NCBI RefSeq assembly: GCF_001689125.2
Contig: NZ_CP015405.2
Span: 4,428,501-4,492,500 of the forward strand
DNA: 64,000 nt
Reading direction: 5' to 3'
Source: Blautia pseudococcoides
GTDB lineage: Bacteria > Bacillota > Clostridia > Lachnospirales > Lachnospiraceae
Shown here: piece after piece, positions 1-64,000 of the stretch
How positions within the stretch are numbered: the first letter of the stretch is position 1
How the letters are laid out: each line of letters opens with the position of its first letter
Made by a program: the position numbers and the translations under genes
The notes under the pieces: model-generated
The model's database searches: none
Told to the model about the DNA's origin: nothing
What the model saw: only the letters and a program-made list of their open reading frames with translations

Positions 1-782
1 CTATATTTTCGCAGGATGATCTGACCATCGTGAACTTTGAGGGAACTCTTACCAACAGTGAGAACCGTGAGGACAAGCAGTTTGCATTCAAGGCAGACCC
101 GGCTTACGCGAAAATACTTACCGCCGGAAGCGTGGAGGCTGCCAACATGGCTAACAACCACAGCAATGATTACGGTGAGCAGAGCTACACAGATACCATT
201 AAGGCTCTGGAGGATGAAGGGATCACCACATTCGGTTATGACCGGATCGCCGTGATGGATGTGAAGGGTGTCAAAGTGGGGCTGCTGGGCACTTATGTAC
301 TGAGAGAGGGGCTGGGAATAAAAGATTCTATGATCGCCAATCTGCAGTCTTTGAAAGAGCAGGGGGCACAGATCATTATTTCCAGCTTTCACTGGGGCTC
401 GGAGAAGGCATATGAACCGGACTCCACACAGATAGAGCTTGCTCATGCGGCCGTAGATAACGGCGCAGACTTAGTTCTTGGGCACCATCCTCATGTGCTG
501 GAAGGGATTGAGGAGTACCGGGGGAAGAATATTGTGTACAGCCTGGGTAATTTCTGCTTTGGCGGCAACGCGTATCCGTCTGATATGAATACCATGATAT
601 TTCAGCAGACATTTACCATAAAGGACGGGGAACTGCAGGAGGATAACGTGAAGAATATAATTCCGTGCAGGATCTCCTCTGAGGATGGATATAATAATTA
701 TCAGCCTACACCTGCGGAGGGGGAGCAGAAGGATGACATATTGCAGAAAATAGAAGAGTATAGTTCCTGGGTGCAGGGATAA
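1..782 (+). CDS. CapA family protein, 3' part (partial)
   Basis: The 5' end lies outside the window. The frame is open from base 3 and already encodes family residues (FSQDDLTIVNFEG) ahead of the internal GTG at 30, so that GTG is not the start. Visible motifs are VNFEG, NNHSNDYG, SSFHWGSE, GHHPHVLEG and YSLGNF. These are the conserved blocks of the metallophosphatase-like CapA/PgsA family, which is associated with poly-gamma-glutamate or capsule synthesis and often exported. About 260 residues are present. Many Firmicutes members are free-standing lipoproteins of unknown substrate, so the exact role is open. The gene ends just before a strong hairpin at 795-824. Confidence 0.85.
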   Translation, partial: IFSQDDLTIVNFEGTLTNSENREDKQFAFKADPAYAKILTAGSVEAANMANNHSNDYGEQSYTDTIKALEDEGITTFGYDRIAVMDVKGVKVGLLGTYVLREGLGIKDSMIANLQSLKEQGAQIIISSFHWGSEKAYEPDSTQIELAHAAVDNGADLVLGHHPHVLEGIEEYRGKNIVYSLGNFCFGGNAYPSDMNTMIFQQTFTIKDGELQEDNVKNIIPCRISSEDGYNNYQPTPAEGEQKDDILQKIEEYSSWVQG

Positions 783-794
783 GCGTGTAGAGGG

Positions 795-824
795 ATACCC
801 CGGAGGCAGCGGCTTCCGGGGTAT
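795..824 (+). terminator. Hairpin after capA-like gene
   Basis: A perfect 10-bp stem (ATACCCCGGA at 795-804, TCCGGGGTAT at 815-824) starts 13 bases after the stop codon. No long T-run follows, so it may act as a terminator or an mRNA-stabilising hairpin. Confidence 0.6.
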
Positions 825-900
825 ATTCATTATAAAGGTACTCATTATGCGCAAGAGGAAAATGGATGCAGGCGGCGCATAGAGGTGGGGATCCTGCATT

Positions 901-1701
901 CTAATACAGATCCTTCCGCATATTTTTTAGGGAGGGAACCAAGTGCCGGGCCTTGATGCTGTCCTCCGGGGTGACAGGGACGAGTATCAGCCGGGAGGAT
1001 TCATCTCCGTCTGCCAGTACTCTGCCGAAGGGGTCACAGGCGAAACTCTGCCCAATAAAGGTGTCTTTTATGTACTGGCTGCATCCAAGTACAGTCATGC
1101 CGTTCTCAATAGCTCTTGCCGCCAGAAGGGTTTTCCATTGGACCGCTTTCATATCCCCCTGTACCCAGGCTGAGGGATAAATAAAAAATTCAGCACCCTG
1201 CAATGCGGCACTGCGTGCCAGCTCCGGAAAGCGCAGATCATAGCAGGTGCCTAACCCCAGCTTGCCAAAGGGTGTTTCCAACGGGGAAAAAAGAACGTCC
1301 CCGGCAGCAGTGTGATCTGACTCATGCCAGTCGAAGGCATCAAATAGATGTGTCTTTCTGTATGTTCCCTGCAGGATACCCCTGTCATCCAGAAGGATCA
1401 GGGTGTTGAAGCACTTATCTTGGCTGCGCTTAGGGGCAGCTTCATTCATGCCGAAGAGAATCCAGATGCCAGATTTTTGTGCAAGCCTGCTCATACAGGA
1501 GACAAAAGGGCCTTCTATGCTCTGGGAATGGTTTACATAAAGAGTTGGATCGCCGATGCAGGGATACATGAAATATTCCGGGAACACGATAAGGGCAGCC
1601 CCGGCATTGGCAGCCTGGTGAATAAAATATTCTGCTGTTTTCAGATTTTCCACTGTGTCCGGAAGGGAACCGCACTGGGCAAGTGCAATGGTATGGGGCA
1701 T
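901..1701 (-). CDS. Carbon-nitrogen hydrolase (nitrilase superfamily)
   Basis: The protein is about 266 residues, the usual length for single-domain nitrilase-family amidases. The catalytic triad is visible: Glu in FPEYFMYP, Lys in RKTHLFD and Cys in GLGTCYDLRFPELAR. The family hydrolyses omega-amides or other non-peptide C-N bonds. The CYDLRFPELAR block resembles the YafV/omega-amidase and NIT groups, but the substrate cannot be fixed. Two in-frame ATGs lie close together. The AGGAGG site is 2 nt from the one at 1707 and 8 nt from the one at 1701, so 1701 is preferred. The gene is convergent with the capA-like gene and divergent from spmA. Confidence 0.9.
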   Translation of the reverse strand: MPHTIALAQCGSLPDTVENLKTAEYFIHQAANAGAALIVFPEYFMYPCIGDPTLYVNHSQSIEGPFVSCMSRLAQKSGIWILFGMNEAAPKRSQDKCFNTLILLDDRGILQGTYRKTHLFDAFDWHESDHTAAGDVLFSPLETPFGKLGLGTCYDLRFPELARSAALQGAEFFIYPSAWVQGDMKAVQWKTLLAARAIENGMTVLGCSQYIKDTFIGQSFACDPFGRVLADGDESSRLILVPVTPEDSIKARHLVPSLKNMRKDLY

Positions 1702-1804
1702 AATCATTACCTCCTGAAGAAGTTTTTTGCTATTGTAGCAGATGTACAGGGAAAGTCAAGAGCCCAGGGGAAACGGAAGGAGAAAATCCCATCGCAAAAA
1801 CTAA

Positions 1805-1832
1805 TTGAATAACAGAATCGGCTCATTAGAAT
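1805..1832 (+). promoter_or_regulatory. Candidate sigma-A promoter for spmA
   Basis: TTGAAT (1805-1810) and TAGAAT (1827-1832) are separated by 16 bp, about 50 bp upstream of the SpmA start. Each hexamer has five of six consensus bases. Confidence 0.5.
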
Positions 1833-1884
1833 AAAATATCCTGCAGAAACATATAGTAGAGAAAAAGCTTCCGGAGGCGTGAAC

Positions 1885-2520
1885 ATGCTTAATATTCTCT
1901 GGGGAGCAATGATGCTCATAGGAATTACATACGGCGCCATGACAGGGCGTATGGGGGAGATCACGGATGCGGCACTTTCGTCTGCCAAGGAGGCAGTTGT
2001 GCTCTGCATTACCATGGCAGGTATTGTTGCCATGTGGATGGGCGTCATGGAGATAGCCAGGTCTTCCGGCATGATAGAGAAGATGACGGAGAAAATGCAG
2101 CCGCTGCTGCGTTTTTTATTCCCGAATCTGCCAAAGGACCATCCTGCTATGGAGTATATTTCTGCCAATATTATAGCAAATTTCCTGGGACTGGGCTGGG
2201 GGGCAACTCCGTTTGGGCTGAAAGCCATGGAAAAACTGGCGGAGCTGGAGGATGAAAGGCGGTTGGAGGATGGGCATGGAATGGAGAAAAAGCGGTTTCA
2301 TATTTTCCCGCAGGGTACAGCCAGTAATGAGATGTGTACTTTTTTAATATTGAATATATCCTCTTTGCAGTTGATACCAGTCAATATTATCGCTTACAGA
2401 AGTCAGTATGGCAGTACCAATCCGGCCGGTATCGTCGGTCCGGGAATTGTGGCTACACTGATCAGTACAGCAGTGGCCATTGTTTTTTGTAAGTTTAAGG
2501 ACCGGAAACAGAGGGCATAA
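1885..2520 (+). CDS. spmA: Spore maturation protein A (nucleoside-recognition/Gate domain)
   Basis: The protein is 211 residues and hydrophobic, with the SpmA signature segments ITYGAMTGRMGEI and ANFLGLGWGATPFGLKAM and the C-terminal block that begins GIVGPGIVATL. SpmA is an inner-membrane Gate-domain protein needed in Bacillus for spore-core dehydration. Its presence suggests a spore former. A GTG at 1879 lies 1 nt from the GGAGG site, whereas the ATG at 1885 lies 7 nt from it, so 1885 is chosen. SpmA is normally followed by spmB. Here the next gene is a LacI regulator on the other strand, and no spmB is in the window. Confidence 0.88.
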   Translation: MLNILWGAMMLIGITYGAMTGRMGEITDAALSSAKEAVVLCITMAGIVAMWMGVMEIARSSGMIEKMTEKMQPLLRFLFPNLPKDHPAMEYISANIIANFLGLGWGATPFGLKAMEKLAELEDERRLEDGHGMEKKRFHIFPQGTASNEMCTFLILNISSLQLIPVNIIAYRSQYGSTNPAGIVGPGIVATLISTAVAIVFCKFKDRKQRA

Positions 2521-2522
2521 AA

Positions 2523-3554
2523 TTATCTGACGAATCTGGCGCAACTGTTTCTCTCCGCAATATAATAAGGCAGTTCTGTTTTTAATTCCAGCTTATGTCC
2601 GCCCTGGATGCGGTCTAATAGAACCTTAAGGGCAATATTACCCATCTCTTCAATGGGAACATGAATGGTTGTAAGCATAGGCGCAGTGCGCTGGGCATGG
2701 GGAATGTCACCAATCCCAATGACGGAAATATCTTTTGGGATCTTTTTTTTATATTCCTTGTAACAATGCATGGCGCCTATGGCCGTTAAATCATCTGCGC
2801 AGACCACAGCGGTGATGTCAGCCTGACGTTCCAAAAGCAGCCTGGCACCGTGATATCCGCCCTCAAACGTTTGCTTGACATTGACCGTGTTTGTTATATG
2901 AAACGGTAAGCCAAGTTCTTTAAGAGCCTGCTTATAGCCCTGAAAGCAGGAATTATCTTTCTGTTCCCCAATGTATCCAATCTTTTTATGCTTTAGGCCA
3001 TGCAGGTGTTTGACTGCACGTAAGAATGCAAGATAACCATTACATATGACCTGGTCGCATTTCAGATCCAATGGATGGATCCCCACATATACAAGGTTTC
3101 TGTAGGTGGTTTCCAGAAGTTCAAACTGCCGCTGTGACAAGTTCCGCTTTCCGAATAAGACAGCGCCGTCAACTTTGTTTTTTTGTGTTTTGGGGGGATT
3201 TGGGGGAAAGGAAAATTCTTCCAGAAAAAAAGAGCGGCGTACGATACATTTTTGACGAAAAGCTATTTGTTCAATTGCCCGCTCTAATTCCTGGTAAAGA
3301 GGGTTGACATCTGTTTTAGAATGTTCGGCGTATATACAGTCAATGGAGTAGGTGGGGGCGGATTCTTCCGGAATAGAGCTGCCGTTCTTTAATGTCCGTG
3401 CCGCGGCATTTGGAATATATCCATTTTTTCGGACAATGGACCAGATTTTGTCCTGGGTATGTTTGCTGGCTGCATTACATCCCTTATTGTTGATAACCCT
3501 TGAGACTGTGGAAATGGAAACCCCGGCTTCCTTTGCAATATCCTTCAGTGTCAT
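2523..3554 (-). CDS. LacI family transcriptional regulator 1
   Basis: The protein is 343 residues. It has an N-terminal LacI helix-turn-helix (DIAKEAGVSISTVSRVINNKG), a hinge (AARTLKNGS) and a periplasmic-binding-protein-like effector domain with a VCADDLTAIGAM block. The ATG at 3554 is preceded by AGGAGG at good spacing. The upstream in-frame ATG at 3590 has no such site. The second regulator (3661-4704) is a clear paralogue with a nearly identical recognition helix. Both lie upstream of the large + strand operon at 5097, which they probably control. The C-terminus (ERNSCARFVR) ends 2 bp from the spmA stop. Confidence 0.92.
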   Translation of the reverse strand: MTLKDIAKEAGVSISTVSRVINNKGCNAASKHTQDKIWSIVRKNGYIPNAAARTLKNGSSIPEESAPTYSIDCIYAEHSKTDVNPLYQELERAIEQIAFRQKCIVRRSFFLEEFSFPPNPPKTQKNKVDGAVLFGKRNLSQRQFELLETTYRNLVYVGIHPLDLKCDQVICNGYLAFLRAVKHLHGLKHKKIGYIGEQKDNSCFQGYKQALKELGLPFHITNTVNVKQTFEGGYHGARLLLERQADITAVVCADDLTAIGAMHCYKEYKKKIPKDISVIGIGDIPHAQRTAPMLTTIHVPIEEMGNIALKVLLDRIQGGHKLELKTELPYYIAERNSCARFVR

Positions 3555-3660
3555 TTGATTTCCTCCTGTGTAGTTTATATTATGAGCCAATACGAAAAAT
3601 TCATACTACCACGGACAGCCTCAAAAGAACAGGAGCAACTGATCAAGAATCAATTTACAA

Positions 3661-4704
3661 CTACCTGTTTGCAGAACGGCACTTTGCACAACTGTCACGC
3701 TGGGCCATGAAAAACGGAAGTTCAACTTTCATTGGAAGGGTGTGCCTGCCGTTTATGCGGTCTATTAATATACGTGCAGTCTGCCGGCCTAATTCTTCGA
3801 TGGGGATATGCACAGTGGTGAGCATGGGAGTTATGTATTGGGCCAGGTCAATATCATCCACGCTGATAACAGAAATATCCTTACTGACCTGTTTTTTATT
3901 TTCGTGAAAGGCTTTGATGGCGCCAATGGCGGTTAAATCATTTGCGCAGAAAACGGCTGTGAATTCCGAGCTGCTGTTCAAAAGTTTTTGGGCACCTCTG
4001 TATCCGCCGTCTGTAGATTGGAGCACATTGGCTGTATTATGAATGGTAAAGTTTAAATTATGCAGGGAGAGAGCATCCTTGTAGGCCAGAAAGCGGCATT
4101 CATTCGCCTGTTCTCCGATATAGGCGATTTTTTTATGCCCCAACTCTATTAAATGCTCCACTGCACTGATACCTGCCTTATAACCGTCGCAGATGACCTG
4201 GTCACATTTCAGGGGTATGGCATTGAGGCCTACATAGATAATGTTCTTGTAGACTTCTTTTAAAATTTTCAACTGTTCTTTTGTGAACATATATCTTCCC
4301 AGTATGACAAGGCCGCATATATTCCGCTCATCTGCCCGTATAATGGAATCCAGGGATTTGAGATCCATGGGGCGGTATGTATGCTTTACAATATAATTAT
4401 AATTAAATGCTTCCTGTTCCAGCGCGCGCTCCAGTTCAGAAAAAAACGGATCGGTATTCAGATTAGAGGTGCGGGCCTGGAGGCAGTCTATATAGTACAA
4501 CGGATTCTCTTTTGCGTCGGTAAGGGATGTTCTGCGTTTTAGATTTTGGGCCAGAAGGTTGGGGCTATAGCCGTTTTGGCGCACAATGGACCAGATTTTG
4601 TCACGTGTTTCTTTACTGGCAGCACCCTGTTCCTTTCCATTGACCACCCGTGAGACAGTTGAGATGGAGACACCTGCTTCTTTGGCGATATCTTTCAAGA
4701 TCAT
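3661..4704 (-). CDS. LacI family transcriptional regulator 2
   Basis: The protein is 347 residues. Its HTH (DIAKEAGVSISTVSRVVNGKE) matches regulator 1 at nearly every DNA-contacting position, and the effector domain follows the same plan (VFCANDLTAIGAI, then LTTVHIPIEELG). The start at 4704 follows a GAGGG site. It is transcribed away from the 13-gene operon, from a 393-bp intergenic region that contains two CAAACGTTTG-type operators. It probably represses that operon, itself and perhaps its downstream paralogue. The effector is probably the transported substrate or a catabolite (inference). Confidence 0.92.
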   Translation of the reverse strand: MILKDIAKEAGVSISTVSRVVNGKEQGAASKETRDKIWSIVRQNGYSPNLLAQNLKRRTSLTDAKENPLYYIDCLQARTSNLNTDPFFSELERALEQEAFNYNYIVKHTYRPMDLKSLDSIIRADERNICGLVILGRYMFTKEQLKILKEVYKNIIYVGLNAIPLKCDQVICDGYKAGISAVEHLIELGHKKIAYIGEQANECRFLAYKDALSLHNLNFTIHNTANVLQSTDGGYRGAQKLLNSSSEFTAVFCANDLTAIGAIKAFHENKKQVSKDISVISVDDIDLAQYITPMLTTVHIPIEELGRQTARILIDRINGRHTLPMKVELPFFMAQRDSCAKCRSANR

Positions 4705-4894
4705 AGAATTCCCTCCTCGTCCTGGTCATGTCTGAAAATCAAATCTTCCTGCAAAGCCTGATATACATTCTGCAGGTGCAGGAACCAATCCCCATATGCG
4801 GTTTATATTTTTAAGGATTCATCAGGTATGGGCAGCTGAAGCTGTCCTGTTTTTATTATATTGGAAAAATAAAATAATAAAATGCAAAATAATA

Positions 4895-4904
4895 CAAACG
4901 TTTG
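4895..4904. promoter_or_regulatory. LacI-type operator O1 (CAAACGTTTG)
   Basis: A perfect 10-bp palindrome with the central CG step typical of LacI-family operators. It lies in the region between lacI 2 and the transport operon. A near-identical site is centred exactly 101 bp downstream. Confidence 0.6.
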
Positions 4905-4968
4905 CGTATATATATGCTGTCCGGGACCGGATAAAAAAGTATAAGACAATACGAAAATAATAAACAAA

Positions 4969-5005
4969 TTGACAGTAAAAATAACAAAAATAGGAAAAAC
5001 GTTTG
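4969..5005 (+). promoter_or_regulatory. -35 box and operator O2 of the 13-gene operon
   Basis: A consensus TTGACA lies at 4969-4974. No good TATAAT follows at 17 bp. The weak TAGGAA (4991-4996) would serve as -10 and abuts AAAACGTTTG (4996-5005), which differs from operator O1 by one base. Such overlap would let a LacI repressor block the promoter. The hexamer assignment is tentative and the operator match is direct. Confidence 0.5.
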
Positions 5006-5096
5006 TGTAAATAGGCGTTGAAACGAGAGAAAGTTCAAGATAAATTGTAGATAGTAACAAATGGAGCGTGGATCAAATCATATTGGGAGGTAAAAC

Positions 5097-6191
5097 ATGA
5101 AGAAAAGATTAGCGGTACTGTTAATGACGGGAATTTTAGGTGTAACCATGGCTGCGTGCGGCAGCGGAAATGAACGGAAAGAAGATTTGGAGACTGCAGG
5201 AAACGAGAGCAAAAGCGAAGATAAAATACCGCTTAAGATCAGTCATCATCCATATCTGCATGCGCTGCCCAGTATTTATGCAGAGGACAATGGGCTTTAC
5301 GATGCATTTGACTATACGATTGATATGTACGCAGGGGGGCCGGTGCAGAACGAAGCTATTGCATCCGGGGCCTGGGAAGTGGGGACCACAGGAATCGGCG
5401 GGGCTGTCCTTGGGTGTCCGGCGTACAATATGAAAGTGATCGGGTACTCCTGCGATGATACGCAGGCGCTGGATATCTGGGTGAGGGAGGATAGTGCACT
5501 GGCCGGCAAGGAGGCAGACGAGATGGGGGTCAGAGGGACTGCCCAGGACTGGAAAGGCAAAAAAATCCTTTGCCAGACAGGGACAACGTGTCATATGACC
5601 CTGATCGCTACCCTGGAACACCTGGGTCTTACTATGAATGACGTTGAGATCATTGATACGGCAGTAGCACAGTCATATGCTGCTTTTAAGGCGGGGGAGG
5701 CTGATATCGTGTGCCTGTGGTCACCGTTTGGATACCAGGCGGAGGATGATGAGGGCTGGGTAAAAGCAGCCGATGCAGGCGGTATGGGGCTAAAGATGCC
5801 CACGCTGATCGTTGCCACTGAGGATGCGGTTAAGAACAGACCCGAAGTGGTACAGGAGTGGCTGAACTGCTATCTGCAGTCAGTGGAAGAATTAAGAGCT
5901 GACCCGGAGGGCAGTGCTGAACTGCTGTTTGACTTTGAGGAGGAAGAAGGGATTTCCATGACAGAAGCAGCGGCCAGAAGAGATATAGAGACACGTATCT
6001 TCCCGTCCCTGGAGGAGAACCAAAAAGCTTTTGCGGAGGACGCGGAAGGAAACATCAGTGCCCAGGAGGATTTGCTGAAGTTTGCTGACTTTATGATATC
6101 ACAAGGGAAATTAACGGAGGCCGACAAACAGGCCATGATTGACAATAAAGCAGTTGACGGGACTTTTATGGCAAACGTTAAACTGGATTAA
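5097..6191 (+). CDS. ABC transporter substrate-binding lipoprotein (SsuA/TauA/NMT1 class)
   Basis: The protein is 364 residues. A lipoprotein signal ends in MAAC (Cys21), followed by a charged linker and an NMT1/SsuA-like binding domain. It has the class-typical EVGTTGIGGAV and AFKAGEADIVCLWSP segments, where the ligand's negatively charged end is usually held. The family binds sulfonates, taurine, nitrate, thiamine precursors and some carboxylates, and is not typical for neutral sugars. First gene of a 13-gene operon, started by GGGAGG with good spacing. The exact ligand is unknown. The context of sugar-isomerising enzymes without a kinase suggests a sulfonated or acidic sugar (inference). 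Confidence 0.88.
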   Translation: MKKRLAVLLMTGILGVTMAACGSGNERKEDLETAGNESKSEDKIPLKISHHPYLHALPSIYAEDNGLYDAFDYTIDMYAGGPVQNEAIASGAWEVGTTGIGGAVLGCPAYNMKVIGYSCDDTQALDIWVREDSALAGKEADEMGVRGTAQDWKGKKILCQTGTTCHMTLIATLEHLGLTMNDVEIIDTAVAQSYAAFKAGEADIVCLWSPFGYQAEDDEGWVKAADAGGMGLKMPTLIVATEDAVKNRPEVVQEWLNCYLQSVEELRADPEGSAELLFDFEEEEGISMTEAAARRDIETRIFPSLEENQKAFAEDAEGNISAQEDLLKFADFMISQGKLTEADKQAMIDNKAVDGTFMANVKLD

Positions 6192-6214
6192 GGTGTTTAA
6201 TGAGGTAAGTTATT

Positions 6215-7042
6215 ATGAACGAAACGAAAAAAAATGTGAGTTCTGTTCAGATTGAGGAGAGGAAGAGGGCAAGGGAGAAGGTACAGCTTTTTTTGATCTC
6301 CGCTGCCAGCGTGATGGTGTTTTTAGGTGTTTGGGAGACGGCTGTGCGTTTGGCCTGGGTGAACCCCCAGTTTGTCTGCTCCCCGTCAGAGGCATTCGCA
6401 GCATTTGTGGACAAGCTTACCCAGCCAAACCCTGACGGGGCGGTTCTGGGTATACATATCTGGGAAAGCCTGAAGCTGGCACTTATAGGATATGTAGCGG
6501 CAGCGGCCATAGGAGTCCCTCTGGGGCTGCTGTTGGGATATTATCGTACATTCGACAGACTGATAAACCCTATTTTTGAAATTATCCGTCCGATTCCGCC
6601 TATTGCCTGGATTCCGCTGTCAGTTATCTGGCTGGGAATAGGGACAACGGCAAAGTGTTTCATTATATTTCTGGCTGCCTTTGTCCCTTGTGTGATCAAT
6701 TCTTATACAGGAGTGAAGCTGACCAATCCGGTGCTGATTGACGTGGCAAAAACATGCGGGGCAAGCAGATGGAAAATTTTCATCACTGTTTGTACACCCT
6801 CCGCCATGCCCCTGGCATTTACGGGGATCAGGGTAGCTTTGGGCAATGCCTGGTCAACTCTGGTAGCGGCGGAAATGCTTTCTGCAACCGCGGGATTAGG
6901 ATATATGATCCAGCAGGGAAGGGCACTTGGAAGGTCAGACATAATCATTGTGGGAATGCTTACCATCGGAGTTATTGGGGCTGTTCTCACAGCGGTCCTG
7001 AATAAATTGGAGAACCGGGTAATCCGATGGAGGGCCGAATAA
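6215..7042 (+). CDS. ABC transporter permease 1 (SsuC/TauC type)
   Basis: The protein is 275 residues with about six membrane segments. The cytoplasmic coupling (EAA) loop follows KTCGASRWKIFITVCTPSAMP, and the IRPIPPIAWIPLSVIWLGIG motif is characteristic of nitrate/sulfonate/taurine permeases. It starts 23 bp after the binding-protein gene. Its stop TAA shares one base with the ATG of permease 2. It likely forms a heterodimer with permease 2, since the two share motifs but differ overall. Confidence 0.92.
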   Translation: MNETKKNVSSVQIEERKRAREKVQLFLISAASVMVFLGVWETAVRLAWVNPQFVCSPSEAFAAFVDKLTQPNPDGAVLGIHIWESLKLALIGYVAAAAIGVPLGLLLGYYRTFDRLINPIFEIIRPIPPIAWIPLSVIWLGIGTTAKCFIIFLAAFVPCVINSYTGVKLTNPVLIDVAKTCGASRWKIFITVCTPSAMPLAFTGIRVALGNAWSTLVAAEMLSATAGLGYMIQQGRALGRSDIIIVGMLTIGVIGAVLTAVLNKLENRVIRWRAE

Positions 7043-7815
7043 TGGAGAGACGCAAGATAAAAGACCTCTGCCTGACATGTATATCACTTACTGCGCTGAT
7101 TATTCTCTGGGTGATTGTTTCCAACAGCAAGCCGGACTTCTTTCCAACTCCTCAGGCGACCTGGGAGAGATTTGTAAAGATGGCGGAAAGGCCAATCAGC
7201 AGGACCACTATAACGGGACATATTTTGATCAGCTTAAAGCGTGTATTGTCAGCTCTTATTCTGGCAGTGGTCTCAGGTATCGGCATAGGCCTGATCATGG
7301 GATGGAGCAAACGGATGAACGCCGTGTTAAGTCCTATTTTGACAGCACTGCGTCCGATTCCGCCCATTGCCTGGATACCGTTGGTGATCCTGTGGTTTGG
7401 AATTGGAGAATTTTCTAAGGTTTTACTGGTGTTCATAGGTGCTTTTTTCCCGGTTGTATTGAATACAGCGACGGGTGTGGGTATGGTAGACCCCATGTAT
7501 TTAAATGCAGGGCGTGTCTATAATGCCAATACATTTCAAATGCTGCGCCATGTGGTAATGCCCGCAGCGCTTCCTGCAATCATGGCGGGAGTTAAGATCG
7601 CGCTGAGCAGCGGCTGGATGGTGGTAGTGGCAGCAGAGATGATAGCCAGCAAATCAGGCCTCGGTTTTTTGATCACAAGGGGAAATGAGAGCTATGACGT
7701 GGCTCTTGTGTTGTGCGGAATGATACTGATCGGCCTTGTCGGGGCAGTTTTAAGTGCGGTCTTCACATTAATGGAAAGGTGGTTGTGTCCGTGGACGGAA
7801 AAGAAAAACGGGTAA
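7042..7815 (+). CDS. ABC transporter permease 2 (SsuC/TauC type)
   Basis: The protein is 257 residues with six predicted membrane segments and the same LRPIPPIAWIPLVILWFGIGE motif as its neighbour. The coupling-loop equivalent is RVYNANTFQMLRHVVMPAALP. The ATG at 7042 lies 8 nt from GGAGGG and overlaps the previous stop (TAATG). The upstream in-frame ATG at 7027 lacks a ribosome site. Two distinct permeases are unusual for SsuABC importers, which normally use one permease as a homodimer. Confidence 0.9.
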   Translation: MERRKIKDLCLTCISLTALIILWVIVSNSKPDFFPTPQATWERFVKMAERPISRTTITGHILISLKRVLSALILAVVSGIGIGLIMGWSKRMNAVLSPILTALRPIPPIAWIPLVILWFGIGEFSKVLLVFIGAFFPVVLNTATGVGMVDPMYLNAGRVYNANTFQMLRHVVMPAALPAIMAGVKIALSSGWMVVVAAEMIASKSGLGFLITRGNESYDVALVLCGMILIGLVGAVLSAVFTLMERWLCPWTEKKNG

Positions 7816-8549
7816 AACTGAAATTAAAAAATATTTCAAAATCCTTCTATGCCAGGAAGGAGATCTTCGAAGCAGTGAATCAAATTTCCATGGATGTCTA
7901 TGAAAATGAATTCCTTGTCATACTGGGACCCGGCCAGTGCGGGAAAAGTGTACTGCTGAACATGATAAGCGGCCTGGAAGAGCCCACTGCCGGGGAGATA
8001 AAGTTTCCAAATAAGGATGAAAAAAAGGTGGGTTTTGTCTTCCAGAAAACAGCAGTGTTTCCCTGGAAGACAGTCATGCAGAATGTGGAGTTTTCTCAGG
8101 AGCTGAAGGGTGTGAATAAAGCGGAGAGAAGAAAACAGGCCCAGTACTTGATCGGGCTGGTTGGATTAAAAGGGTTTGAAGACTCCTATCCCCGTCAACT
8201 GTCGGGAGGAATGAAGCAGAGGGTGGGTATTGCCAGAGCTTACTGCAGCAATCCTGATATTTTACTGATGGACGAGCCTTTCGGGGCTCTTGATGCGCAG
8301 ACCCGGTATCAGATGGAAGAGGAAGTGCTCAGAATCTGGGAGAAGGAAAAACGTACTGTGATCTTTGTCACCAACAATATTGAGGAGGCAGTATATCTGG
8401 GTGACAGAATCATACTCCTCAGTGAGTGTCCGGCGTCAGTAAAAGAGATTTACCCACTGAAAGGCCTTCAGCGCCCGAGAGATTATGTGGATACAGAGTT
8501 TCTTAAAATGAGGGAAACGATAGAGAAAAATATGGATTTGGCATTATAA
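7785..8549 (+). CDS. ABC transporter ATPase 1 (SsuB/TauB type)
   Basis: About 254 residues with a full ATP-binding cassette: Walker A GPGQCGKS, Q-loop VFQKTAVFPWK, canonical signature LSGGMKQR, Walker B ILLMDEP and D-loop GALD. The switch-region His is replaced by Asn (FVTNNIEEA, where TH is usual). The start is uncertain. GTG at 7785 (5 nt after GGAAAGG) is preferred, with GTG at 7791 as an alternative. Both overlap the end of permease 2, so translation is probably coupled. It pairs with ATPase 2. Confidence 0.88.
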   Translation: MSVDGKEKRVKLKLKNISKSFYARKEIFEAVNQISMDVYENEFLVILGPGQCGKSVLLNMISGLEEPTAGEIKFPNKDEKKVGFVFQKTAVFPWKTVMQNVEFSQELKGVNKAERRKQAQYLIGLVGLKGFEDSYPRQLSGGMKQRVGIARAYCSNPDILLMDEPFGALDAQTRYQMEEEVLRIWEKEKRTVIFVTNNIEEAVYLGDRIILLSECPASVKEIYPLKGLQRPRDYVDTEFLKMRETIEKNMDLAL

Positions 8550-8570
8550 CATAGAAGGCAGGATGCACAT

Positions 8571-9314
8571 ATGGGAGAAGAGGTAAAGGTAAGAGTAGAA
8601 AACCTGACAAAGTGTTTTGGGGATCTGAAAGTTCTTGATCGGGTTTCCTTCCGGATTAAAAAGGGTGAATTTGTATGTATAGTAGGTCCTACAGGCTGCG
8701 GTAAGACTACATTTTTAAGGCTTTTAACAAAACTTACGGAGCCCACTTCAGGAGAAATTTACATAGACGGTGAACCGGCTGACCCTCAGAAACATAACAT
8801 ATCCTTTGTGTTTCAGGAGCCTTCGGCCTTTCCGTGGCTGACCGCGGAGGAAAATATCGAATACGGGCTGAAGATCAAAAAGAGGCCGGTCCGTGAAATA
8901 AAGACGCAGTCTGACAAGATCATAGGACTTCTCGGACTGGAAAAGTTCCGCAAAGCTTATCCCCACGAAATGTCAGTGAGTATGGAACAGAGAGTGGTGA
9001 TCGGCAGGGCATTTGCCATGAATCCCGACTTGCTGCTGATGGATGAGCCATATGGTCAGATGGATATTAAAATGAGGTATTTTCTGGAGGATGAGGTGAT
9101 CAAACTGTGGAAGGCAACAGGCAGTACGGTTTTGTTTATCACCCATAATCTGGAGGAGGCAGTATACCTGGCAGAGAAAATACTGATTTTATCAAATAAA
9201 CCTGCCAGGATAAAGGATGAGGTATTTGTGGAACTTCCAAGGCCCAGAGATATCGCGGATGAAAAGTTTGTTGAGATTAGAAAAAAGATAACAGAAGAGA
9301 TTAAGTGGTGGTAG
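8571..9314 (+). CDS. ABC transporter ATPase 2, degenerate signature motif
   Basis: The protein is 247 residues. Walker A GPTGCGKT, Walker B LLLMDEP and switch His (FITHNLEEA) are intact. The signature motif is MSVSM (residues 134-138) in place of LSGGQ/M, and the D-loop reads GQMD. In ABC dimers the signature of one subunit completes the ATP site of the other, so the pair with ATPase 1 should have one normal and one weakened site. ATPase 1 has the reciprocal oddity, lacking the switch His. This is the pattern of an asymmetric heterodimer (inference). Confidence 0.9.
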   Translation: MGEEVKVRVENLTKCFGDLKVLDRVSFRIKKGEFVCIVGPTGCGKTTFLRLLTKLTEPTSGEIYIDGEPADPQKHNISFVFQEPSAFPWLTAEENIEYGLKIKKRPVREIKTQSDKIIGLLGLEKFRKAYPHEMSVSMEQRVVIGRAFAMNPDLLLMDEPYGQMDIKMRYFLEDEVIKLWKATGSTVLFITHNLEEAVYLAEKILILSNKPARIKDEVFVELPRPRDIADEKFVEIRKKITEEIKWW

Positions 9315-9354
9315 GGTATGTTTGATTGATGCCGGAAGAGGCGGAGGGATATAC

Positions 9355-10131
9355 ATGAAAAATCTGAAAGGCAGAAAAGTGCTGGTGACCGGGGGTGCGC
9401 AGGGAATCGGATTTGCAGTGGCAGAGTGTTTTGCCGGGGAGGGCGCGGATGTTTTTATTGGAGATATCCGGGTTGAAAAAGCAGTGGAAGCAGCAAAAAC
9501 ACTGGAGGAGAAGTATGGAACTGCCAGCAAAGCATACAAGTTGGATGTGAGCAGCAGGGAAGGGATTCGTTCCTGTTTTGAAAGGTTCAAGGAGGAGCAG
9601 CATGTCCTGGATATTCTGATCAATAACGCGGGTATCCAGATCCGCAGGCCTTCCCTTGAATTTGAGGAGGAGAAGTGGGATCTGCTCATGAATATCAACT
9701 TAAAAGGAGCTTTCTATTGTGCCCAGGAAGCAGCGGGTATGATGAAGGACAGAGGTGGGGCCATTGTAAACATTTCCTCCGGGACATCAACAGAGACCCT
9801 GCCCGGAAGGGCACCGTACTGCATCAGCAAGGCGGGCATTAACGGCATGACGGCTGTTCTGGCGGCTGAGTGGGCAAAATATAACATCCGGGTAAATGCC
9901 GTAGCCCCAGGGTGGATCCTGACCCAGTTGCTGCTGGATGGGATGAACATGGGAATCGTCAGTGAGAAACAGATATTGGCAGCAGTACCAATGAAAAGGC
10001 TGGCTGATGTGAGAGAGATCGCCGGGCCTGTTGTCTACCTGGCATCCGATGAGGCCAGTTATGTGACAGGCCAGACTTTGTTTGTGGACGGGGGACAGAA
10101 TGCCCTGGGACTGCCGGATATGGGATTATGA
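9355..10131 (+). CDS. Short-chain dehydrogenase/reductase (SDR)
   Basis: The protein is 258 residues, a classical SDR with TGGAQGIG cofactor loop, NNAG, catalytic Ser in NISSGTST, and YCISK catalytic Tyr/Lys. It has the AVAPGWILT and FVDGGQ blocks of the FabG/gluconate-5-dehydrogenase/KduD group. The D residue after the second beta strand (IGDIR) suggests NAD(H). The ATG at 9355 follows GGAGGG, and the in-frame ATG at 9322 has no site. In this operon it probably oxidises or reduces a hydroxyl of the imported sugar-like compound. Confidence 0.88.
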   Translation: MKNLKGRKVLVTGGAQGIGFAVAECFAGEGADVFIGDIRVEKAVEAAKTLEEKYGTASKAYKLDVSSREGIRSCFERFKEEQHVLDILINNAGIQIRRPSLEFEEEKWDLLMNINLKGAFYCAQEAAGMMKDRGGAIVNISSGTSTETLPGRAPYCISKAGINGMTAVLAAEWAKYNIRVNAVAPGWILTQLLLDGMNMGIVSEKQILAAVPMKRLADVREIAGPVVYLASDEASYVTGQTLFVDGGQNALGLPDMGL

Positions 10132-10143
10132 GGAGGTGCAGGG

Positions 10144-10977
10144 ATGAGGCTGCAGAAAAACGAGAGAGAAATAACAAAGTATGCACAGGAAATACGGAAG
10201 AATACGATCATCAGTCTGCACAGCGCAGGTTCCGGTCATCCGGGGGGCGCTCTGTCCATAGTTGAGATGTTGGCAGTTCTGTATTTTTATGAGATGAACG
10301 TCAGTCCGGATAAACCGGAAGAGAGGATGCGTGACCGCTTTGTCCTATCTAAAGGTCATGCAGCGCCATCTTATTATGCAGCTTTGGCAGAAAGAGGCTA
10401 TTTTGAAAAAAGTGTTCTGAAAACACTCAGGAAAATGGGAAGTATTCTACAGGGGCACCCGGATATGAAAAAGGTACCGGGGGTTGACATGTCCACCGGT
10501 TCACTGGGGCAGGGCATATCAGCAGCGTGTGGAATGGCCCATTACGCAAAAAGAACAGGGGCAGACTACAGAGTTTACTGCATCATAGGAGACGGGGAAA
10601 TGCAGGAAGGACAGGCGTGGGAGGCATTCATGAGTGCGGGACATTTTAAACTTGATAATCTTGTAGTGCTTTTGGATAACAATAATTTACAGATTGACGG
10701 AAGAGTAGACCAAGTCATGTCTGTATATCCCGTGAAAGAAAAACTACAGGCTTTTGGATGGAATGTGGAGGAGACGGACGGACATCATGTGAAAGGGTTG
10801 ATAGAGACACTGGACCATGCCAGGCAGGTAAAAGATAAGCCGGCTTTCATTATAGGAAAAACGGTGAAGGGCAAAGGAATATCGTTTATGGAGAACCAGG
10901 CAGGATGGCATGGGGCAGCCATCAATGAAGAACAATTTAAACAGGCCATGAAAGATCTGGGGGAGGAATGCATATGA
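10144..10977 (+). CDS. Transketolase, N-terminal (TPP-binding) subunit
   Basis: The protein is 277 residues, the typical length for the first half of a split transketolase. It has GSGHPGG (His31), SKGHAAP (His72) and the thiamine-diphosphate/metal motif GDGEMQEGQAWEA (149 onward) ending in LLDNNN. With the next gene it forms a two-subunit enzyme that transfers a two-carbon ketol unit between sugars. Split transketolases often belong to dedicated catabolic operons, such as apulose-4-phosphate and sulfoquinovose transketolases, rather than the housekeeping pentose pathway. Started by AGGAGG. Confidence 0.92.
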   Translation: MRLQKNEREITKYAQEIRKNTIISLHSAGSGHPGGALSIVEMLAVLYFYEMNVSPDKPEERMRDRFVLSKGHAAPSYYAALAERGYFEKSVLKTLRKMGSILQGHPDMKKVPGVDMSTGSLGQGISAACGMAHYAKRTGADYRVYCIIGDGEMQEGQAWEAFMSAGHFKLDNLVVLLDNNNLQIDGRVDQVMSVYPVKEKLQAFGWNVEETDGHHVKGLIETLDHARQVKDKPAFIIGKTVKGKGISFMENQAGWHGAAINEEQFKQAMKDLGEECI

Positions 10978-11918
10978 GTTCAACAAGAGAGGCATATGGT
11001 GCTGCGCTGACAGAATTAGCTGAAAAATATGAGTTTTTTGTTTTTGACGCCGACTTATCAAAGGCTACCCAGACAGTGCATTTCGCAAAGAAATATCCGG
11101 ACCGGTTTACAGATATGGGCATTGCTGAATGTAATATGATGGGATATGCGGCAGGATACGCGGCCAGCGGAGCAGTGGTATTTGCAAGCACATTTGCTGC
11201 GTTTGCGGCGGGCAGGGCTTATGACCAGATCAGGAACAGTATCGCATATCCAAATCTGAATGTAAAGATTGCAGCCACACACGGCGGGGTCCTGATTGGG
11301 GCGGACGGCGGCTCTCACCAGTGTGTGGAGGATCTGGCCCTTATGAGGGCAGTTCCCAATATGGCTATTCTCTATCCCGCAGACACTACAGAGACAAAAA
11401 GGTGTGTTGAGGAGGCAATAAAATATAAAGGGCCTGTTTATCTCCGGTTTGGAAGACTGGATTCGCCGGAGATATATACTGGTGCAAAAGTGTGCAGAGC
11501 CGGAATCGGAAAGGGGACCCTGGTGCGGGATGGACAGGACGTGACGATTGTGGCTGTGGGGGATATGGTGAGCAGGGCACTGGAGGCTGCAGGAAGGCTG
11601 CAGGAGGACGGCATCTGTGCGGAAGTGATGGATATGGCGTCTGTCAAACCGATAGATGCAGAAATGCTCCTGGAATCCGTGAAAAAAACAGGATGTGCAG
11701 TGACGGCAGAGGATCATAATGTTCTGGGAGGACTGGGGGGAGCCGTCAGTGAAGTGCTTTCTAAACAGTATCCGGTTCCGGTGGAAATGGTTGGAGTGCA
11801 GGATGTGTTTGGCTGTTCAGGTGTGCCTGGTGAGCTGGCAGTACATTATGGACTGACCAGTAAAAATATAATTGAGGCAGTACAAAGGACAATAAAGAGA
11901 AAAGAGGGGAAATCATGA
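10974..11918 (+). CDS. Transketolase, C-terminal (pyrimidine-binding) subunit
   Basis: The protein is 314 residues. It carries the pyrimidine-binding domain with the catalytic-type Glu in DMGIAECNMMGYAAG and a transketolase C-terminal domain. The ATG at 10974 overlaps the preceding stop (ATGA) and sits 7 nt from GGAGG. The ATG at 10968 is only 1 nt from it. The RFGR segment, expected to contact the substrate's anionic end, is present, so I cannot say from this subunit whether phosphate is accepted. Confidence 0.92.
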   Translation: MSSTREAYGAALTELAEKYEFFVFDADLSKATQTVHFAKKYPDRFTDMGIAECNMMGYAAGYAASGAVVFASTFAAFAAGRAYDQIRNSIAYPNLNVKIAATHGGVLIGADGGSHQCVEDLALMRAVPNMAILYPADTTETKRCVEEAIKYKGPVYLRFGRLDSPEIYTGAKVCRAGIGKGTLVRDGQDVTIVAVGDMVSRALEAAGRLQEDGICAEVMDMASVKPIDAEMLLESVKKTGCAVTAEDHNVLGGLGGAVSEVLSKQYPVPVEMVGVQDVFGCSGVPGELAVHYGLTSKNIIEAVQRTIKRKEGKS

Positions 11919-12937
11919 GAAAAATAGTTTTTGAAAGTCCCCGAAAAGCGGTGATCAAACAGGCCGAAAAACCTATATGCGGGAGCGGGCAGGTGCTGCT
12001 CAAGATGAAACGGATTGGGGTGTGCGGAACAGATATCCAGGTATTTGCGGGAAAAAACAGGTATATGGAGTTTCCTATAGTGCCGTTCCACGAGGGAATC
12101 GCCGTGGTGGAAGAGACAGGAGAGGGCGTGTGTGATATAGAGCCTGGCAGTCTGGTTACTATCCGCCCTATTTTGAGCTGTAATACGTGTTATTCCTGTA
12201 AGAGGGGAAGGGAAAATGCCTGTATGAATTTTAATTCATTGGGCGTACAGTCCGACGGACTTGGCGCGGAGTATTTTGTGATCAGCAGGGAATATGTGTA
12301 CCCGCTGGACAGGGACGCTGATTTAGACAAGGTTATTTTTATTGAACCCTTTGCTGTAGGGGTACATGCGGCCTATCAGGGGGAGGTGCAGGGCAAAAAA
12401 GTTCTGGTTGTGGGCGGAGGGACCATAGGGAATTTTACGGCTCAGGCCTGCAGGCTGGCCGGCGCAGAGAAAACTGCAGTTTGTGATATCAGTCAGGATA
12501 AAGTCACAATGGCAAAGCGGTCGGGGATCGCGTTGTGCGTCAATACATCAGAACTCACCCTGGAACAGGCATCACAGAAATGCTTTGGCGGATTTCCGGA
12601 TGTGATCATTGACTGCGCAGCCGTCCCGTCAGTTTTTTCCGGGATCTTAGAGCTGGCCGGAAAGACGACCACCATTGTGATCGTTGGGAATTACAGCGTT
12701 TTGGTGGAAACAGACATTGCAAAAATCCAGAGAAATGAACTTACAGTGAAAGGATGTATCACATACCGGGAGGAAGATTTTATAAGGGCAAAAGAGTTGA
12801 TAGAGAAAGGCCGAGTTTATCTGGATGGTTTTCTATCAAAGAGATACTGTTTTTCACAGGTTCAGGAGATGATGGAGCAGGCAATGGAGAATAAAGGGAT
12901 AAACATGAAAACTATCATGGACTTTGAGGGGGAATGA
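11915..12937 (+). CDS. Zinc-dependent medium-chain alcohol dehydrogenase
   Basis: The protein is 340 residues. The catalytic zinc region is GVCGTD plus the His of PFHEG. The structural zinc cluster CNTCYSCKRGRENAC is complete, and the nucleotide loop is VVGGGTIG. It is closest in layout to the sorbitol/threonine/L-idonate dehydrogenase group. The start ATGA overlaps the transketolase stop, so translation is coupled. With the SDR it gives the operon two independent oxidoreductases, a common means of inverting a hydroxyl by oxidation and reduction. The substrate is unknown. Confidence 0.9.
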   Translation: MRKIVFESPRKAVIKQAEKPICGSGQVLLKMKRIGVCGTDIQVFAGKNRYMEFPIVPFHEGIAVVEETGEGVCDIEPGSLVTIRPILSCNTCYSCKRGRENACMNFNSLGVQSDGLGAEYFVISREYVYPLDRDADLDKVIFIEPFAVGVHAAYQGEVQGKKVLVVGGGTIGNFTAQACRLAGAEKTAVCDISQDKVTMAKRSGIALCVNTSELTLEQASQKCFGGFPDVIIDCAAVPSVFSGILELAGKTTTIVIVGNYSVLVETDIAKIQRNELTVKGCITYREEDFIRAKELIEKGRVYLDGFLSKRYCFSQVQEMMEQAMENKGINMKTIMDFEGE

Positions 12938-12939
12938 GA

Positions 12940-13611
12940 ATGTATCATATTGCGCCGACTTTGCTGTGCGCAGACCTTTTTCAAATGAGGGAAAGCATGG
13001 ATATTCTGGACCGGATGGGAATCGACTGGTTTCATATAGATGTAATGGATGGGAGTTTTGTGCCGAATTTTGCCTTTGGTACGGATTTCCTTAGACAGAT
13101 GACCGCAGTGGGGAAAAGCCCCTTTTATTTACATCTAATGGTCACCAGACCGGAGGAATACGTGGATTTATATGCAGAGGCCGGGGTGGAATATTATTGT
13201 TTTCATTATGAGGCGGTCAAGAACCCGTTTCGGCTGTGCCAAAAAATCAGGGTACAGGGCATGAAACCGGCCATTGCATTGAATCCGGCTGCGCCGATCC
13301 ATGTTCTGCGGGATTTGATCCCTTATTTGGATGCAGTGACACTTATGTCAGTGGAACCCGGATTCTCAGGACAGAATTTTATGGATTTTACATACCGCAG
13401 GATTGGAGCGTTAAGGGCAATGGCAAAAGGACATAAGCTTTTGATCGAGGTTGACGGCGGCATAGATAATGAGATTGCAAAGAAATGTATAGATGCGGGC
13501 TGTGATGTTGTGGTAGGAGGATATTTTACACTGTTTCAGAAGGGAAAGTCAATAGAGGATAATTATGAGGCATTTCAGAGGGCTGTAGAAGGATGCCGGA
13601 CCGGGGGATGA
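12940..13611 (+). CDS. Ribulose-phosphate 3-epimerase-like protein (RPE/AlsE family)
   Basis: The protein is 223 residues, a TIM barrel with the RPE metal and catalytic set: FHIDVMDG (His32, Asp34), LHLMVTRP (His65) and IEVDGG (Asp172). MVTRP and EPGFSGQNF resemble D-allulose-6-phosphate 3-epimerase. In family members the phosphate is held late in the barrel by a loop such as AGSAIF or VGTSGLF. Here the loop reads VGGYFTLF (192-199), with one extra residue and a bulky Tyr where a small Ser/Thr is expected. The chemistry is therefore likely conserved, but the anion pocket is changed. The start at 12940 is 7 nt from GAGGGGG, and 12934 is too close. Confidence 0.85.
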   Translation: MYHIAPTLLCADLFQMRESMDILDRMGIDWFHIDVMDGSFVPNFAFGTDFLRQMTAVGKSPFYLHLMVTRPEEYVDLYAEAGVEYYCFHYEAVKNPFRLCQKIRVQGMKPAIALNPAAPIHVLRDLIPYLDAVTLMSVEPGFSGQNFMDFTYRRIGALRAMAKGHKLLIEVDGGIDNEIAKKCIDAGCDVVVGGYFTLFQKGKSIEDNYEAFQRAVEGCRTGG

Positions 13612-13616
13612 GTAGT

Positions 13617-14342
13617 ATGGAACTAAAAGAGTTGAAACAGATGGTGGTGGAGGCAAATAAAGAACTGCCTCGCCGTAAACTGGTCAAATATTCCTGGGGG
13701 AATGTGAGTGCAGCGGACAGGGAAAGGGGTATTATCATCATAAAACCTGTTGGAGTGCCCTATGAAAATCTGACAGAGGAAAATATCAGTGTTGTGACAA
13801 AGGATGGAAAAATACTGGGGGAATCCTGGGCGCCATCTGTGGATTTGGATATTCACAGGGCCATCTATGAGAATTTCCCCGGTGTCAATGCCATTGTCCA
13901 TACACATTCCACTTATGCAACAATTCTGGCTCAGCTCAGACTCCCGTTAGCCTGCTTTGGGACCACACATGCAGACTATTTTGCAGGCGATGTTCCCTGC
14001 GTCAGGGAGCTGGAGGAGAAAGAGATCCTTGACAGGTACGAATGGAATACAGGGATGACAATTGTGGACTACTTTAAAGAGAACCATATTTCTCCGGAGG
14101 ATATTCCGGCCGCCCTAACACCTGGGCACGGTCCGTTTACATGGGGAGAGGATGTGTGGGACGCTGTCCACAAATCCGTTGTGCTGGAAGAGATAAGCAA
14201 AATGGCGGTTCATATGCTGTGCATAGATAAAAACGTACAACCTCTGAAACGAGCCGTGGCCCACAGACATTATAACAGAAAACATGGGGCTGATGCAGCT
14301 TTCACAAAAGATGATCACGGGCACGGGATGATACAGAGATAG
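13617..14342 (+). CDS. L-ribulose-5-phosphate 4-epimerase-like protein (AraD/class II aldolase)
   Basis: The protein is 241 residues and aligns end to end with AraD. Zinc ligands His95, His97 and His171, acid/base Asp120 and the C-terminal Tyr229 are all kept, as are WGN (Asn29), Lys43 and Gly46. Of the residues that bind the substrate phosphate in AraD, two serines are replaced: KPSG becomes KPVG (Val45), and PSSD becomes PSVD (Val75). This predicts an active epimerase or retro-aldolase with poor affinity for phosphate. The ATG at 13617 is 9 nt from GGGGG and matches the AraD N-terminus. Confidence 0.87.
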   Translation: MELKELKQMVVEANKELPRRKLVKYSWGNVSAADRERGIIIIKPVGVPYENLTEENISVVTKDGKILGESWAPSVDLDIHRAIYENFPGVNAIVHTHSTYATILAQLRLPLACFGTTHADYFAGDVPCVRELEEKEILDRYEWNTGMTIVDYFKENHISPEDIPAALTPGHGPFTWGEDVWDAVHKSVVLEEISKMAVHMLCIDKNVQPLKRAVAHRHYNRKHGADAAFTKDDHGHGMIQR

Positions 14343-14364
14343 AAGGAATGGGGGGATTCAAAAA

Positions 14365-15210
14365 ATGAAGTATATATTTGCAAACTTAAAACGGTTCGAT
14401 ATACCAAAGGAACTGGATGGGATTAATGGTTTAGCCCCGGTCAGTAAGTGGGGAAGCTGTCTGACCGAGCAGATACGGGAGACTATGGATCAATATGCTG
14501 CCCAGGCAGAAATTGGAATTTTTTATCCGGAAGCCTATCTTCTTCAGGCAGCGGAGGCGAAAGGGGCAGAGGATAAGTGGAAGATAGGGGTGCAGGGTAT
14601 TTACCGGAAGGATACAGAAAAGGAAGGAAACTTTGGCGCATTTACCACTAACAGGACAGCTAAAAGTGTGAAAGCCATGGGATGTGAATACGTTTTGATC
14701 GGACACTGTGAGGAGCGCATGGACAAGGCCGGGATTCTGGCAGAGGCGGGAGTGGTGGATCCGAAAGCTGTGAACAGGCTTTTAAACGAAGAAGTTTCCT
14801 GTGCGGTAAAGGCAGGTCTCTCTGTCTTGTATTGCGTGGGGGAGACTGAGGAGGAACAGGACAGATGGCAGGAGGTTATAGGGCAGCAGCTAGATGTGGG
14901 GCTGTATCAAGTGAATCTGTCAGGGATCGCCGTGGCTTATGAACCTCTTTGGGCAATAGGACCCGGGAAGCCCGTTCCGGATGCTGATTATATTACTAAG
15001 GTGGCTGAATTTATTAAATTACGCACTGGAGGCTGTCCGGTAATATATGGGGGTGGACTGAAGGAGGAAAATGCCCGTATGCTGGCAGAGATCCCGTGCG
15101 TGGACGGGGGCCTGATCGGACTTACGAATTTCAGCGGTGAGATCGGATTTTATCCGGAGGGATTTGCCGCTATCATAGAAAAATATCTGGGGGAAGGTGA
15201 TGTGGTATGA
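14365..15210 (+). CDS. Divergent triosephosphate isomerase-family protein
   Basis: The protein is 281 residues, longer than housekeeping TIM (about 250). The catalytic residues are in place: Asn7/Lys9 (ANLKRF), His114 (IGHCEER) and Glu193 with flexible loop 6 (AYEPLWAIGPGK). The two loops that grip phosphate differ from normal TIM. GGSV is GGGL (229-232), and VGGASL is IGLTNF (251-256). It is therefore unlikely to be the glycolytic enzyme. It is better seen as an aldose-ketose isomerase for another small sugar, as for EryH/tetrulose-phosphate isomerases, or for a non-phosphorylated analogue. Confidence 0.86.
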   Translation: MKYIFANLKRFDIPKELDGINGLAPVSKWGSCLTEQIRETMDQYAAQAEIGIFYPEAYLLQAAEAKGAEDKWKIGVQGIYRKDTEKEGNFGAFTTNRTAKSVKAMGCEYVLIGHCEERMDKAGILAEAGVVDPKAVNRLLNEEVSCAVKAGLSVLYCVGETEEEQDRWQEVIGQQLDVGLYQVNLSGIAVAYEPLWAIGPGKPVPDADYITKVAEFIKLRTGGCPVIYGGGLKEENARMLAEIPCVDGGLIGLTNFSGEIGFYPEGFAAIIEKYLGEGDVV

Positions 15211-16658
15211 AACTGGATTTTGAATATGGCACCGGCACCATGCCGGCTGATCTGCCGGATGAACTGACGGATGTTTTTATTCCGGGCATAACGGTCTCTG
15301 ATCCTGCCTGCATTTCCAGGAACCAACTGGTAAATAAGACAAGGGAATCTATTTTAAACCCCATAGGAATGCCGCCGCTTTCGGAACTGGCCGGCAAAGG
15401 AAGTACCGTGACAATAACAATTCCGGATATTGTAAAAGGGGGCTGCCAGCCAACCTCACATAGAAAACTGTCTGTTAAGCTGATTTTGGAAGAATTATAT
15501 AAGGCTGGTGTGGAGAAGAAAGATATTCTTTTGATATTTTCCAATGGCCTGCATCCCAGAACAAACAAAAAGGAGATGCGGCAGATTCTGGGGGATGAAC
15601 TTTTTCATGAATTTTACTATTCCCATCAGATCATCAGCCATGACAGCGAGGACTACGAACATCTGGTTGATCTGGGCTGCACGGAACGGGGCGACAGAGT
15701 TCTTATGAATAAATACGTCTATGATTCTGACATCCCCATATTGATCGGGCACACCCAGGGGAACCCTTATGGCGGATATTCCGGGGGATATAAGCACTGC
15801 GCCACGGGAATTACACACTGGAGAAGCATTGCGTCACATCATATCCCTGATGTGATGCACGGAAGTGATTTTACACCTGTCAATAACCATTCGCTCATGA
15901 GAACAAAGTTCGATGAGATTGGAATGCATATGGAAAAATGTATGGGTAAGAAATTTTTCTGCTGCGATGCTGTTTTGGATACCATATCCCGGCAAATAGA
16001 AATCAACAGCGGGTATGCAAAAGAAATGCAGCCACTCTCCTGGCAGACTGCTGACAGAAGGACATATGTGCCCTGGGCGGAAAAGAAATATGATGTGATG
16101 GTATTTGGCATGCCTCAGGATTTTCATTACGGGGATGGCATGGGGACAAATCCAATTCAGATGATGCAGGCTTTATCGGCACAGGTCGTCCGTCATAAGA
16201 GAGTCATGAGCGACAACTGTGTGATCCTATGTTCATCCACCTGCAACGGCTATTTTCACGATGAGCGCTGGCCCTATCTGCGGAAGCTCTATGAAATGTT
16301 CCAGCATGATCATATGAATATACTTCCTGATATGGATAAGTACGGTGAGTATTTTGCTACGGATGAGGAATATATAAGGAAATACCGTTTTGCCGGCGCG
16401 TTTCACCCTTATCATGGGTTTTCTATGATGAGCTGCGGCCATATAGCAGAGATGAATACATCTGCCATATATATTGTGGGGGCGCAGGAGCCTGGAATCG
16501 CAAGGGGAATGGGATTGAAGACCCGGGCCACATTTGAGGAGGCACTGGAGGATGCCATGAAGAAATATGTAGGGGATAAGCCGAATATCCTGGCTTTGCC
16601 GCTGGCGTTTAAGAGGGCTTCGGTTCATCTTTGTATGAAGGGAAATAAAGAAATATAA
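15207..16658 (+). CDS. LarA family nickel-pincer 2-hydroxyacid racemase/epimerase
   Basis: The protein is 483 residues. The LarA catalytic and cofactor positions can be recognised: NGLHPRT (His116), IGHTQG (His182), YSGGYKHCATG (Lys196, the lysine that bears the Ni-pincer cofactor in lactate racemase) and SIASHH (His211). The family racemises or epimerises alpha-hydroxyacids, including lactate, malate and some aldonates. The ATG overlaps the preceding stop (ATGA). Maturation genes larB, larC and larE are not in the window and would have to act in trans. Its presence suggests that a hydroxyacid is an intermediate of the operon's pathway (inference). Confidence 0.85.
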   Translation: MKLDFEYGTGTMPADLPDELTDVFIPGITVSDPACISRNQLVNKTRESILNPIGMPPLSELAGKGSTVTITIPDIVKGGCQPTSHRKLSVKLILEELYKAGVEKKDILLIFSNGLHPRTNKKEMRQILGDELFHEFYYSHQIISHDSEDYEHLVDLGCTERGDRVLMNKYVYDSDIPILIGHTQGNPYGGYSGGYKHCATGITHWRSIASHHIPDVMHGSDFTPVNNHSLMRTKFDEIGMHMEKCMGKKFFCCDAVLDTISRQIEINSGYAKEMQPLSWQTADRRTYVPWAEKKYDVMVFGMPQDFHYGDGMGTNPIQMMQALSAQVVRHKRVMSDNCVILCSSTCNGYFHDERWPYLRKLYEMFQHDHMNILPDMDKYGEYFATDEEYIRKYRFAGAFHPYHGFSMMSCGHIAEMNTSAIYIVGAQEPGIARGMGLKTRATFEEALEDAMKKYVGDKPNILALPLAFKRASVHLCMKGNKEI

Positions 16659-16687
16659 AAGTCATTTTGAGGATAAGTATAAAATAC

Positions 16688-16729
16688 AGCCTTTTTGATA
16701 AATACCTGTTGCGTATTATCAAAAGGGCT
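16688..16729 (+). terminator. Hairpin at the end of the 13-gene operon
   Basis: A stem of about 17 bp (arms 16688-16705 and 16713-16729, one bulged A, loop of 7) lies 30 bp after the LarA stop. There is no long T-run. It probably terminates or protects the operon transcript. Confidence 0.6.
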
Positions 16730-16819
16730 ATATGATTTTAGTCAGACATGGGAATTCATGGATGAAAAGAATCGGAGCTGTATCCTGAAACACGGTTTGA
16801 CACCATTTCCCCCATGTGA

Positions 16820-17078
16820 TAATATGAAGTTAATGTAAGCAGCGGACAGGATGCAAAGAATGCTGCCAAATAAAATAACGCAATCTGCCGTAAGGGGAAT
16901 CAGGTGTGAATCCTGAGCGATGTGGTCACTGTAATTAGGATCAAAGTCCTATAAGCCAGAATACCTTGCGCCGGATGGAATGAAGCTTCCGTACAAAGCC
17001 ATGCATTCCGGACTCTCTATAAGCACATATATAGATTCGGAAACAGGTCGGCAGTGGAAAGCCGGCCTGTTTTTTATT
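16820..17078 (+). ncRNA. Cobalamin riboswitch with expression-platform terminator
   Basis: The conserved core is recognisable: GGGAATCAGGTGTGAATCCTG (16905 on), GGTCACTGTAA and the B12-box-like AAGCCAGAATACCTTG (16953-16968). An intrinsic terminator follows at 17043-17078: stem ACAGGTCGGC/GCCGGCCTGT, loop of 8, then a T-run. The arrangement is a classic OFF switch, in which corrinoid binding would favour termination ahead of the DUF4430 gene. Exact 5' boundary is approximate. Confidence 0.88.
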
Positions 17079-17143
17079 GTGAAACTGGCTTCGGTGCGGA
17101 AATCCTGAAACCGGGAATTGTTTTACAAAGGAAGGAGTAGAAC

Positions 17144-17548
17144 ATGAAGGAGAAAAGCAGCAATAAAAAAGTGATCATAGGAGCCGCCGCCCTTGTTTTG
17201 GTATGCGTAGCCCTGCTCCTGGTTTACAAGAACTTTATGCCAAAAGGTACAGAGGGTGCAAAAACGATCACTGTAAAAGTAGTACATGGGGACAGCAGTG
17301 AAAAAGATTTTGAGTATAAAACTGACGAGGCATATTTGGGAGCTGTGATCCAGGACAACAAGCTGGTGAAAGGGGAAGAAGGAGAGTACGGGCTTTTCAT
17401 AACATCAGTGGACGGCGAGAAAGCAGATGAATCCAAACAGCAGTGGTGGTGTCTTACAAAAGGCGGGGAGCAGGTGAATACATCGGCAGATCAGACGCCC
17501 ATAGAGGACGGGGACACTTTTGAACTGACTTTGACCGAAGGTTATTGA
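17144..17548 (+). CDS. Membrane-anchored DUF4430 (transcobalamin-like) protein
   Basis: The protein is 134 residues. A basic N-terminus and one membrane segment (about 9-28) are followed by an extracytoplasmic DUF4430 domain with the typical W-rich QQWWCLTKGG and EDGDTFELTL ending. DUF4430 shares its fold with the C-terminal domain of cobalamin-binding transcobalamin/intrinsic factor. It is first behind a cobalamin riboswitch and 1 nt ahead of the S-component frame. It probably captures corrinoids at the surface and passes them to the S component (inference from context). RBS GGAAGGAG. Confidence 0.85.
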   Translation: MKEKSSNKKVIIGAAALVLVCVALLLVYKNFMPKGTEGAKTITVKVVHGDSSEKDFEYKTDEAYLGAVIQDNKLVKGEEGEYGLFITSVDGEKADESKQQWWCLTKGGEQVNTSADQTPIEDGDTFELTLTEGY

Positions 17549-17569
17549 TTGAAAGGATGCGGGGTACCA

Positions 17570-18085
17570 ATGAAAACAAGGTCTCTGGTTATATTGGCAA
17601 TGCTGACAGCCATATTGTTCGCAGGTCAGGTGTGTATGGCTGTGTTTCCCAATATTGAAATCGTCACATTGCTGGTGATCCTGTATACACAGGTGTACAG
17701 GAAAAGGGTTTTCTTTATTATTTATGCATTTGCACTGCTGGAAGGTGTTTTTTACGGCTTTGGCATCTGGTGGTTCAACTATCTGTACATCTGGAGCATC
17801 CTGGCTTTGATCGTGATGTTTGTACGCAGTGAGTCTCCGGTTGTATGGAGCATTATATCCGGCGCGTATGGGCTGGCATTTGGCTTTTTGTGTTCCCTGC
17901 CGTATTTCATGTCAGGCGGCTTAGGCGGAGGCATGGCTTACTGGGTATCGGGCATGTACTTTGATGTGGTGCACTGTGTGGCCAATGTGATCATATGCCT
18001 GGCATTATATAAACCGCTGCACTTTATTTTAAGGAAGCTTGAGCATGTGCCGGCAAACGTATCAGCAGGTGCGCAAATGAGATAG
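17570..18085 (+). CDS. ECF transporter S component, probable corrinoid specificity
   Basis: The protein is about 171 residues with five to six membrane helices, the size and hydropathy of ECF-type substrate-specific subunits. It carries a helix-1 A-x-x-x-A-like segment (ILAMLTAILFAGQ) expected to contact the T component. The ATG at 17570 is used. A TTG at 17549 would directly follow the previous stop. No EcfA/EcfT genes are nearby, so it probably uses a shared energising module. Vitamin B12-type specificity is inferred from the riboswitch and DUF4430 partner. Confidence 0.82.
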   Translation: MKTRSLVILAMLTAILFAGQVCMAVFPNIEIVTLLVILYTQVYRKRVFFIIYAFALLEGVFYGFGIWWFNYLYIWSILALIVMFVRSESPVVWSIISGAYGLAFGFLCSLPYFMSGGLGGGMAYWVSGMYFDVVHCVANVIICLALYKPLHFILRKLEHVPANVSAGAQMR

Positions 18086-18093
18086 GAAATGGA

Positions 18094-18147
18094 AACAGGA
18101 TGTACATTCCTCTTTTTGGTGGATATGTAGACATCCTGTTTTTTTTA
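18094..18147 (+). terminator. Intrinsic terminator after the corrinoid uptake genes
   Basis: A perfect 10-bp stem AACAGGATGT (18094-18103) and ACATCCTGTT (18131-18140), followed by eight further Ts. Starts 9 bp after the S-component stop. Confidence 0.85.
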
Positions 18148-18216
18148 TCACGAAGAATATGAAAAGCGTCCTCTGCGGATACTAAAAAAATCAGATATCT
18201 GCAAAGGAGGCAAAAT

Positions 18217-19446
18217 ATGCTTATTATAAACGGGAAAATACTGACAATGACCGGAAAACCGGTGGAATGCGGATATGTACGAACAGAAGGGAAAGTTATC
18301 ACAGAGGTGGGAACCATGTCGGCTCTGGATAAAAGACATAAAGGAGAAGAGGTCCTGGACGTAGACGGTGCCTGGGTAATGCCCGGGCTGATCGAAGCTC
18401 ACGCCCATATTGGGATTTGCGAGGAAAAATGGGGTGCTATAGGAGATGACTGCAATGAGCAGACAGACCCCGTGACCCCGGCTCTGCGCGCTGTGGATGC
18501 CGTAAATGCCATGGACCCGGCCTTTCATGACGCCATCAAAGCGGGGATCACCTCCGTCATGACCGGACCGGGTAGTGCCAATGTAGTGGGCGGACAGTTT
18601 GTATTTATGAAAACACAGGGCAGATGTGTGGACAATATGACAGTCCTTTTTCCGGCGGCCATGAAGGCCGCATTGGGGGAAAATCCCAAGACCATTTACG
18701 GGGACCAGGGAAAATGTCCGGCTACCAGAATGGGGGCGGCAGCATTGCTGCGCAGGACATTGCTGGAAGCTGTACAATACCGGAAAGACAAGGAAAGGGG
18801 CAGGCTGGACAGGGAAGACTTTGATAAGGAACCGTGGATGCCTGTGCTCCAGCGGGTGATTCCCATGAAGGTACATGCACACCGGGCGGATGATATACTG
18901 ACAGCTATCCGTATAGCAAAAGAATTCAATATAGATATAACCATAGACCACGGTACAGAGGCACATTTGGTGGTGGACGAGGTAAAAGCATCGGGATTCC
19001 CGGTGATCGTAGGAACCGACCTGACCTCGCGCTCCAAACTGGAGATACAGAACATGAATTTTAAGACCAATAAGATCCTGGCTGAGGCGGGGGTGCTCAT
19101 TGCAGTGACCACAGACCACCCGGTGGCACTGATCCAATATCTGCCCCTGTGTGCCGGGCTGGCTGTGAAAGAGGGACTTCCCATGGAGGAGGGACTGAAA
19201 GCTATTACCATAAATCCAGCAAAAATTTGCCGTGTGGATCAGAGAGTGGGCACCCTGGAAGCCGGAAAGGATGCAGATATTGCCATTTTCACAGGAAATC
19301 CCATGGAAGTTTTCACCAAAACGCTCTATACCATTATTGACGGGCAGATTATCTATAACGGTATGAAGGATGATGATGAATTTACACTTCCGCCGTTAAA
19401 CGCAGGAATAGATAATCCCAAAGCCGTACATGCAGAGAATGAGTAG
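18217..19446 (+). CDS. Amidohydrolase family protein
   Basis: The protein is 409 residues with the amidohydrolase TIM-barrel metal motifs: HAH in GLIEAHAHIG, later His residues in MKVHAHR and ITIDHGTE, and Asp in TTDHPV. The C-terminal IFTGNP composite beta domain is also present. It resembles the imidazolonepropionase-like group often annotated as cyclic-amide or dipeptide hydrolases, but the substrate cannot be read from sequence. No signal peptide, so cytoplasmic. AAAGGAGG precedes the ATG. It stands alone between the corrinoid genes (terminated) and the rubredoxin fusion. Confidence 0.85.
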   Translation: MLIINGKILTMTGKPVECGYVRTEGKVITEVGTMSALDKRHKGEEVLDVDGAWVMPGLIEAHAHIGICEEKWGAIGDDCNEQTDPVTPALRAVDAVNAMDPAFHDAIKAGITSVMTGPGSANVVGGQFVFMKTQGRCVDNMTVLFPAAMKAALGENPKTIYGDQGKCPATRMGAAALLRRTLLEAVQYRKDKERGRLDREDFDKEPWMPVLQRVIPMKVHAHRADDILTAIRIAKEFNIDITIDHGTEAHLVVDEVKASGFPVIVGTDLTSRSKLEIQNMNFKTNKILAEAGVLIAVTTDHPVALIQYLPLCAGLAVKEGLPMEEGLKAITINPAKICRVDQRVGTLEAGKDADIAIFTGNPMEVFTKTLYTIIDGQIIYNGMKDDDEFTLPPLNAGIDNPKAVHAENE

Positions 19447-19537
19447 AATTCTGCAGGCCGCTGTGGTAAGATGAAGTTATAAACCACAGGCCGCAGGTTC
19501 TGCCTGCAGGGCCGCAGATACAAAGGAGGATATAAGT

Positions 19538-20929
19538 GTGGCAAAATACAAATGCAGTGTGTGCGGGTATATTTTTGAAGAGACAGAAAGTGAAAAGTTT
19601 GAGGATTTAAAGCAGTGTCCTGTATGTAAACATCCGGCGTCGGTATTTGTGTGTATTGAGGAGGAAACGGAGGCCCAGGCACCGGAGGATACCCAAGATA
19701 AAAGCTCCCTTGATTATCCGCCGGAATATGTGCGCCGTGATTCCGCCTGCCGCTATATGGCAGAAATCCACCAGATGGCAGTCACAGGTAAACCGATCAT
19801 TGAGGCCATGGGTACACAGAGGAAGATGCCGTGCTGGGATGATATCCTGATAATGGGGGCCCAGCTGAATCCCCCGCCTCTTATGGAGCACGAAACGGTG
19901 AGTACCACTACGGTGATTGGAAAACATGCAGAAAAACCAATGGTTCTGGACATGCCGGTCTACATCTCCCATATGTCATTCGGAGCCATGTCAAAGGAAA
20001 TGAAGACAGCCCTGGCAAAAGGCAGTGCCATGGCGAAGACTGCCATGTGCAGCGGTGAGGGAGGTATCCTGCCGGAGGAAAAAGCGGCTGCATACAAGTA
20101 CATATTTGAATATGTTCCAAATCGTTACAGTGTCACACCTGAAAATCTCTCCACAGCGGATGCTATTGAAATAAAAATCGGACAGGGCACAAAACCGGGA
20201 ATGGGCGGCCACCTGCCGGGAGAGAAAGTGACACCTGAGATCGCGGCCATCAGAAACAAACCTCTGGGCCAGGATGTGATCAGTCCTTCCAAATTTCCTG
20301 ATGTCAATTCAAAGGAAGATTTAAAAGAACTGGTAGACCAGTTAAGGATGGCGTCCGGCGGTCGTCCCATAGGAATAAAAATTGCGGCGGGCAGGATTGA
20401 GAAGGATTTAGAGTACTGTGTGTTCGCGGCACCTGACTTTATAACAATTGACGGGCGGGGCGGCGCCACAGGAGCCAGCCCCAAACTGGTCCGGGATTCT
20501 ACCAGCGTACCATCCATTTATGCCCTCCACAGAGCCAGAAAATATCTGGACAGCGTGGGAGCAGAGATTGACCTAGTGATCACAGGGGGTCTGCGTGTCT
20601 CTTCGGACTTTGCCAAGGCCATTGCCATGGGAGCTGATGCGGTTGCGGTTGCATCGGCAGCTCTGATTGCAGCAGCGTGCCAGCAGTACCGCATTTGCGG
20701 ATCCGGCCAGTGTCCGGTTGGCGCAGCCACACAGGATCCGGAGCTGAGGGAACGTTTGAAAGTGGATGCAGCAGCAAAAAGGACTGCCAATTTCCTGAAC
20801 TGCAGCAAGGAGGAACTGAAAACCTTTGCAAGGATCACAGGGCATAAAGACGTGCATGAAATGCAGGTGGATGATTTATGTACCATCAGCCGGGAAATAT
20901 CTGAGTTTACAGACATAGCACATGCCTAA
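19538..20929 (+). CDS. Rubredoxin-like domain fused to glutamate synthase-type FMN domain
   Basis: The protein is 463 residues. Residues 1-45 form a rubredoxin-like knuckle pair (CSVCGYIF and CPVCKHP). The remainder is a GltB-type FMN-binding barrel with GEGG, IKIGQGTKPGMGG, ISPSKFPD, IDGRGGATGASP and a Cys-rich CGSGQCPVGAATQDPELRERL segment, the last resembling the 3Fe-4S region. The amidotransferase domain of true glutamate synthase is missing. Members of this archaeal-type/GltS-like group probably use reduced rubredoxin or ferredoxin, with unknown substrate. GTG start, 9 nt after AAGGAGG. Confidence 0.88.
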   Translation: MAKYKCSVCGYIFEETESEKFEDLKQCPVCKHPASVFVCIEEETEAQAPEDTQDKSSLDYPPEYVRRDSACRYMAEIHQMAVTGKPIIEAMGTQRKMPCWDDILIMGAQLNPPPLMEHETVSTTTVIGKHAEKPMVLDMPVYISHMSFGAMSKEMKTALAKGSAMAKTAMCSGEGGILPEEKAAAYKYIFEYVPNRYSVTPENLSTADAIEIKIGQGTKPGMGGHLPGEKVTPEIAAIRNKPLGQDVISPSKFPDVNSKEDLKELVDQLRMASGGRPIGIKIAAGRIEKDLEYCVFAAPDFITIDGRGGATGASPKLVRDSTSVPSIYALHRARKYLDSVGAEIDLVITGGLRVSSDFAKAIAMGADAVAVASAALIAAACQQYRICGSGQCPVGAATQDPELRERLKVDAAAKRTANFLNCSKEELKTFARITGHKDVHEMQVDDLCTISREISEFTDIAHA

Positions 20930-20938
20930 TACAAAACA

Positions 20939-20982
20939 CCGCGGGGTGCCAGGAAACAGAGGACAGCCCCGCGGCTTTTTTA
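20939..20982. terminator. Bidirectional terminator between convergent genes
   Basis: CCGCGGGG (20939-20946) pairs with CCCCGCGG (20967-20974), followed by CTTTTTT. It lies between the GltS-like gene and the convergent MATE gene, whose stop codon it reaches. Confidence 0.8.
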
Positions 20983-22353
20983 ATTCTCTTCGCTGGGAAG
21001 AGAACGGTAAAACTTCTTCTGCCGTATAAAATAATAGATAATAAACAGTACAGCCGTAAGCGCCCAGGAGATGGGGTAACTCATGAGTATGCTCTGGATC
21101 CCCGGAATATGGGGCACAACCGCAAAAATCCAGAATATCCGCAGCAGGCAGACACCCCCGCATGTCATGATCATTGGAATCAGCACATCTCCCATGCCGC
21201 GGAGGGCACTGGAGAGGATTTCAATGAAGATAAACAGCACATAACTGGGTGCGATCACCTGGATGATCTTCATGCCCACCTTGATAACCTCAGGGTCCTG
21301 GGTGAACATGCGGAAAATATAACTGCCAAACAGCAGAAACATGGCACTTACCAGTATGGATGCAATAAAGTCCATAAACAGACAGACAAATACACTTCTC
21401 TTCATACGTGCGTATTTTCCGGCCCCGTAATTCTGCCCCACGAATGTGGTGATAGCAATGGAAAAGGCACCGGATATCATCCAGTAAATGGCGTCCATTT
21501 TGCCAAAGGCCGTGTAAGCAGCCATGGTATCTGTCCCCAGATTGTTCAGGGAAGTCTGTATAATCATATTTGAGATATTATACATAACAGACTGAATACC
21601 GGCAGGAAGACCGATGGTGATAATGGATTTGAGCAGGAACTTGTGGAATCGGATACTCTTGGTTTCCAGCAAATACATGTCTCCGGGCTGCATCAGGGCC
21701 CGCACGACCAGGATGGCACTGACTGCCTGGGCGATCAAGGTGGCGATGGCAGCACCCTCTACACCCAGATCAAGTCCCACAACCAGCAGAACATCAAGAA
21801 AAATATTAATAAAACAGCATACGATCAGATAGTAAAGGGGGCGTTTGGAATCCCCGACTGCTCTCAGGATCGCAGAGCCTACATTGTAAATAAATACAAA
21901 GACGATCCCTCCAAAATATATACGCAGATAAGAGGCAGAACCGGCCATTACATTTTCCGGTGTGTGCATCAGCCGCAGCATAAAAGAAGTCAGGAGCAGT
22001 CCGAGGACAGTAATGATGACACTTCCCACGATGGAAAGGGCTGCTGCTGTGTGCAGGGTGGCATTCAGGTCTTTTTTGTTTCTGGCCCCAAAGTATCTGG
22101 CAATGATAACCGTGGCACCGGAGGAAAGCCCCACAAAAAATCCCACAACCAGGTTGATGATCTGGCCGGAGGAACCGCCCACGCAGGCCAGGGCTTCCTT
22201 GCCCACAAACCGGCCTACCACGATGGCATCGGCTGTGTTGTATAGCTGCTGGAATAAGGTGCCCAGCATAATGGGAAAGAAAAACAGGAGAATCTGTTTC
22301 CAGATGACTCCCTCTGTGATCTGATTTTGACCGGATTGCTTTGTACTCATCAT
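20980..22353 (-). CDS. MATE family efflux transporter
   Basis: The protein is 457 residues with 12 membrane segments in two homologous halves, typical of MATE/MatE multidrug-type exporters (NorM/DinF group). It has segments such as IMLGTLFQQLYNTADAIVVGRFVG and GLPAGIQSVMYNISNMIIQ. It probably exports cationic drugs or metabolites against Na+ or H+; specificity is not predictable. A GGGGGG site precedes the ATG. A small terminator-like hairpin lies in its leader at 22384-22417. Confidence 0.92.
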   Translation of the reverse strand: MMSTKQSGQNQITEGVIWKQILLFFFPIMLGTLFQQLYNTADAIVVGRFVGKEALACVGGSSGQIINLVVGFFVGLSSGATVIIARYFGARNKKDLNATLHTAAALSIVGSVIITVLGLLLTSFMLRLMHTPENVMAGSASYLRIYFGGIVFVFIYNVGSAILRAVGDSKRPLYYLIVCCFINIFLDVLLVVGLDLGVEGAAIATLIAQAVSAILVVRALMQPGDMYLLETKSIRFHKFLLKSIITIGLPAGIQSVMYNISNMIIQTSLNNLGTDTMAAYTAFGKMDAIYWMISGAFSIAITTFVGQNYGAGKYARMKRSVFVCLFMDFIASILVSAMFLLFGSYIFRMFTQDPEVIKVGMKIIQVIAPSYVLFIFIEILSSALRGMGDVLIPMIMTCGGVCLLRIFWIFAVVPHIPGIQSILMSYPISWALTAVLFIIYYFIRQKKFYRSLPSEEN

Positions 22354-22383
22354 GTTCCCCCCTGTTTATCGTGTGTTCATATC

Positions 22384-22417
22384 GAAAAAAAAGCACATAA
22401 GATATGCTGCCTTATGC
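22384..22417 (-). promoter_or_regulatory. Possible attenuator hairpin in the MATE leader
   Basis: On the minus strand CATAAG and CTTATG form a 6-bp stem around a 9-nt loop, followed within three bases by eight Us. It sits about 30 nt before the MATE start, so it could end transcripts prematurely. The stem is short and AT-rich, and no known riboswitch core was recognised upstream. Confidence 0.35.
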
Positions 22418-22575
22418 CCTATATATACATATATAACACAGTTCTTCGAGAAAGTCGATAAGTTAAAATAGTTTTATATATTTTAATGGATCGTAATGGT
22501 TCCCTACCTCACAGTCACACGGTTTAGAAAGGCACCTTGCAGGGCGTATTGCTGTACAAAAAATACACTTTAAAT

Positions 22576-22608
22576 TTACTGTGAACAGTAACCGTTTTGT
22601 GGTATGAT
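22576..22608 (+). promoter_or_regulatory. Palindromic operator and -10 box before the DapF-like gene
   Basis: TTACTGTGAACAGTAA (22576-22591) is a perfect inverted repeat with 7-bp arms. It occupies the -35 position of a promoter whose -10 is TATGAT (22603-22608). A repressor or activator dimer is the likely ligand; no matching regulator is adjacent. Confidence 0.5.
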
Positions 22609-22650
22609 ATAGGCAGAAAAATTTTGTTTGGGGTAAGACTGGAGGAACTT

Positions 22651-23469
22651 ATGAAAGTAAAAATACGTGTAGCTAACCCTGCAGGGAATATCACAATTTT
22701 TGTCATGACGCCTCTTGACAGAAGCCGGTACGCGGAAGCTGCCAATCAGCTTTTAAAACAGAGGGAATATAAGGCGGAACAGGTGGGGTTCATGGAGGAG
22801 ATGAGGAACGGCGCCTGCCGGATGCAGATGATGGGCGGAGAATTCTGCGGAAATGCCACAAGGAGTTTCGGATATCTGAAAAGCCTTCTGAGCCCGGATC
22901 ATCCCAAACTTGTGGAGGTGGATGTGAGCGGCGCGGATTCCCCCTTGAAGGTTGAGGTGGATCTGGAGGCGGGCACCAGCCGCACCACCATGCCGCTTCC
23001 ACGGAAGATGGTGAGTCTTTTGGTGCCTGGCCAGGGAAGCTGTCCTATGGTCTGCTTTGAGGGTATCAGCCACATTATTGTGAAAGGACCAAGAAGAAGT
23101 GATGCGTTTGTGCAGACTGTGCTGAAGGCGGCTAAGGAACAGGAAACATGCGATGCATACGGTATCATGTTTCTGGAACCCAGCGGGGACGGTATGGAGA
23201 AATGTTACCGGATGACACCGGTTGTATATGTGGACAAGACAGATTCTCTGGTGTGGGAATCAAGCTGTGGCAGCGGGAGTATGGCATGCGCGGCTTATTT
23301 GGCGGATAAAAAGGAAGACGGGACTTATATTTATATTTTAAAACAGCCGGACGGGCTGATTGAAGCATCCGTGATCCGCCGGGAAGGGAAAACAGCAGAG
23401 TGCAGAATGGGCGGTAAGGTTTCCATTTCTGATGAACTGGAAGCAGAGATTCTGTGCCGTGCAGAATAA
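22651..23469 (+). CDS. Diaminopimelate epimerase-fold amino-acid racemase/epimerase
   Basis: The protein is 272 residues with the two pseudo-symmetric DapF domains. Both catalytic cysteines are visible: Cys66 in GGEFCGNATRS and Cys206 in ESSCGSGSMACA. DapF normally has CGNG at the first site. CGNATRS, together with no lysine-pathway neighbours, fits the branch of DapF-like racemases that includes histidine racemase of opine metallophores. The actual amino acid is unknown. The start at 22651 follows GGAGG. The longer in-frame ATG at 22597 overlaps the promoter. Confidence 0.82.
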   Translation: MKVKIRVANPAGNITIFVMTPLDRSRYAEAANQLLKQREYKAEQVGFMEEMRNGACRMQMMGGEFCGNATRSFGYLKSLLSPDHPKLVEVDVSGADSPLKVEVDLEAGTSRTTMPLPRKMVSLLVPGQGSCPMVCFEGISHIIVKGPRRSDAFVQTVLKAAKEQETCDAYGIMFLEPSGDGMEKCYRMTPVVYVDKTDSLVWESSCGSGSMACAAYLADKKEDGTYIYILKQPDGLIEASVIRREGKTAECRMGGKVSISDELEAEILCRAE

Positions 23470-23520
23470 AACGGTGGGACAGAAGTTTATGTAAAAGGAA
23501 GAAGAAAGGTTGACATAAAT

Positions 23521-24207
23521 ATGCAGAGAAGCAGTTTACATAATCCATATCCAGTAATTGAAAAGGACGGCACCCTTTCCTTTGGCGGCAATCAGGCCTG
23601 GTCAGATTCTGCTGTTATGAGGAAATGTGGGTGCGGTGTGATAGGCGGGACAGATTTATTGTTGTATTTAAGTTTACATAAAGATATCTGCCGGACGGAA
23701 TTATTTCAGGAAGCCTATTTGGAAAACGGTATTCTTGAACTGCCGGAGTATTTGAATTATGTAAACTATATGAGGAAAAGGTATCTGCCGGTCATCCCTT
23801 ATTTCGGTATGGCGGGGTGGATGCTGGTGCTGGGGCTGAATCGTTATTTCAGGCATGAACGAATCAGGCTCAGGGCAGCATTCGGGGTATTTCCAAGGAA
23901 TCTATGGGTGCGGATCAGTGCCATGCTGGCACATGATATCCCGGTGATTCTCTTGGTGGGGCCTAATTTTCCTTTCGTATGGGGGAAGCATAGGCTGGAT
24001 ATGTACCATCGGTCAGCGGGGGGAGAGTATTCCCCTTCCTGCCAGATAAAGGCACATTTTGTCACTGTGACAGGTATGGACGAGACCTGGATGCGGGTTT
24101 CCTCCTGGGGAAAGGAATATTATATCAACAGGCAGGAGTATTACAATTATGTGAGGAAACACAGTAGTTTTCTGATCAGTAATATCTGCTATATTAAGAG
24201 CAGATAG
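23521..24207 (+). CDS. C39 peptidase-like (papain-fold) protein
   Basis: The protein is 228 residues. It looks like a cysteine-peptidase fold: KCGCGVIGG (Cys36/Cys38) near the N-terminus, and AHFVTVTGMDE followed by SSWGKEYYI near the C-terminus would supply His and Asp/Asn. There is no clear signal peptide; one hydrophobic stretch lies mid-protein (about residues 97-107). It starts 51 bp after the DapF-like gene, with no terminator between, so the two are probably co-transcribed. The catalytic role and any peptide substrate are unproven; it may be non-enzymatic. Confidence 0.6.
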   Translation: MQRSSLHNPYPVIEKDGTLSFGGNQAWSDSAVMRKCGCGVIGGTDLLLYLSLHKDICRTELFQEAYLENGILELPEYLNYVNYMRKRYLPVIPYFGMAGWMLVLGLNRYFRHERIRLRAAFGVFPRNLWVRISAMLAHDIPVILLVGPNFPFVWGKHRLDMYHRSAGGEYSPSCQIKAHFVTVTGMDETWMRVSSWGKEYYINRQEYYNYVRKHSSFLISNICYIKSR

Positions 24208-24238
24208 TAGGGGACTGCTGGAAGGGTTCATCATATTT

Positions 24239-24291
24239 GGGAATTATCGCGGGCGGCGGATGTGACGCTTGGTGATAATTCCCTTTTGTTT
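24239..24291 (+). terminator. Intrinsic terminator
   Basis: GGGAATTATC (24239-24248) and GATAATTCCC (24274-24283) form a perfect 10-bp stem, followed by TTTTGTTTT. It ends the racemase/peptidase-like transcript. Confidence 0.85.
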
Positions 24292-24411
24292 TATGCGCTG
24301 CGGGTTAATGGTGGTCAAAATATCAAACATTTTTGGTAGGAAAGGTACCTGTTCCGTCATAATGACATGAGTTACAATGGTTTCATCAAAAAGATCACGG
24401 AGGAAATAAAA

Positions 24412-25698
24412 ATGAGAAAGAAAACAGTAGCTATGTTGCTTACAGCGGCAATGACCTGCGGCATGCTGGCAGGGTGCGGCGGCCAGGGGGACAGCAGTAA
24501 AGAGGCTTCCGGCGATACCTTGACCGTTATGTGTGTGGGGACAGAGGCAGATACTTATATTGATGCCTACAACTCCATTGCTGAGAAGTTTTCAGAGGAT
24601 AACGAGTATGGCGTAAAGGTAAAGATTGATTTCTATGAAAATGAACAGTATAAGACAAAGCTGACTACCCTGATGGCCTCAAACGCAGTGCCAGACGTGT
24701 TTTTTACCTGGGAATTGTCCTATCTGCAGCCGTTTGTGGAGGGAGGTAAGGTAACGGATATCACCTCATATCTGGAGAAGGATGCAGAGTGGAAGGACAG
24801 TTTTGCAGACGGAACCCTGGATCTGCTGTCATATGACGGTAAGAATTATGGAATTCCCACCCAGAAATCACTGTGTGTTATGTTTTATAACAAAAAGATA
24901 TTTGAGGAAAACGGAGTCCGGGTGCCCTCTACATATGATGAGTTTCTGAGCGTGTGTGACACCCTGAAAAGTAACGGGGTGACTCCTATGGCTATGTGCG
25001 GGACAGATGCCTGGATCCCTGCGCAGTTTGTGCAGCAGATAGCGGGAGGAATGGCGGGGGATAAACTATTCCAGGATATTTGTAACGGAAGTGAAAAGTG
25101 GAATAATGAAACGCATGTAAAGGCAGCTGAGGAAGTGAAGAAAATGGCAGATGCAGGGTATTTTCAGGATGGATATATCGGCATGGGGCCGGAGGAGTCA
25201 ACAGATTTATTTACCAATGGAAAATCCGCCATGTATTTTATGGGAGCGTGGGATGCGGATAAGATCCAGAAGAGCGGTATAGGTGAAGATGCGGGGGCGC
25301 TTGTGTTGCCGGCTTATGATGCGCAGTATAATAATATTTCGGTGGGGTCTGTGGATACCAGCTTTGCCGTTTCAGAGACTTGTAAAAATAAGGATGCGGC
25401 TGTGGCGTTTTTGAAATTCTGGACTTCCCAGGAAATGGAGGAAATGCTGTTGTATGAAAACGGCAGGATCCCGGCAGATAATTTTGAACTGGATACCAGT
25501 AAGCTGACACCGCTTATGGGGGAGGTGCTGACGATCTCCAATGAGCAGGTAGGACTGACTCCCTGGTGGGATAGACAGTTTGGTGCTGGAGAAGGGGTTG
25601 AGTTTAATAATACTTGTGTTTCTGTGCTTGGGGGGGAGGATGCGAAGACGGCGTTTGATGGGCTGCAGCAGTTTGCGGAGGATAATGCGGATAGGTAA
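24412..25698 (+). CDS. Carbohydrate ABC transporter substrate-binding lipoprotein
   Basis: The protein is 428 residues. A lipoprotein signal ends in MLAGC, followed by an extracellular solute-binding family 1 (MalE-type) fold with DVFFTWELSYLQPF and KSAMYFMGAWDADKI segments. It binds oligosaccharides for the two permeases downstream. Its linkage to GH42 suggests a galactoside. The ATG at 24412 is preceded by CGGAGG. A 237-bp gap with a 42-bp tandem repeat separates it from permease 1. No ATPase gene is present, as usual for MsmK-type shared ATPases. Confidence 0.92.
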   Translation: MRKKTVAMLLTAAMTCGMLAGCGGQGDSSKEASGDTLTVMCVGTEADTYIDAYNSIAEKFSEDNEYGVKVKIDFYENEQYKTKLTTLMASNAVPDVFFTWELSYLQPFVEGGKVTDITSYLEKDAEWKDSFADGTLDLLSYDGKNYGIPTQKSLCVMFYNKKIFEENGVRVPSTYDEFLSVCDTLKSNGVTPMAMCGTDAWIPAQFVQQIAGGMAGDKLFQDICNGSEKWNNETHVKAAEEVKKMADAGYFQDGYIGMGPEESTDLFTNGKSAMYFMGAWDADKIQKSGIGEDAGALVLPAYDAQYNNISVGSVDTSFAVSETCKNKDAAVAFLKFWTSQEMEEMLLYENGRIPADNFELDTSKLTPLMGEVLTISNEQVGLTPWWDRQFGAGEGVEFNNTCVSVLGGEDAKTAFDGLQQFAEDNADR

Positions 25699-25743
25699 TT
25701 GATGGACGGCTGAAGGGGACGGCTGAAAGGACGGGGAAGGAAG

Positions 25744-25911
25744 GGGATATAGGAGGTGGCTGCGGTAGGATGCAGTGGGAGGAAAGGGATATAGGAGGTG
25801 GCTGCGGTAGGATGCAGTGGGAGGAAAGGGATATAGGAGGTGTCTGCGGTAGGATGCAGTGGGAGGAAAGGGATATAGAGGTTGGCTGTGGTAGGACGCG
25901 GATGGATTGAG
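25744..25911 (+). repeat. Four tandem copies of a 42-bp repeat
   Basis: Copies begin at 25744, 25786, 25828 and 25870. The first three are nearly identical (unit starts GGGATATAGGAGGTGGCTG) and the fourth is decayed. The unit is very purine-rich, carries an AGGAGG Shine-Dalgarno-like core and an in-frame TAG, and is C-poor. It lies between the binding-protein and permease genes of one operon, where it could affect mRNA stability, ribosome loading or relative expression. The remaining spacer (25699-25743, 25912-25934) shows nothing else. Confidence 0.9.
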
Positions 25912-25934
25912 TTTGGGTTGGCGAGGTAGATGAG

Positions 25935-26816
25935 ATGAATAAGGTTTTAGGGAATAAGAGGAGTATTGCGGTTTTTGTGCTGCCGGCTTTTTTGATTTAT
26001 GCGGTTTTTGTGTTGGTGCCTATTGGGTATAATGTGTATGTTAGTTTCCTGCAGACGGATTTGATGAGTCCCAGCAGGTTTGTGGGGTTTAAGAATTATG
26101 TAAACCTGTTTCGGGACTCTACTTTTACCGGGGCTTTGAGGAATAATATTTTGATGGTGATTGGGTCGCTGATCGCGCATTTGCCGTTGGCGCTGTTGTT
26201 TGGAAATATTTTGTTTCAGAAGATTAAGGGGAGCCATTTTTTTCAGACGGTGTTTTTTTTGCCGAGTGTTATCTGCGGGGTGGCTGTGGGGCTGACCTGG
26301 ACGTTTGTGTATAACTCGGAGTTTGGGCTGCTCAATAAGTTTTTGGAAGTGATCGGTCTGGAGAGTCTGCAGCATGTGTGGCTGTCGGATAAAAATCTGG
26401 CACTGTTTTGTATCATTGTGGTTGTTATGTGGCAGTTTGTCGGGTATCACATGATCATTCAGCTTGCGGCTATGAAAAATATCCCGGCCTCTTATTATGA
26501 GGCGGCGGAGATTGACGGGGCCAGTAAATGGGTGCAGTTTAAGAGTATTACCTTTCCATTGATCAAGCCTATTTTGAAGGTGGATGCGGTACTGATCATT
26601 ACAGGTTCTCTAAAATATTATGATTTGATCGCGGTTATGACCGGAGGCGGGCCAAATCATGCCACGGAACTTATGTCAACCTATATGTTTTATCAGGGAT
26701 TCAGGACGCTGAAGTATGGGTATTCCGCAGGGATTGGTGTGATCCTGCTGATCTTATGTATGTGTTCTGTGCTGCTGTCAAATCTGGTGTTCCGTTCGGA
26801 ACCTGTTGAATTTTAG
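25935..26816 (+). CDS. Sugar ABC transporter permease 1 (UgpA/LacF type)
   Basis: The protein is 293 residues with six membrane segments and the EAA coupling motif YYEAAEIDGASKWVQFKSITFPLIKP. It is part of the MalF-type permease family. The first 150 codons are unusually rich in G and T on the coding strand (many GTG, TTT and GGG codons) compared with neighbours, continuous with the repeat upstream. The ribosome site is weak (GAGGTAGATGAGATG). Confidence 0.93.
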   Translation: MNKVLGNKRSIAVFVLPAFLIYAVFVLVPIGYNVYVSFLQTDLMSPSRFVGFKNYVNLFRDSTFTGALRNNILMVIGSLIAHLPLALLFGNILFQKIKGSHFFQTVFFLPSVICGVAVGLTWTFVYNSEFGLLNKFLEVIGLESLQHVWLSDKNLALFCIIVVVMWQFVGYHMIIQLAAMKNIPASYYEAAEIDGASKWVQFKSITFPLIKPILKVDAVLIITGSLKYYDLIAVMTGGGPNHATELMSTYMFYQGFRTLKYGYSAGIGVILLILCMCSVLLSNLVFRSEPVEF

Positions 26817-26831
26817 GAGGAGGGCGGAAAG

Positions 26832-27668
26832 ATGAAAGTATCGGCAAAGGATAAGGTTTTTCTTGTATTGAAATATGTTGTGCTGGGGATTTTTACCGTT
26901 CTGTGTCTTTATCCTCTTTTGTGGCTGTTTTTGAGTTCCTTTAAGACCAATACGGAACTGTACGCCAATCCCTGGGGGCTGCCGGAGCAGTTCAGGCTGG
27001 ATAATTATATCCAGGCCATAACAGAGGGGCACATTTTGCAATATTTCGGCAACTCTGTTATGATTGCAGTATCGGCCGTTTTGGTGGCAGTTGTGTTAAG
27101 CAGCATGGTGTCTTACGCCATCACAAGAATGCAGTGGAGGCTGTCTAAGCTGACGCTGAATGTATTTTTACTGGGGATGATGATCCCGGTGTATGCCATG
27201 GTGGTTCCCTTGTTTTCCATGTTTAACAGGATGGGCCTTTTGAATACACATTTGGCGGTTATCATACCGCATATTGCCATGGCTTTTCCAATGGCAATTT
27301 TTATAATGACAGGATTTATGGGGTCTCTTCCCAAGGAGATGGAGGAGGCAGCGGTTATGGATGGGTGTAATATCTACCAGATATTTTTTAAGATCATTAT
27401 GCCTATTTCAAAATCGTCGGTTGTGACAGTGGCGGTTGTGACTTTTATTAATATATGGAATGACTTGCTGCTTCCGCAGATTTTCCTGACGGATGCTTCC
27501 AAGATGACGCTTCCGGTGGGGCTGACAGAATTCCAGGGTCAGTATGCAACGAATTATGTGGCGGAGATCGCAGCAGTGATCATAACCATAATACCAAGTA
27601 TTATTGTGTACATATGGCTTCACAAGCACATTATGGAGGGCATGGTAGCCGGGGCGGTCAAGGGATAG
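26832..27668 (+). CDS. Sugar ABC transporter permease 2 (MalG/UgpE type)
   Basis: The protein is 278 residues. It has the MalG-type N-terminal WLFLSSFKTNTEL block, six membrane segments, the coupling loop EEAAVMDGCNIYQIFFKIIMP and the usual C-terminal GAVKG ending. It pairs with permease 1. It starts 15 bp after it with GGAGGAGG. Confidence 0.94.
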   Translation: MKVSAKDKVFLVLKYVVLGIFTVLCLYPLLWLFLSSFKTNTELYANPWGLPEQFRLDNYIQAITEGHILQYFGNSVMIAVSAVLVAVVLSSMVSYAITRMQWRLSKLTLNVFLLGMMIPVYAMVVPLFSMFNRMGLLNTHLAVIIPHIAMAFPMAIFIMTGFMGSLPKEMEEAAVMDGCNIYQIFFKIIMPISKSSVVTVAVVTFINIWNDLLLPQIFLTDASKMTLPVGLTEFQGQYATNYVAEIAAVIITIIPSIIVYIWLHKHIMEGMVAGAVKG

Positions 27669-27700
27669 AATGAATTTTCAGACATTCCAGAGGAGGAGAC

Positions 27701-28534
27701 ATGAATTTACTGGTTGCAGATGATGAGATGGCGATTCGGAGGGGGATGTTGTCCCTTCCATGGACAAGTATTGGCATTGAGGAAGTATATGAGGCGGAAA
27801 ATGGCCTGCAGGCAAAGGATATCCTGCGGCAAAAACGGGTGGACATTATGATCAGCGATATTAAAATGCCCGGACTTACGGGACTAGAGCTGGCCGAGTA
27901 TGTGAAGGAGTATGACCTGGACGCGGCAGTGATACTTCTGACAGGATTTTCTGACTTTTCCTATGCCCAGAAGGCAATCAGAAATGAAGTTTTTGACTAT
28001 ATGCTAAAGCCGCTGCGGCCTAAGGATATTCTGGAAACCGTGTCAGGTGTTATGAAGCGGCTGGAGCAGAGACGCTATCAGAAAAATGTAGTGCGCAGGT
28101 ATGAGACCGACGCGGACAGCGTGGATCTGGGTGACCAGATACGGCATCATTTCAGAGGCATCAATACACAATGTATGGACATCCTGCAGGATATGGCCCA
28201 GAGCTTTACGCAGGATATCACATTGAATTCCATTGCGGATACCTATCATTTTTCACCTGCGTATCTCTCCAGAATGATCAAGAAGGAGACAGGGTACTCT
28301 TTCAGCGAGATCTTAAACAGTATGCGTCTTGCAGAGGCAGTGTGGCTGCTCAGGGAAGACAATGTGAAAATCGGGCTGCTGTGTGAAAAATCAGGGTTTC
28401 GGGATGCCAGATATTTCAGCCAGGTGTTCAAAAAAGCGTTTGGATGCAGTCCGGGCGAATTTAGAAAAAATGCCGGACAGCAGAAAAATCACAGTATTAA
28501 GAGCATACTGGAGCTGATTCAGGAGAAGAAATGA
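27701..28534 (+). CDS. YesN-type response regulator (REC plus AraC HTH)
   Basis: The protein is 277 residues. The receiver domain has acidic pocket DDE and phospho-acceptor Asp53 (MISDIKMPG), and the C-terminal AraC double HTH starts near residue 170. It is shorter than many YesN regulators because the linker is small. It is encoded between the importer and its cognate kinase, so it probably activates this operon in response to extracellular sugar. Confidence 0.92.
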   Translation: MNLLVADDEMAIRRGMLSLPWTSIGIEEVYEAENGLQAKDILRQKRVDIMISDIKMPGLTGLELAEYVKEYDLDAAVILLTGFSDFSYAQKAIRNEVFDYMLKPLRPKDILETVSGVMKRLEQRRYQKNVVRRYETDADSVDLGDQIRHHFRGINTQCMDILQDMAQSFTQDITLNSIADTYHFSPAYLSRMIKKETGYSFSEILNSMRLAEAVWLLREDNVKIGLLCEKSGFRDARYFSQVFKKAFGCSPGEFRKNAGQQKNHSIKSILELIQEKK

Positions 28535-28588
28535 GTTACTCTTTGGCAGGTCTGCGCAGCTTGTAAGTGCAGGGGTATCCGGGGGCAT

Positions 28589-30352
28589 GTGATGACAGAA
28601 AAAAGAAAACGGAGGCTGAGGATCACGGGGATCCGAAAAAAGATGCTGTTCGTATTTGCTGTCCTTATTACAATAACGGGTGCGGGCATCTCTGTTTTTT
28701 CCGCGGCGGTTTTCAGGCAGGGATACGGTAAGATTTCCAGAGTGTATCTCCAGGATGTAACACAGCAGACCACCAACAATCTTGAAAATATGATCCAGAC
28801 CATAGAGGACATTAATATTCAGATCCTCTCCAGCGCTGTGATTCAGGAGCAGCTGGAGATTGTAAACGGGCAGGAGATGGAGCCTTACAGTATGAGGAAT
28901 ATCAGTAAAATCGTGGAGCGGGAGCTGGAGACAAACGCCTTGTTCAGTTCAGATGTTGTATCACTGAGTGTTTTCTCAAAAAGCGGTCTGGAGTTTTCCG
29001 TTAAAAAGATCACAGGGCGCGGGACTGACCTTGCTTTTTTGGAGGGAGAGATTTATAAGGCCAATGGGACCACCCTTTGGGGACTGGTGGGACCTGACAA
29101 GGATATCTGCATTGCTAAGGCAATTCTGGACCTGACCACTATGAAGCCTATCGGATATATTAATATTGTTTACGAGAGGGAGTATTTCGGTGACATTGTA
29201 AAGGATAATTCCACAGAATACTCGGGCGCGTCTTATGTGGTGGACCGGGATGGGATCATAGTTGTCACCAACCATGAAAAATATCTGGGCACCCGGTTTC
29301 CCGTGGCCATCGAGGCACTGAGGGAAACGGACACATCCAGATATGATATATTAAATAATACAAATTCCTTCTATTATGTGGGAAACGAGATGCCAAATGG
29401 CTGGACCCTGGTGGAAGCGGTATCGGTAAAGGAGTTCTATAAAAATACATACAGGGTCATAGGGCTGACAGGCATTTTTCTTCTGGGGATTTTGATCCTG
29501 AGTTTTTTCTCTATCAATATGGCCACAAAGCATATTGCCAGGCCCACCCAGGACCTGCTGGAGAGTATGAAGCTGTTCGGAAAAGGAAACCTCTTTCACA
29601 GGGTGGAGGTAAAGACCACGGATGAGATTGGTCAGATAGGAAGCGAATACAACCGTATGGCCGAAAATATAGAGACTCTGATTGAAAAGGTCTACAAGAT
29701 GGAGATCACCCAGAAGCAGGCGGAGATAGATTTTTTATGTATGCAGATCAATCCGCACTTTCTCTATAATACACTGGATACCATTAGCTGGATGGCTATT
29801 ATGCAGGGAAACCTGGATATTTCGGAGATGACCATATCCCTGGCGGATTTACTCAGAGCCATGATCAAGAAGGACCGGTTTGTCACAGTGGAGGAGGAGA
29901 TGAAGACCGTGAAGGATTATCTTCTGATACAGGGACAGCGGTTCGGGGATAAAATATCTGTCCTTTATGATGTGGATGAACAGGCTTATCCCTGTCAGGT
30001 TCCCAATTTCATTCTTCAGCCGCTGATCGAAAACGCCATCATTCACGGGCTGGAACCAAAGCTGGAAAAAGGGATGCTCCGTGTGCGGATCAAGCTGGAA
30101 AAGGACACAGTAGTGTTCTGCATAGCGGATGACGGCGTGGGCATGAGCCGGGAAGAAATCCGGGAACTCTATGAAAAATGTGAGATGAATGAGACCAATC
30201 AAAATATAGGGCTTAAAAATGTTTACCGCAGACTTATCCTGTGTTATGGTGAAAGCAGCAGGCTTCATATAGAGAGTGAGAAGCACAGGGGAACGAAAAT
30301 TAATTTTATTCTGCCCATGATGATCAAGGGGCAGCACAAGGAGGAAAACTGA
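28589..30352 (+). CDS. YesM-type sensor histidine kinase
   Basis: The protein is 587 residues. Membrane segment 1 is at about 13-35, an extracellular Cache-like sensor follows, then membrane segment 2 (VIGLTGIFLLGILILSFF), HAMP, His_kinase domain with phospho-accepting His in INPHFLYNTLD, and HATPase with ENAIIHGLE and DDGVGMS. ATG follows a weak site; it begins 54 bp after the regulator gene. The stop codon abuts the GH42 start (TGAATG). Confidence 0.93.
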   Translation: MMTEKRKRRLRITGIRKKMLFVFAVLITITGAGISVFSAAVFRQGYGKISRVYLQDVTQQTTNNLENMIQTIEDINIQILSSAVIQEQLEIVNGQEMEPYSMRNISKIVERELETNALFSSDVVSLSVFSKSGLEFSVKKITGRGTDLAFLEGEIYKANGTTLWGLVGPDKDICIAKAILDLTTMKPIGYINIVYEREYFGDIVKDNSTEYSGASYVVDRDGIIVVTNHEKYLGTRFPVAIEALRETDTSRYDILNNTNSFYYVGNEMPNGWTLVEAVSVKEFYKNTYRVIGLTGIFLLGILILSFFSINMATKHIARPTQDLLESMKLFGKGNLFHRVEVKTTDEIGQIGSEYNRMAENIETLIEKVYKMEITQKQAEIDFLCMQINPHFLYNTLDTISWMAIMQGNLDISEMTISLADLLRAMIKKDRFVTVEEEMKTVKDYLLIQGQRFGDKISVLYDVDEQAYPCQVPNFILQPLIENAIIHGLEPKLEKGMLRVRIKLEKDTVVFCIADDGVGMSREEIRELYEKCEMNETNQNIGLKNVYRRLILCYGESSRLHIESEKHRGTKINFILPMMIKGQHKEEN

Positions 30353-32410
30353 ATGAGAAATGCGCAGAATTTCAAATGGGACGGCCTGTCTCTTGGAACT
30401 TGTTATTATCCGGAGCACTGGGACCAAAACCTGTGGAGGGAAGACCTTCAAAGAATGAAGGAAAATGGTATTTTCACCATACGGATCGGGGAGTTTGCGT
30501 GGAGTAAAATAGAACCGAGAGAAGGGGAATTTACCTTTGGATTTTTTGATTCATTCCTTGATGTGGCTGAGGAGGAAGGGATGAAAGTCATATTCGGCAC
30601 CCCCACGGCCACACCGCCGGCCTGGCTGACCCGGAAGTATCCGGAAGTCCTGAACTGCCGTCTGGACGGTACGCCTTTCAGGCATGGGATGAGAAGACAT
30701 TATAATTATAACTCTCCGGTCTATCAGAAGCTGTGTGCTGTTATTGTGGAAAAAGCGGCGGAACATTATGGACAGCGACCCTGTATTGTGGGATGGCAGA
30801 TCGACAATGAGATGAACTGCGAGGTGGATGTCTTCTATTCAGAGAGTGATACGGCAGCGTTCCGGATATTCCTGAAGGAAAAATATCAGACCCTTGACGC
30901 CCTCAACCAGGCCTGGGGGACGGTGTTCTGGAATCAGACGTATACAGAGTGGGAGGAGATTTACGTGCCGCGGCCTACGGTACATGACTCCACCAATCCC
31001 CATCAGGTGCTGGACTACACACGCTTTGTATCGGAAAGCGCAGTCCGGTTCTGCAGACTGCAGAGTGACATTATCAGGAAATATAAAAAACCGCAGGATT
31101 TTATCACCACAAACGGCATGTTTGGGAATCTGGACAATCATAAGATGCAGGATGAATGCCTGGATGTATATACTTATGACTCCTATCCCAATTTTGCGTA
31201 CTGTCTGTGTGAGGATCCGAAACATTCCGATGACCTGAACGACAGGAAATGGAGCAGAAATCTGGCGGAGGTGCGGTCTATCTGCCCCCATTTCGGCATT
31301 ATGGAACAGCAGTCCGGGGCCAACGGATGGAATACCCGCATGGAGGCCCCGGCTCCCAAGCCCGGACAGATGATGCTCTGGGCCATGCAGAGTATTGCCC
31401 ATGGGGCAGATTATGTGAGCTTTTTCCGCTGGAGGACCGCTGTCATGGGAACCGAAATCTACTGGCATGGAATCCTGGATTATGACAACAGGGATAACCG
31501 GAAGCTGTCTGAGCTGAACAGGATATGGAAACGAACAGAGGCCATAAATGAGATGGCAGGGGCCAAGTATCAGGCAGCTTTTGGACTTGTGCGGGATTAC
31601 GACAATATCTGGGATGCACAGCTGGATGCCTGGCATATGCGGTTTGCCAAGAAGAGTGAAAAGGAAATATTTACGGCATCACAGATAAACCATACGCCTA
31701 TGGATATGGTATATCTCCTGGAAGGGACAGATGTGGAAGAGCTGCTTGCATATCCGGTGCTTATTTACCCTCATCCCCTGATCCTTACAGAGAGAAGAGC
31801 AGAGGTCCTGAAACAGTATGTGGAGGCAGGCGGATGCCTGATCCTGGGATGCAGAACAGGGCAGAAGGATGAGACGGGAAAATGTGTGATGCAGCCAATG
31901 CCGGGTCTGCTCCTGCCCCTGACACAGACGGATGTGAAAGAATACACGTTTGTGGGTCCGGCGGATGACGCCGTTTACATGGAGTGGGAAGATAAACAGG
32001 TAGAAACAGGGCTGTTTAATGATATCCTGGCAGTCACAGGTCCGGATGCCAGGGTACTGGCAAAATACAGCTCCAACTATTACGAAGGCCGCCCTGCATT
32101 GGTGGAGACAGCCTGGGGCAAGGGCAAGGTCCTGCATTTTGGCGGTACCTTTACCCGGGATAATGTAAAAGAATTTTTGGATCATACAGGGGTGCTGAAA
32201 CCTTTTGAGGAACTGGCAGAAGTACCAAAAGCCTGTGAGACCGCCATGAGGGTGAAAGAGGGCAGAAAATATCTCTTTGTCCTGAATTATGACAAGGAGC
32301 CTCAGAAAATCGTACTCAAAGTACCTGTAATGGACATGGATACAAAAGATGAAGTGCAGGGAAGCGTAATGCTGAATGCATATGGGACCAAGGTTTACCG
32401 AATCTTTTAA
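30353..32410 (+). CDS. Beta-galactosidase, glycoside hydrolase family 42
   Basis: The protein is 685 residues, the normal GH42 length. It has the N-terminal YYPEHW barrel motif, acid/base Glu in GWQIDNEMNC, and nucleophile Glu in GIMEQQSGANGW. The trimerisation and C-terminal domains are present. It has no signal peptide, so it should hydrolyse imported beta-galactosides in the cytoplasm, releasing galactose. The start codon directly abuts the kinase stop, with GGAGG inside the kinase gene. It is the last intact gene of the operon. Confidence 0.94.
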   Translation: MRNAQNFKWDGLSLGTCYYPEHWDQNLWREDLQRMKENGIFTIRIGEFAWSKIEPREGEFTFGFFDSFLDVAEEEGMKVIFGTPTATPPAWLTRKYPEVLNCRLDGTPFRHGMRRHYNYNSPVYQKLCAVIVEKAAEHYGQRPCIVGWQIDNEMNCEVDVFYSESDTAAFRIFLKEKYQTLDALNQAWGTVFWNQTYTEWEEIYVPRPTVHDSTNPHQVLDYTRFVSESAVRFCRLQSDIIRKYKKPQDFITTNGMFGNLDNHKMQDECLDVYTYDSYPNFAYCLCEDPKHSDDLNDRKWSRNLAEVRSICPHFGIMEQQSGANGWNTRMEAPAPKPGQMMLWAMQSIAHGADYVSFFRWRTAVMGTEIYWHGILDYDNRDNRKLSELNRIWKRTEAINEMAGAKYQAAFGLVRDYDNIWDAQLDAWHMRFAKKSEKEIFTASQINHTPMDMVYLLEGTDVEELLAYPVLIYPHPLILTERRAEVLKQYVEAGGCLILGCRTGQKDETGKCVMQPMPGLLLPLTQTDVKEYTFVGPADDAVYMEWEDKQVETGLFNDILAVTGPDARVLAKYSSNYYEGRPALVETAWGKGKVLHFGGTFTRDNVKEFLDHTGVLKPFEELAEVPKACETAMRVKEGRKYLFVLNYDKEPQKIVLKVPVMDMDTKDEVQGSVMLNAYGTKVYRIF

Positions 32411-32482
32411 CTTTTTGTCCTGCTTTACCAGTAAATAATATCTGTCCGCTTTTGCAGCCATTTAAAACGTAAAAGAGCAAAA

Positions 32483-32889
32483 CGTGTCTATGACAGAAGC
32501 CGTTATCAGCTGGACTTCCGCAACCCTCAGGTGCGTGCCCATGCCACGGAGGTCATAGACCGGGTGGTAAATGAGTATGGTGTGGGTTATATCAAAATGG
32601 ACTACAACATTGAACCGGGTATTGGCACAGAAGTAGATGCGGACAGTTATGGGGACGGACTTCTGGGGCATAACCGGGCATATCTGGAATGGCTGGACGG
32701 CATTTTTGAAAAGTATCCTGACCTTATTATTGAAAACTGTTCCTCCGGCGGCCTGCGTATGGATTACGCTATGCTGTCCAGGTACCGGAGAATGCGGAGT
32801 GCGGATTTCATTGGAATAAAGAGGCAGGTAGCCTGACGGTTGAACTGCCGGGAAGGGTAAGTGCCAGGATTTTTGAACTTAGATATTGA
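32483..32889 (+). pseudogene. Remnant of a GH36 alpha-galactosidase
   Basis: A frame from about 32483 to 32780 reads GH36 catalytic-barrel sequence: RYQLDFRNPQV, YIKMDYN (nucleophile Asp) and ENCSSGGLRMDYAML (acid/base region). The reading then turns nonsensical and stops at 32836. A second frame from 32830 to 32889 encodes a plausible enzyme C-terminus (SLTVELPGRVSARIFELRY, stop). So the gene has lost its N-terminal half, and an internal deletion with a frameshift joins the barrel to the tail. Intact GH36 is about 730 residues; roughly 120 remain. It fits an alpha-galactosidase once following GH42. Confidence 0.8.
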
Positions 32890-33076
32890 TAGTATGTAGC
32901 GGATAGAAAATCTAAAGAAAATACACATTGCTATTTTTTTGACTTTGTTATATTCTTATAATTACCGCCGAGGACAACCCACTCCAGAGTCGTAAGCGGA
33001 AATGGAGATACCAGGCAGAGCCGCATATGACCCTGCAGGGGAGGAGAAAAAGACAGAGGATAAAGGAGGAACCGGC
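32890..33076 (+). other. Leader region of the HPr-like gene
   Basis: It contains a TATAAT (32957-32962) with no good -35, TTGACT being only 12 bp upstream. A GC-richer stretch (32965-33050) follows with short self-complementary pieces (CTCCA/TGGAG). No known RNA family was recognised. It could be an unrecognised structured leader or ordinary 5' UTR. Confidence 0.3.
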
Positions 33077-33304
33077 ATGTGTGAGAGGACCGTTCGCTTC
33101 AGTGAGATCAATGAAATTAAGGAGTTTGTGAGCGCGGCATGCCGATGTAAATTTGACATCGACGTTGTCAGCGGCAGAATCGTGATTGACGCCAAATCTA
33201 TTCTGGGTATGCTGAGCCTGAACTGGGATGAGGAGCTTCGTGTGGTTTATGAAGAGCAGGACCCCCAGTTTGAGAACGTTTTACAAAAATATATGACCAG
33301 TTGA
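33077..33304 (+). CDS. HPr-like protein without the phosphorylatable histidine
   Basis: The protein is 75 residues. The second half matches HPr around regulatory Ser46 (AKSILGMLSL, Ser41 here). The active-site His15 block is absent, and the whole protein contains no histidine, so it cannot carry phosphate for the PTS through His. It may still bind HPr kinase or CcpA-like partners, or be a decoy. The ATG at 33077 follows AAAGGAGG. A longer frame from 33002 has no site. A strong terminator follows immediately. Confidence 0.78.
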   Translation: MCERTVRFSEINEIKEFVSAACRCKFDIDVVSGRIVIDAKSILGMLSLNWDEELRVVYEEQDPQFENVLQKYMTS

Positions 33305-33309
33305 ACAAG

Positions 33310-33357
33310 AAACCCGTCTTTGGATGCCATGGCATTTGCACAGACGGGTTTTTTGTA
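33310..33357. terminator. Intrinsic terminator after the HPr-like gene
   Basis: AAACCCGTCT (33310-33319) pairs with AGACGGGTTT (33342 on), and the stem runs into TTTTTTG. The A-rich opposite side may also help end the convergent AraC gene. Confidence 0.85.
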
Positions 33358-33427
33358 CAGCTATTTGCAAAAAGTATCTTTGCCCTCTGGTACAGCATTC
33401 CATAGGTTCCAGTGTAGTAAGCACCTG

Positions 33428-34285
33428 CTATTCACCGACGCTTACGCGATGCTGTACCAGTTTCCGGTATTCCTTTGGGGAAAACCCTAGTTTCTGGTTA
33501 AACAGGTTGATCAGGCTGTTGCTGCTCTGATACCCCACCTCATAGGCGATCTCCTCCACGGTCATGAAAGTGCGGGCCAGGAGTATTTTGGCTTGGTCAA
33601 GCCGTGTATTGATCACATAATCGATGGGGGACAATCCGGTCTCCTCTTTAAAACGGTGCGAGAAATAATAAGTGCTCAGATTGGCTATGTCCGCCAGTTC
33701 CTCCAGTGTGATCTTTTCCCCCACATGACCTCTGATATAGCGGATGGTCTTTTCTATAGAAGTATCTTCTTTCTGGTTATGCAGTTCCCTCTCACTCAGC
33801 AGTTGAAGCAGTTTGTAAATCCGCATGGAACTGTCAAACATATTTTCAACCCCATCCTGTTCATAAAACTTCACCATATTGTAAATTAAATTTCCAACCA
33901 GCGCATTGTTCTGATTGCGTATCAGCGGTCCGAATAATTTGAGGATATGCCCGCAGATCTCATGGGAATTGGAACCGTCAAAATGGATATACACGAACTC
34001 CAGCCCATCCATTGCCTGGTAATAGTGAGGTTTGGCACAGTCCAGCAGCACCACATCCCCTTTCTTCGCGTCAAAGGATTCCCCTTCATACTCCACATGC
34101 AGAGTTCCTTCCCTGATATAGGCCACAAGAAGCGGCGGGAAATATTCTCTTTTCATAAAATATCTGCCTGTACAAAAATAATGCCCGCACCAGGTAGGAT
34201 AAAAATAAAGCTGCCTGGCTGTATCGGAAGGTGTAAAAGAGAAGCATACGGAACGGGCAAGGACACCGGTATCCACACTTTTCAT
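33428..34285 (-). CDS. AraC family regulator (cupin sensor plus HTH)
   Basis: The protein is 285 residues. The N-terminal AraC-type cupin (EYEGESFDAKKGDVVLLDCAKPHYY) is followed by a C-terminal double HTH (LEELADIANLSTYYFSHRFKEETGLSPIDYV, continuing to GYQSSNSLINLFNQKLGFSPKEYR). The start at 34285 follows GGGAG on the minus strand. The in-frame ATG at 34351 has none. It is divergent from the oxidoreductase-isomerase-transporter operon, which it probably activates on binding the substrate or an oxidised intermediate. Confidence 0.9.
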   Translation of the reverse strand: MKSVDTGVLARSVCFSFTPSDTARQLYFYPTWCGHYFCTGRYFMKREYFPPLLVAYIREGTLHVEYEGESFDAKKGDVVLLDCAKPHYYQAMDGLEFVYIHFDGSNSHEICGHILKLFGPLIRNQNNALVGNLIYNMVKFYEQDGVENMFDSSMRIYKLLQLLSERELHNQKEDTSIEKTIRYIRGHVGEKITLEELADIANLSTYYFSHRFKEETGLSPIDYVINTRLDQAKILLARTFMTVEEIAYEVGYQSSNSLINLFNQKLGFSPKEYRKLVQHRVSVGE

Positions 34286-34374
34286 ATTTTCTTTTCTCCC
34301 TGTCTTTTTTATCTCATTATAATCCCCCCCACTAATAAAAGCAATATCCATGAACTTTTTGGCAAAAACCCATA

Positions 34375-34403
34375 TTTAAAAGCACGCCGTATATGCGTAT
34401 AAT
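34375..34403 (+). promoter_or_regulatory. Promoter of the oxidoreductase/isomerase operon
   Basis: TTTAAA (34375-34380), 17-bp spacer, TATAAT (34398-34403), about 170 bp before the first start codon. The region upstream, shared with the divergent AraC gene, would hold the activator site; no clear repeat was found. Confidence 0.5.
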
Positions 34404-34570
34404 ACAAGTATCAAAACAAACGAAGCAAAATCGAACTCAAAAAATCACCGTTATATCAAAGAAAATGGCCGTTTTCATGGTGGAATAACTGCGTGCAGTT
34501 TAAAAGCATCAAAAGAATAAACAATTTATAAAAAAGCAAATTAATGTGAATTTATCAGGAGGAAAATAAA

Positions 34571-35749
34571 ATGTTAAACGGAGAAAAGAGAATTGAAAGA
34601 CCGCTTCGCTGGGGAATGATCGGTGGAGGAAGAACAGGAAATGTTGGCTACAAACACAGACTGGGAGCATTGAGAGATAACACGGCATATGAACTGGTGG
34701 CAGGAGCTTTTGACCTTGACTTTGAACGCTGTAAGGATTTTGGTATGAACCTGGGCGTTGCTGAAGACCGTTTATACCCGGATTACAAGACCATGTTTGA
34801 GGAGGAGGCAAAGCGTGCGGACGGTGTGGAAGTGGTTTCCATCGCAACACCAAATTTTACGCACTATGAGATCACAAAGGCAGCCCTTAAAGCAGGACTT
34901 CATGTGATCTGTGAAAAACCGCTGTTCTTCAAAGTGGAGCAGGGCGAAGAGATCAAAGCCCTGGCAGAGAAGATGAATAAGATCGTGGGTGTTACATACG
35001 GATTCTCAGGAAGCCAGCTCCTGCTTCAGATGCGCCAGATGGTACAGAACGGAGATTTGGGAGACATTCACATGGTAGAGCTGCAGTACACACACGGTTT
35101 CGCCTGTGATGAGATTGGTGATAAAGTTTCAGAAGGGCAGAAATGGCGTGTTGACCCGGAAAAATCAGGCCCATCCTTTGTACTGGGCGACCTGTCCACA
35201 CATACCTTTTATATGTCAGAATTAATCTGCCCGGAACTGAAGCTGAAACAAGTTCTCTGTGACCGCCAGAGTTTTGTAAAATCACGGGAACCCCTTGAGG
35301 ATAATGCTTACGTTCTGATGCGCTATGAAAACGGTGCCGTGGGCCGTATGTGGGCTTCCGCTGTGAATGCAGGCTGTATGGACGGACACAGGATCCGCAT
35401 TGTGGGATCAAAGGCCTCTGTTGAATTTTCCGACAACCAGCCCAACGAAGTGCTCTATCAGGTTCAGGGTGAGCCGATCCGCAAAATGATCCGTTCCATG
35501 CCCTACCTTTACGATGCGTGCAATGCTGACGAGCGCCTGGGTGCCCTGCATGCAGAGGGGCTTCCGGAGAGCTGGGCAAACATTTATCTGAAATTTGCCA
35601 TAGCCATTGACGCTAAAAACAGAGGCGATGAGGAAACCTTGAAAAATCTTGTTTACCCGGGGATCGACGCTGGTATTGAAGGTATCCGCTGGGTGACAAA
35701 ATGTGTGGAATCCGCTGACAAAGGCGGCGTTTGGGTAGACTACAAATAA
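34571..35749 (+). CDS. Gfo/Idh/MocA family oxidoreductase
   Basis: The protein is 392 residues. The Rossmann fold starts MIGGGRTGNVG, with the family signature CEKPL (catalytic Lys) and a C-terminal alpha/beta substrate domain. Members oxidise a ring hydroxyl of inositols, glucosides or amino sugars with NAD, often at C3, to make keto-sugars. AGGAGG precedes the ATG. It is first of four genes, with two TIM-barrel isomerases and a GPH transporter. Confidence 0.92.
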   Translation: MLNGEKRIERPLRWGMIGGGRTGNVGYKHRLGALRDNTAYELVAGAFDLDFERCKDFGMNLGVAEDRLYPDYKTMFEEEAKRADGVEVVSIATPNFTHYEITKAALKAGLHVICEKPLFFKVEQGEEIKALAEKMNKIVGVTYGFSGSQLLLQMRQMVQNGDLGDIHMVELQYTHGFACDEIGDKVSEGQKWRVDPEKSGPSFVLGDLSTHTFYMSELICPELKLKQVLCDRQSFVKSREPLEDNAYVLMRYENGAVGRMWASAVNAGCMDGHRIRIVGSKASVEFSDNQPNEVLYQVQGEPIRKMIRSMPYLYDACNADERLGALHAEGLPESWANIYLKFAIAIDAKNRGDEETLKNLVYPGIDAGIEGIRWVTKCVESADKGGVWVDYK

Positions 35750-35771
35750 TCGGAAAAGAGGAGGAAAGAAA

Positions 35772-36710
35772 ATGCAGTTAGCCATATGTACAGATGTTTT
35801 TGCAGATTTATCCTACACAGAGATGCTGGACAAAGTAAAATCTCTGGGAATCGACGCAGTAGAGATGACAGCGGGAGGATGGGGTGCCCGTAAACACTGT
35901 GACACAGCCAGACTTCTGGAGAACCCGGCAGAGCTTAAAGTGTTACAGGAGGAATTGGAGAAGAGGGGCATGCGCATTGCGGCCCTGAATACCTCCTGCA
36001 ACCCTCTCTGGCCATCCGGAACAGGGGAGGAGTATAAAAAATCCATGTATGCCTGTGTGGACCTGGCAGAGAAACTGGGTGTTACAAAAATCGTAGCCAT
36101 GGCAGGGCTGCCGGCAGGAAACGAGACGGACACCACACCCAACTGGATCACTTCAACCGTATCATGGCCGGATTTTATGGCCCCTGCCTATGAATATCAG
36201 TGGAAAGTCACTATTGCTTTCTGGAAAGAATTCGCAGAGTATGCAAAGAACCATAAGATTGAACAGATTGCCATTGAGGAATTTCCGGGAACCATGGTAT
36301 GGTCAGCAGAGACCATGCTGAAGCTGAGAGAGGCCACAGATCCCATCATCGGCATCAATCTTGACCCGTCCCACATGATGATACTGGGAGCAGACCCCAT
36401 TGCGGCGGCCCGTGCCCTGAAAGGCTGTATCTACCATGTGCACGGCAAAGATGCCCGCATCGAGCGGGGCCTGGCAGACACAAACGGTATCCTGGAACCA
36501 AAACCTGTGACCAAATCCTCTGACCGGGTGTGGAATTACGTCGCTGTGGGCTGCGGAAAAGACCTGCAGTGGTGGAAGGAATTCTTCTCTGTTCTCAGCA
36601 TGATGGGTTATCATGGGGATATATCCCTGGAGATGGAAGATTTAACTATGTCTGTGGAGGCAGGGGTAAACACCTCGATTGATGCGCTCCGCCAGACCAT
36701 CAGCCAGTAA
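35772..36710 (+). CDS. Xylose isomerase-like TIM-barrel protein 1
   Basis: The protein is 312 residues of the sugar phosphate isomerase/epimerase (AP-endonuclease 2-like) family. Probable metal ligands are Glu in IAIEEFPG, Asp/His in INLDPSHM, His in IYHVHGKD and Glu in ISLEMED. It is likely to isomerise, dehydrate or deglycosylate a keto-sugar produced by the oxidoreductase upstream (22 bp spacing). The reaction is unproven. Confidence 0.9.
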   Translation: MQLAICTDVFADLSYTEMLDKVKSLGIDAVEMTAGGWGARKHCDTARLLENPAELKVLQEELEKRGMRIAALNTSCNPLWPSGTGEEYKKSMYACVDLAEKLGVTKIVAMAGLPAGNETDTTPNWITSTVSWPDFMAPAYEYQWKVTIAFWKEFAEYAKNHKIEQIAIEEFPGTMVWSAETMLKLREATDPIIGINLDPSHMMILGADPIAAARALKGCIYHVHGKDARIERGLADTNGILEPKPVTKSSDRVWNYVAVGCGKDLQWWKEFFSVLSMMGYHGDISLEMEDLTMSVEAGVNTSIDALRQTISQ

Positions 36711-36726
36711 AACAGGAGGAATTAAC

Positions 36727-37641
36727 ATGAAGATAGCATTTGACGTTGATGTCCTGGCAAAGCAGATGGACATCAACCGGATGGTGCATCAGGTGGCGGA
36801 CTGGGGATATGAGTATATCGAACAGTCCCCCCATCCCCGCATCAATCCTTTTTACAAACATCCCCTCTTTTCAAAAGAATGTGAGGCCGAATACCGCAGA
36901 GCCCTAAGGGAGACAGGCGTGGAGATCTCTTCTTTCATTGTGGTATACCGCTGGTCTGGCCCCACAGAGGAGGAGCGCCAGTTTGCAGTGCGCAACTGGA
37001 AGCGTATGATCCAAATCGCCGGAGATATGGGTGTGAGAGTCATCAACACAGAGCTGTCCGGTGACCCAAACAGGCAGGAGACCTGCAATGGTATGTGGTT
37101 TCAGTCCATGGAGGAGCTGCTTCCCATAATGGAAAAAGAAGATATCCGGGTGGAGATCCAGTCTCATCCCTATGATTTCTGTGAGCTTAACAATGAGGCA
37201 TGTGACATGGTCAAATCCTTCCGTTCCAAACATTTGGGATATGTGTATTCATCCCCTCACGGCTTTTTCTATGATGAGGGAAAAGGGGATGTCCGCTCCA
37301 TGCTGCACTACGCAGGGGATGAACTGACCCATGTGCTCTTTGCGGATACCTTTAACCAGACCCTGGACTGCCGTTATATTGCCAATCCCCCGTGGCTGAA
37401 CGGCCGGGGAAAGGCTGACGTGACCATTCACCAGCACCTGGCTATGGGGGAGGGCGATGTGGATTTTGACGGGATTTTTGAGACCCTGCGGGAGATGGAT
37501 TTTGCCAAGAAGCAGCTACGTGAGGATGCGCCCAAGACAGGCGGGGACAACATTGCCTGTGTATCCATGTTTGGATTCCCGGAAAAAATGAATCGGCAGG
37601 CCCCGGAAGCACGTGAGAGGATCGAGAGAGAACTTCTCTGA
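36727..37641 (+). CDS. Xylose isomerase-like TIM-barrel protein 2
   Basis: The protein is 304 residues of the same superfamily as the previous gene but clearly different in sequence. Likely metal ligands sit in INTELSGDP, EIQSHPYDF and the later HQHLAMGEGDVD. The start at 36727 follows AGGAGG. The frame opening at 36679 overlaps the previous gene. Two-enzyme sets of this type next to a Gfo/Idh oxidoreductase occur in keto-sugar routes, including gut C-glycoside cleavage, where one subunit is of this family. The small partner subunit of that system is not seen here. Confidence 0.87.
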   Translation: MKIAFDVDVLAKQMDINRMVHQVADWGYEYIEQSPHPRINPFYKHPLFSKECEAEYRRALRETGVEISSFIVVYRWSGPTEEERQFAVRNWKRMIQIAGDMGVRVINTELSGDPNRQETCNGMWFQSMEELLPIMEKEDIRVEIQSHPYDFCELNNEACDMVKSFRSKHLGYVYSSPHGFFYDEGKGDVRSMLHYAGDELTHVLFADTFNQTLDCRYIANPPWLNGRGKADVTIHQHLAMGEGDVDFDGIFETLREMDFAKKQLREDAPKTGGDNIACVSMFGFPEKMNRQAPEARERIERELL

Positions 37642-37666
37642 GAAGAGAAAGGAATGGAGATGTGGT

Positions 37667-39064
37667 ATGAAAAATGAAAACACTACGGAAATACAGCAGT
37701 CAGGCGGGAAACTGGGCTGGGGAACACGTGTAGCTTACGGATGCGGAGATACGGCCTGCAATGTGGTTTTCGGTATGATCAGTACGCTGCTCACACTGTT
37801 TTATACGGATTATGTGGGCATCAATGCAGCAACCGTAGGATTAGTTATGCTCTTATCCCGTATTTTCGACGGTGTTTCGGATGCCATAATGGGGATCATT
37901 GTGGAAAAGACCAATACCAGGTGGGGAAAATCCAGGCCTTGGCTGCTGTGGATGTGCGTACCTTTTGCAATTTCGGCAGTGCTGCTGTTTGCGGTTCCCC
38001 AGTCTAAGGTGAGCATTCAATTTTTATATATGTTTGTCACTTATAACTTCTGCAATACAGTCTGTTATACGGCTATCAACCTTCCCTACAGCAGTCTTTC
38101 TGCCATGATGACAAGGATTTCATCCGAGAGGGATATGCTGAGTATTGTCAGGATGGGGCTGTCCCCCTTTGGCCGGATCTTGGCTGTGACCTGTACCATG
38201 CCGGTGGTGAAACTGTTCGGAGACGATCAGGCAGCCTGGGTGAAAACCATGGCAATGTGGGCAGCCATAGCTCTTGTGCTCCTGCTTATCTGCTTTTTCA
38301 AATGTGAAGAAAAAGTAGAGATCGAGGCAAAGAAAAACCAGAAAAAGGTACCTGTGAAACATGCGTTGAAAGCACTTGTATGCAACCAGTATTTTTGGGC
38401 AGTTGTGGTATTATGGACTATGCAGAACGGAATTTACTGCATCACCGGAACGATCCTCCCATATTACTGCAAATATATATTTGGTAATGATACCTGGATG
38501 TACAGTACCCTGTATCTGACAGAGACATTATTAATTGTAGCAGTGACTTTTTGCTGTCCTGTTCTGCTGAAAAAGTTTGGGAAGAGAAATATGTCCCTGG
38601 CAGGCATCTGGCTGGCGCTTATGGGTCAGCTTGTTTTCTTCCTGAACCCAACCAGCTTCCCCTGGATGGTCATGAGCTGCATTGTCCGTGCCATTGGACT
38701 TGCGCCGCTGAACGCGGTAGTATTTGGATTTCTCGGGGATGTGGTTGAATTTGGGCAGTGGAAGACACATATTCGTCAGGAAAGCCTGATCTTTGCGGGG
38801 AGTTCCGTGGGTATGAAACTGGGAGCCGGGTTGTCTTCTGCAATTATCACAGGGCTTTTATCGGCGGCGGGTTACATCAGTTCCTCCGCAGGTGCTGTCA
38901 TGCAGCCCCAGTCAGCAGTGGATATGATCATCAATATCTATAAATTCGGACCTCTTGTTGTCTGGGTGACAGTCCTTATAACACTGACCCTCTATAAGCT
39001 GGATAAAAAATATCCTGCGGTCATGCAGGAACTTATTGAGCGTGAGTCCCGCGGTGAGCTATAA
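37667..39064 (+). CDS. GPH (MelB-type) glycoside:cation symporter
   Basis: The protein is 465 residues with 12 membrane segments. It has the N-terminal GPH pattern (YGCGDTACNVVFGMISTLLTLFYTDYVG shortened here to its family blocks) and the conserved RIFDGVSDAIMG and TNTRWGKSRPWLLW segments. GPH proteins import glycosides, uronates or other sugar derivatives with Na+ or H+. The start at 37667 follows a GGAG site. Last gene of the operon, followed by a terminator at 39118. Confidence 0.93.
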   Translation: MKNENTTEIQQSGGKLGWGTRVAYGCGDTACNVVFGMISTLLTLFYTDYVGINAATVGLVMLLSRIFDGVSDAIMGIIVEKTNTRWGKSRPWLLWMCVPFAISAVLLFAVPQSKVSIQFLYMFVTYNFCNTVCYTAINLPYSSLSAMMTRISSERDMLSIVRMGLSPFGRILAVTCTMPVVKLFGDDQAAWVKTMAMWAAIALVLLLICFFKCEEKVEIEAKKNQKKVPVKHALKALVCNQYFWAVVVLWTMQNGIYCITGTILPYYCKYIFGNDTWMYSTLYLTETLLIVAVTFCCPVLLKKFGKRNMSLAGIWLALMGQLVFFLNPTSFPWMVMSCIVRAIGLAPLNAVVFGFLGDVVEFGQWKTHIRQESLIFAGSSVGMKLGAGLSSAIITGLLSAAGYISSSAGAVMQPQSAVDMIINIYKFGPLVVWVTVLITLTLYKLDKKYPAVMQELIERESRGEL

Positions 39065-39117
39065 TAATACATAAATATATGATAACCATAAAGAGGATAA
39101 CAGGTATGCCATAACAT

Positions 39118-39164
39118 CCGGAGGACAGAGCAAGGAGAAATTGCCCTGTCTTCCGGCTTTTCTC
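39118..39164 (+). terminator. Intrinsic terminator of the oxidoreductase operon
   Basis: CCGGAGGACAG (39118-39128) pairs with CTGTCTTCCGG (39146-39156, one G-U), followed by CTTTTCTCTT. Confidence 0.8.
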
Positions 39165-39272
39165 TTGTGCTTCCGGGCAGGCGTGCTATAATAGTGTAAT
39201 GCGCGTAATACTTTAGTACCTGCAGGGGACCGGATGGTTACCAATATATAAAAATAAAGGGGGCATATATCT

Positions 39273-39662
39273 ATGGATATCAAACTGATCATGGCCATTA
39301 TAACCATTACGCTGGCGCTTGTTTTCTATACCATAGGCGTTTTTTCAGAGAGAAAGGCACATACTCTGAAAAAGCAGCATGTTTTTATTTTCTGGCTTGG
39401 CCTTGTCTTTGACACCACCGGCACTACAATTATGAGCTTAATCACAAAAGAAGGCGCTGGGGCACAGAACGGTATGGGGCTCCACGGCATAACAGGTGCA
39501 TTGGCAATTGTTCTGATGCTTTTTCATGCACTGTGGGCAACCCTGGTGCTAGTGAAGAAGGATAAGAAGAAACAGGAGAGCTTTCACAAATTCAGTATTT
39601 TTGTCTGGCTTGTCTGGCTGGTACCTTATATTCTGGGCATGGTCATAGGTATGAACCACTGA
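39273..39662 (+). CDS. Small four-helix membrane protein (HsmA/TIGR03987 type)
   Basis: The protein is 129 residues with four predicted membrane helices and conserved-looking FWLGLVFDTTGTTIMS and GLHGITGALAIVLMLFHALWA segments, as in the small HsmA-like membrane family. The function is unknown. It has its own TATAAT at 39187-39192 and an AAAGGGGG ribosome site. It stands alone between the GPH operon terminator and the metG leader. Confidence 0.75.
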   Translation: MDIKLIMAIITITLALVFYTIGVFSERKAHTLKKQHVFIFWLGLVFDTTGTTIMSLITKEGAGAQNGMGLHGITGALAIVLMLFHALWATLVLVKKDKKKQESFHKFSIFVWLVWLVPYILGMVIGMNH

Positions 39663-39684
39663 CCGTAAAGACAAAATTTCCGGC

Positions 39685-39713
39685 TTTACAAAAAACAGGA
39701 AATGTGCTAGCAT
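39685..39713 (+). promoter_or_regulatory. Promoter of the metG leader
   Basis: TTTACA (39685-39690), 17-bp spacer, TAGCAT (39708-39713), ending just before the T-box leader. Confidence 0.5.
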
Positions 39714-39719
39714 GAAAAT

Positions 39720-40012
39720 TATAGTGGAAACACGAGGACGGAGAGAGTATGTGCAGATTTTCTTTTACAGAGAAGTTCCGGGTGCTGAGAGGAACAAAGA
39801 GGACTGTGCGGAAGATGGCTCCTGAGAGGCGCACCGAACTGTAACCTGACATAAGCAGCAGGGGCAGCAAGGCTGCGACAGGTTCCGCCTGTTACAGCGG
39901 GAAGGTATGCAGGTACCTGATGAGGTCTGTGCTGTGAGGCGCGGATAAAAAGAAGTGGTAACACGGGTGGAAATGCTCGTCTTCTCAGAATGAGGGGATG
40001 GGTGTTTTTTTT
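39720..40012 (+). ncRNA. T-box leader (probably tRNA-Met sensing)
   Basis: The leader has AGAGAGTA near its 5' end, a Stem I-like region with GGTGCTGAGAGGAAC, the T-box GTGGTAACACGGGT (39955 on) and an alternative terminator (39976-40012) ending in eight Ts. An ATG in GAAGATGGCTCC (39815-39817) is a plausible specifier codon, consistent with the downstream methionyl-tRNA synthetase. Uncharged tRNA-Met would favour antitermination. Confidence 0.85.
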
Positions 40013-40040
40013 GTTCCACAGCAAAGTAAAGGAGATACAA

Positions 40041-42011
40041 ATGGACAGGAAAAAATATTATATCACCACAGCGATTGCCTACACTTCAGGCAAACCGCAC
40101 ATTGGCAACACTTATGAAGCAGTGCTGGCTGACAGTATCGCCAGATTTAAAAGACAGCAGGGTTATGACGTGTTCTTCCAGACAGGAACAGATGAGCACG
40201 GTCAGAAGATCGAGATGAAGGCAGAGGAAGCCGGCGTGACCTGCAAGGAATTTGTGGACCAGGTATCAGGGGAAATTAAAAATATCTGGGATATGATGAA
40301 CACCTCCTATGACAAGTTCATCCGCACCACAGATGATTATCATGAAAAACAAGTACAGAAGATTTTCAAAAAACTGTACGACCAGGGTGATATTTACAAG
40401 GGGCATTATGAGGGGATGTACTGCACTCCCTGTGAATCCTTCTTCACAGAGTCCCAGCTTGTGGACGGCAAATGTCCGGACTGCGGACGTCCGGTAACTC
40501 CGGCCAAAGAGGAGGCATATTTCTTCAAGATGAGCAAATATGCCCAGCGCCTGATTGACCATATCAATGAACATCCGGAATTTATCCAGCCTGTTTCCAG
40601 AAAAAATGAGATGATGAACAACTTCCTGCTTCCGGGACTGCAGGACCTGTGTGTGTCCAGGACTTCATTCAAATGGGGGATCCCGGTTGAATTTGACCCG
40701 AAACACGTGGTGTATGTGTGGCTGGATGCCCTGACAAACTACATCACCGGAATCGGATACAACTGTGACGGGGAGAGTACAGAGCAGTTTAAGAAGGACT
40801 GGCCTGCTGATCTGCACTTGATCGGTAAAGACATTATCCGTTTCCATACTATTTACTGGCCCATTTTCCTGATGGCTCTTGACCTGCCCCTTCCGAAACA
40901 GGTATTCGGACATCCCTGGCTCTTACAGGGGGACGGCAAGATGAGCAAATCCAAAGGAAATGTTATCTATGCAGACCAGCTTGTAGACTTTTTTGGGGTA
41001 GATGCTGTGCGTTACTTCGTGCTGCATGAAATGCCCTTTGAGAATGATGGTGTCATTACCTGGGAACTGATGGTGGAGCGCCTGAATTCCGAGTTGGCCA
41101 ACACCCTTGGAAACCTGGTAAACCGTACGATCTCCATGTCCAACAAATATTTTGACGGCATTGTGACCAGTACAGGTGTGGCCGAGCCGGTTGACCAGGA
41201 TCTGAAGGCGGTTGTACTTGGAACAAAGAAAAAAGCAGAGGACAAAATGGAAGAACTTCGTGTGGCGGACGCCATCACAGAAATATTCTCCCTGTTCAAA
41301 CGCTGCAACAAATATATAGATGAGACAATGCCCTGGGCCCTTGCGAAGGACGAGAGCAGGAAAGACCGTCTGGCAGAGGTGCTTTATAATCTGGTTGAAG
41401 GCATCTGTATGGGCGCATCCCTGCTGGAATCCTTTATGCCGGAGACGACAGAGAAAATTCTGTCCCAGTTAAACGCGGCAAAGAGATCCTATGAGGAACT
41501 GGATCACTTTGGTTTATATCCGTCAGGCAGCAAAGTGACAGAGAGGCCGGAAATTCTCTTTGCACGTCTTGATGTGAAAGTGATCATAGAAAAAGTGGAA
41601 GCTATGCGTGCAGCCGAGGCGGCAGCAAACGCACCGGAAGAAGAGAATAAGGAAGAAGAGCCGGTTGTGGATATAAAGGCAAAACCGGAAGTGACATTTG
41701 ATGATTTTATGAAAATGCAGTTCCAGGTGGGTGAGATCATTGCCTGCGGGGAAGTGAAAAAATCAAAAAAACTTCTTTGCTCCCAGGTGAAGATCGGAAG
41801 TCAGGTGAAACAGATCGTCTCCGGTATCAAGGCAAACTACAAGCCGGAAGATATGGTGGGCAAAAAAGTAATGGTCCTGGTGAATCTAAAGCCTGCAAAA
41901 CTGGCAGGAATCTTATCTGAAGGAATGATCTTGTGTGCAGAGGGGCCGGACGGAGAACTGGCACTTATGACACCGGATAAGGATATGCCGGCGGGTGCCG
42001 AGATTTGTTGA
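40041..42011 (+). CDS. metG: Methionyl-tRNA synthetase
   Basis: The protein is 656 residues. It is a class I synthetase with KPHIGNTY (HIGH), a CxxC zinc knuckle pair (CTPCES and CPDCGRP), KMSKSKGN, an anticodon-binding domain and a C-terminal EMAPII/Trbp111-like tRNA-binding domain (about residues 550-656, FDDFMKMQFQVGEI onward). It charges tRNA-Met for translation. The ATG at 40041 follows AAAGGAGA, and the in-frame ATG at 39990 lies inside the terminator hairpin. Controlled by the T-box upstream. Confidence 0.97.
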   Translation: MDRKKYYITTAIAYTSGKPHIGNTYEAVLADSIARFKRQQGYDVFFQTGTDEHGQKIEMKAEEAGVTCKEFVDQVSGEIKNIWDMMNTSYDKFIRTTDDYHEKQVQKIFKKLYDQGDIYKGHYEGMYCTPCESFFTESQLVDGKCPDCGRPVTPAKEEAYFFKMSKYAQRLIDHINEHPEFIQPVSRKNEMMNNFLLPGLQDLCVSRTSFKWGIPVEFDPKHVVYVWLDALTNYITGIGYNCDGESTEQFKKDWPADLHLIGKDIIRFHTIYWPIFLMALDLPLPKQVFGHPWLLQGDGKMSKSKGNVIYADQLVDFFGVDAVRYFVLHEMPFENDGVITWELMVERLNSELANTLGNLVNRTISMSNKYFDGIVTSTGVAEPVDQDLKAVVLGTKKKAEDKMEELRVADAITEIFSLFKRCNKYIDETMPWALAKDESRKDRLAEVLYNLVEGICMGASLLESFMPETTEKILSQLNAAKRSYEELDHFGLYPSGSKVTERPEILFARLDVKVIIEKVEAMRAAEAAANAPEEENKEEEPVVDIKAKPEVTFDDFMKMQFQVGEIIACGEVKKSKKLLCSQVKIGSQVKQIVSGIKANYKPEDMVGKKVMVLVNLKPAKLAGILSEGMILCAEGPDGELALMTPDKDMPAGAEIC

Positions 42012-42027
42012 GCGGAAGATAAAGAGA

Positions 42028-42078
42028 AAATGCCGCGGGTATGTGCTGCATCATGGCACATTTCCCGGGGCATTTATT
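42028..42078 (+). terminator. Terminator after metG
   Basis: A long hairpin: AAATGCCGCGGG (42028 on) pairs with CCCGGGGCATTT (ending about 42075) with one mismatch. The inner ATGTGC/GCACAT stem extends it. Confidence 0.8.
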
Positions 42079-42166
42079 TACTCGATTTTCCAGGTGAGGT
42101 TCTTTTATTGGCAGCAGATTAAAGTCTTTATTTTCAGTAAATATTACAGAAAATCAAGATATATTT

Positions 42167-42195
42167 TTGTGTAATAGGTAGGAATTAGATATAAT
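42167..42195 (+). promoter_or_regulatory. Promoter of the lacI 3 gene
   Basis: TTGTGT (42167-42172), 17-bp spacer, perfect TATAAT (42190-42195). The operator copy at 42213-42228 lies just past the expected start point. Confidence 0.6.
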
Positions 42196-42212
42196 GCACA
42201 AAAAGATATTGA

Positions 42213-42228
42213 CGTGGAACGATACACA
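42213..42228 (+). promoter_or_regulatory. LacI 3 operator, autoregulatory copy
   Basis: CGTGGAACGATACACA matches the site at 43321 at 14 of 16 positions and sits in the 5' leader of the lacI gene, so self-repression is likely. Confidence 0.6.
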
Positions 42229-42262
42229 TGATAGGATTGTACATGAAAAGAGGAGATACAAT

Positions 42263-43273
42263 ATGGTGACAATATATGATGTGGCAAAGAGAGCAGGTGT
42301 GTCAAAGACACTGGTATCCAGGGTCCTTAACAACCAGTCAGGTGTAAGCCCGGAGTCAAGGAGCCGCATTCGGGAGGCCATGAAAGAGCTTCACTACAAG
42401 CCAAATACACTGGCCAGGTCCCTGGTACTGCAGAGGACAAATGTTGTGGGGGTTATATTGGACTCATTGACAGAACAGTATTTCTTTGATGTGATCAGAG
42501 GGGTGGAAGATACCGTGAAAGAAAACCATTTCCGGGTTATCTTTTGCAGTGGGAGAAATGACAGAGGAGAAAAGGAAAACTATATAGATTTTTTCAGCAA
42601 CGGGGCCACAGACGGGGCTATCATCTATGGTAGTGATCTGGATGATGCGGATCTGATCCGCAAACGCGCGGAGATGGAATTTCCTTTTGTGGTAGTGGAG
42701 AATGAGGTGGAGGATGCCAATGTAAACAATGTCCTGGTGGACAATACTTATGGCTCCAAGCTGGCTGTTGACCATTTAGTGAAAAAGGGATGCAGGCGCA
42801 TTATGCATGTCACAGGCGCTAAAGGGACAAAAGCGGCACTGCGCAGATGGCAGGGATATCTGGCAGCCATGGAGCAGCAGGGCCTGGCACAATACATATC
42901 CGTTGTGGAGTGCCAGGAGTTTGGTGTTGACCAGGGATATGAGGCTGTGAAGACCTGGCTTATGGGGCACGGCAGGGAGGAACTGCCGGATGCCATATAC
43001 TTTGGTGCGGACAATACAGCCTTTGGAGGCATGATAGCGCTTGAGGAGGCAGGGATCCGCATACCGGAAGAGATTAAGATCGTAGGGTTTGATGATGACA
43101 AGCCCTGGGGTGTGGAGAAGAGACTGAAGAAGCTGACAACGATCCGCCAGCCCTTGTATGAAGTGGGCGCAAAAGCAGTGCAGGTGCTCCTTGGACAGAT
43201 ACAGAACCCGGAGACACCGAGACAGAAGATCATCATAAAACCGGAACTGGTCATCCGTGAGACAACAGAATGA
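42263..43273 (+). CDS. LacI family transcriptional regulator 3
   Basis: The protein is 336 residues. LacI HTH YDVAKRAGVSKTLVSRVLNNQSGV, hinge ARSLVLQ, and an effector domain with YFGADNTAFGGMIAL and VGFDDDKPWGVEKRL. The ATG at 42263 follows GAGGAG; the upstream ATG at 42194 overlaps the promoter. It precedes the GH4/ABC operon on the same strand and is separated from it by a palindromic hairpin and two operators. It probably represses that operon and itself. Confidence 0.93.
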   Translation: MVTIYDVAKRAGVSKTLVSRVLNNQSGVSPESRSRIREAMKELHYKPNTLARSLVLQRTNVVGVILDSLTEQYFFDVIRGVEDTVKENHFRVIFCSGRNDRGEKENYIDFFSNGATDGAIIYGSDLDDADLIRKRAEMEFPFVVVENEVEDANVNNVLVDNTYGSKLAVDHLVKKGCRRIMHVTGAKGTKAALRRWQGYLAAMEQQGLAQYISVVECQEFGVDQGYEAVKTWLMGHGREELPDAIYFGADNTAFGGMIALEEAGIRIPEEIKIVGFDDDKPWGVEKRLKKLTTIRQPLYEVGAKAVQVLLGQIQNPETPRQKIIIKPELVIRETTE

Positions 43274-43284
43274 ATGATTAGGAC

Positions 43285-43304
43285 AACAAGGAATATTCCT
43301 TGTT
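43285..43304. terminator. 20-bp perfect palindrome after lacI 3
   Basis: AACAAGGAATATTCCTTGTT reads identically on both strands and lies 11 bp after the stop, followed by TGTTCTTTC. It can form an ACAAGG/CCTTGT hairpin and may end the lacI transcript. A protein site cannot be excluded. Confidence 0.55.
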
Positions 43305-43320
43305 TGTTCTTTCAGATAAA

Positions 43321-43336
43321 TGTGTAACGATACACA
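43321..43336. promoter_or_regulatory. LacI 3 operator, GH4 operon copy 1
   Basis: TGTGTAACGATACACA has perfect 6-bp arms (TGTGTA/TACACA). It closely matches the sites at 42213 and 43382. Confidence 0.65.
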
Positions 43337-43381
43337 ACAGAAACAGGCACATATGAAGGATGTGTTTTTTCTATCGGGAAA

Positions 43382-43397
43382 TGTGGAGCGCTACACA
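43382..43397. promoter_or_regulatory. LacI 3 operator, GH4 operon copy 2
   Basis: TGTGGAGCGCTACACA is a palindrome apart from one base pair, 61 bp centre to centre from copy 1 and just before the GH4 ribosome site. Confidence 0.6.
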
Positions 43398-43419
43398 AAC
43401 AATAAAGGAGGTCAATCAT

Positions 43420-44685
43420 ATGGAGGGAATGAAATTTACAATTGTGGGAGCGGGAAGCTCCTATACCCCGGAACTGCTGGACGAAATGGGAATGAGAAAG
43501 GAACAGCTTCCGGTAAAAGAGATTATGCTCTATGATATTGATGAAAAACGTCTGGGCATTATGGAGGGATTCTGCCAAAGATTTGCAAAAAAGCTGGGAC
43601 TGGATGTGGAGATCCGTGCAACAACCAGTCTGGACAAGGCGTTGTACGGTGCGGATTTTGTGGATACCCAGATCAGAGTGGGGGGCAACAAACAAAGAGT
43701 AAAGGATGAGAAGATCCCTCTCCGGTACAATTTGGTAGGCCAGGAAACTACAGGAGCGGGGGGAATGATGAAAGCGTTCCGGACAATACCGGTTATGCTG
43801 GAAATCGCAGAAAAAATGGAGGAGCTGTCTCCAAACGGCTGGCTCATTAATTATACTAACCCAACCGGTCTTGTGACAGAGGCTGTCACCCGTTACACCA
43901 ACGCCAATATCGCAGGATTTTGTTCCGGCGGCATTTTCCCCAAAATGTGGGCAAAGCGGGCCCTGGGCATCCCCTATGAACAGGTACAGTATGATTACAT
44001 GGGGCTGAACCATATGAATTTCATCAGCAATATCACCATTGACGGACGCCCTGTCACAGAGGCGGAGTTTGAAAAAATAGCGGCACAGAATGACGATGTG
44101 GATTTGGAGCTGATCAAACTGCTGGGCGTGATCCCAAGCCCATATCTGCAGTGGTATTACCACACCAATGAAAAGGTTGCCATGTTTAAAGCCGCCCCAA
44201 AGACCCGCGGGGAGTATGTGCAGGAACTGGAAAAGGATGTATACGCCGCATATGCGGACGAGACAAACTGCGAGAAGCCAAAAGCCCTGGCAAAACGAGG
44301 GGGCGGCGGTTATTCTGAGGTGGCTATGGGCTTCGTGAATGCAGTCTATAATAATGTGGATACTAAGATGGTGGTAAATGTACCGAACAAAGGTGCTGTC
44401 TCCTTCCTGCCTGACAGCGCAGTGGTGGAAGTGGGGTGCCTTGTAAACAAGACCGGGATGCAGCCGCTGCATGTGACAGAAGTTCCATCCATGTGCTGGG
44501 GCCTGGTGGCAGCGGTCAAGAACTATGAGCAGCTTGCCGTGGAAGCGGCAGTGGAGGGCGACGTGAGAAAGATGAAGCTGGCACTCCTGGCACATCCCCT
44601 TGTCCGCCAATGGGAATATGTGGAGAAGCTGGTGCCTGAGCTTCTGGAAGCCAACAAAGAATATCTGCCCCAATTTCATTTATAA
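43420..44685 (+). CDS. Glycoside hydrolase family 4 (6-phospho-glycosidase-like)
   Basis: The protein is 421 residues. The NAD-binding loop is IVGAGSSYTPEL. The GH4 Mn-binding Cys168 (GFCSGG) and His198 (GLNHMNF) and the NPTG segment are present. GH4 enzymes cleave glycosides by NAD-assisted oxidation at C3 and elimination, usually on 6-phosphorylated disaccharides. No PTS is encoded here. The operon pairs it with an ABC importer and an ATP-dependent sugar kinase, which could supply the phosphate. The ATG at 43420 follows AAAGGAGG at 8 nt. Confidence 0.92.
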   Translation: MEGMKFTIVGAGSSYTPELLDEMGMRKEQLPVKEIMLYDIDEKRLGIMEGFCQRFAKKLGLDVEIRATTSLDKALYGADFVDTQIRVGGNKQRVKDEKIPLRYNLVGQETTGAGGMMKAFRTIPVMLEIAEKMEELSPNGWLINYTNPTGLVTEAVTRYTNANIAGFCSGGIFPKMWAKRALGIPYEQVQYDYMGLNHMNFISNITIDGRPVTEAEFEKIAAQNDDVDLELIKLLGVIPSPYLQWYYHTNEKVAMFKAAPKTRGEYVQELEKDVYAAYADETNCEKPKALAKRGGGGYSEVAMGFVNAVYNNVDTKMVVNVPNKGAVSFLPDSAVVEVGCLVNKTGMQPLHVTEVPSMCWGLVAAVKNYEQLAVEAAVEGDVRKMKLALLAHPLVRQWEYVEKLVPELLEANKEYLPQFHL

Positions 44686-44700
44686 GCCAGGAGGCAAAGT

Positions 44701-45693
44701 ATGAAATATGTATTGGGTATTGATCAGGGCGGCAGTAAAACCCATGCCGTCTTAGCCGACCAGGAGGGAAACCTTCTGGGAATGGGGAAAAGCTACGGGG
44801 CGTGCCATTCCAGCACCAGCCTGGAATATGCGGTGCAGGCAATCCTCCAGGCTGCTGACCAGGCTCTTTGCGGATACAGCTTGGGAAGAGAGGATGTGAC
44901 AGCAGTTTTGGGAGGCCTCACAGGGATCGACTGGGATTACGAGGCAGAACTTTTGGAAAATGAGTTACAGAAACACTTTCCGAAATCGGATGTGAAAATT
45001 GTAAATGACTGTATCATTGCCATGCGTGCCGCAACCAGAAAACAGCAGTGCGGAATCCTGTGCGCAGGTTCAGGTCTGAACTGTGCGGTACAGAACGGAG
45101 AGGACTGTTTTGTGTATGGATTTTATATTCCGGATGAGTATCAGGGAGGCTGGAGTCTGGGCAGAAAGGCAGTCCAGGCAGTGTTTGACGCTCATATGGG
45201 GCTGCTGGAAAAGACAGCGCTGACACCGCGTCTGCTGGAACATTTTCGGGCACGTACCGTGGATGAACTGCTCTATATGCAGGTCACGGGAAAAATCAAG
45301 AGCAGCGACTATCTGAGCCTTCCGATCATACTTGAGGAAACTGCCCGGGAGGGTGACAGGACGGCAGGGGACATCTGGATAGAGTATGGAAAAAAAATAG
45401 TGTCCTTTCTGGAAGCGCGCATGAACAAAATGGGAATTTTGGGGTGCGACACGGATATTGTACTCTCGGGAAGTATCTTTAAGTGTAAATTCCGGGAATT
45501 TCAGGAAGCAGTGGAGGAAGAAATATTAAAAAGGATACCCGGAGCCAATGTGATCGCAGCCGAATATGAGCCGGTAATAGGAGCCGTGCTGATGGGGCTG
45601 AAAAGAACGAACAAGATCATGACGGGTAAGATTTATGGGAACATTGAAGAAGGAGCAGGCAGATTTCCGGTGAGAAGGCTGGAAAATATCTAG
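44701..45693 (+). CDS. BadF/BcrA-type ATPase, N-acetylglucosamine kinase-like
   Basis: The protein is 330 residues of the actin/hexokinase fold: phosphate-1 loop GIDQGGSKTHAV, connect and phosphate-2 region ILCAGSGLNCAV, adenosine region VLSGSIFK. The BadF/BcrA group contains eukaryotic-type GlcNAc kinases as well as radical-enzyme activators. No 4Fe-4S cysteine pattern is visible, so a sugar kinase is favoured. Encoded 15 bp after GH4, it would phosphorylate the imported disaccharide or the liberated amino sugar (inference). Confidence 0.86.
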   Translation: MKYVLGIDQGGSKTHAVLADQEGNLLGMGKSYGACHSSTSLEYAVQAILQAADQALCGYSLGREDVTAVLGGLTGIDWDYEAELLENELQKHFPKSDVKIVNDCIIAMRAATRKQQCGILCAGSGLNCAVQNGEDCFVYGFYIPDEYQGGWSLGRKAVQAVFDAHMGLLEKTALTPRLLEHFRARTVDELLYMQVTGKIKSSDYLSLPIILEETAREGDRTAGDIWIEYGKKIVSFLEARMNKMGILGCDTDIVLSGSIFKCKFREFQEAVEEEILKRIPGANVIAAEYEPVIGAVLMGLKRTNKIMTGKIYGNIEEGAGRFPVRRLENI

Positions 45694-45712
45694 TGGGAAA
45701 AGGAGATAAAAT

Positions 45713-47053
45713 ATGAGAGCAAAAAAAGTATTGGGGCTTGTACTGGCAGGAACTATGACGGCGGCCTTGATGGGATGCGGCGGAAACGGGGGCAATGCAG
45801 AAGAAAAGAAGAATACAGGGAAAAGCGGGAGCACTCAGTCTTCGGAGGATGAGATCAACCTGACTTTCTGGCATATATGGCCGGATGCGGAGATGGGGGA
45901 GATCGTAGACAGCTATGTGGATAAGTTTGAGGAAGAGCATCCCAATGTGCATATTGAGGCTGTTGCCACACAGGAGGTTGAATATCAGAATAATAAACTG
46001 AAAGTTGCAGCCGCAACAGGTTCCCAGGGAGATGTATTTGTGTGCTGGGGCGGGGGTTACGCGAAGAATTATGTGGACGCAGGGAATGTGCTCCGGCTTG
46101 ATGAACTGATGGAGAAAAATAATACAAAGGACCAGCTGCTGGACGGTACGCTTACATATGGCACATATGATAATAAAGTGTACGGTCTGCCGCTGAAACA
46201 GTGGGCAGGAGCCCTGTTCTGCAATGAAGAACTGTTTGAGGAGTACAACGTAAAGATACCGGAGACATACGAAGACCTGCTTCAGGCAGTAAAAGCCTTC
46301 CGGGCCGGGGATGTGACACCCATGGCTTTGGGGGCAAAGGACGGATGGCATATCGGAATGATCCAGAATGCCCTTGCAGTGCGCACAGAAGGCGCGGACT
46401 ACATGAACCGTGCGCTGCAGGGCGAAGAGACTCTGGATACAGAGGGAATCATAAAATCCGCACAACTGCTGTGCGACTTAAATGAAGCAGGTGCTTTTCC
46501 GGATGGAACGCTGGGACTTGGAGCTGAGGAAGCCCAGGAGGAGTTCTATATGGGAATGGTCCCCATGTACTACGGCGGAAGCTGGGTGGCATCCGGCTGC
46601 GACAGCGATGAGAATGATATCCAGGGAAAGATCAAGGCAGTGCCAATGCCAACCGTGGATGGAGGAAAAGGCGGTGTCAACAGTTTCTCAGGCGGTGCCA
46701 TTGATATGATCATGCTGAACGCAAACACGAAATATCCGGATATGGCATATGAATTTGCAGTAGGGATCACGAAATATATGTCTGAGGAGGCATACAAAAT
46801 TGGGGACAGCCTTCCGGCATGGAAGGTAGATGTAGATGAATCTGAGGTCAGCCCCACCTTAAAGCAGATTGAAAACCTGATCAAAGATGCGGACGGTTAT
46901 GTGCTGGCCTGGGATACTTTCCTGGAAGGAACCGCAATAGAAAAACATTACGAACTGCTCCAGGGACTGATCGCTGGTACAACAACACCAAAAGAATTTG
47001 CGGCGGGAATGCAGGAGGCGCAGGTTCAGGTGAAAAAAGGGGATACGGAGTAA
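45713..47053 (+). CDS. Carbohydrate ABC transporter substrate-binding lipoprotein
   Basis: The protein is 446 residues. The lipoprotein signal ends in ALMGC, followed by a solute-binding family 1 fold (LTFWHIWPDAEMGEIV and VPMYYGGSWVASG). It delivers sugar to the next two permeases. The ligand is inferred to be an amino-sugar glycoside from the GH4-kinase-NagB context. AGGAGA ribosome site. Confidence 0.92.
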   Translation: MRAKKVLGLVLAGTMTAALMGCGGNGGNAEEKKNTGKSGSTQSSEDEINLTFWHIWPDAEMGEIVDSYVDKFEEEHPNVHIEAVATQEVEYQNNKLKVAAATGSQGDVFVCWGGGYAKNYVDAGNVLRLDELMEKNNTKDQLLDGTLTYGTYDNKVYGLPLKQWAGALFCNEELFEEYNVKIPETYEDLLQAVKAFRAGDVTPMALGAKDGWHIGMIQNALAVRTEGADYMNRALQGEETLDTEGIIKSAQLLCDLNEAGAFPDGTLGLGAEEAQEEFYMGMVPMYYGGSWVASGCDSDENDIQGKIKAVPMPTVDGGKGGVNSFSGGAIDMIMLNANTKYPDMAYEFAVGITKYMSEEAYKIGDSLPAWKVDVDESEVSPTLKQIENLIKDADGYVLAWDTFLEGTAIEKHYELLQGLIAGTTTPKEFAAGMQEAQVQVKKGDTE

Positions 47054-47081
47054 GTACAGAGAGGGAAAGTGAGGCAGTAGT

Positions 47082-47960
47082 ATGGAACGAGCATTGAGGG
47101 ATAAAAAAGTAATATGTATTTTTGTACTGCCGGCACTTATATGGTTTTGCGCGATCGCGCTGTTCCCGGTGTTTCAGTCAGCAGGCTACAGCCTGCTGGA
47201 CTGGGACGGGGTGACTGAGGCAAAATTTATCGGTGCGGCAAATTATATTAAAATGTTCCAGGACCCTCTGTTTTTTAAATCCATCTGGAATTCAATCTTA
47301 CTGGCCGCTGCTTCTGTGTTTATCCAGCTCCCCATCTCCATGATCTTGGCGCTGGTGCTTGCCGGCGGCGTCCGGGGTGAAAATTTTTACAGGAATGCAT
47401 TTTTTGTCCCGGTGATTATTTCAGGCACGATCATTGCCCATCTGTGGCTGAAAATTTACCACCCTTCTTATGGCCTTTTAAACATGGGACTGGGCGCGGT
47501 GGGACTGGATGCCCTGCAGAGAGAATGGCTGGGGGATAATGGGACAGCGCTTCTGGCCTGTTTTGTTCCCATGGTATGGCAGTATATCGGATATCATATG
47601 CTGCTGCTGTATTCCGCAGCCAAGTCCATATCACCGGAAATCATCGAAGCGGCCCATGTGGACGGTGCCAACAGATTCCAGACTGCTGTGAGGGTCATCA
47701 TACCCATGATCGTGCCAATGATAAAAGCCTGTGTGATCTTTGCCATCATCGGTTCCCTGAAATCCTTTGATCTGATATATATTCTGACCAACGGCGGGCC
47801 TGTCCACGCCTCAGAAGTGCCATCGCTTCTGATGTACAAGAAAATATTTGTGACAAATGAATATGGGTACGCCAGTGCCATAGCAATCTTCATTATTTTG
47901 GAATGCCTGGTATTTACGTTTGTGGTGCAGAAAATATTTAATCATATCCAGAAAGATTAG
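47082..47960 (+). CDS. Sugar ABC transporter permease (UgpA/LacF type)
   Basis: The protein is 292 residues, six membrane segments, and an EAA loop SPEIIEAAHVDGANRFQTAVRVIIP. MalF-type subunit. Starts 28 bp after the binding protein. Confidence 0.93.
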   Translation: MERALRDKKVICIFVLPALIWFCAIALFPVFQSAGYSLLDWDGVTEAKFIGAANYIKMFQDPLFFKSIWNSILLAAASVFIQLPISMILALVLAGGVRGENFYRNAFFVPVIISGTIIAHLWLKIYHPSYGLLNMGLGAVGLDALQREWLGDNGTALLACFVPMVWQYIGYHMLLLYSAAKSISPEIIEAAHVDGANRFQTAVRVIIPMIVPMIKACVIFAIIGSLKSFDLIYILTNGGPVHASEVPSLLMYKKIFVTNEYGYASAIAIFIILECLVFTFVVQKIFNHIQKD

Positions 47961-47971
47961 GAGGAGCCGGT

Positions 47972-48808
47972 ATGAAAAGGAGAAATTCAAAACGAAAGAA
48001 GACCGGTACGGTTAAAACGATCATTTTACTTTTTATTACAGTGATCCAGTTGTTTCCGCTTTACTGGATGTTTACGTTTTCCCTGAAGAGCAACCGTGAA
48101 ATCTTTGGGGGGAATATTATAGGGCTGCCGGAGAAATGGGAGTGGGAAAACTATTCCAAGGTATTTGAAAAGGCCCATCTGGGCAGATATTTGTTTAACA
48201 GTACAGTGGTTACGGGGCTTACCATAGCATTTACCCTGATCTTGTCCGCTATGGCTACCTATGCTATTGTGCGGCTGAAATGGAAACTGAGCAAATTGGT
48301 TTATTTCATTTTCCTGACAGGGATGATGCTTTCCATCCATGCAGTGCTGCTTCCTCTGTTTGTAAATATGAAACCGGTGCTGGACACTTACTGGGCGCTT
48401 ATTATCCCTTATGTGGCATTTGCCATGCCCACGGCTATTTTGCTGATGGTGGGGACATTGGAGTCGCTGCCAAAAGAGCTGGAGGAAGCCGCATTTATCG
48501 ACGGGGCAAATATTTACAGGGTTTTCTGGCAGATCATTATGCCGCTGTTAAAGCCCATACTGTCTACGGTTGCTATCCTTACCTTTTTGTCTGCATGGAA
48601 TGAGATGATGCTTGCCATTGCGTTTGTAAGCGGAGAAAAGTATAAGACCATCACCGTGGGCGTCAACGATATGGTGGGGAAATATTCTACCAAATGGGGA
48701 CTTATCGGTGCAGGGCTGACCATTGCCACTATTCCAACGCTGTTTTTATATGTATTTCTGAGCAAGAACATTCAGAAGAGTCTGGCAATGGGGGCAGTGA
48801 AGGGATAA
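47972..48808 (+). CDS. Sugar ABC transporter permease (MalG/UgpE type)
   Basis: The protein is 278 residues. A basic N-terminus, YWMFTFSLKSNREIF block, coupling loop ELEEAAFIDGANIYRVFWQIIMP and C-terminal GAVKG. MalG-type partner of the preceding subunit. No ATPase gene in the operon. GAGGAG site. Confidence 0.93.
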   Translation: MKRRNSKRKKTGTVKTIILLFITVIQLFPLYWMFTFSLKSNREIFGGNIIGLPEKWEWENYSKVFEKAHLGRYLFNSTVVTGLTIAFTLILSAMATYAIVRLKWKLSKLVYFIFLTGMMLSIHAVLLPLFVNMKPVLDTYWALIIPYVAFAMPTAILLMVGTLESLPKELEEAAFIDGANIYRVFWQIIMPLLKPILSTVAILTFLSAWNEMMLAIAFVSGEKYKTITVGVNDMVGKYSTKWGLIGAGLTIATIPTLFLYVFLSKNIQKSLAMGAVKG

Positions 48809-48833
48809 GAGCAGATAATAAAGAGGTGAGAGC

Positions 48834-49724
48834 ATGAAAAAAATATGCAGATGTCCGTACATTCCCTGCAAATACAGGAATCACTGTACGGCTTGTATTA
48901 TACAGAACAAGGAGGATAAAACATTGCCTAACTGCATGGAAGAGATCGCGGAAGAGATGGGAGCATGTCTTCCCATTAAGATTCCGGCAACAGAGGTTAT
49001 GCCGGATATGGAAGGTATGTCCAGACGGTGCGCAGAGCTTGTGAAAGCGTGTCTGGATGAGAAGCGGGACGCACTGCTGTGTTTTCCCGCAGGCAGCACG
49101 GTGGTAAGGACCTGTGAGATACTGAAGGAAATGAAAGAACAGGGACTTATTGACTTTTCCCAGGCGGAATTTGTTGCGCTGGATGAGTGGCTGGATCTGG
49201 AGGATGAAAGTGAAAACTGCACAAACTTTTTAAAGCAGCACTTGTATGGTCCGCTGGAGATCCAGCCGGAGAAGATGCATCTGTTTCAGGTTCACGCGCA
49301 GGATCTGGAGGAAGAGTGCAGACGGATAGATGGGATCATATCCAGCCGCGGAGGTATTGACCTTATGCTGCTGGGGCTGGGCATGAACGGACACCTGGGA
49401 CTGAACGAGCCGGGAGGAGATTTTGAGGATTATGCAAAGGTGGTAAACCTGTCGGAGACCACCATGCATGTAGGGCAGAAATATTTTTCCGGACCTATGA
49501 AACTGACCAGGGGAATCACACTTGGAGTACATCACATGTTTGAGGCAAAGAAGGTGATCCTGCAGGTTTCGGGAAAAGCTAAGCAGGATATTGTAAAGAA
49601 AATGTATGATTCACAGCCCACGCAGGAACTTCCGGGTACAGTCCTGAAGCTTCTTCCGGGAGGCCTGGTGGTGCTGGATGAAGATGCCGCCAAAGGAATC
49701 CGGGGGCTGCTGGCAGAGTCATAG
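48834..49724 (+). CDS. NagB-like isomerase/deaminase with Cys-rich N-terminal domain
   Basis: The protein is 296 residues, about 40 longer than typical NagB. Residues 5-34 form a compact cysteine cluster (Cys5, 7, 12, 18, 21, 34; CRCPYIPCKYRNHCTAC) like the small DUF6485-type metal-binding domain. The rest is a glucosamine-6-phosphate deaminase/6-phosphogluconolactonase fold: Asp117 (ALDEWL), His187 and Glu192 (NGHLGLNEPG) are kept. The Asp before Gly in the usual DGH motif is Asn185. This may alter ring opening or specificity toward another amino sugar phosphate. No nagA is nearby. Confidence 0.86.
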   Translation: MKKICRCPYIPCKYRNHCTACIIQNKEDKTLPNCMEEIAEEMGACLPIKIPATEVMPDMEGMSRRCAELVKACLDEKRDALLCFPAGSTVVRTCEILKEMKEQGLIDFSQAEFVALDEWLDLEDESENCTNFLKQHLYGPLEIQPEKMHLFQVHAQDLEEECRRIDGIISSRGGIDLMLLGLGMNGHLGLNEPGGDFEDYAKVVNLSETTMHVGQKYFSGPMKLTRGITLGVHHMFEAKKVILQVSGKAKQDIVKKMYDSQPTQELPGTVLKLLPGGLVVLDEDAAKGIRGLLAES

Positions 49725-49735
49725 GAAATATCTGT

Positions 49736-49800
49736 GCAGACAGGGTCATGTTTTCCGGTATCCAGCCGGAGACACCCCTGTCTGCTTTTTGAAGATCCTG
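49736..49800. terminator. Terminator between NagB-like and AraC genes
   Basis: GCAGACAGGG (49736-49745) pairs with CCCTGTCTGC (49786-49795), followed by TTTTT. It overlaps the 3' end of the convergent AraC gene; a smaller TCCGG/CCGGA stem lies inside. Confidence 0.75.
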
Positions 49801-50585
49801 CTGAAATACAGAGGATTATCATACCCTACCAGGGCGCCGATCTCACTGACCGTATAGTCCGTAGTCTCCAGAAGCTCCCTGGCCCTGCGGATCCGGACGG
49901 AGGTGAGATACTTGAGGGGCGGGACGTTCATGTACTGTTTAAAGCTGCGGATAAACCAGCATGTGCTCATGTGCTGCTGTCTGGCATACTCCTCGATCTT
50001 TATGTCCTGGTAATAATTTTCATTAAAGTAATGTATTGCCTTTTCCATCTCTTTTTGAATCCGGTGTCTCTCCCCCGGCCCTTCCATGCAGTGGCGGCGC
50101 ACCAGCAGAAGGAGCTGTTGTAAAAGCAGGGGGAGCAGGTCCTCATAGGCAGGGCGGAACACCTGAAGCTCCCGTATCATCCGGAAGAAAAGGTCCCTGT
50201 ATTCAGAAAAAACACCTGCATAGACAATTTGATTTTGTGCAAACCCGGCTTCCTCCAGGAGAGATTCTGCCCGGTATCCGGTAAAGTGCACCCAGAAGGC
50301 CTCTGGTTTGTCTTTTCCGTAATACATATATTCCTGGCGGACGAAGGGCCGCAGAAGGACCATATTCCCCTCACTCACTTCCACTTTCTCCTGGCCTATG
50401 GTAAACCAGGCACTCCCGGAAGCAATGTAAATAAGCTGGTAATCAGCCCGGCCTTTGGGCCTTAATGTGGACATGGACGGGCGGGTGATGACTCTGTATA
50501 CCCCGCTGCTGTTTATGCGCAGAGGGACCTGCATATTTTCCAAATCTGTTTCCGCATGGTTTAAGTATCCGGTGTTTACATACAT
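49746..50585 (-). CDS. AraC family regulator of the lacZ region
   Basis: The protein is 279 residues, with N-terminal cupin (SGSAWFTIGQEKVEVSEGNMVLLRP) and C-terminal AraC HTH pair (IKIEEYARQQHMSTCWFIRSFKQY and GYDNPLYFSRIFKKQTGVSPAGYRK). Divergent from the LacZ gene across a 213-bp gap, so it probably controls lacZ and itself. A GGAGAG site precedes the start. Confidence 0.92.
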   Translation of the reverse strand: MYVNTGYLNHAETDLENMQVPLRINSSGVYRVITRPSMSTLRPKGRADYQLIYIASGSAWFTIGQEKVEVSEGNMVLLRPFVRQEYMYYGKDKPEAFWVHFTGYRAESLLEEAGFAQNQIVYAGVFSEYRDLFFRMIRELQVFRPAYEDLLPLLLQQLLLLVRRHCMEGPGERHRIQKEMEKAIHYFNENYYQDIKIEEYARQQHMSTCWFIRSFKQYMNVPPLKYLTSVRIRRARELLETTDYTVSEIGALVGYDNPLYFSRIFKKQTGVSPAGYRKT

Positions 50586-50795
50586 AGGATGACTCTCCTT
50601 ACTTGCTCTTGGAGTTTTGTTTTTTCTTTTCTTGATTGTATCATTTTGTGCATGTTTTGTCTAATACAGGATATGGATTTTGCTGTTCTGTCTTTTATAA
50701 TAGGCAGTATGAGGCGGCTTTTCGGCGGGCCTGCATATTTTCTGCGCCGGTTCGGAAAAGTCACAGTATAAAATACATTTTCAGGAGGGCTATGA

Positions 50796-53885
<3,090 letters not shown>

Positions 53886-53904
53886 TAGAATAACTGTAAA
53901 TATG

Positions 53905-53940
53905 AAATGGGGATGCGGACGGCCGGCAGCCCCATTTTCG
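53905..53940 (+). terminator. Hairpin after lacZ
   Basis: AAATGGGG (53905-53912) pairs with CCCCATTT (53930-53937), 20 bp after the stop, then TTCG. A modest terminator. Confidence 0.65.
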
Positions 53941-54044
53941 TACGCGGAATTTTTTGCCCGGAGGCGGTTTGGCATGGACTTTTGCCTGTAACTGTGAGGG
54001 AAGAAAACAGTTACATATTACTGTTATTTATGGAGGAGGATACT

Positions 54045-54854
54045 ATGTGCAGCAGGATTGAAATGGAAGGCCCTGTTTATAATACACGGGATTTGGGAGG
54101 GTATACAGGAAAGGACGGCAGGACCATCAGACCTCACCGCCTGATAAGGAGCGGTGCCCTTGGAAAATGTACGGAGGCTGATATCAGGCGTCTGACAGAG
54201 GAATATGGACTGAAAACAGTGGTCGACTTAAGAACGAACGGTGAGAGAGCCGAATTGCCGGACCCGGAGATAAAGGGAATAGAATTCATACATACCCCCC
54301 TTTTAAGTGACGCCATGCTGGGGATCACCAGGGAGGGCCAGGAGCAGGCGGACAGCCTTTCCGCTATGATCCTGGAACTGCTGCAAGAGGCAGAAAACCA
54401 TCCCAAGGAAAAAATGGAAGCCATCTATCTGGCGCTTGCATCAGACCCCTTTTCTATCAAAGGGCTGAAACATTTCTTTGAAATCCTGTCAGCTCAAAAA
54501 GAAGGGGCTGTCCTCTGGCACTGCTCTGCAGGAAAAGACCGGGTGGGCACAGCCACAGCCCTTCTGCTGACCGCGCTGGGTGTGGAACGGGAAGTGATCA
54601 TCCGGGATTATCTCCTGACGAACGGATATCTGAAGCCGGAGACAGAGGCCATGACCGCAAAGGTGGCTGCAAAGGTTCAGAACGAACGTATTCTCAGTGG
54701 AATCCGCATTTTAAACGGAGCGGAGAGAAGTTACATAGAGTCCATGTTTGCGGAGACAGAGAGACAGTGTGGAAGTACAGGAGCTTTTCTGAGAGAGCGG
54801 CTGGGGCTTACGGATGAGAAAACAGAGATGTTGAGGGATATGTATCTGGAGTAG
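54045..54854 (+). CDS. Tyrosine phosphatase-like protein (DSP/PTP P-loop)
   Basis: The protein is 269 residues. The phosphatase loop is WHCSAGKDRVG (HCxxGxxR with catalytic Cys and Arg), and the N-terminal block NTRDLGGY with VVDLRTNGER is typical of the bacterial Tyr/Ser phosphatase family Y_phosphatase3 (LipA/Iphp-like). These enzymes dephosphorylate phosphotyrosine or phosphoinositides; the target is unknown. The start at 54045 follows GGAGGAGG. The upstream in-frame ATGs (54030, 53907) precede that site. No signal peptide. Confidence 0.9.
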   Translation: MCSRIEMEGPVYNTRDLGGYTGKDGRTIRPHRLIRSGALGKCTEADIRRLTEEYGLKTVVDLRTNGERAELPDPEIKGIEFIHTPLLSDAMLGITREGQEQADSLSAMILELLQEAENHPKEKMEAIYLALASDPFSIKGLKHFFEILSAQKEGAVLWHCSAGKDRVGTATALLLTALGVEREVIIRDYLLTNGYLKPETEAMTAKVAAKVQNERILSGIRILNGAERSYIESMFAETERQCGSTGAFLRERLGLTDEKTEMLRDMYLE

Positions 54855-54910
54855 AGGACAGCGTAAAGCAGCAGATGGCGCTGTGGCAGGAATATTTTCC
54901 AAATTTGTCA

Positions 54911-54939
54911 TTGACAGCTGAAAGCCAATCGGTTATAGT
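54911..54939 (+). promoter_or_regulatory. Promoter of the Mn2+ riboswitch transcript
   Basis: Perfect TTGACA (54911-54916), 17-bp spacer and TATAGT (54934-54939). Transcription would start at about 54947, right at the aptamer. Confidence 0.8.
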
Positions 54940-54946
54940 ATCCATT

Positions 54947-55081
54947 AATAAGAGGGAGTAGCTGGCGCCGCAGGCGTTTGCGATATCGTCAATCTCGATG
55001 GGAGAGATCCCGTCCGTATCGTGATGAAACAGCGAGACTTTTATTGCATGCTGGTTGTGCAGTAAAAGCCTCGCTTTTTTT
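54947..55081 (+). ncRNA. yybP-ykoY (manganese) riboswitch with terminator
   Basis: The conserved blocks GAGGGAGTAGCTGGCGCC (54952 on), ATCCCGTC and CAGCGAGACTTTTAT (55030 on) match the yybP-ykoY aptamer core. The closing strand is part of a long terminator hairpin (AGCGAG 55031 to CTCGCT 55070-55075) followed by seven Us. Mn2+ binding is expected to prevent terminator formation and switch the downstream exporter on. Confidence 0.85.
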
Positions 55082-55242
55082 GCGTTACAGGCCATAAAAA
55101 ACCGTGGGTTTTGGCAGTGCATACCGGCAAAGTGGTATGAAAGAGGTTTTTACAATGCACACTAGAGATAAGCAGTACGGAGCCACACACAGAACCAGGG
55201 CAGCACTGCATGTGCTCCGCAAAAACGTTTGGAGGAGAGCGA

Positions 55243-57849
55243 ATGAAAGAATTTTATCAAATGTCGAGGACAGAGGCGCAGAAAACCGTCAATGGAAGTA
55301 CGCAGCCTCTCACAAACCAGCAGATCAAGGTGAACCAGGAAAAATACGGTCCCAATGCGCTGACGGAGGAAAAGAAAAAATCCATTCCACAGATTTTCCT
55401 GGAGCAGTACAAGGATTTTCTTGTTATCATCCTGATCGTGGCTGCCATTGTCTCCGGTGTTCTGGGAGAAATGGAGAGCGCCATTGTTATCCTTGTGGTC
55501 GTTACCATGAACGCCATTCTGGGCACTGTGCAGACCGTGAAGGCGGAACAGTCCCTTGACAGCCTGAAAGCCATGTCAGGGCCTGAGGCAAAAGTCCTGC
55601 GAAACGGGGATGTGGTAAAAATCCCGTCTGACCAGGTCACAGTAGGCGATATTGTCATGCTGGAGGCAGGTGACTATGTACCCGCCGACGGCCGTATTTT
55701 GGAAAACGCCAGCCTCAAGGTGGATGAAAGCGCACTGACAGGCGAGAGTCTGGGTGTGGATAAGACAGAGGACCCCATCGAGGGGGAGGTGCCCTTGGGC
55801 GACAGGACCAATATGGTATTCTCCGGAAGCTTTGTCTCCTACGGTCGTGGCTCCTTCCTGGTAACCTCCATCGGTATGGAGACAGAGGTGGGAAAAATTG
55901 CAAAACTGCTGAAAACCACCTCAGAGAAAAAGACACCTCTGCAGATGAACCTGGATCAGTTTGGTCAGAAGCTGTCCATTATAATCCTGGTTTTCTGCGG
56001 CGTTTTGTTTGGAGTCAGTGTTTTCAGGGGAGAATCCTGGGGAGAGGCCTTTTTGTTTGCCGTGGCTCTGGCTGTAGCCGCCATTCCGGAGGCACTCAGT
56101 TCTATCGTCACCATTGTTCTTTCCTTCGGAACGCAGAAGATGGCCAAGGAACATGCAATTATCAGGAAACTGCAGGCTGTGGAGGGTCTTGGAAGTGTAT
56201 CTATCATCTGTTCAGACAAAACAGGCACCCTGACCCAGAACAAAATGACTGTGGAATACTACTATGTGGAGGGCAGTGAGATTCCGGCAAAGGATATTGA
56301 CCTGGATGATGCCGCACAGAAACAGCTTCTCCGCCACAGTATCCTCTGCAATGACTCCACCAATAAAAATGGCGAGGAGATTGGGGATCCCACAGAGACA
56401 GCCCTTATCAATCAGGGGGATAAACTGGGGCGCCCCGCAGAGGTTGTACGTGACAAATACCCCAGATGCAGTGAGGTGCCCTTTGACAGTGACCGTAAAA
56501 TGATGTCCACCCTTCATAATTTAAGAGAGGGTGCAACCATGATCACAAAGGGCGCGGTGGATGTTCTTTTGAACCGTGTCTGTTCCATCCAGAAAAATGG
56601 TGAAATCGTGCCCATTACAGAGGAGGACCGCATTGCCATCGAAAATCAGAACCGGAATTTCTCCGGAAATGGCCTCCGTGTTCTGGCATTTGCTTATAAA
56701 AGAGTGGAAGATGGTAAACAGCTCTGTGTGGAGGATGAAAAGGACCTGGTATTTTTGGGACTTATCGCAATGGTGGACCCGCCCCGTGAGGAGTCAAAGG
56801 ACGCGGTTGCGGAATGTATCAGCGCCGGGATCAAGCCTATCATGATCACAGGTGACCACAAGGTAACTGCTGCGGCTATTGCAAAGCGTATCGGCATTCT
56901 GAAGGATGAATCAGAGGCCTGTGAGGGCGCTGTGATCGAGAACATGACGGATGAGGAGCTGCAGGACTTTGTGGAAGGCATTTCCGTCTACGCACGTGTT
57001 TCACCGGAACATAAGATCCGGATTGTAAGGGCATGGCAGGAAAAGGGAAATATTGTGTCCATGACAGGGGACGGCGTCAATGACGCTCCGGCTTTAAAAC
57101 AGGCCAACATTGGTGTGGCTATGGGGATAACCGGAACTGAGGTTTCCAAGGATGCTGCCTCTATGGTACTGACGGATGACAACTTTGCAACCATCGTCAA
57201 AGCCGTGGAAAACGGAAGAAATGTCTATAAGAACATTAAAAGTGCTATCCAGTTCCTGCTCTCCGGAAACTTTGCTGGAATCCTGGCGGTATTGTATGCA
57301 TCCCTTGCAAATCTTCCGGTACCGTTTGCGCCCGTGCATCTGCTGTTTATCAATCTGCTGACCGACAGCCTTCCGGCTATTGCCCTGGGACTGGAACCTC
57401 ATACAAAAGATGTCATGAAGGAAAAACCCCGTCCCATGAATGAGTCCATACTGACCAGGGATTTTCTCTCCTATATCGGGACAGAAGGTCTTGTGATCGG
57501 TATTATGACTATGATTGGTTTTTACATCGGATATCAGCAGAGTCCGCTGCTGGCTATGACTATGGCATTCGGAACTCTTTGTACCTCCAGACTGGTCCAT
57601 GGATTTAACTGCAAATCCGTAAGACCTGTTTTATTTACTAAGAAATTCTTTAATAATATTTACCTTATAGGTGCATTTGTGTTAGGATTAGTATTGATCA
57701 CCTCTGTGCTGATGATACCGGGTCTGCATAAGATCTTCAGCGTGCAGACATTGAACATGGCACAGCTTTTCACAGTATTTGGCTTGTCAATTGCCAATCT
57801 GCCTGTTGTTCAGGCACTGAAATGGATTCGTGTGAAATTGAAAAAGTAA
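55243..57849 (+). CDS. P-type cation-transporting ATPase (P2A type; probable Mn2+/Ca2+ exporter)
   Basis: The protein is 868 residues with N-terminal cation ATPase domain, TGES actuator loop (ALTGESLGVDK), phosphorylation motif DKTGTLTQNK, MITGDHKVT and MTGDGVNDAP hinge, and ten membrane helices with a C-terminal cation ATPase domain. Membrane helix 4 reads AVAAIPEALSS, the PEAL variant of the P2A ion site. The PMCA/SERCA-like fold is generally called calcium-transporting. The manganese-sensing riboswitch upstream argues for Mn2+ efflux. The ATG at 55243 follows GGAGGAG. Confidence 0.93.
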   Translation: MKEFYQMSRTEAQKTVNGSTQPLTNQQIKVNQEKYGPNALTEEKKKSIPQIFLEQYKDFLVIILIVAAIVSGVLGEMESAIVILVVVTMNAILGTVQTVKAEQSLDSLKAMSGPEAKVLRNGDVVKIPSDQVTVGDIVMLEAGDYVPADGRILENASLKVDESALTGESLGVDKTEDPIEGEVPLGDRTNMVFSGSFVSYGRGSFLVTSIGMETEVGKIAKLLKTTSEKKTPLQMNLDQFGQKLSIIILVFCGVLFGVSVFRGESWGEAFLFAVALAVAAIPEALSSIVTIVLSFGTQKMAKEHAIIRKLQAVEGLGSVSIICSDKTGTLTQNKMTVEYYYVEGSEIPAKDIDLDDAAQKQLLRHSILCNDSTNKNGEEIGDPTETALINQGDKLGRPAEVVRDKYPRCSEVPFDSDRKMMSTLHNLREGATMITKGAVDVLLNRVCSIQKNGEIVPITEEDRIAIENQNRNFSGNGLRVLAFAYKRVEDGKQLCVEDEKDLVFLGLIAMVDPPREESKDAVAECISAGIKPIMITGDHKVTAAAIAKRIGILKDESEACEGAVIENMTDEELQDFVEGISVYARVSPEHKIRIVRAWQEKGNIVSMTGDGVNDAPALKQANIGVAMGITGTEVSKDAASMVLTDDNFATIVKAVENGRNVYKNIKSAIQFLLSGNFAGILAVLYASLANLPVPFAPVHLLFINLLTDSLPAIALGLEPHTKDVMKEKPRPMNESILTRDFLSYIGTEGLVIGIMTMIGFYIGYQQSPLLAMTMAFGTLCTSRLVHGFNCKSVRPVLFTKKFFNNIYLIGAFVLGLVLITSVLMIPGLHKIFSVQTLNMAQLFTVFGLSIANLPVVQALKWIRVKLKK

Positions 57850-57856
57850 AGAGTGG

Positions 57857-57901
57857 GCTACTATTCACGGCACTGCGTTTTTCGGGGCTGTGAATAGTAG
57901 C
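57857..57901. repeat. Perfect 12-bp inverted repeat
   Basis: GCTACTATTCAC (57857-57868) and GTGAATAGTAGC (57890-57901) flank a 21-base loop, 8 bp after the ATPase stop. No T-run follows. It may terminate, attenuate or stabilise the ATPase transcript before the AI-2E gene. Confidence 0.8.
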
Positions 57902-57926
57902 AAGAGGGGAGAAGGAGAGGAGAAGT

Positions 57927-59072
57927 ATGAACCTGAATAAAAAAGATATAAAGAATCTTATGTTTCTGATCCTGTTTGCTGTGGTAGTCTACGTGGGAAT
58001 ACAGAAGGCGGATGTGCTGTTGGTTTTTGCCCGTTTCCTGGTTGGGATTGCCTATCCTTTCCTTCTGGGTGCTGCGTTTGCCTTTGTCCTGAATGTGCCC
58101 ATGAGTTTTCTGGAGAAGAAACTCTTTGGAAGTGCTGAGAGTAAAGGAAAGATGAAGAAGCTGGGAAGGCCCCTGAGTCTGATCCTGTCCCTTATATTAG
58201 TTGTGGGCGTAGTGCTCGTTGTCATTCTTGTGGTAGTCCCGGAAATGGGGCAGACCTTTATGAGTGTCAGTGCCAGCATAGAAGCCGCTATTCCAAAGCT
58301 CCAGACCTGGGCTGTGGAAACCTTCCATAACAATAAGCAGATTGCAGAATGGATTCAGAACTTGGAGTTTGACTGGAATTCCCTGATCGGAGCAGCGGTT
58401 GACTTCCTGAAAAACGGTGCCGGAAATGTGCTCAATTCCACTATGGCAATGGCCCGTACGGTGGTCAATGTACTTATGAACTTCTTCATTGCCCTTGTAT
58501 TTGCCGTGTATATTCTTTTGCAGAAGGAGAAGCTGACGGTGCAGATCCAGAAAGTCTTCTATGCATTTTTGTCTGCGAAAGCTGTGAAGAAAGTTCTGGA
58601 CGTGTGTTCTCTCAGTTACAGGACTTTTGCTAGCTTTGTTACAGGACAGTGCCTGGAGGCCGCCATTCTGGGAACCATGTTTTTTGTATCCATGACGCTG
58701 CTGCGGTTCCCGTATGCTATGCTCATTGGAATCCTGATCGCGTTTACGGCGCTGATTCCTATTTTTGGGGCTTTTATCGGCTGTGTTGTAGGTACTTTTT
58801 TGATCCTGGTGGTAGACCCTATGAAAGGGCTGGCATTTATTGTGCTGTTTCTGGTGCTGCAGCAGGTTGAAGGCAATCTGATATATCCCCATGTGGTGGG
58901 AAATTCCGTGGGGCTTCCCTCCATCTGGGTACTGGTGGCAGTCACCGTGGGCGGCAGTCTGATGGGGGTTGTGGGTATGCTGATCTTCATACCGCTTACA
59001 TCGGTTGTCTATGCGCTGTTCCGCCAGACTGTTTACAAGAAGTTGAAGGAGCGGAAAATCCATGATATTTGA
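57927..59072 (+). CDS. AI-2E family (PerM/YdiK) membrane protein
   Basis: The protein is 381 residues with about eight membrane segments. It has the family C-terminal blocks ALIPIFGAFIGCVVGTFLILVVDP and LQQVEGNLIYPHVVGNSVGLPSIWVL. The family includes putative autoinducer-2 exporters and Na+/H+-type permeases; the actual substrate is unknown. GGAGAAG sites precede the ATG. It overlaps the tatD gene by 11 bp. Confidence 0.92.
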   Translation: MNLNKKDIKNLMFLILFAVVVYVGIQKADVLLVFARFLVGIAYPFLLGAAFAFVLNVPMSFLEKKLFGSAESKGKMKKLGRPLSLILSLILVVGVVLVVILVVVPEMGQTFMSVSASIEAAIPKLQTWAVETFHNNKQIAEWIQNLEFDWNSLIGAAVDFLKNGAGNVLNSTMAMARTVVNVLMNFFIALVFAVYILLQKEKLTVQIQKVFYAFLSAKAVKKVLDVCSLSYRTFASFVTGQCLEAAILGTMFFVSMTLLRFPYAMLIGILIAFTALIPIFGAFIGCVVGTFLILVVDPMKGLAFIVLFLVLQQVEGNLIYPHVVGNSVGLPSIWVLVAVTVGGSLMGVVGMLIFIPLTSVVYALFRQTVYKKLKERKIHDI

Positions 59073-59826
59073 GACACATGCACATTACGATGACCAGGCC
59101 TTTGACGGGGATAGGGACAGCCTGCTTCCCTCCCTGGCAAAGCACGGCATCGAAAAGATCATCAATGTGGGCGCCAGCCTGCGGGGGGTGGAGGATACGG
59201 TTAAGCTGACCGAGAAATATCCTTTTGTCTACGGCGCGGTGGGCGTTCATCCTGACGAGGTGGGGACCCTGGACGAAGAGAAAATAAAATGGCTCAGAAG
59301 CCTGTGTGACCTTCCGAAAGTGGTGGCCATCGGTGAGATTGGCCTGGATTATTACTGGGATAAGCAACACCATGATATCCAGAAAAAATGGTTTATCCGT
59401 CAAATGGATCTGGCGAAGGAGACAAAACTTCCTATTATTGTCCACAGCCGTGATGCGGCTAAAGACACCCTGGATATTATGAAAGCCGAGAGGGCAGATA
59501 ACCTGAAAGGGGTGATCCACTGTTATTCCTACTCCGTGGAGCAGGCAAAGGAATACATGAATATGGGATATTATCTGGGTGTAGGCGGAGTTGTCACGTT
59601 CAAGAACGGAAAACGGCTGAAGGACGTGGTAGAGTACGCGCCGCTGGAATATCTGCTGCTGGAGACAGATGCCCCATATCTGGCGCCGGAGCCGTACAGG
59701 AGGCATAGAAACTGTTCCGCGTATCTGACTTATGTGGCGGAGGAGATTGCAGATATAAAAGGTGTCTCTTATGAGACTGTAGTGGATGTCACCAGGGAAA
59801 ATGCAGGGAAGCTTTTTGGAATATGA
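59062..59826 (+). CDS. TatD family metal-dependent hydrolase
   Basis: The protein is 254 residues, a TIM-barrel hydrolase. Metal ligands are visible in ETHAHYDD, GEIGLDYYWD, IIVHSRDA, GVIHCYSYS and LLETDAPYLAPEPYRR. The family includes 3'-5' DNA/RNA exonucleases and D-aminoacyl-tRNA deacylase-like enzymes. The start overlaps the previous gene, implying coupled translation. Confidence 0.94.
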   Translation: MIFETHAHYDDQAFDGDRDSLLPSLAKHGIEKIINVGASLRGVEDTVKLTEKYPFVYGAVGVHPDEVGTLDEEKIKWLRSLCDLPKVVAIGEIGLDYYWDKQHHDIQKKWFIRQMDLAKETKLPIIVHSRDAAKDTLDIMKAERADNLKGVIHCYSYSVEQAKEYMNMGYYLGVGGVVTFKNGKRLKDVVEYAPLEYLLLETDAPYLAPEPYRRHRNCSAYLTYVAEEIADIKGVSYETVVDVTRENAGKLFGI

Positions 59827-59835
59827 TAATTTAGA

Positions 59836-59868
59836 AGGTTCTTGGGAGTAAATCCCGGGAACCTTTTT
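59836..59868 (+). terminator. Terminator after tatD
   Basis: AGGTTCTTGGGA pairs with TCCCGGGAACCT (two G-U pairs), followed by TTTTTC. Between here and 59998 nothing else is apparent. Confidence 0.8.
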
Positions 59869-59997
59869 CTGTGTGCAGGAGGTTTCTTCGTCTTGCGCCC
59901 TGTGTTTGATTCCCCTTTGGAATGAATGACGCAGGAAATCGAATGGATCCTGTGCGTTAAAATGGGATCACAGGTGAGCAGATTTTACAACACCCTC

Positions 59998-60026
59998 TTG
60001 ATTTTTTGTATACCGATTGGTATAAT
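59998..60026 (+). promoter_or_regulatory. Autoregulated promoter of the tetR gene
   Basis: TTGATT (59998-60003), 17-bp spacer and TATAAT (60021-60026). A perfect palindrome TATACCGATTGGTATA (60009-60024) lies between the hexamers and overlaps the -10, the usual placement of a TetR operator. Confidence 0.7.
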
Positions 60027-60096
60027 AATAGGCAGAACAAATAATGGAGAATAAAAACAAAAGTTAGATACAATGCAGGACAGCCGGGAGGCAGTT

Positions 60097-60678
60097 ATGG
60101 ATAATAAAGAATTGATCTTAAAGTCAGCGCTTGATCTGTTTTATGCCAAGGGATATGATGCTGTAGGCGTTCAGGAAATCGTGGATAAGGCAGGGATATC
60201 AAAGCCAACTTTATATTACTATTTTGGAAGCAAGCTGGGACTTTTGCAGAATCTGCTGGAGGCGGGTTATCAGGAGTTTGAGAGCAGGCTCATTGATATT
60301 GCGAAGCCGGGGGAGAGTCTGCCGGGGGTGCTTTATCAGGCAGCCCGTACCTTTTTTGACTATGCTGCATCCAACCAGAAATTCTATTTATTCATGCTGT
60401 CTCTGTTTTATTCCGGCAGGGAAAATGAGGCCTATAAAACGGTTTCACCTCTTATTGAGAGGTATTATAAGATCATTGTTAAGATTTTTGAGGATGCGTC
60501 CCCCCAATTGGGGAACATGCGGGGGCGGCAGGAATTATTTGCCGTGGGATTTACAGGTGTGCTCAACCATCATATTATGACAGTGAGCTACGGGCTTTCC
60601 GAGGATGAAAGATTTGAAATTTCTGATGAGACCACATATGAGATCGTGCATCAGTTTATGTATGGAATATATTCGTAG
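60097..60678 (+). CDS. TetR/AcrR family transcriptional regulator
   Basis: The protein is 193 residues. N-terminal TetR HTH (ILKSALDLFYAKGYDAVGVQEIVDKAGISKPTLYYYFGSK shortened to its recognisable core KPTLYYYFGSK) and an all-helical ligand-binding C-terminus. The ATG at 60097 follows GGGAGG. The ATG at 60073 has no site. It likely represses itself through the palindrome at 60009; whether it also controls the following amylase is unclear. Confidence 0.92.
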   Translation: MDNKELILKSALDLFYAKGYDAVGVQEIVDKAGISKPTLYYYFGSKLGLLQNLLEAGYQEFESRLIDIAKPGESLPGVLYQAARTFFDYAASNQKFYLFMLSLFYSGRENEAYKTVSPLIERYYKIIVKIFEDASPQLGNMRGRQELFAVGFTGVLNHHIMTVSYGLSEDERFEISDETTYEIVHQFMYGIYS

Positions 60679-60753
60679 TAAGGAAATGGCGTTCCTGCAT
60701 GGTTTGTCTGGGCCTGCAGTATGAAGCAGAGCCGGGAAAAGGAGGAAATAAGA

Positions 60754-62124
60754 ATGGCAAAATGGTATGAAGAGGCAGTATTTTACCATATGTACCCTAT
60801 CGGGATGACGGGCGCCCCCAGGGTGAATAAAGAGGAAGGCGTTGTACACCGTTTCGAGGAGCTGGAAAAATGGCTGCCGCATCTTGCGGATATCAAGGCA
60901 ACGGCAGTCTATATGGGCCCCCTTTTTGAGTCCACCACCCACGGGTATGACACCAAGGATTATAAGTCCGTGGACCAGAGGCTTGGGGACAACGGGGATT
61001 TTGCCCGGTTTGTGGAAAAAGCCCACGGGATGGGGATCAAGGTTGTGGTGGATGGGGTGTTCAACCATACGGGAAGAGAATTTTTTGCCTTTCGGGACAT
61101 TCAGCAGAACCGGGAAGGCTCCAAATACTGCGGATGGTACAAGGGCATCAATTTTGGATGGAACAATCCGTATAATGACGGATTTTCCTATGAGGCCTGG
61201 AGAAACTGCTTTGAGCTTGTGAACTTAAACCTGCAGAATCCTGAGGTGAAAGGGTATCTTCTGGATGTGATCCACTACTGGATCGATACCTTTGATATAG
61301 ACGGCATCCGGCTTGACTGCGCGGACTGTCTGGACTTTGGCTTCATGGAGGAAATGCGCAGGCGCACAGAGGAGAAAAAAGAGGACTTCTGGCTTATGGG
61401 GGAGGTCATTCACGGAGATTACAGCCGCTATATCCAGGACGGACGGAACATGCTGCATAGTGTCACAAACTATGAGCTTCACAAAGGCATTTATTCCGGT
61501 CACAATGACCACAATTATTTCGAGATCGCACATACCATAAGAAGAGAATTTGAGGAAAACGGGGGTATCTACAGGGGATTGAAGCTCTATTCCTTTGTTG
61601 ACAATCACGATGTGGACCGAATTTACAGTAAGATTAACGTGAAGGAGCACATTTTCCCTATTTATACACTTCTGTATATGCTTCCCGGAATCCCGTCCGT
61701 CTATTATGGTTCCGAATGGGGAATTGAGGGCAGCAAGAATAATGGCGGGGACCACGCGCTCAGACCTGCGGTAGACATTGAGAAAGCTTTAAAAGAGCAG
61801 GAAGATTCCAAGATCATGCTGTGGGTCAAGACACTTGGGGAAATACACGAGAAGTATAAAACTTGTCTCGCAGAAGGAAGATACAGGGAGCTGCTGCTTA
61901 CCAACAGACAGTTTTCCTTTGCCAGATTTACAGAGGAGGAAGGCCTTATCATTGCCATTAACAATGACGAAGATCCGGTACAGGTCAGTGTGCCGGTGCC
62001 AATGGATAATAAAAGTTATGTAAACCTTTTGACGCAAGAGAAAGCAGAGCCGGAGAACGGCAGACTGAATTTTACAATAGAAGCAGCAGGCAGCGTTCTG
62101 CTGGAAATCCTACAGCAGGATTAA
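60754..62124 (+). CDS. Alpha-amylase family glycosidase (GH13), cytoplasmic
   Basis: The protein is 456 residues. GH13 regions are present: VVDGVFNHTG, nucleophile Asp in DGIRLDCADCLD, acid/base Glu in LMGEVIHGDY, and FVDNHDVDR. No signal peptide, so it acts on imported maltodextrins or storage glycan. The start at 60754 follows AAAGGAGG. It stands 39 bp before glgB with no terminator, so the two are probably co-transcribed in glycogen or maltodextrin metabolism. Confidence 0.93.
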   Translation: MAKWYEEAVFYHMYPIGMTGAPRVNKEEGVVHRFEELEKWLPHLADIKATAVYMGPLFESTTHGYDTKDYKSVDQRLGDNGDFARFVEKAHGMGIKVVVDGVFNHTGREFFAFRDIQQNREGSKYCGWYKGINFGWNNPYNDGFSYEAWRNCFELVNLNLQNPEVKGYLLDVIHYWIDTFDIDGIRLDCADCLDFGFMEEMRRRTEEKKEDFWLMGEVIHGDYSRYIQDGRNMLHSVTNYELHKGIYSGHNDHNYFEIAHTIRREFEENGGIYRGLKLYSFVDNHDVDRIYSKINVKEHIFPIYTLLYMLPGIPSVYYGSEWGIEGSKNNGGDHALRPAVDIEKALKEQEDSKIMLWVKTLGEIHEKYKTCLAEGRYRELLLTNRQFSFARFTEEEGLIIAINNDEDPVQVSVPVPMDNKSYVNLLTQEKAEPENGRLNFTIEAAGSVLLEILQQD

Positions 62125-62163
62125 AGTGCTGTAAAATCAGAGGAAAACAAAGGGGAAGGACTT

Positions 62164-64000
62164 ATGGCTAAAAGAAAAACAATGAAAGTCTCGGAGATGG
62201 ACCGCTATTTATTCGGAGAAGGAACACATTATGAAATCTATAAGCTGATGGGTGCACATCCCACAACACAGCGGGGCAAAGACGGCGTATATTTCGCCGT
62301 CTGGGCGCCTCACGCCGAATCGGTATCCGTTGTGGGAGATTTTAACAAATGGGACCCCTACAAAAATGTGATGAAATGTGACAATGACATGGGTATTTTC
62401 CAGCTCTTTGTGCCAAAAGTGCGGGAGGGTGACTTGTACAAATTCTGCATTACCACATACAGCGGCAAGCTGCTCTTCAAGGCAGATCCCTATGCAAACT
62501 ATGCGGAGCACCGCCCCGGTACAGCTTCCTGTGTATATGACATTTCCAAATTCAAATGGGGTGATTCTGTCTGGATGAAAAAACGCCTGGAATTTGATGA
62601 GAAGAAGGATGCCATGTCTATTTATGAGCTGCATCCAGGTTCCTGGAAAAAACATCCGCTTAATGACCGGGATGAGGACGGATTCTATAACTACAGGGAG
62701 CTGGCCCATTCTCTGGCAGACTATATCAAAGAGATGGGGTACACCCATGTGGAGCTGATGGGCATAGCGGAACATCCCTATGACGGTTCCTGGGGATACC
62801 AGGTAACAGGGTATTATGCTCCTACGTCCCGGTACGGAACGCCTGAGGATTTCCAGTATTTTGTAAATTACATGCATAAGAACAAGATTGGTGTGATCCT
62901 TGACTGGGTGCCGGCCCATTTCCCAAAGGATGCCCATGGGCTGGCTGACTTTGACGGAACCCCCACATATGAGTATGCAGACCCCAGAAAAGGCGAGCAT
63001 CCGGACTGGGGGACAAAAGTTTTTGATTACGGCAAAAATGAGGTAAAGAATTTCCTGATCGCCAACGCGCTGTTCTGGATCCAGGAATACCACATTGACG
63101 GACTCCGTGTGGATGCTGTGGCCTCCATGCTGTACCTGGACTACGGAAGAGATGCAGGGCAGTGGATACCAAATAAATACGGGGAAAACAAGAACCTGGA
63201 GGCAATTGAGTTCTTCAAACATTTGAACTCTGTGGTCCTTGGGAAAAACAAAGGCACAGTCATGATCGCAGAGGAATCCACAGCATGGCCTATGGTAACC
63301 GGAAAAGCTGAGGAAGGCGGATTGGGATTCAGCTTAAAATGGAATATGGGCTGGATGCACGACTTCCTGGAGTATATGAAGCTGGACCCATATTTCCGCA
63401 AATATAATCACCATAAGATGACGTTCTCCATGAGTTACGCCTACAGCGAGAACTATGTTCTTGTATTATCTCACGATGAGGTCGTGCATCTGAAATGTTC
63501 CATGATCAACAAGATGCCGGGGCTGGGACAGGACAAGTTTGAGAACCTGAAGGCCGGATACAGCTACATGTTCGGTCATCCGGGCAAAAAACTGCTGTTC
63601 ATGGGACAGGAATTCGGCCAGTTTCAGGAGTGGAGCGAGGCCAGAGAGCTTGACTGGTTCCTGCTGGCAGAGCCGGAACACCAGCAGCTTCAGGCTTATG
63701 TGAAAGAGCTGCTTGCTTTATATAAGAAATATCCGGCCCTTTATGCCAATGATGATAATCAGGAAGGCTTCGAGTGGATCAACGCGGATGATGCGGCGAG
63801 AAGCATCTTCAGTTTTGTGAGAAAGTCTCCTACCGGAAGGAACAATCTGCTGTTTGTCATTAACTACACACCGGTTGCCAGAGAGGATTACCGGGTTGGG
63901 GTGCCGAAAAAGAAACAGTATAAGCTGATCCTGAACAGCAAAGACCCCAGATTCGGCGGAGATACGCCGGTGGAGCAGACGGTCTATAAGGCAGTGAAGA
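62164..64000 (+). CDS. glgB: 1,4-alpha-glucan branching enzyme (partial, 3' end beyond window)
   Basis: 612 codons are present and the frame is still open at the window edge, so only the last few residues are missing. N-terminal CBM48 (VYFAVWAPHAESVSVVGDFNKWD), then the GH13 branching-enzyme barrel with DGSWGYQVTGYYAPTSRYG, nucleophile Asp in DGLRVDAVASMLYLDY, acid Glu in IAEESTAWP and LSHDEVVH. It makes alpha-1,6 branches in glycogen. Start ATG after a GGGGAAGG site. Confidence 0.95.
   Translation, partial: MAKRKTMKVSEMDRYLFGEGTHYEIYKLMGAHPTTQRGKDGVYFAVWAPHAESVSVVGDFNKWDPYKNVMKCDNDMGIFQLFVPKVREGDLYKFCITTYSGKLLFKADPYANYAEHRPGTASCVYDISKFKWGDSVWMKKRLEFDEKKDAMSIYELHPGSWKKHPLNDRDEDGFYNYRELAHSLADYIKEMGYTHVELMGIAEHPYDGSWGYQVTGYYAPTSRYGTPEDFQYFVNYMHKNKIGVILDWVPAHFPKDAHGLADFDGTPTYEYADPRKGEHPDWGTKVFDYGKNEVKNFLIANALFWIQEYHIDGLRVDAVASMLYLDYGRDAGQWIPNKYGENKNLEAIEFFKHLNSVVLGKNKGTVMIAEESTAWPMVTGKAEEGGLGFSLKWNMGWMHDFLEYMKLDPYFRKYNHHKMTFSMSYAYSENYVLVLSHDEVVHLKCSMINKMPGLGQDKFENLKAGYSYMFGHPGKKLLFMGQEFGQFQEWSEARELDWFLLAEPEHQQLQAYVKELLALYKKYPALYANDDNQEGFEWINADDAARSIFSFVRKSPTGRNNLLFVINYTPVAREDYRVGVPKKKQYKLILNSKDPRFGGDTPVEQTVYKAVK

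Follow-up and report, generated by a model that had tools for sequence, protein, structure and literature searches.

Enzymes with altered phosphate-binding motifs and a nickel-pincer LarA in a Blautia pseudococcoides operon: possible breakdown of sugars with a non-phosphate anionic end

A 13-gene operon ending in TIM and LarA homologues

The window, a 64,000-nucleotide stretch of the Blautia pseudococcoides genome, carries 13 genes in a single run on the plus strand (5097 to 16658). The open reading frames are real and lack internal stops (ORF check), and family scans backed the label of all 13, which confirms the tightly coupled gene set claimed by the first-pass annotation. Neighboring genes overlap by 4 to 16 bases or lie 12 to 40 bases apart when the short-chain dehydrogenase (SDR) is taken to start at 9355 and the AraD homologue at 13608. 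Two LacI-family regulators, identified by family scan, are encoded divergently on the minus strand (2523 to 3590 and 3661 to 4704). Promoter and terminator scans gave chance-level results (22 found versus a mean of 18.8; 8 versus 10.6). Short palindromes occur upstream of the operon at 4787 to 4804 and 4904 to 4917.

The first gene encodes an SsuA/TauA-like lipoprotein binding protein (5097 to 6191), of a type that we call SBP1. The predicted SsuA-like importer is upheld as a family match, although the score against the SsuA family TIGR01728 (96.2 bits) does not reach the curated cut-off of 163.5. The SsuA-type binding-protein superfamily also takes non-sulfur ligands. Two permeases follow, one TauC-type (6215 to 7042) and one SaoP/TauC-type (7027 to 7815), and then two ATPases (7713 to 8549, with the start probably inside the ORF, and 8571 to 9314); all four are family matches below the equivalog cut-offs.

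The enzyme genes begin with the SDR (9355 to 10131; PRK07231 subfamily, 223.6 bits, above the cut-off of 215), for which a longer TTG start at 9322 is possible. Next come the ThDP-binding N half (10144 to 10977; PF00456) and the C half (10968 to 11918; PF02779 and PF02780) of a transketolase (TK), a Zn-dependent medium-chain dehydrogenase (11915 to 12937; PF08240 and PF00107), and homologues of RPE (12934 to 13611), AraD (13608 to 14342), triosephosphate isomerase (TIM; 14365 to 15210, a divergent copy), and LarA (15207 to 16658). Among the 13 genes, the family scans recognized no kinase, PTS, or phosphatase, no exporter, no sugar isomerase beyond the TIM homologue, and no SQ isomerase, RpiB-type isomerase (SqwI), or sulfoacetaldehyde reductase. 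SqwI belongs to the RpiB family. Two TauE copies are located elsewhere in the genome, outside the operon. The split TK had been read as a signature of the sulfo-TK route; we rejected this mark as nondiagnostic, because another TK of the same genome (L002, G000:C1:3612625) is likewise divided between two proteins, their open frames being roughly 303 and 314 amino acids long.

The LarA homologue is, by its sequence, a member of the single-His subfamily, in which Asn takes the place of the second catalytic His. It scored 856 bits against PDB entry 9q3j, the second score among the LarA_Bw and LarA_Sp entries (9q3j, 9q2u, and 9q3k, assigned to one protein or the other from the number of entries) being 810 bits; relatives that score alike are 71 to 77% identical. 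It shares with the subfamily the catalytic His, the Asn substitution, the NPN lysine, the His residues of the Ni region, and the dimer Arg. When mapped by motif, His116, Asn186, and Lys196 (the NPN lysine) were present in all 111 LarA rows, and so were the dimer-motif Arg and the three His conserved in the Ni-ligand region. A LarC family gene (PF01969) is found in the same genome at G000:C1:1125335. In two related loci (L036 and L197), LarC is near LarA, together with LarB-like genes (PF00731, checked in L197) and PP-loop genes that we provisionally term LarE. According to the accessible text of PMC12611868, cryo-EM structures of LarA_Bw and LarA_Sp have been published with substrate and reaction left open, and no lactate racemization was seen with LarA_Sp. 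Given this negative result and Asn186, we rejected lactate racemase as the function, and the earlier label of hydroxyacid racemase was too strong.

Recurrence and gene sets of related loci

All 13 genes occur in identical order in six of 16 selected loci searched by tblastn (L018, L019, L033, L035, L036, and L047). Because the order recurs in these related loci, it is not a product of chance. For a broader view, we used 94 loci collected by LarA (which is therefore present by construction), each of about 20 kb at most and some ending at contig ends; L187 and L188 were removed as duplicates of L063 and L084. Family labels come from the scan of one representative per family, and the gene caller overlooked genes under long antisense ORFs, LarA in L076 among them. 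Gut Firmicutes with such loci include Blautia, Hungatella, Enterocloster, Flavonifractor, and Oscillibacter.

TIM was called in 78 of the 94 loci, and a separate check found it also in L019, L027, L050, L075, L096, and L038; it was not called in L031, a TK locus. TIM lies immediately upstream of LarA in 74/93 loci, and this pair, the last two genes of the window operon, also ends other gene sets in relatives; the upper parts are interchangeable. A PPi-type phosphofructokinase (PFK) is present in 71 loci, TK in 10, and neither in 13; the two never occur together (0/94 loci, and 0/111 in the LarA tree set). On a LarA tree built by a quick method, the PFK/TK label switches five times, at least four of which are forced by well-supported branches. 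The lower module therefore seems to have been re-coupled repeatedly.

The PFK loci bear directly on the term "kinase-free," which the first-pass annotation had applied to the operon while naming a linked kinase in relatives as contrary evidence. The term describes the 13 genes correctly, but a PPi-type PFK accompanies the same LarA in 71 of 94 loci; by the annotation's own criterion this speaks against the wording, and we dropped "kinase-free" as a core property. The linked PFK does not count against the idea of a phosphate mimic, because C1 would be the site of its action.

NagA- or NagB-like genes are found in 50 of the 71 PFK loci and in 43 of the 44 loci with a second binding-protein type, SBP2. 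The Zn dehydrogenase family accompanies SBP1 in 13/13 loci. The SsuA-type binding proteins of relatives are likewise under the family cut-off (representative scans). TauE/SafE genes are present in 32/94 loci, in 22 of them at most three called genes from LarA, and a LacI-family gene is present in 39/94. All eight loci with a DUF4838-type gene also have NagA or NagB. The DUF4838 protein had no NCBIfam match, and none was named among the 120 homologues listed; one DUF4838 protein carries the name GH163. The DUF4838 genes may be linked to the GH185 6-sulfo-GlcNAcase (Sp_0475), GH185 being a distant relative of GH163. An RpiB-family gene occurs in L031 and L039, and L031 unites TK, a transaldolase-family protein, TauE, the RpiB-type isomerase, and LarA. 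L034 encodes a dehydrogenase with a sub-cut-off match to sulfolactaldehyde 3-reductase (131 of 348 bits), a tartronate-semialdehyde-reductase-family protein adjoining LarA (NF008592; 164.6 bits, below the cut-off of 397), and a xylose-isomerase-like barrel. Sulfatase-family genes were found in all nine related genomes searched; the family includes nonsulfatases too. We accordingly gave up sulfatase-free life as an argument, since these genomes do not force a sulfatase-free route.

Phosphate-binding and catalytic motifs

We compared motifs among members with at least 75% of the median length of their family, which retained 75/79 TIM, 68/71 PFK, 56/64 class II aldolase (FBA), 16/19 PGI, 44/46 NagB, and 7/7 RPE sequences. 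The comparison copies numbered six for TIM, five for RPE (one partial), six for PGI, eight for NagB (five with the textbook loop), 10 for FBA, and 13 of 20 nonoperon matches for PFK. We take TIM S211, G232, and G233, NagB K208, and the PGI SGTT loop to be the textbook phosphate contacts; the roles of the RPE loops, the AraD serines, and PFK R162, R243, H249, and R252 are assumed from general enzymology.

In TIM, YGGS is changed to YGGG and VGGAS to [AG]LT[RKN]F in 75/75 copies (IGLTN in the window), replacing Ser211 and Gly232-Gly233 throughout. The catalytic Lys is retained in 74/75 and His and Glu in 75/75, the window copy keeping all three. The rebuilt site has Arg in 70/75 copies and Arg or Lys in 73/75; the Asn of the window copy counts against an anionic ligand. 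NagB has PVG--P in place of ATGSTP in 44/44 and RxWHR in place of GxxKA in 43/44. In PGI, SKSGTTTEP has become AKNFxTLEP in 16/16, with a Glu gained in 13/16, a change that does not obviously favor an anion. AGS is replaced in all seven RPE sequences, by GGY in six of them; in the window copy, GFGGQ reads GFSGQ and AGS reads GGY, and the metal and catalytic motifs are retained. AraD keeps its metal His motifs and has Val at the phosphate serines, with KPVG and PSVD in 7/7 where E. coli AraD, the sole comparison, has KPSG and PSSD. Canonical TIM, RPE, PGI, and NagB from five of these genomes have the usual motifs, a few divergent paralogues excepted; NagB exceeded the cut-off in four of the five, and no canonical PGI was found in G039.

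The aldolase keeps NVDT, its DHAP-phosphate motif, in 54/56 copies, and PFK retains R243 and R252 of the C6-phosphate site in 68/68, which argues for an anionic group at C6. R162 is His and H249 is Ile or Leu in 68/68; these changes are no special mark, because Arg or His is missing at these positions in 6/13 comparison PFKs as well. Together, the lost phosphate motifs at the sugar end, the kept PFK arginines, and the kept aldolase motif suggest that the sugar end probably carries a non-phosphate anion. The loss of phosphate motifs with retention of catalytic residues fits a stand-in for phosphate, be it a sulfonate, as proposed earlier, or a sulfate.

Candidate routes and the nature of the proposed anionic end

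The reading we prefer, to which we give about even chances, is that the operon imports and degrades a sugar, sugar alcohol, or sugar acid with a non-phosphate anion, X, at its end, most likely a sulfur oxyanion. The SsuA-like importers, TauE/SafE exporters, and NagA/NagB point to the latter; the subthreshold scores of the SsuA-type proteins and the location of TauE outside the window operon weaken it. Within this reading, a sulfate ester is more likely than a sulfonate. From the gene content we infer a substrate, an order of reactions, and a final LarA step as follows. The importer would bring in the substrate, the SDR and the Zn dehydrogenase would adjust its oxidation state or configuration, and the RPE and AraD homologues would fix the configuration at C3 and C4, yielding D-xylulose-5-X. 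TK would then transfer a C2 unit onto an ordinary phosphosugar, leaving D-glyceraldehyde-3-X, which the TIM homologue may interconvert with dihydroxyacetone-3-X; the nickel-pincer LarA would perform the final conversion. In relatives, the TIM-LarA end could be fed by a parallel glycolysis of NagA, NagB, PGI, PPi-PFK, and class II aldolase, glyceraldehyde-3-X probably being the hub received by TIM and LarA. The NagA/NagB-like genes of the PFK loci favor an N-acetylhexosamine substituted at C6 over sulfoquinovose, and N-acetylglucosamine 6-sulfate is our leading guess for the relatives' substrate.

Parts of these routes have known counterparts. The L-ascorbate (Ula) route runs through a 3-epimerase and then an AraD-type 4-epimerase toward D-xylulose-5-X, as proposed here, but the window operon has no PTS, lactonase, or decarboxylase, its 3-epimerase is of the RPE family, and its phosphate sites are changed. 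Sulfo-EMP of E. coli isomerizes its substrate, phosphorylates C1, and uses an aldolase to yield DHAP and a C3 compound bearing X. The relatives' version would share this logic and differ in its PPi-PFK and class II aldolase families, its NagA/NagB entry, and the use of TIM and LarA instead of a C3 reductase. As the available text of PMC11659671 describes them, the sulfo-TK and sulfo-TK/TAL routes (Clostridium sp. MSTE9 and Faecalicatena) have a sulfonate replacing phosphate on the TK sugar, and sulfo-TK has in common with the proposed route a normal phosphosugar acceptor, an ABC importer, and an isomerase; the window operon instead has RPE, AraD, TIM, and LarA homologues. The accessible sections of PMC12611868 report that both LarA contexts include TIM, that of S. 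plurextorum also PFK and PGI and that of B. wexlerae also FBA and glucosamine-6-phosphate isomerase, and propose a role in carbohydrate metabolism; they describe no TK-type operon, loss of phosphate motifs, or PFK/TK exchange. Term searches of two LarA-superfamily papers returned neither "transketolase" nor "triose." The suggestion that the combination of epimerases and LarA is absent from known pathways was also supported: no pathway with this set was found in titles and abstract openings of the open-licence literature, which is not proof of absence.

A sulfonate as the only X, a subcase of the preferred reading, is rather unlikely. It would make the operon a further branch of sulfoglycolysis of the sulfo-TK or sulfo-TAL type, with sulfolactaldehyde isomerized by TIM and finished by LarA. 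The L031 gene set resembles the sulfo-TK/TAL tool kit in the available text of PMC11659671, TauE of E. gilvus is a probable 3-sulfopropionate exporter in that of PMC11489063, and the L034 dehydrogenase recalls sulfolactaldehyde 3-reductase. However, the window operon lacks the RpiB-type isomerase and the exporter, and the frequency of NagA/NagB in PFK loci would demand an N-acetylated sulfonated hexosamine, of which we know of no natural example. If X were a carboxylate, uronic or aldaric acids would be split into tartronate semialdehyde plus either DHAP or a C2 unit, TIM would convert the semialdehyde to hydroxypyruvate, and LarA would act on a 2-hydroxy acid. N-acetylhexosaminuronates are rare, yet NagA/NagB are common in these loci, and SsuA-type importers, TauE exporters, and a LarA without the second catalytic His would be unexpected. 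We thus consider the carboxylate quite unlikely, even though known LarA enzymes act on 2-hydroxy acids (PMC12611868 and PMC11770544, accessible text) and L034 has both the tartronate-semialdehyde-reductase-family gene beside LarA and a xylose-isomerase-like barrel.

The two remaining explanations do without a new anion. Ordinary phosphosugar enzymes, with a kinase encoded elsewhere or the sugar imported as a phosphate and the sequence changes due to drift or retuned affinity, would account for the two phosphate-binding arginines of PFK; that the TIM, NagB, and PGI replacements are fixed in every copy while catalytic motifs persist, alongside canonical paralogues in the five genomes checked, makes this improbable. 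Least probable is that X is absent (a free OH or deoxy end), with unphosphorylated sugars as substrates. Loss of phosphate contacts alone would suit a neutral end, but the new conserved cationic residues of NagB (RxWHR) and TIM (Arg or Lys) and the PFK arginines speak for a charged one.

Returning to the sulfur oxyanion, a bolder form of this reading is unlikely as it stands. In it, these loci would hold a glycolysis and a pentose route adapted to sulfated sugars: mucin or keratan sulfate would supply sugars sulfated at C6, these would be degraded to glyceraldehyde-3-sulfate without a sulfatase, and TIM and the one-His LarA would yield D-lactate (or methylglyoxal) and free sulfate in a redox-neutral manner. 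The missing second His would then be explained, because only the D-specific half-reaction would be needed. If true, the nickel-pincer cofactor would serve a new class of reaction, and the desulfation itself would be of a new enzymatic kind.

The core idea of the first-pass annotation is thus partly supported. Our analysis ties a LarA subfamily that has structures and no assigned substrate to a whole series of central-metabolism enzymes from gut Firmicutes whose phosphate sites have been rebuilt, and offers a concrete, testable role for it. If X is a sulfonate, the operon would add one more branch to sulfoglycolysis; if X is sulfate, it would describe a way for gut bacteria to consume the sulfated monosaccharides freed by mucin degraders, along with the fate of the sulfate.

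The operon and its LarA homologue

As the first-pass annotation correctly described, the window operon comprises 13 genes on the forward strand (5097 to 16658, counted from the start of the window); none contains an internal stop. Family scans placed the importer genes, all on the forward strand, as an SsuA/TauA-like binding protein, two permeases, and two ATPases. The enzyme genes, on the same strand, were placed as an SDR, a transketolase in two halves, a Zn dehydrogenase, and homologues of RPE, AraD, TIM, and LarA. Two divergent LacI genes lie upstream. The genome is a single contig of 5.13 Mb, and the best named relative of the TIM, 84% identical, comes from Blautia sp. AF13-16, which makes Blautia the probable source. 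The split transketolase had been read as a pointer to the substrate class; this argument fails because another transketolase of the same genome is likewise split. Downstream of the operon, positions 17144 to 18085 encode a DUF4430 protein of 134 aa and a membrane-type protein of 178 aa, the latter without a Pfam match; their adjacency to the operon is conserved in two of the loci collected by LarA homology (L018 and L019).

The window LarA matches PDB entries 9q3j and 9q2u with 856 and 810 bits, respectively. These are LarA homologues from Blautia wexlerae and Streptococcus plurextorum (PMC12611868; its preprint gives the entry codes). In that study, the second catalytic His of this subfamily is replaced by Asn, and lactate racemization was not seen with LarA_Sp. 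The window LarA shares the subfamily's Asn-for-His catalytic residues, which are invariant across 111 aligned rows. The distribution of the subfamily is patchy (29 of 392 genomes sampled from the order, E ≤ 1e-100). LarC is present elsewhere in the window's genome. In locus L197 (genome G220), the stretch from 11558 to 17121 downstream of TIM-LarA encodes a CbiM-type protein for cobalt/nickel uptake, an ATPase, LarC, and PP-loop (LarE-like) and LarB-like proteins; upstream, the locus has a xylose-isomerase-like barrel together with AraD, transketolase, and RPE.

Phosphate sites of the operon enzymes

We compared the operon copies against canonical counterparts taken from five of the loci's genomes, using what we take to be the roles of the catalytic and phosphate-site residues in TIM, NagB, PGI, RPE, AraD, PFK, and aldolase. 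The operon TIMs keep Lys12 (74/75), His95, and Glu165 (both 75/75); in all 75, YGGS has become YGGG and the Gly-Gly pair is absent. The comparison TIMs all read YGGSV (6/6). NagB retains its catalytic motifs, with a phosphate loop two residues shorter in 44/44 and GxxKA changed to RxWHR in 43/44. The textbook loop is present in five of the eight comparison NagB genes; the other three diverge, among them the window's own at 48834 to 49724. This divergent homologue, with the phosphate loop PAGSTV, belongs to a separate sugar operon (43360 to 49724) that also encodes a glycosidase of family GH4, a sugar-kinase-like protein of the BadF family, and a sugar ABC importer (labeled by eye). In PGI, SKSGTTTEP is replaced by AKNFxTLEP in 16/16, and the comparison copies read SKSGTTTE (6/6). 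The AGS of RPE is gone in all seven copies (GGY in six and CGP in L054), and both phosphate serines of AraD are Val in 7/7, with E. coli AraD as the sole reference.

Aldolase served as an internal control: its DHAP-phosphate motif is retained in 54 of 56 copies, as expected with a kinase adding phosphate at C1. All 68 PFKs retain R243 and R252, from which the C6 end seems still to bear an anion. R162 is changed to His and H249 to Ile or Leu in 68/68, but 6 of 13 comparison PFKs deviate there too. To judge from the changed motifs of TIM, NagB, PGI, RPE, and AraD, the anion at the sugar end (X) is probably other than phosphate.

Modular loci in relatives

The 94 loci analyzed were the window, 13 from related genomes, and the top 80 among 283 from named genomes. 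They were gathered with LarA as the query, so that LarA is present by construction and the other genes are not. The gene caller found TIM in 78 loci and missed it in at least six more; TIM immediately precedes LarA in 74 of 93. PFK occurs in 71 of the 94 loci. The first-pass annotation had proposed a kinase-free pathway in which something stands in for phosphate; the rebuilt motifs support the substitution, but the PFK genes speak against calling the system kinase-free. A representative PFK exceeds the cutoff of the PPi-type model PRK14072. Class II aldolase was called in 59/94 loci, NagB-like genes in 46, a further SsuA-type binding protein (SBP2) in 44, NagA-like genes in 43, TauE/SafE in 32, PGI in 19, and transketolase in 10. 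Within the 71 PFK loci, TIM accompanies PFK in 66, aldolase in 54, NagA or NagB in 50, one or the other type of binding protein in 43, and TauE in 26.

The locus is modular, with two entry modules, two cleavage modules, and a single TIM-LarA end, because no locus contains both PFK and transketolase (0/94; neither in 13/94), each binding protein keeps its own partners, and importer and cleavage types can mix. The window's binding protein type (SBP1) occurs with the Zn dehydrogenase family in 13/13 loci and never with NagA/NagB; SBP2 occurs with NagA or NagB in 43/44 and never with the Zn dehydrogenase. L070 and L073 combine the window's importer type with PFK. On a LarA tree (quick method, 111 rows), the PFK/transketolase label switches five times, at least four of them forced by well-supported branches.

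L031 joins LarA and TauE to a transketolase, RpiB, and a protein of the transaldolase family, with TIM not called. In L032, L034, L067, and L088, TIM was not called and the subfamily LarA is preceded by a protein of 650 to 700 aa from the type I phosphodiesterase superfamily (checked against Pfam for L088); L034 additionally has a dehydrogenase of the 3-HIBDH family and a xylose-isomerase-like barrel. L198, L201, and L204, from genomes of another family, pair TIM with LarA, and none of PFK, transketolase, aldolase, NagA, and NagB was called within ~10 kb. Near the PFK-type loci L066, L087, L103, and L190 lies an apparent second kind of sugar uptake (~450-aa binding protein and MalG-like permease, labeled by eye).

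Proposed route and identity of X

In the window, the substrate would be imported and then acted on by the SDR and the Zn dehydrogenase; 3- and 4-epimerization would give D-xylulose-5-X, from which transketolase would release glyceraldehyde-3-X for TIM and then LarA. Glyceraldehyde-3-X would be the product of both cleavage modules. Among gene clusters found in at least 11 loci (all labeled), the Zn dehydrogenase is the sole reductase-type family and never occurs with NagA/NagB; TIM and LarA therefore appear to be the final steps in the glycolysis-type loci. We speculate that glyceraldehyde-3-sulfate is converted to D-lactate and sulfate in a redox-neutral reaction, for which NPN might suffice as the cofactor and the D-side histidine alone might be needed.

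The importers are SsuA-like, with scores under the cutoff. In 22 loci a TauE/SafE gene is found no farther than three called genes from LarA, which suggests that a sulfur oxyanion exits the cell; in E. gilvus, a TauE is a probable sulfonate exporter (PMC11489063). X could possibly be a carboxylate instead, and it is also possible that the sugar end is unsubstituted, with no X. As for the sugar, NagA/NagB suggest a 6-substituted N-acetylhexosamine as the substrate in relatives. A DUF4838 protein (representative, a weak NAGLU_N match) is encoded in eight PFK loci, in seven of them in the same run as a binding protein and NagA or NagB. One such protein is listed as GH163, and the 6-sulfo-GlcNAcase family GH185 is presumably a distant relative of GH163. 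B. bifidum frees N-acetylglucosamine 6-sulfate from mucin without assimilating it (PMC11186840). The system is best seen as a new form of sulfoglycolysis-like metabolism that ends in an orphan nickel enzyme.
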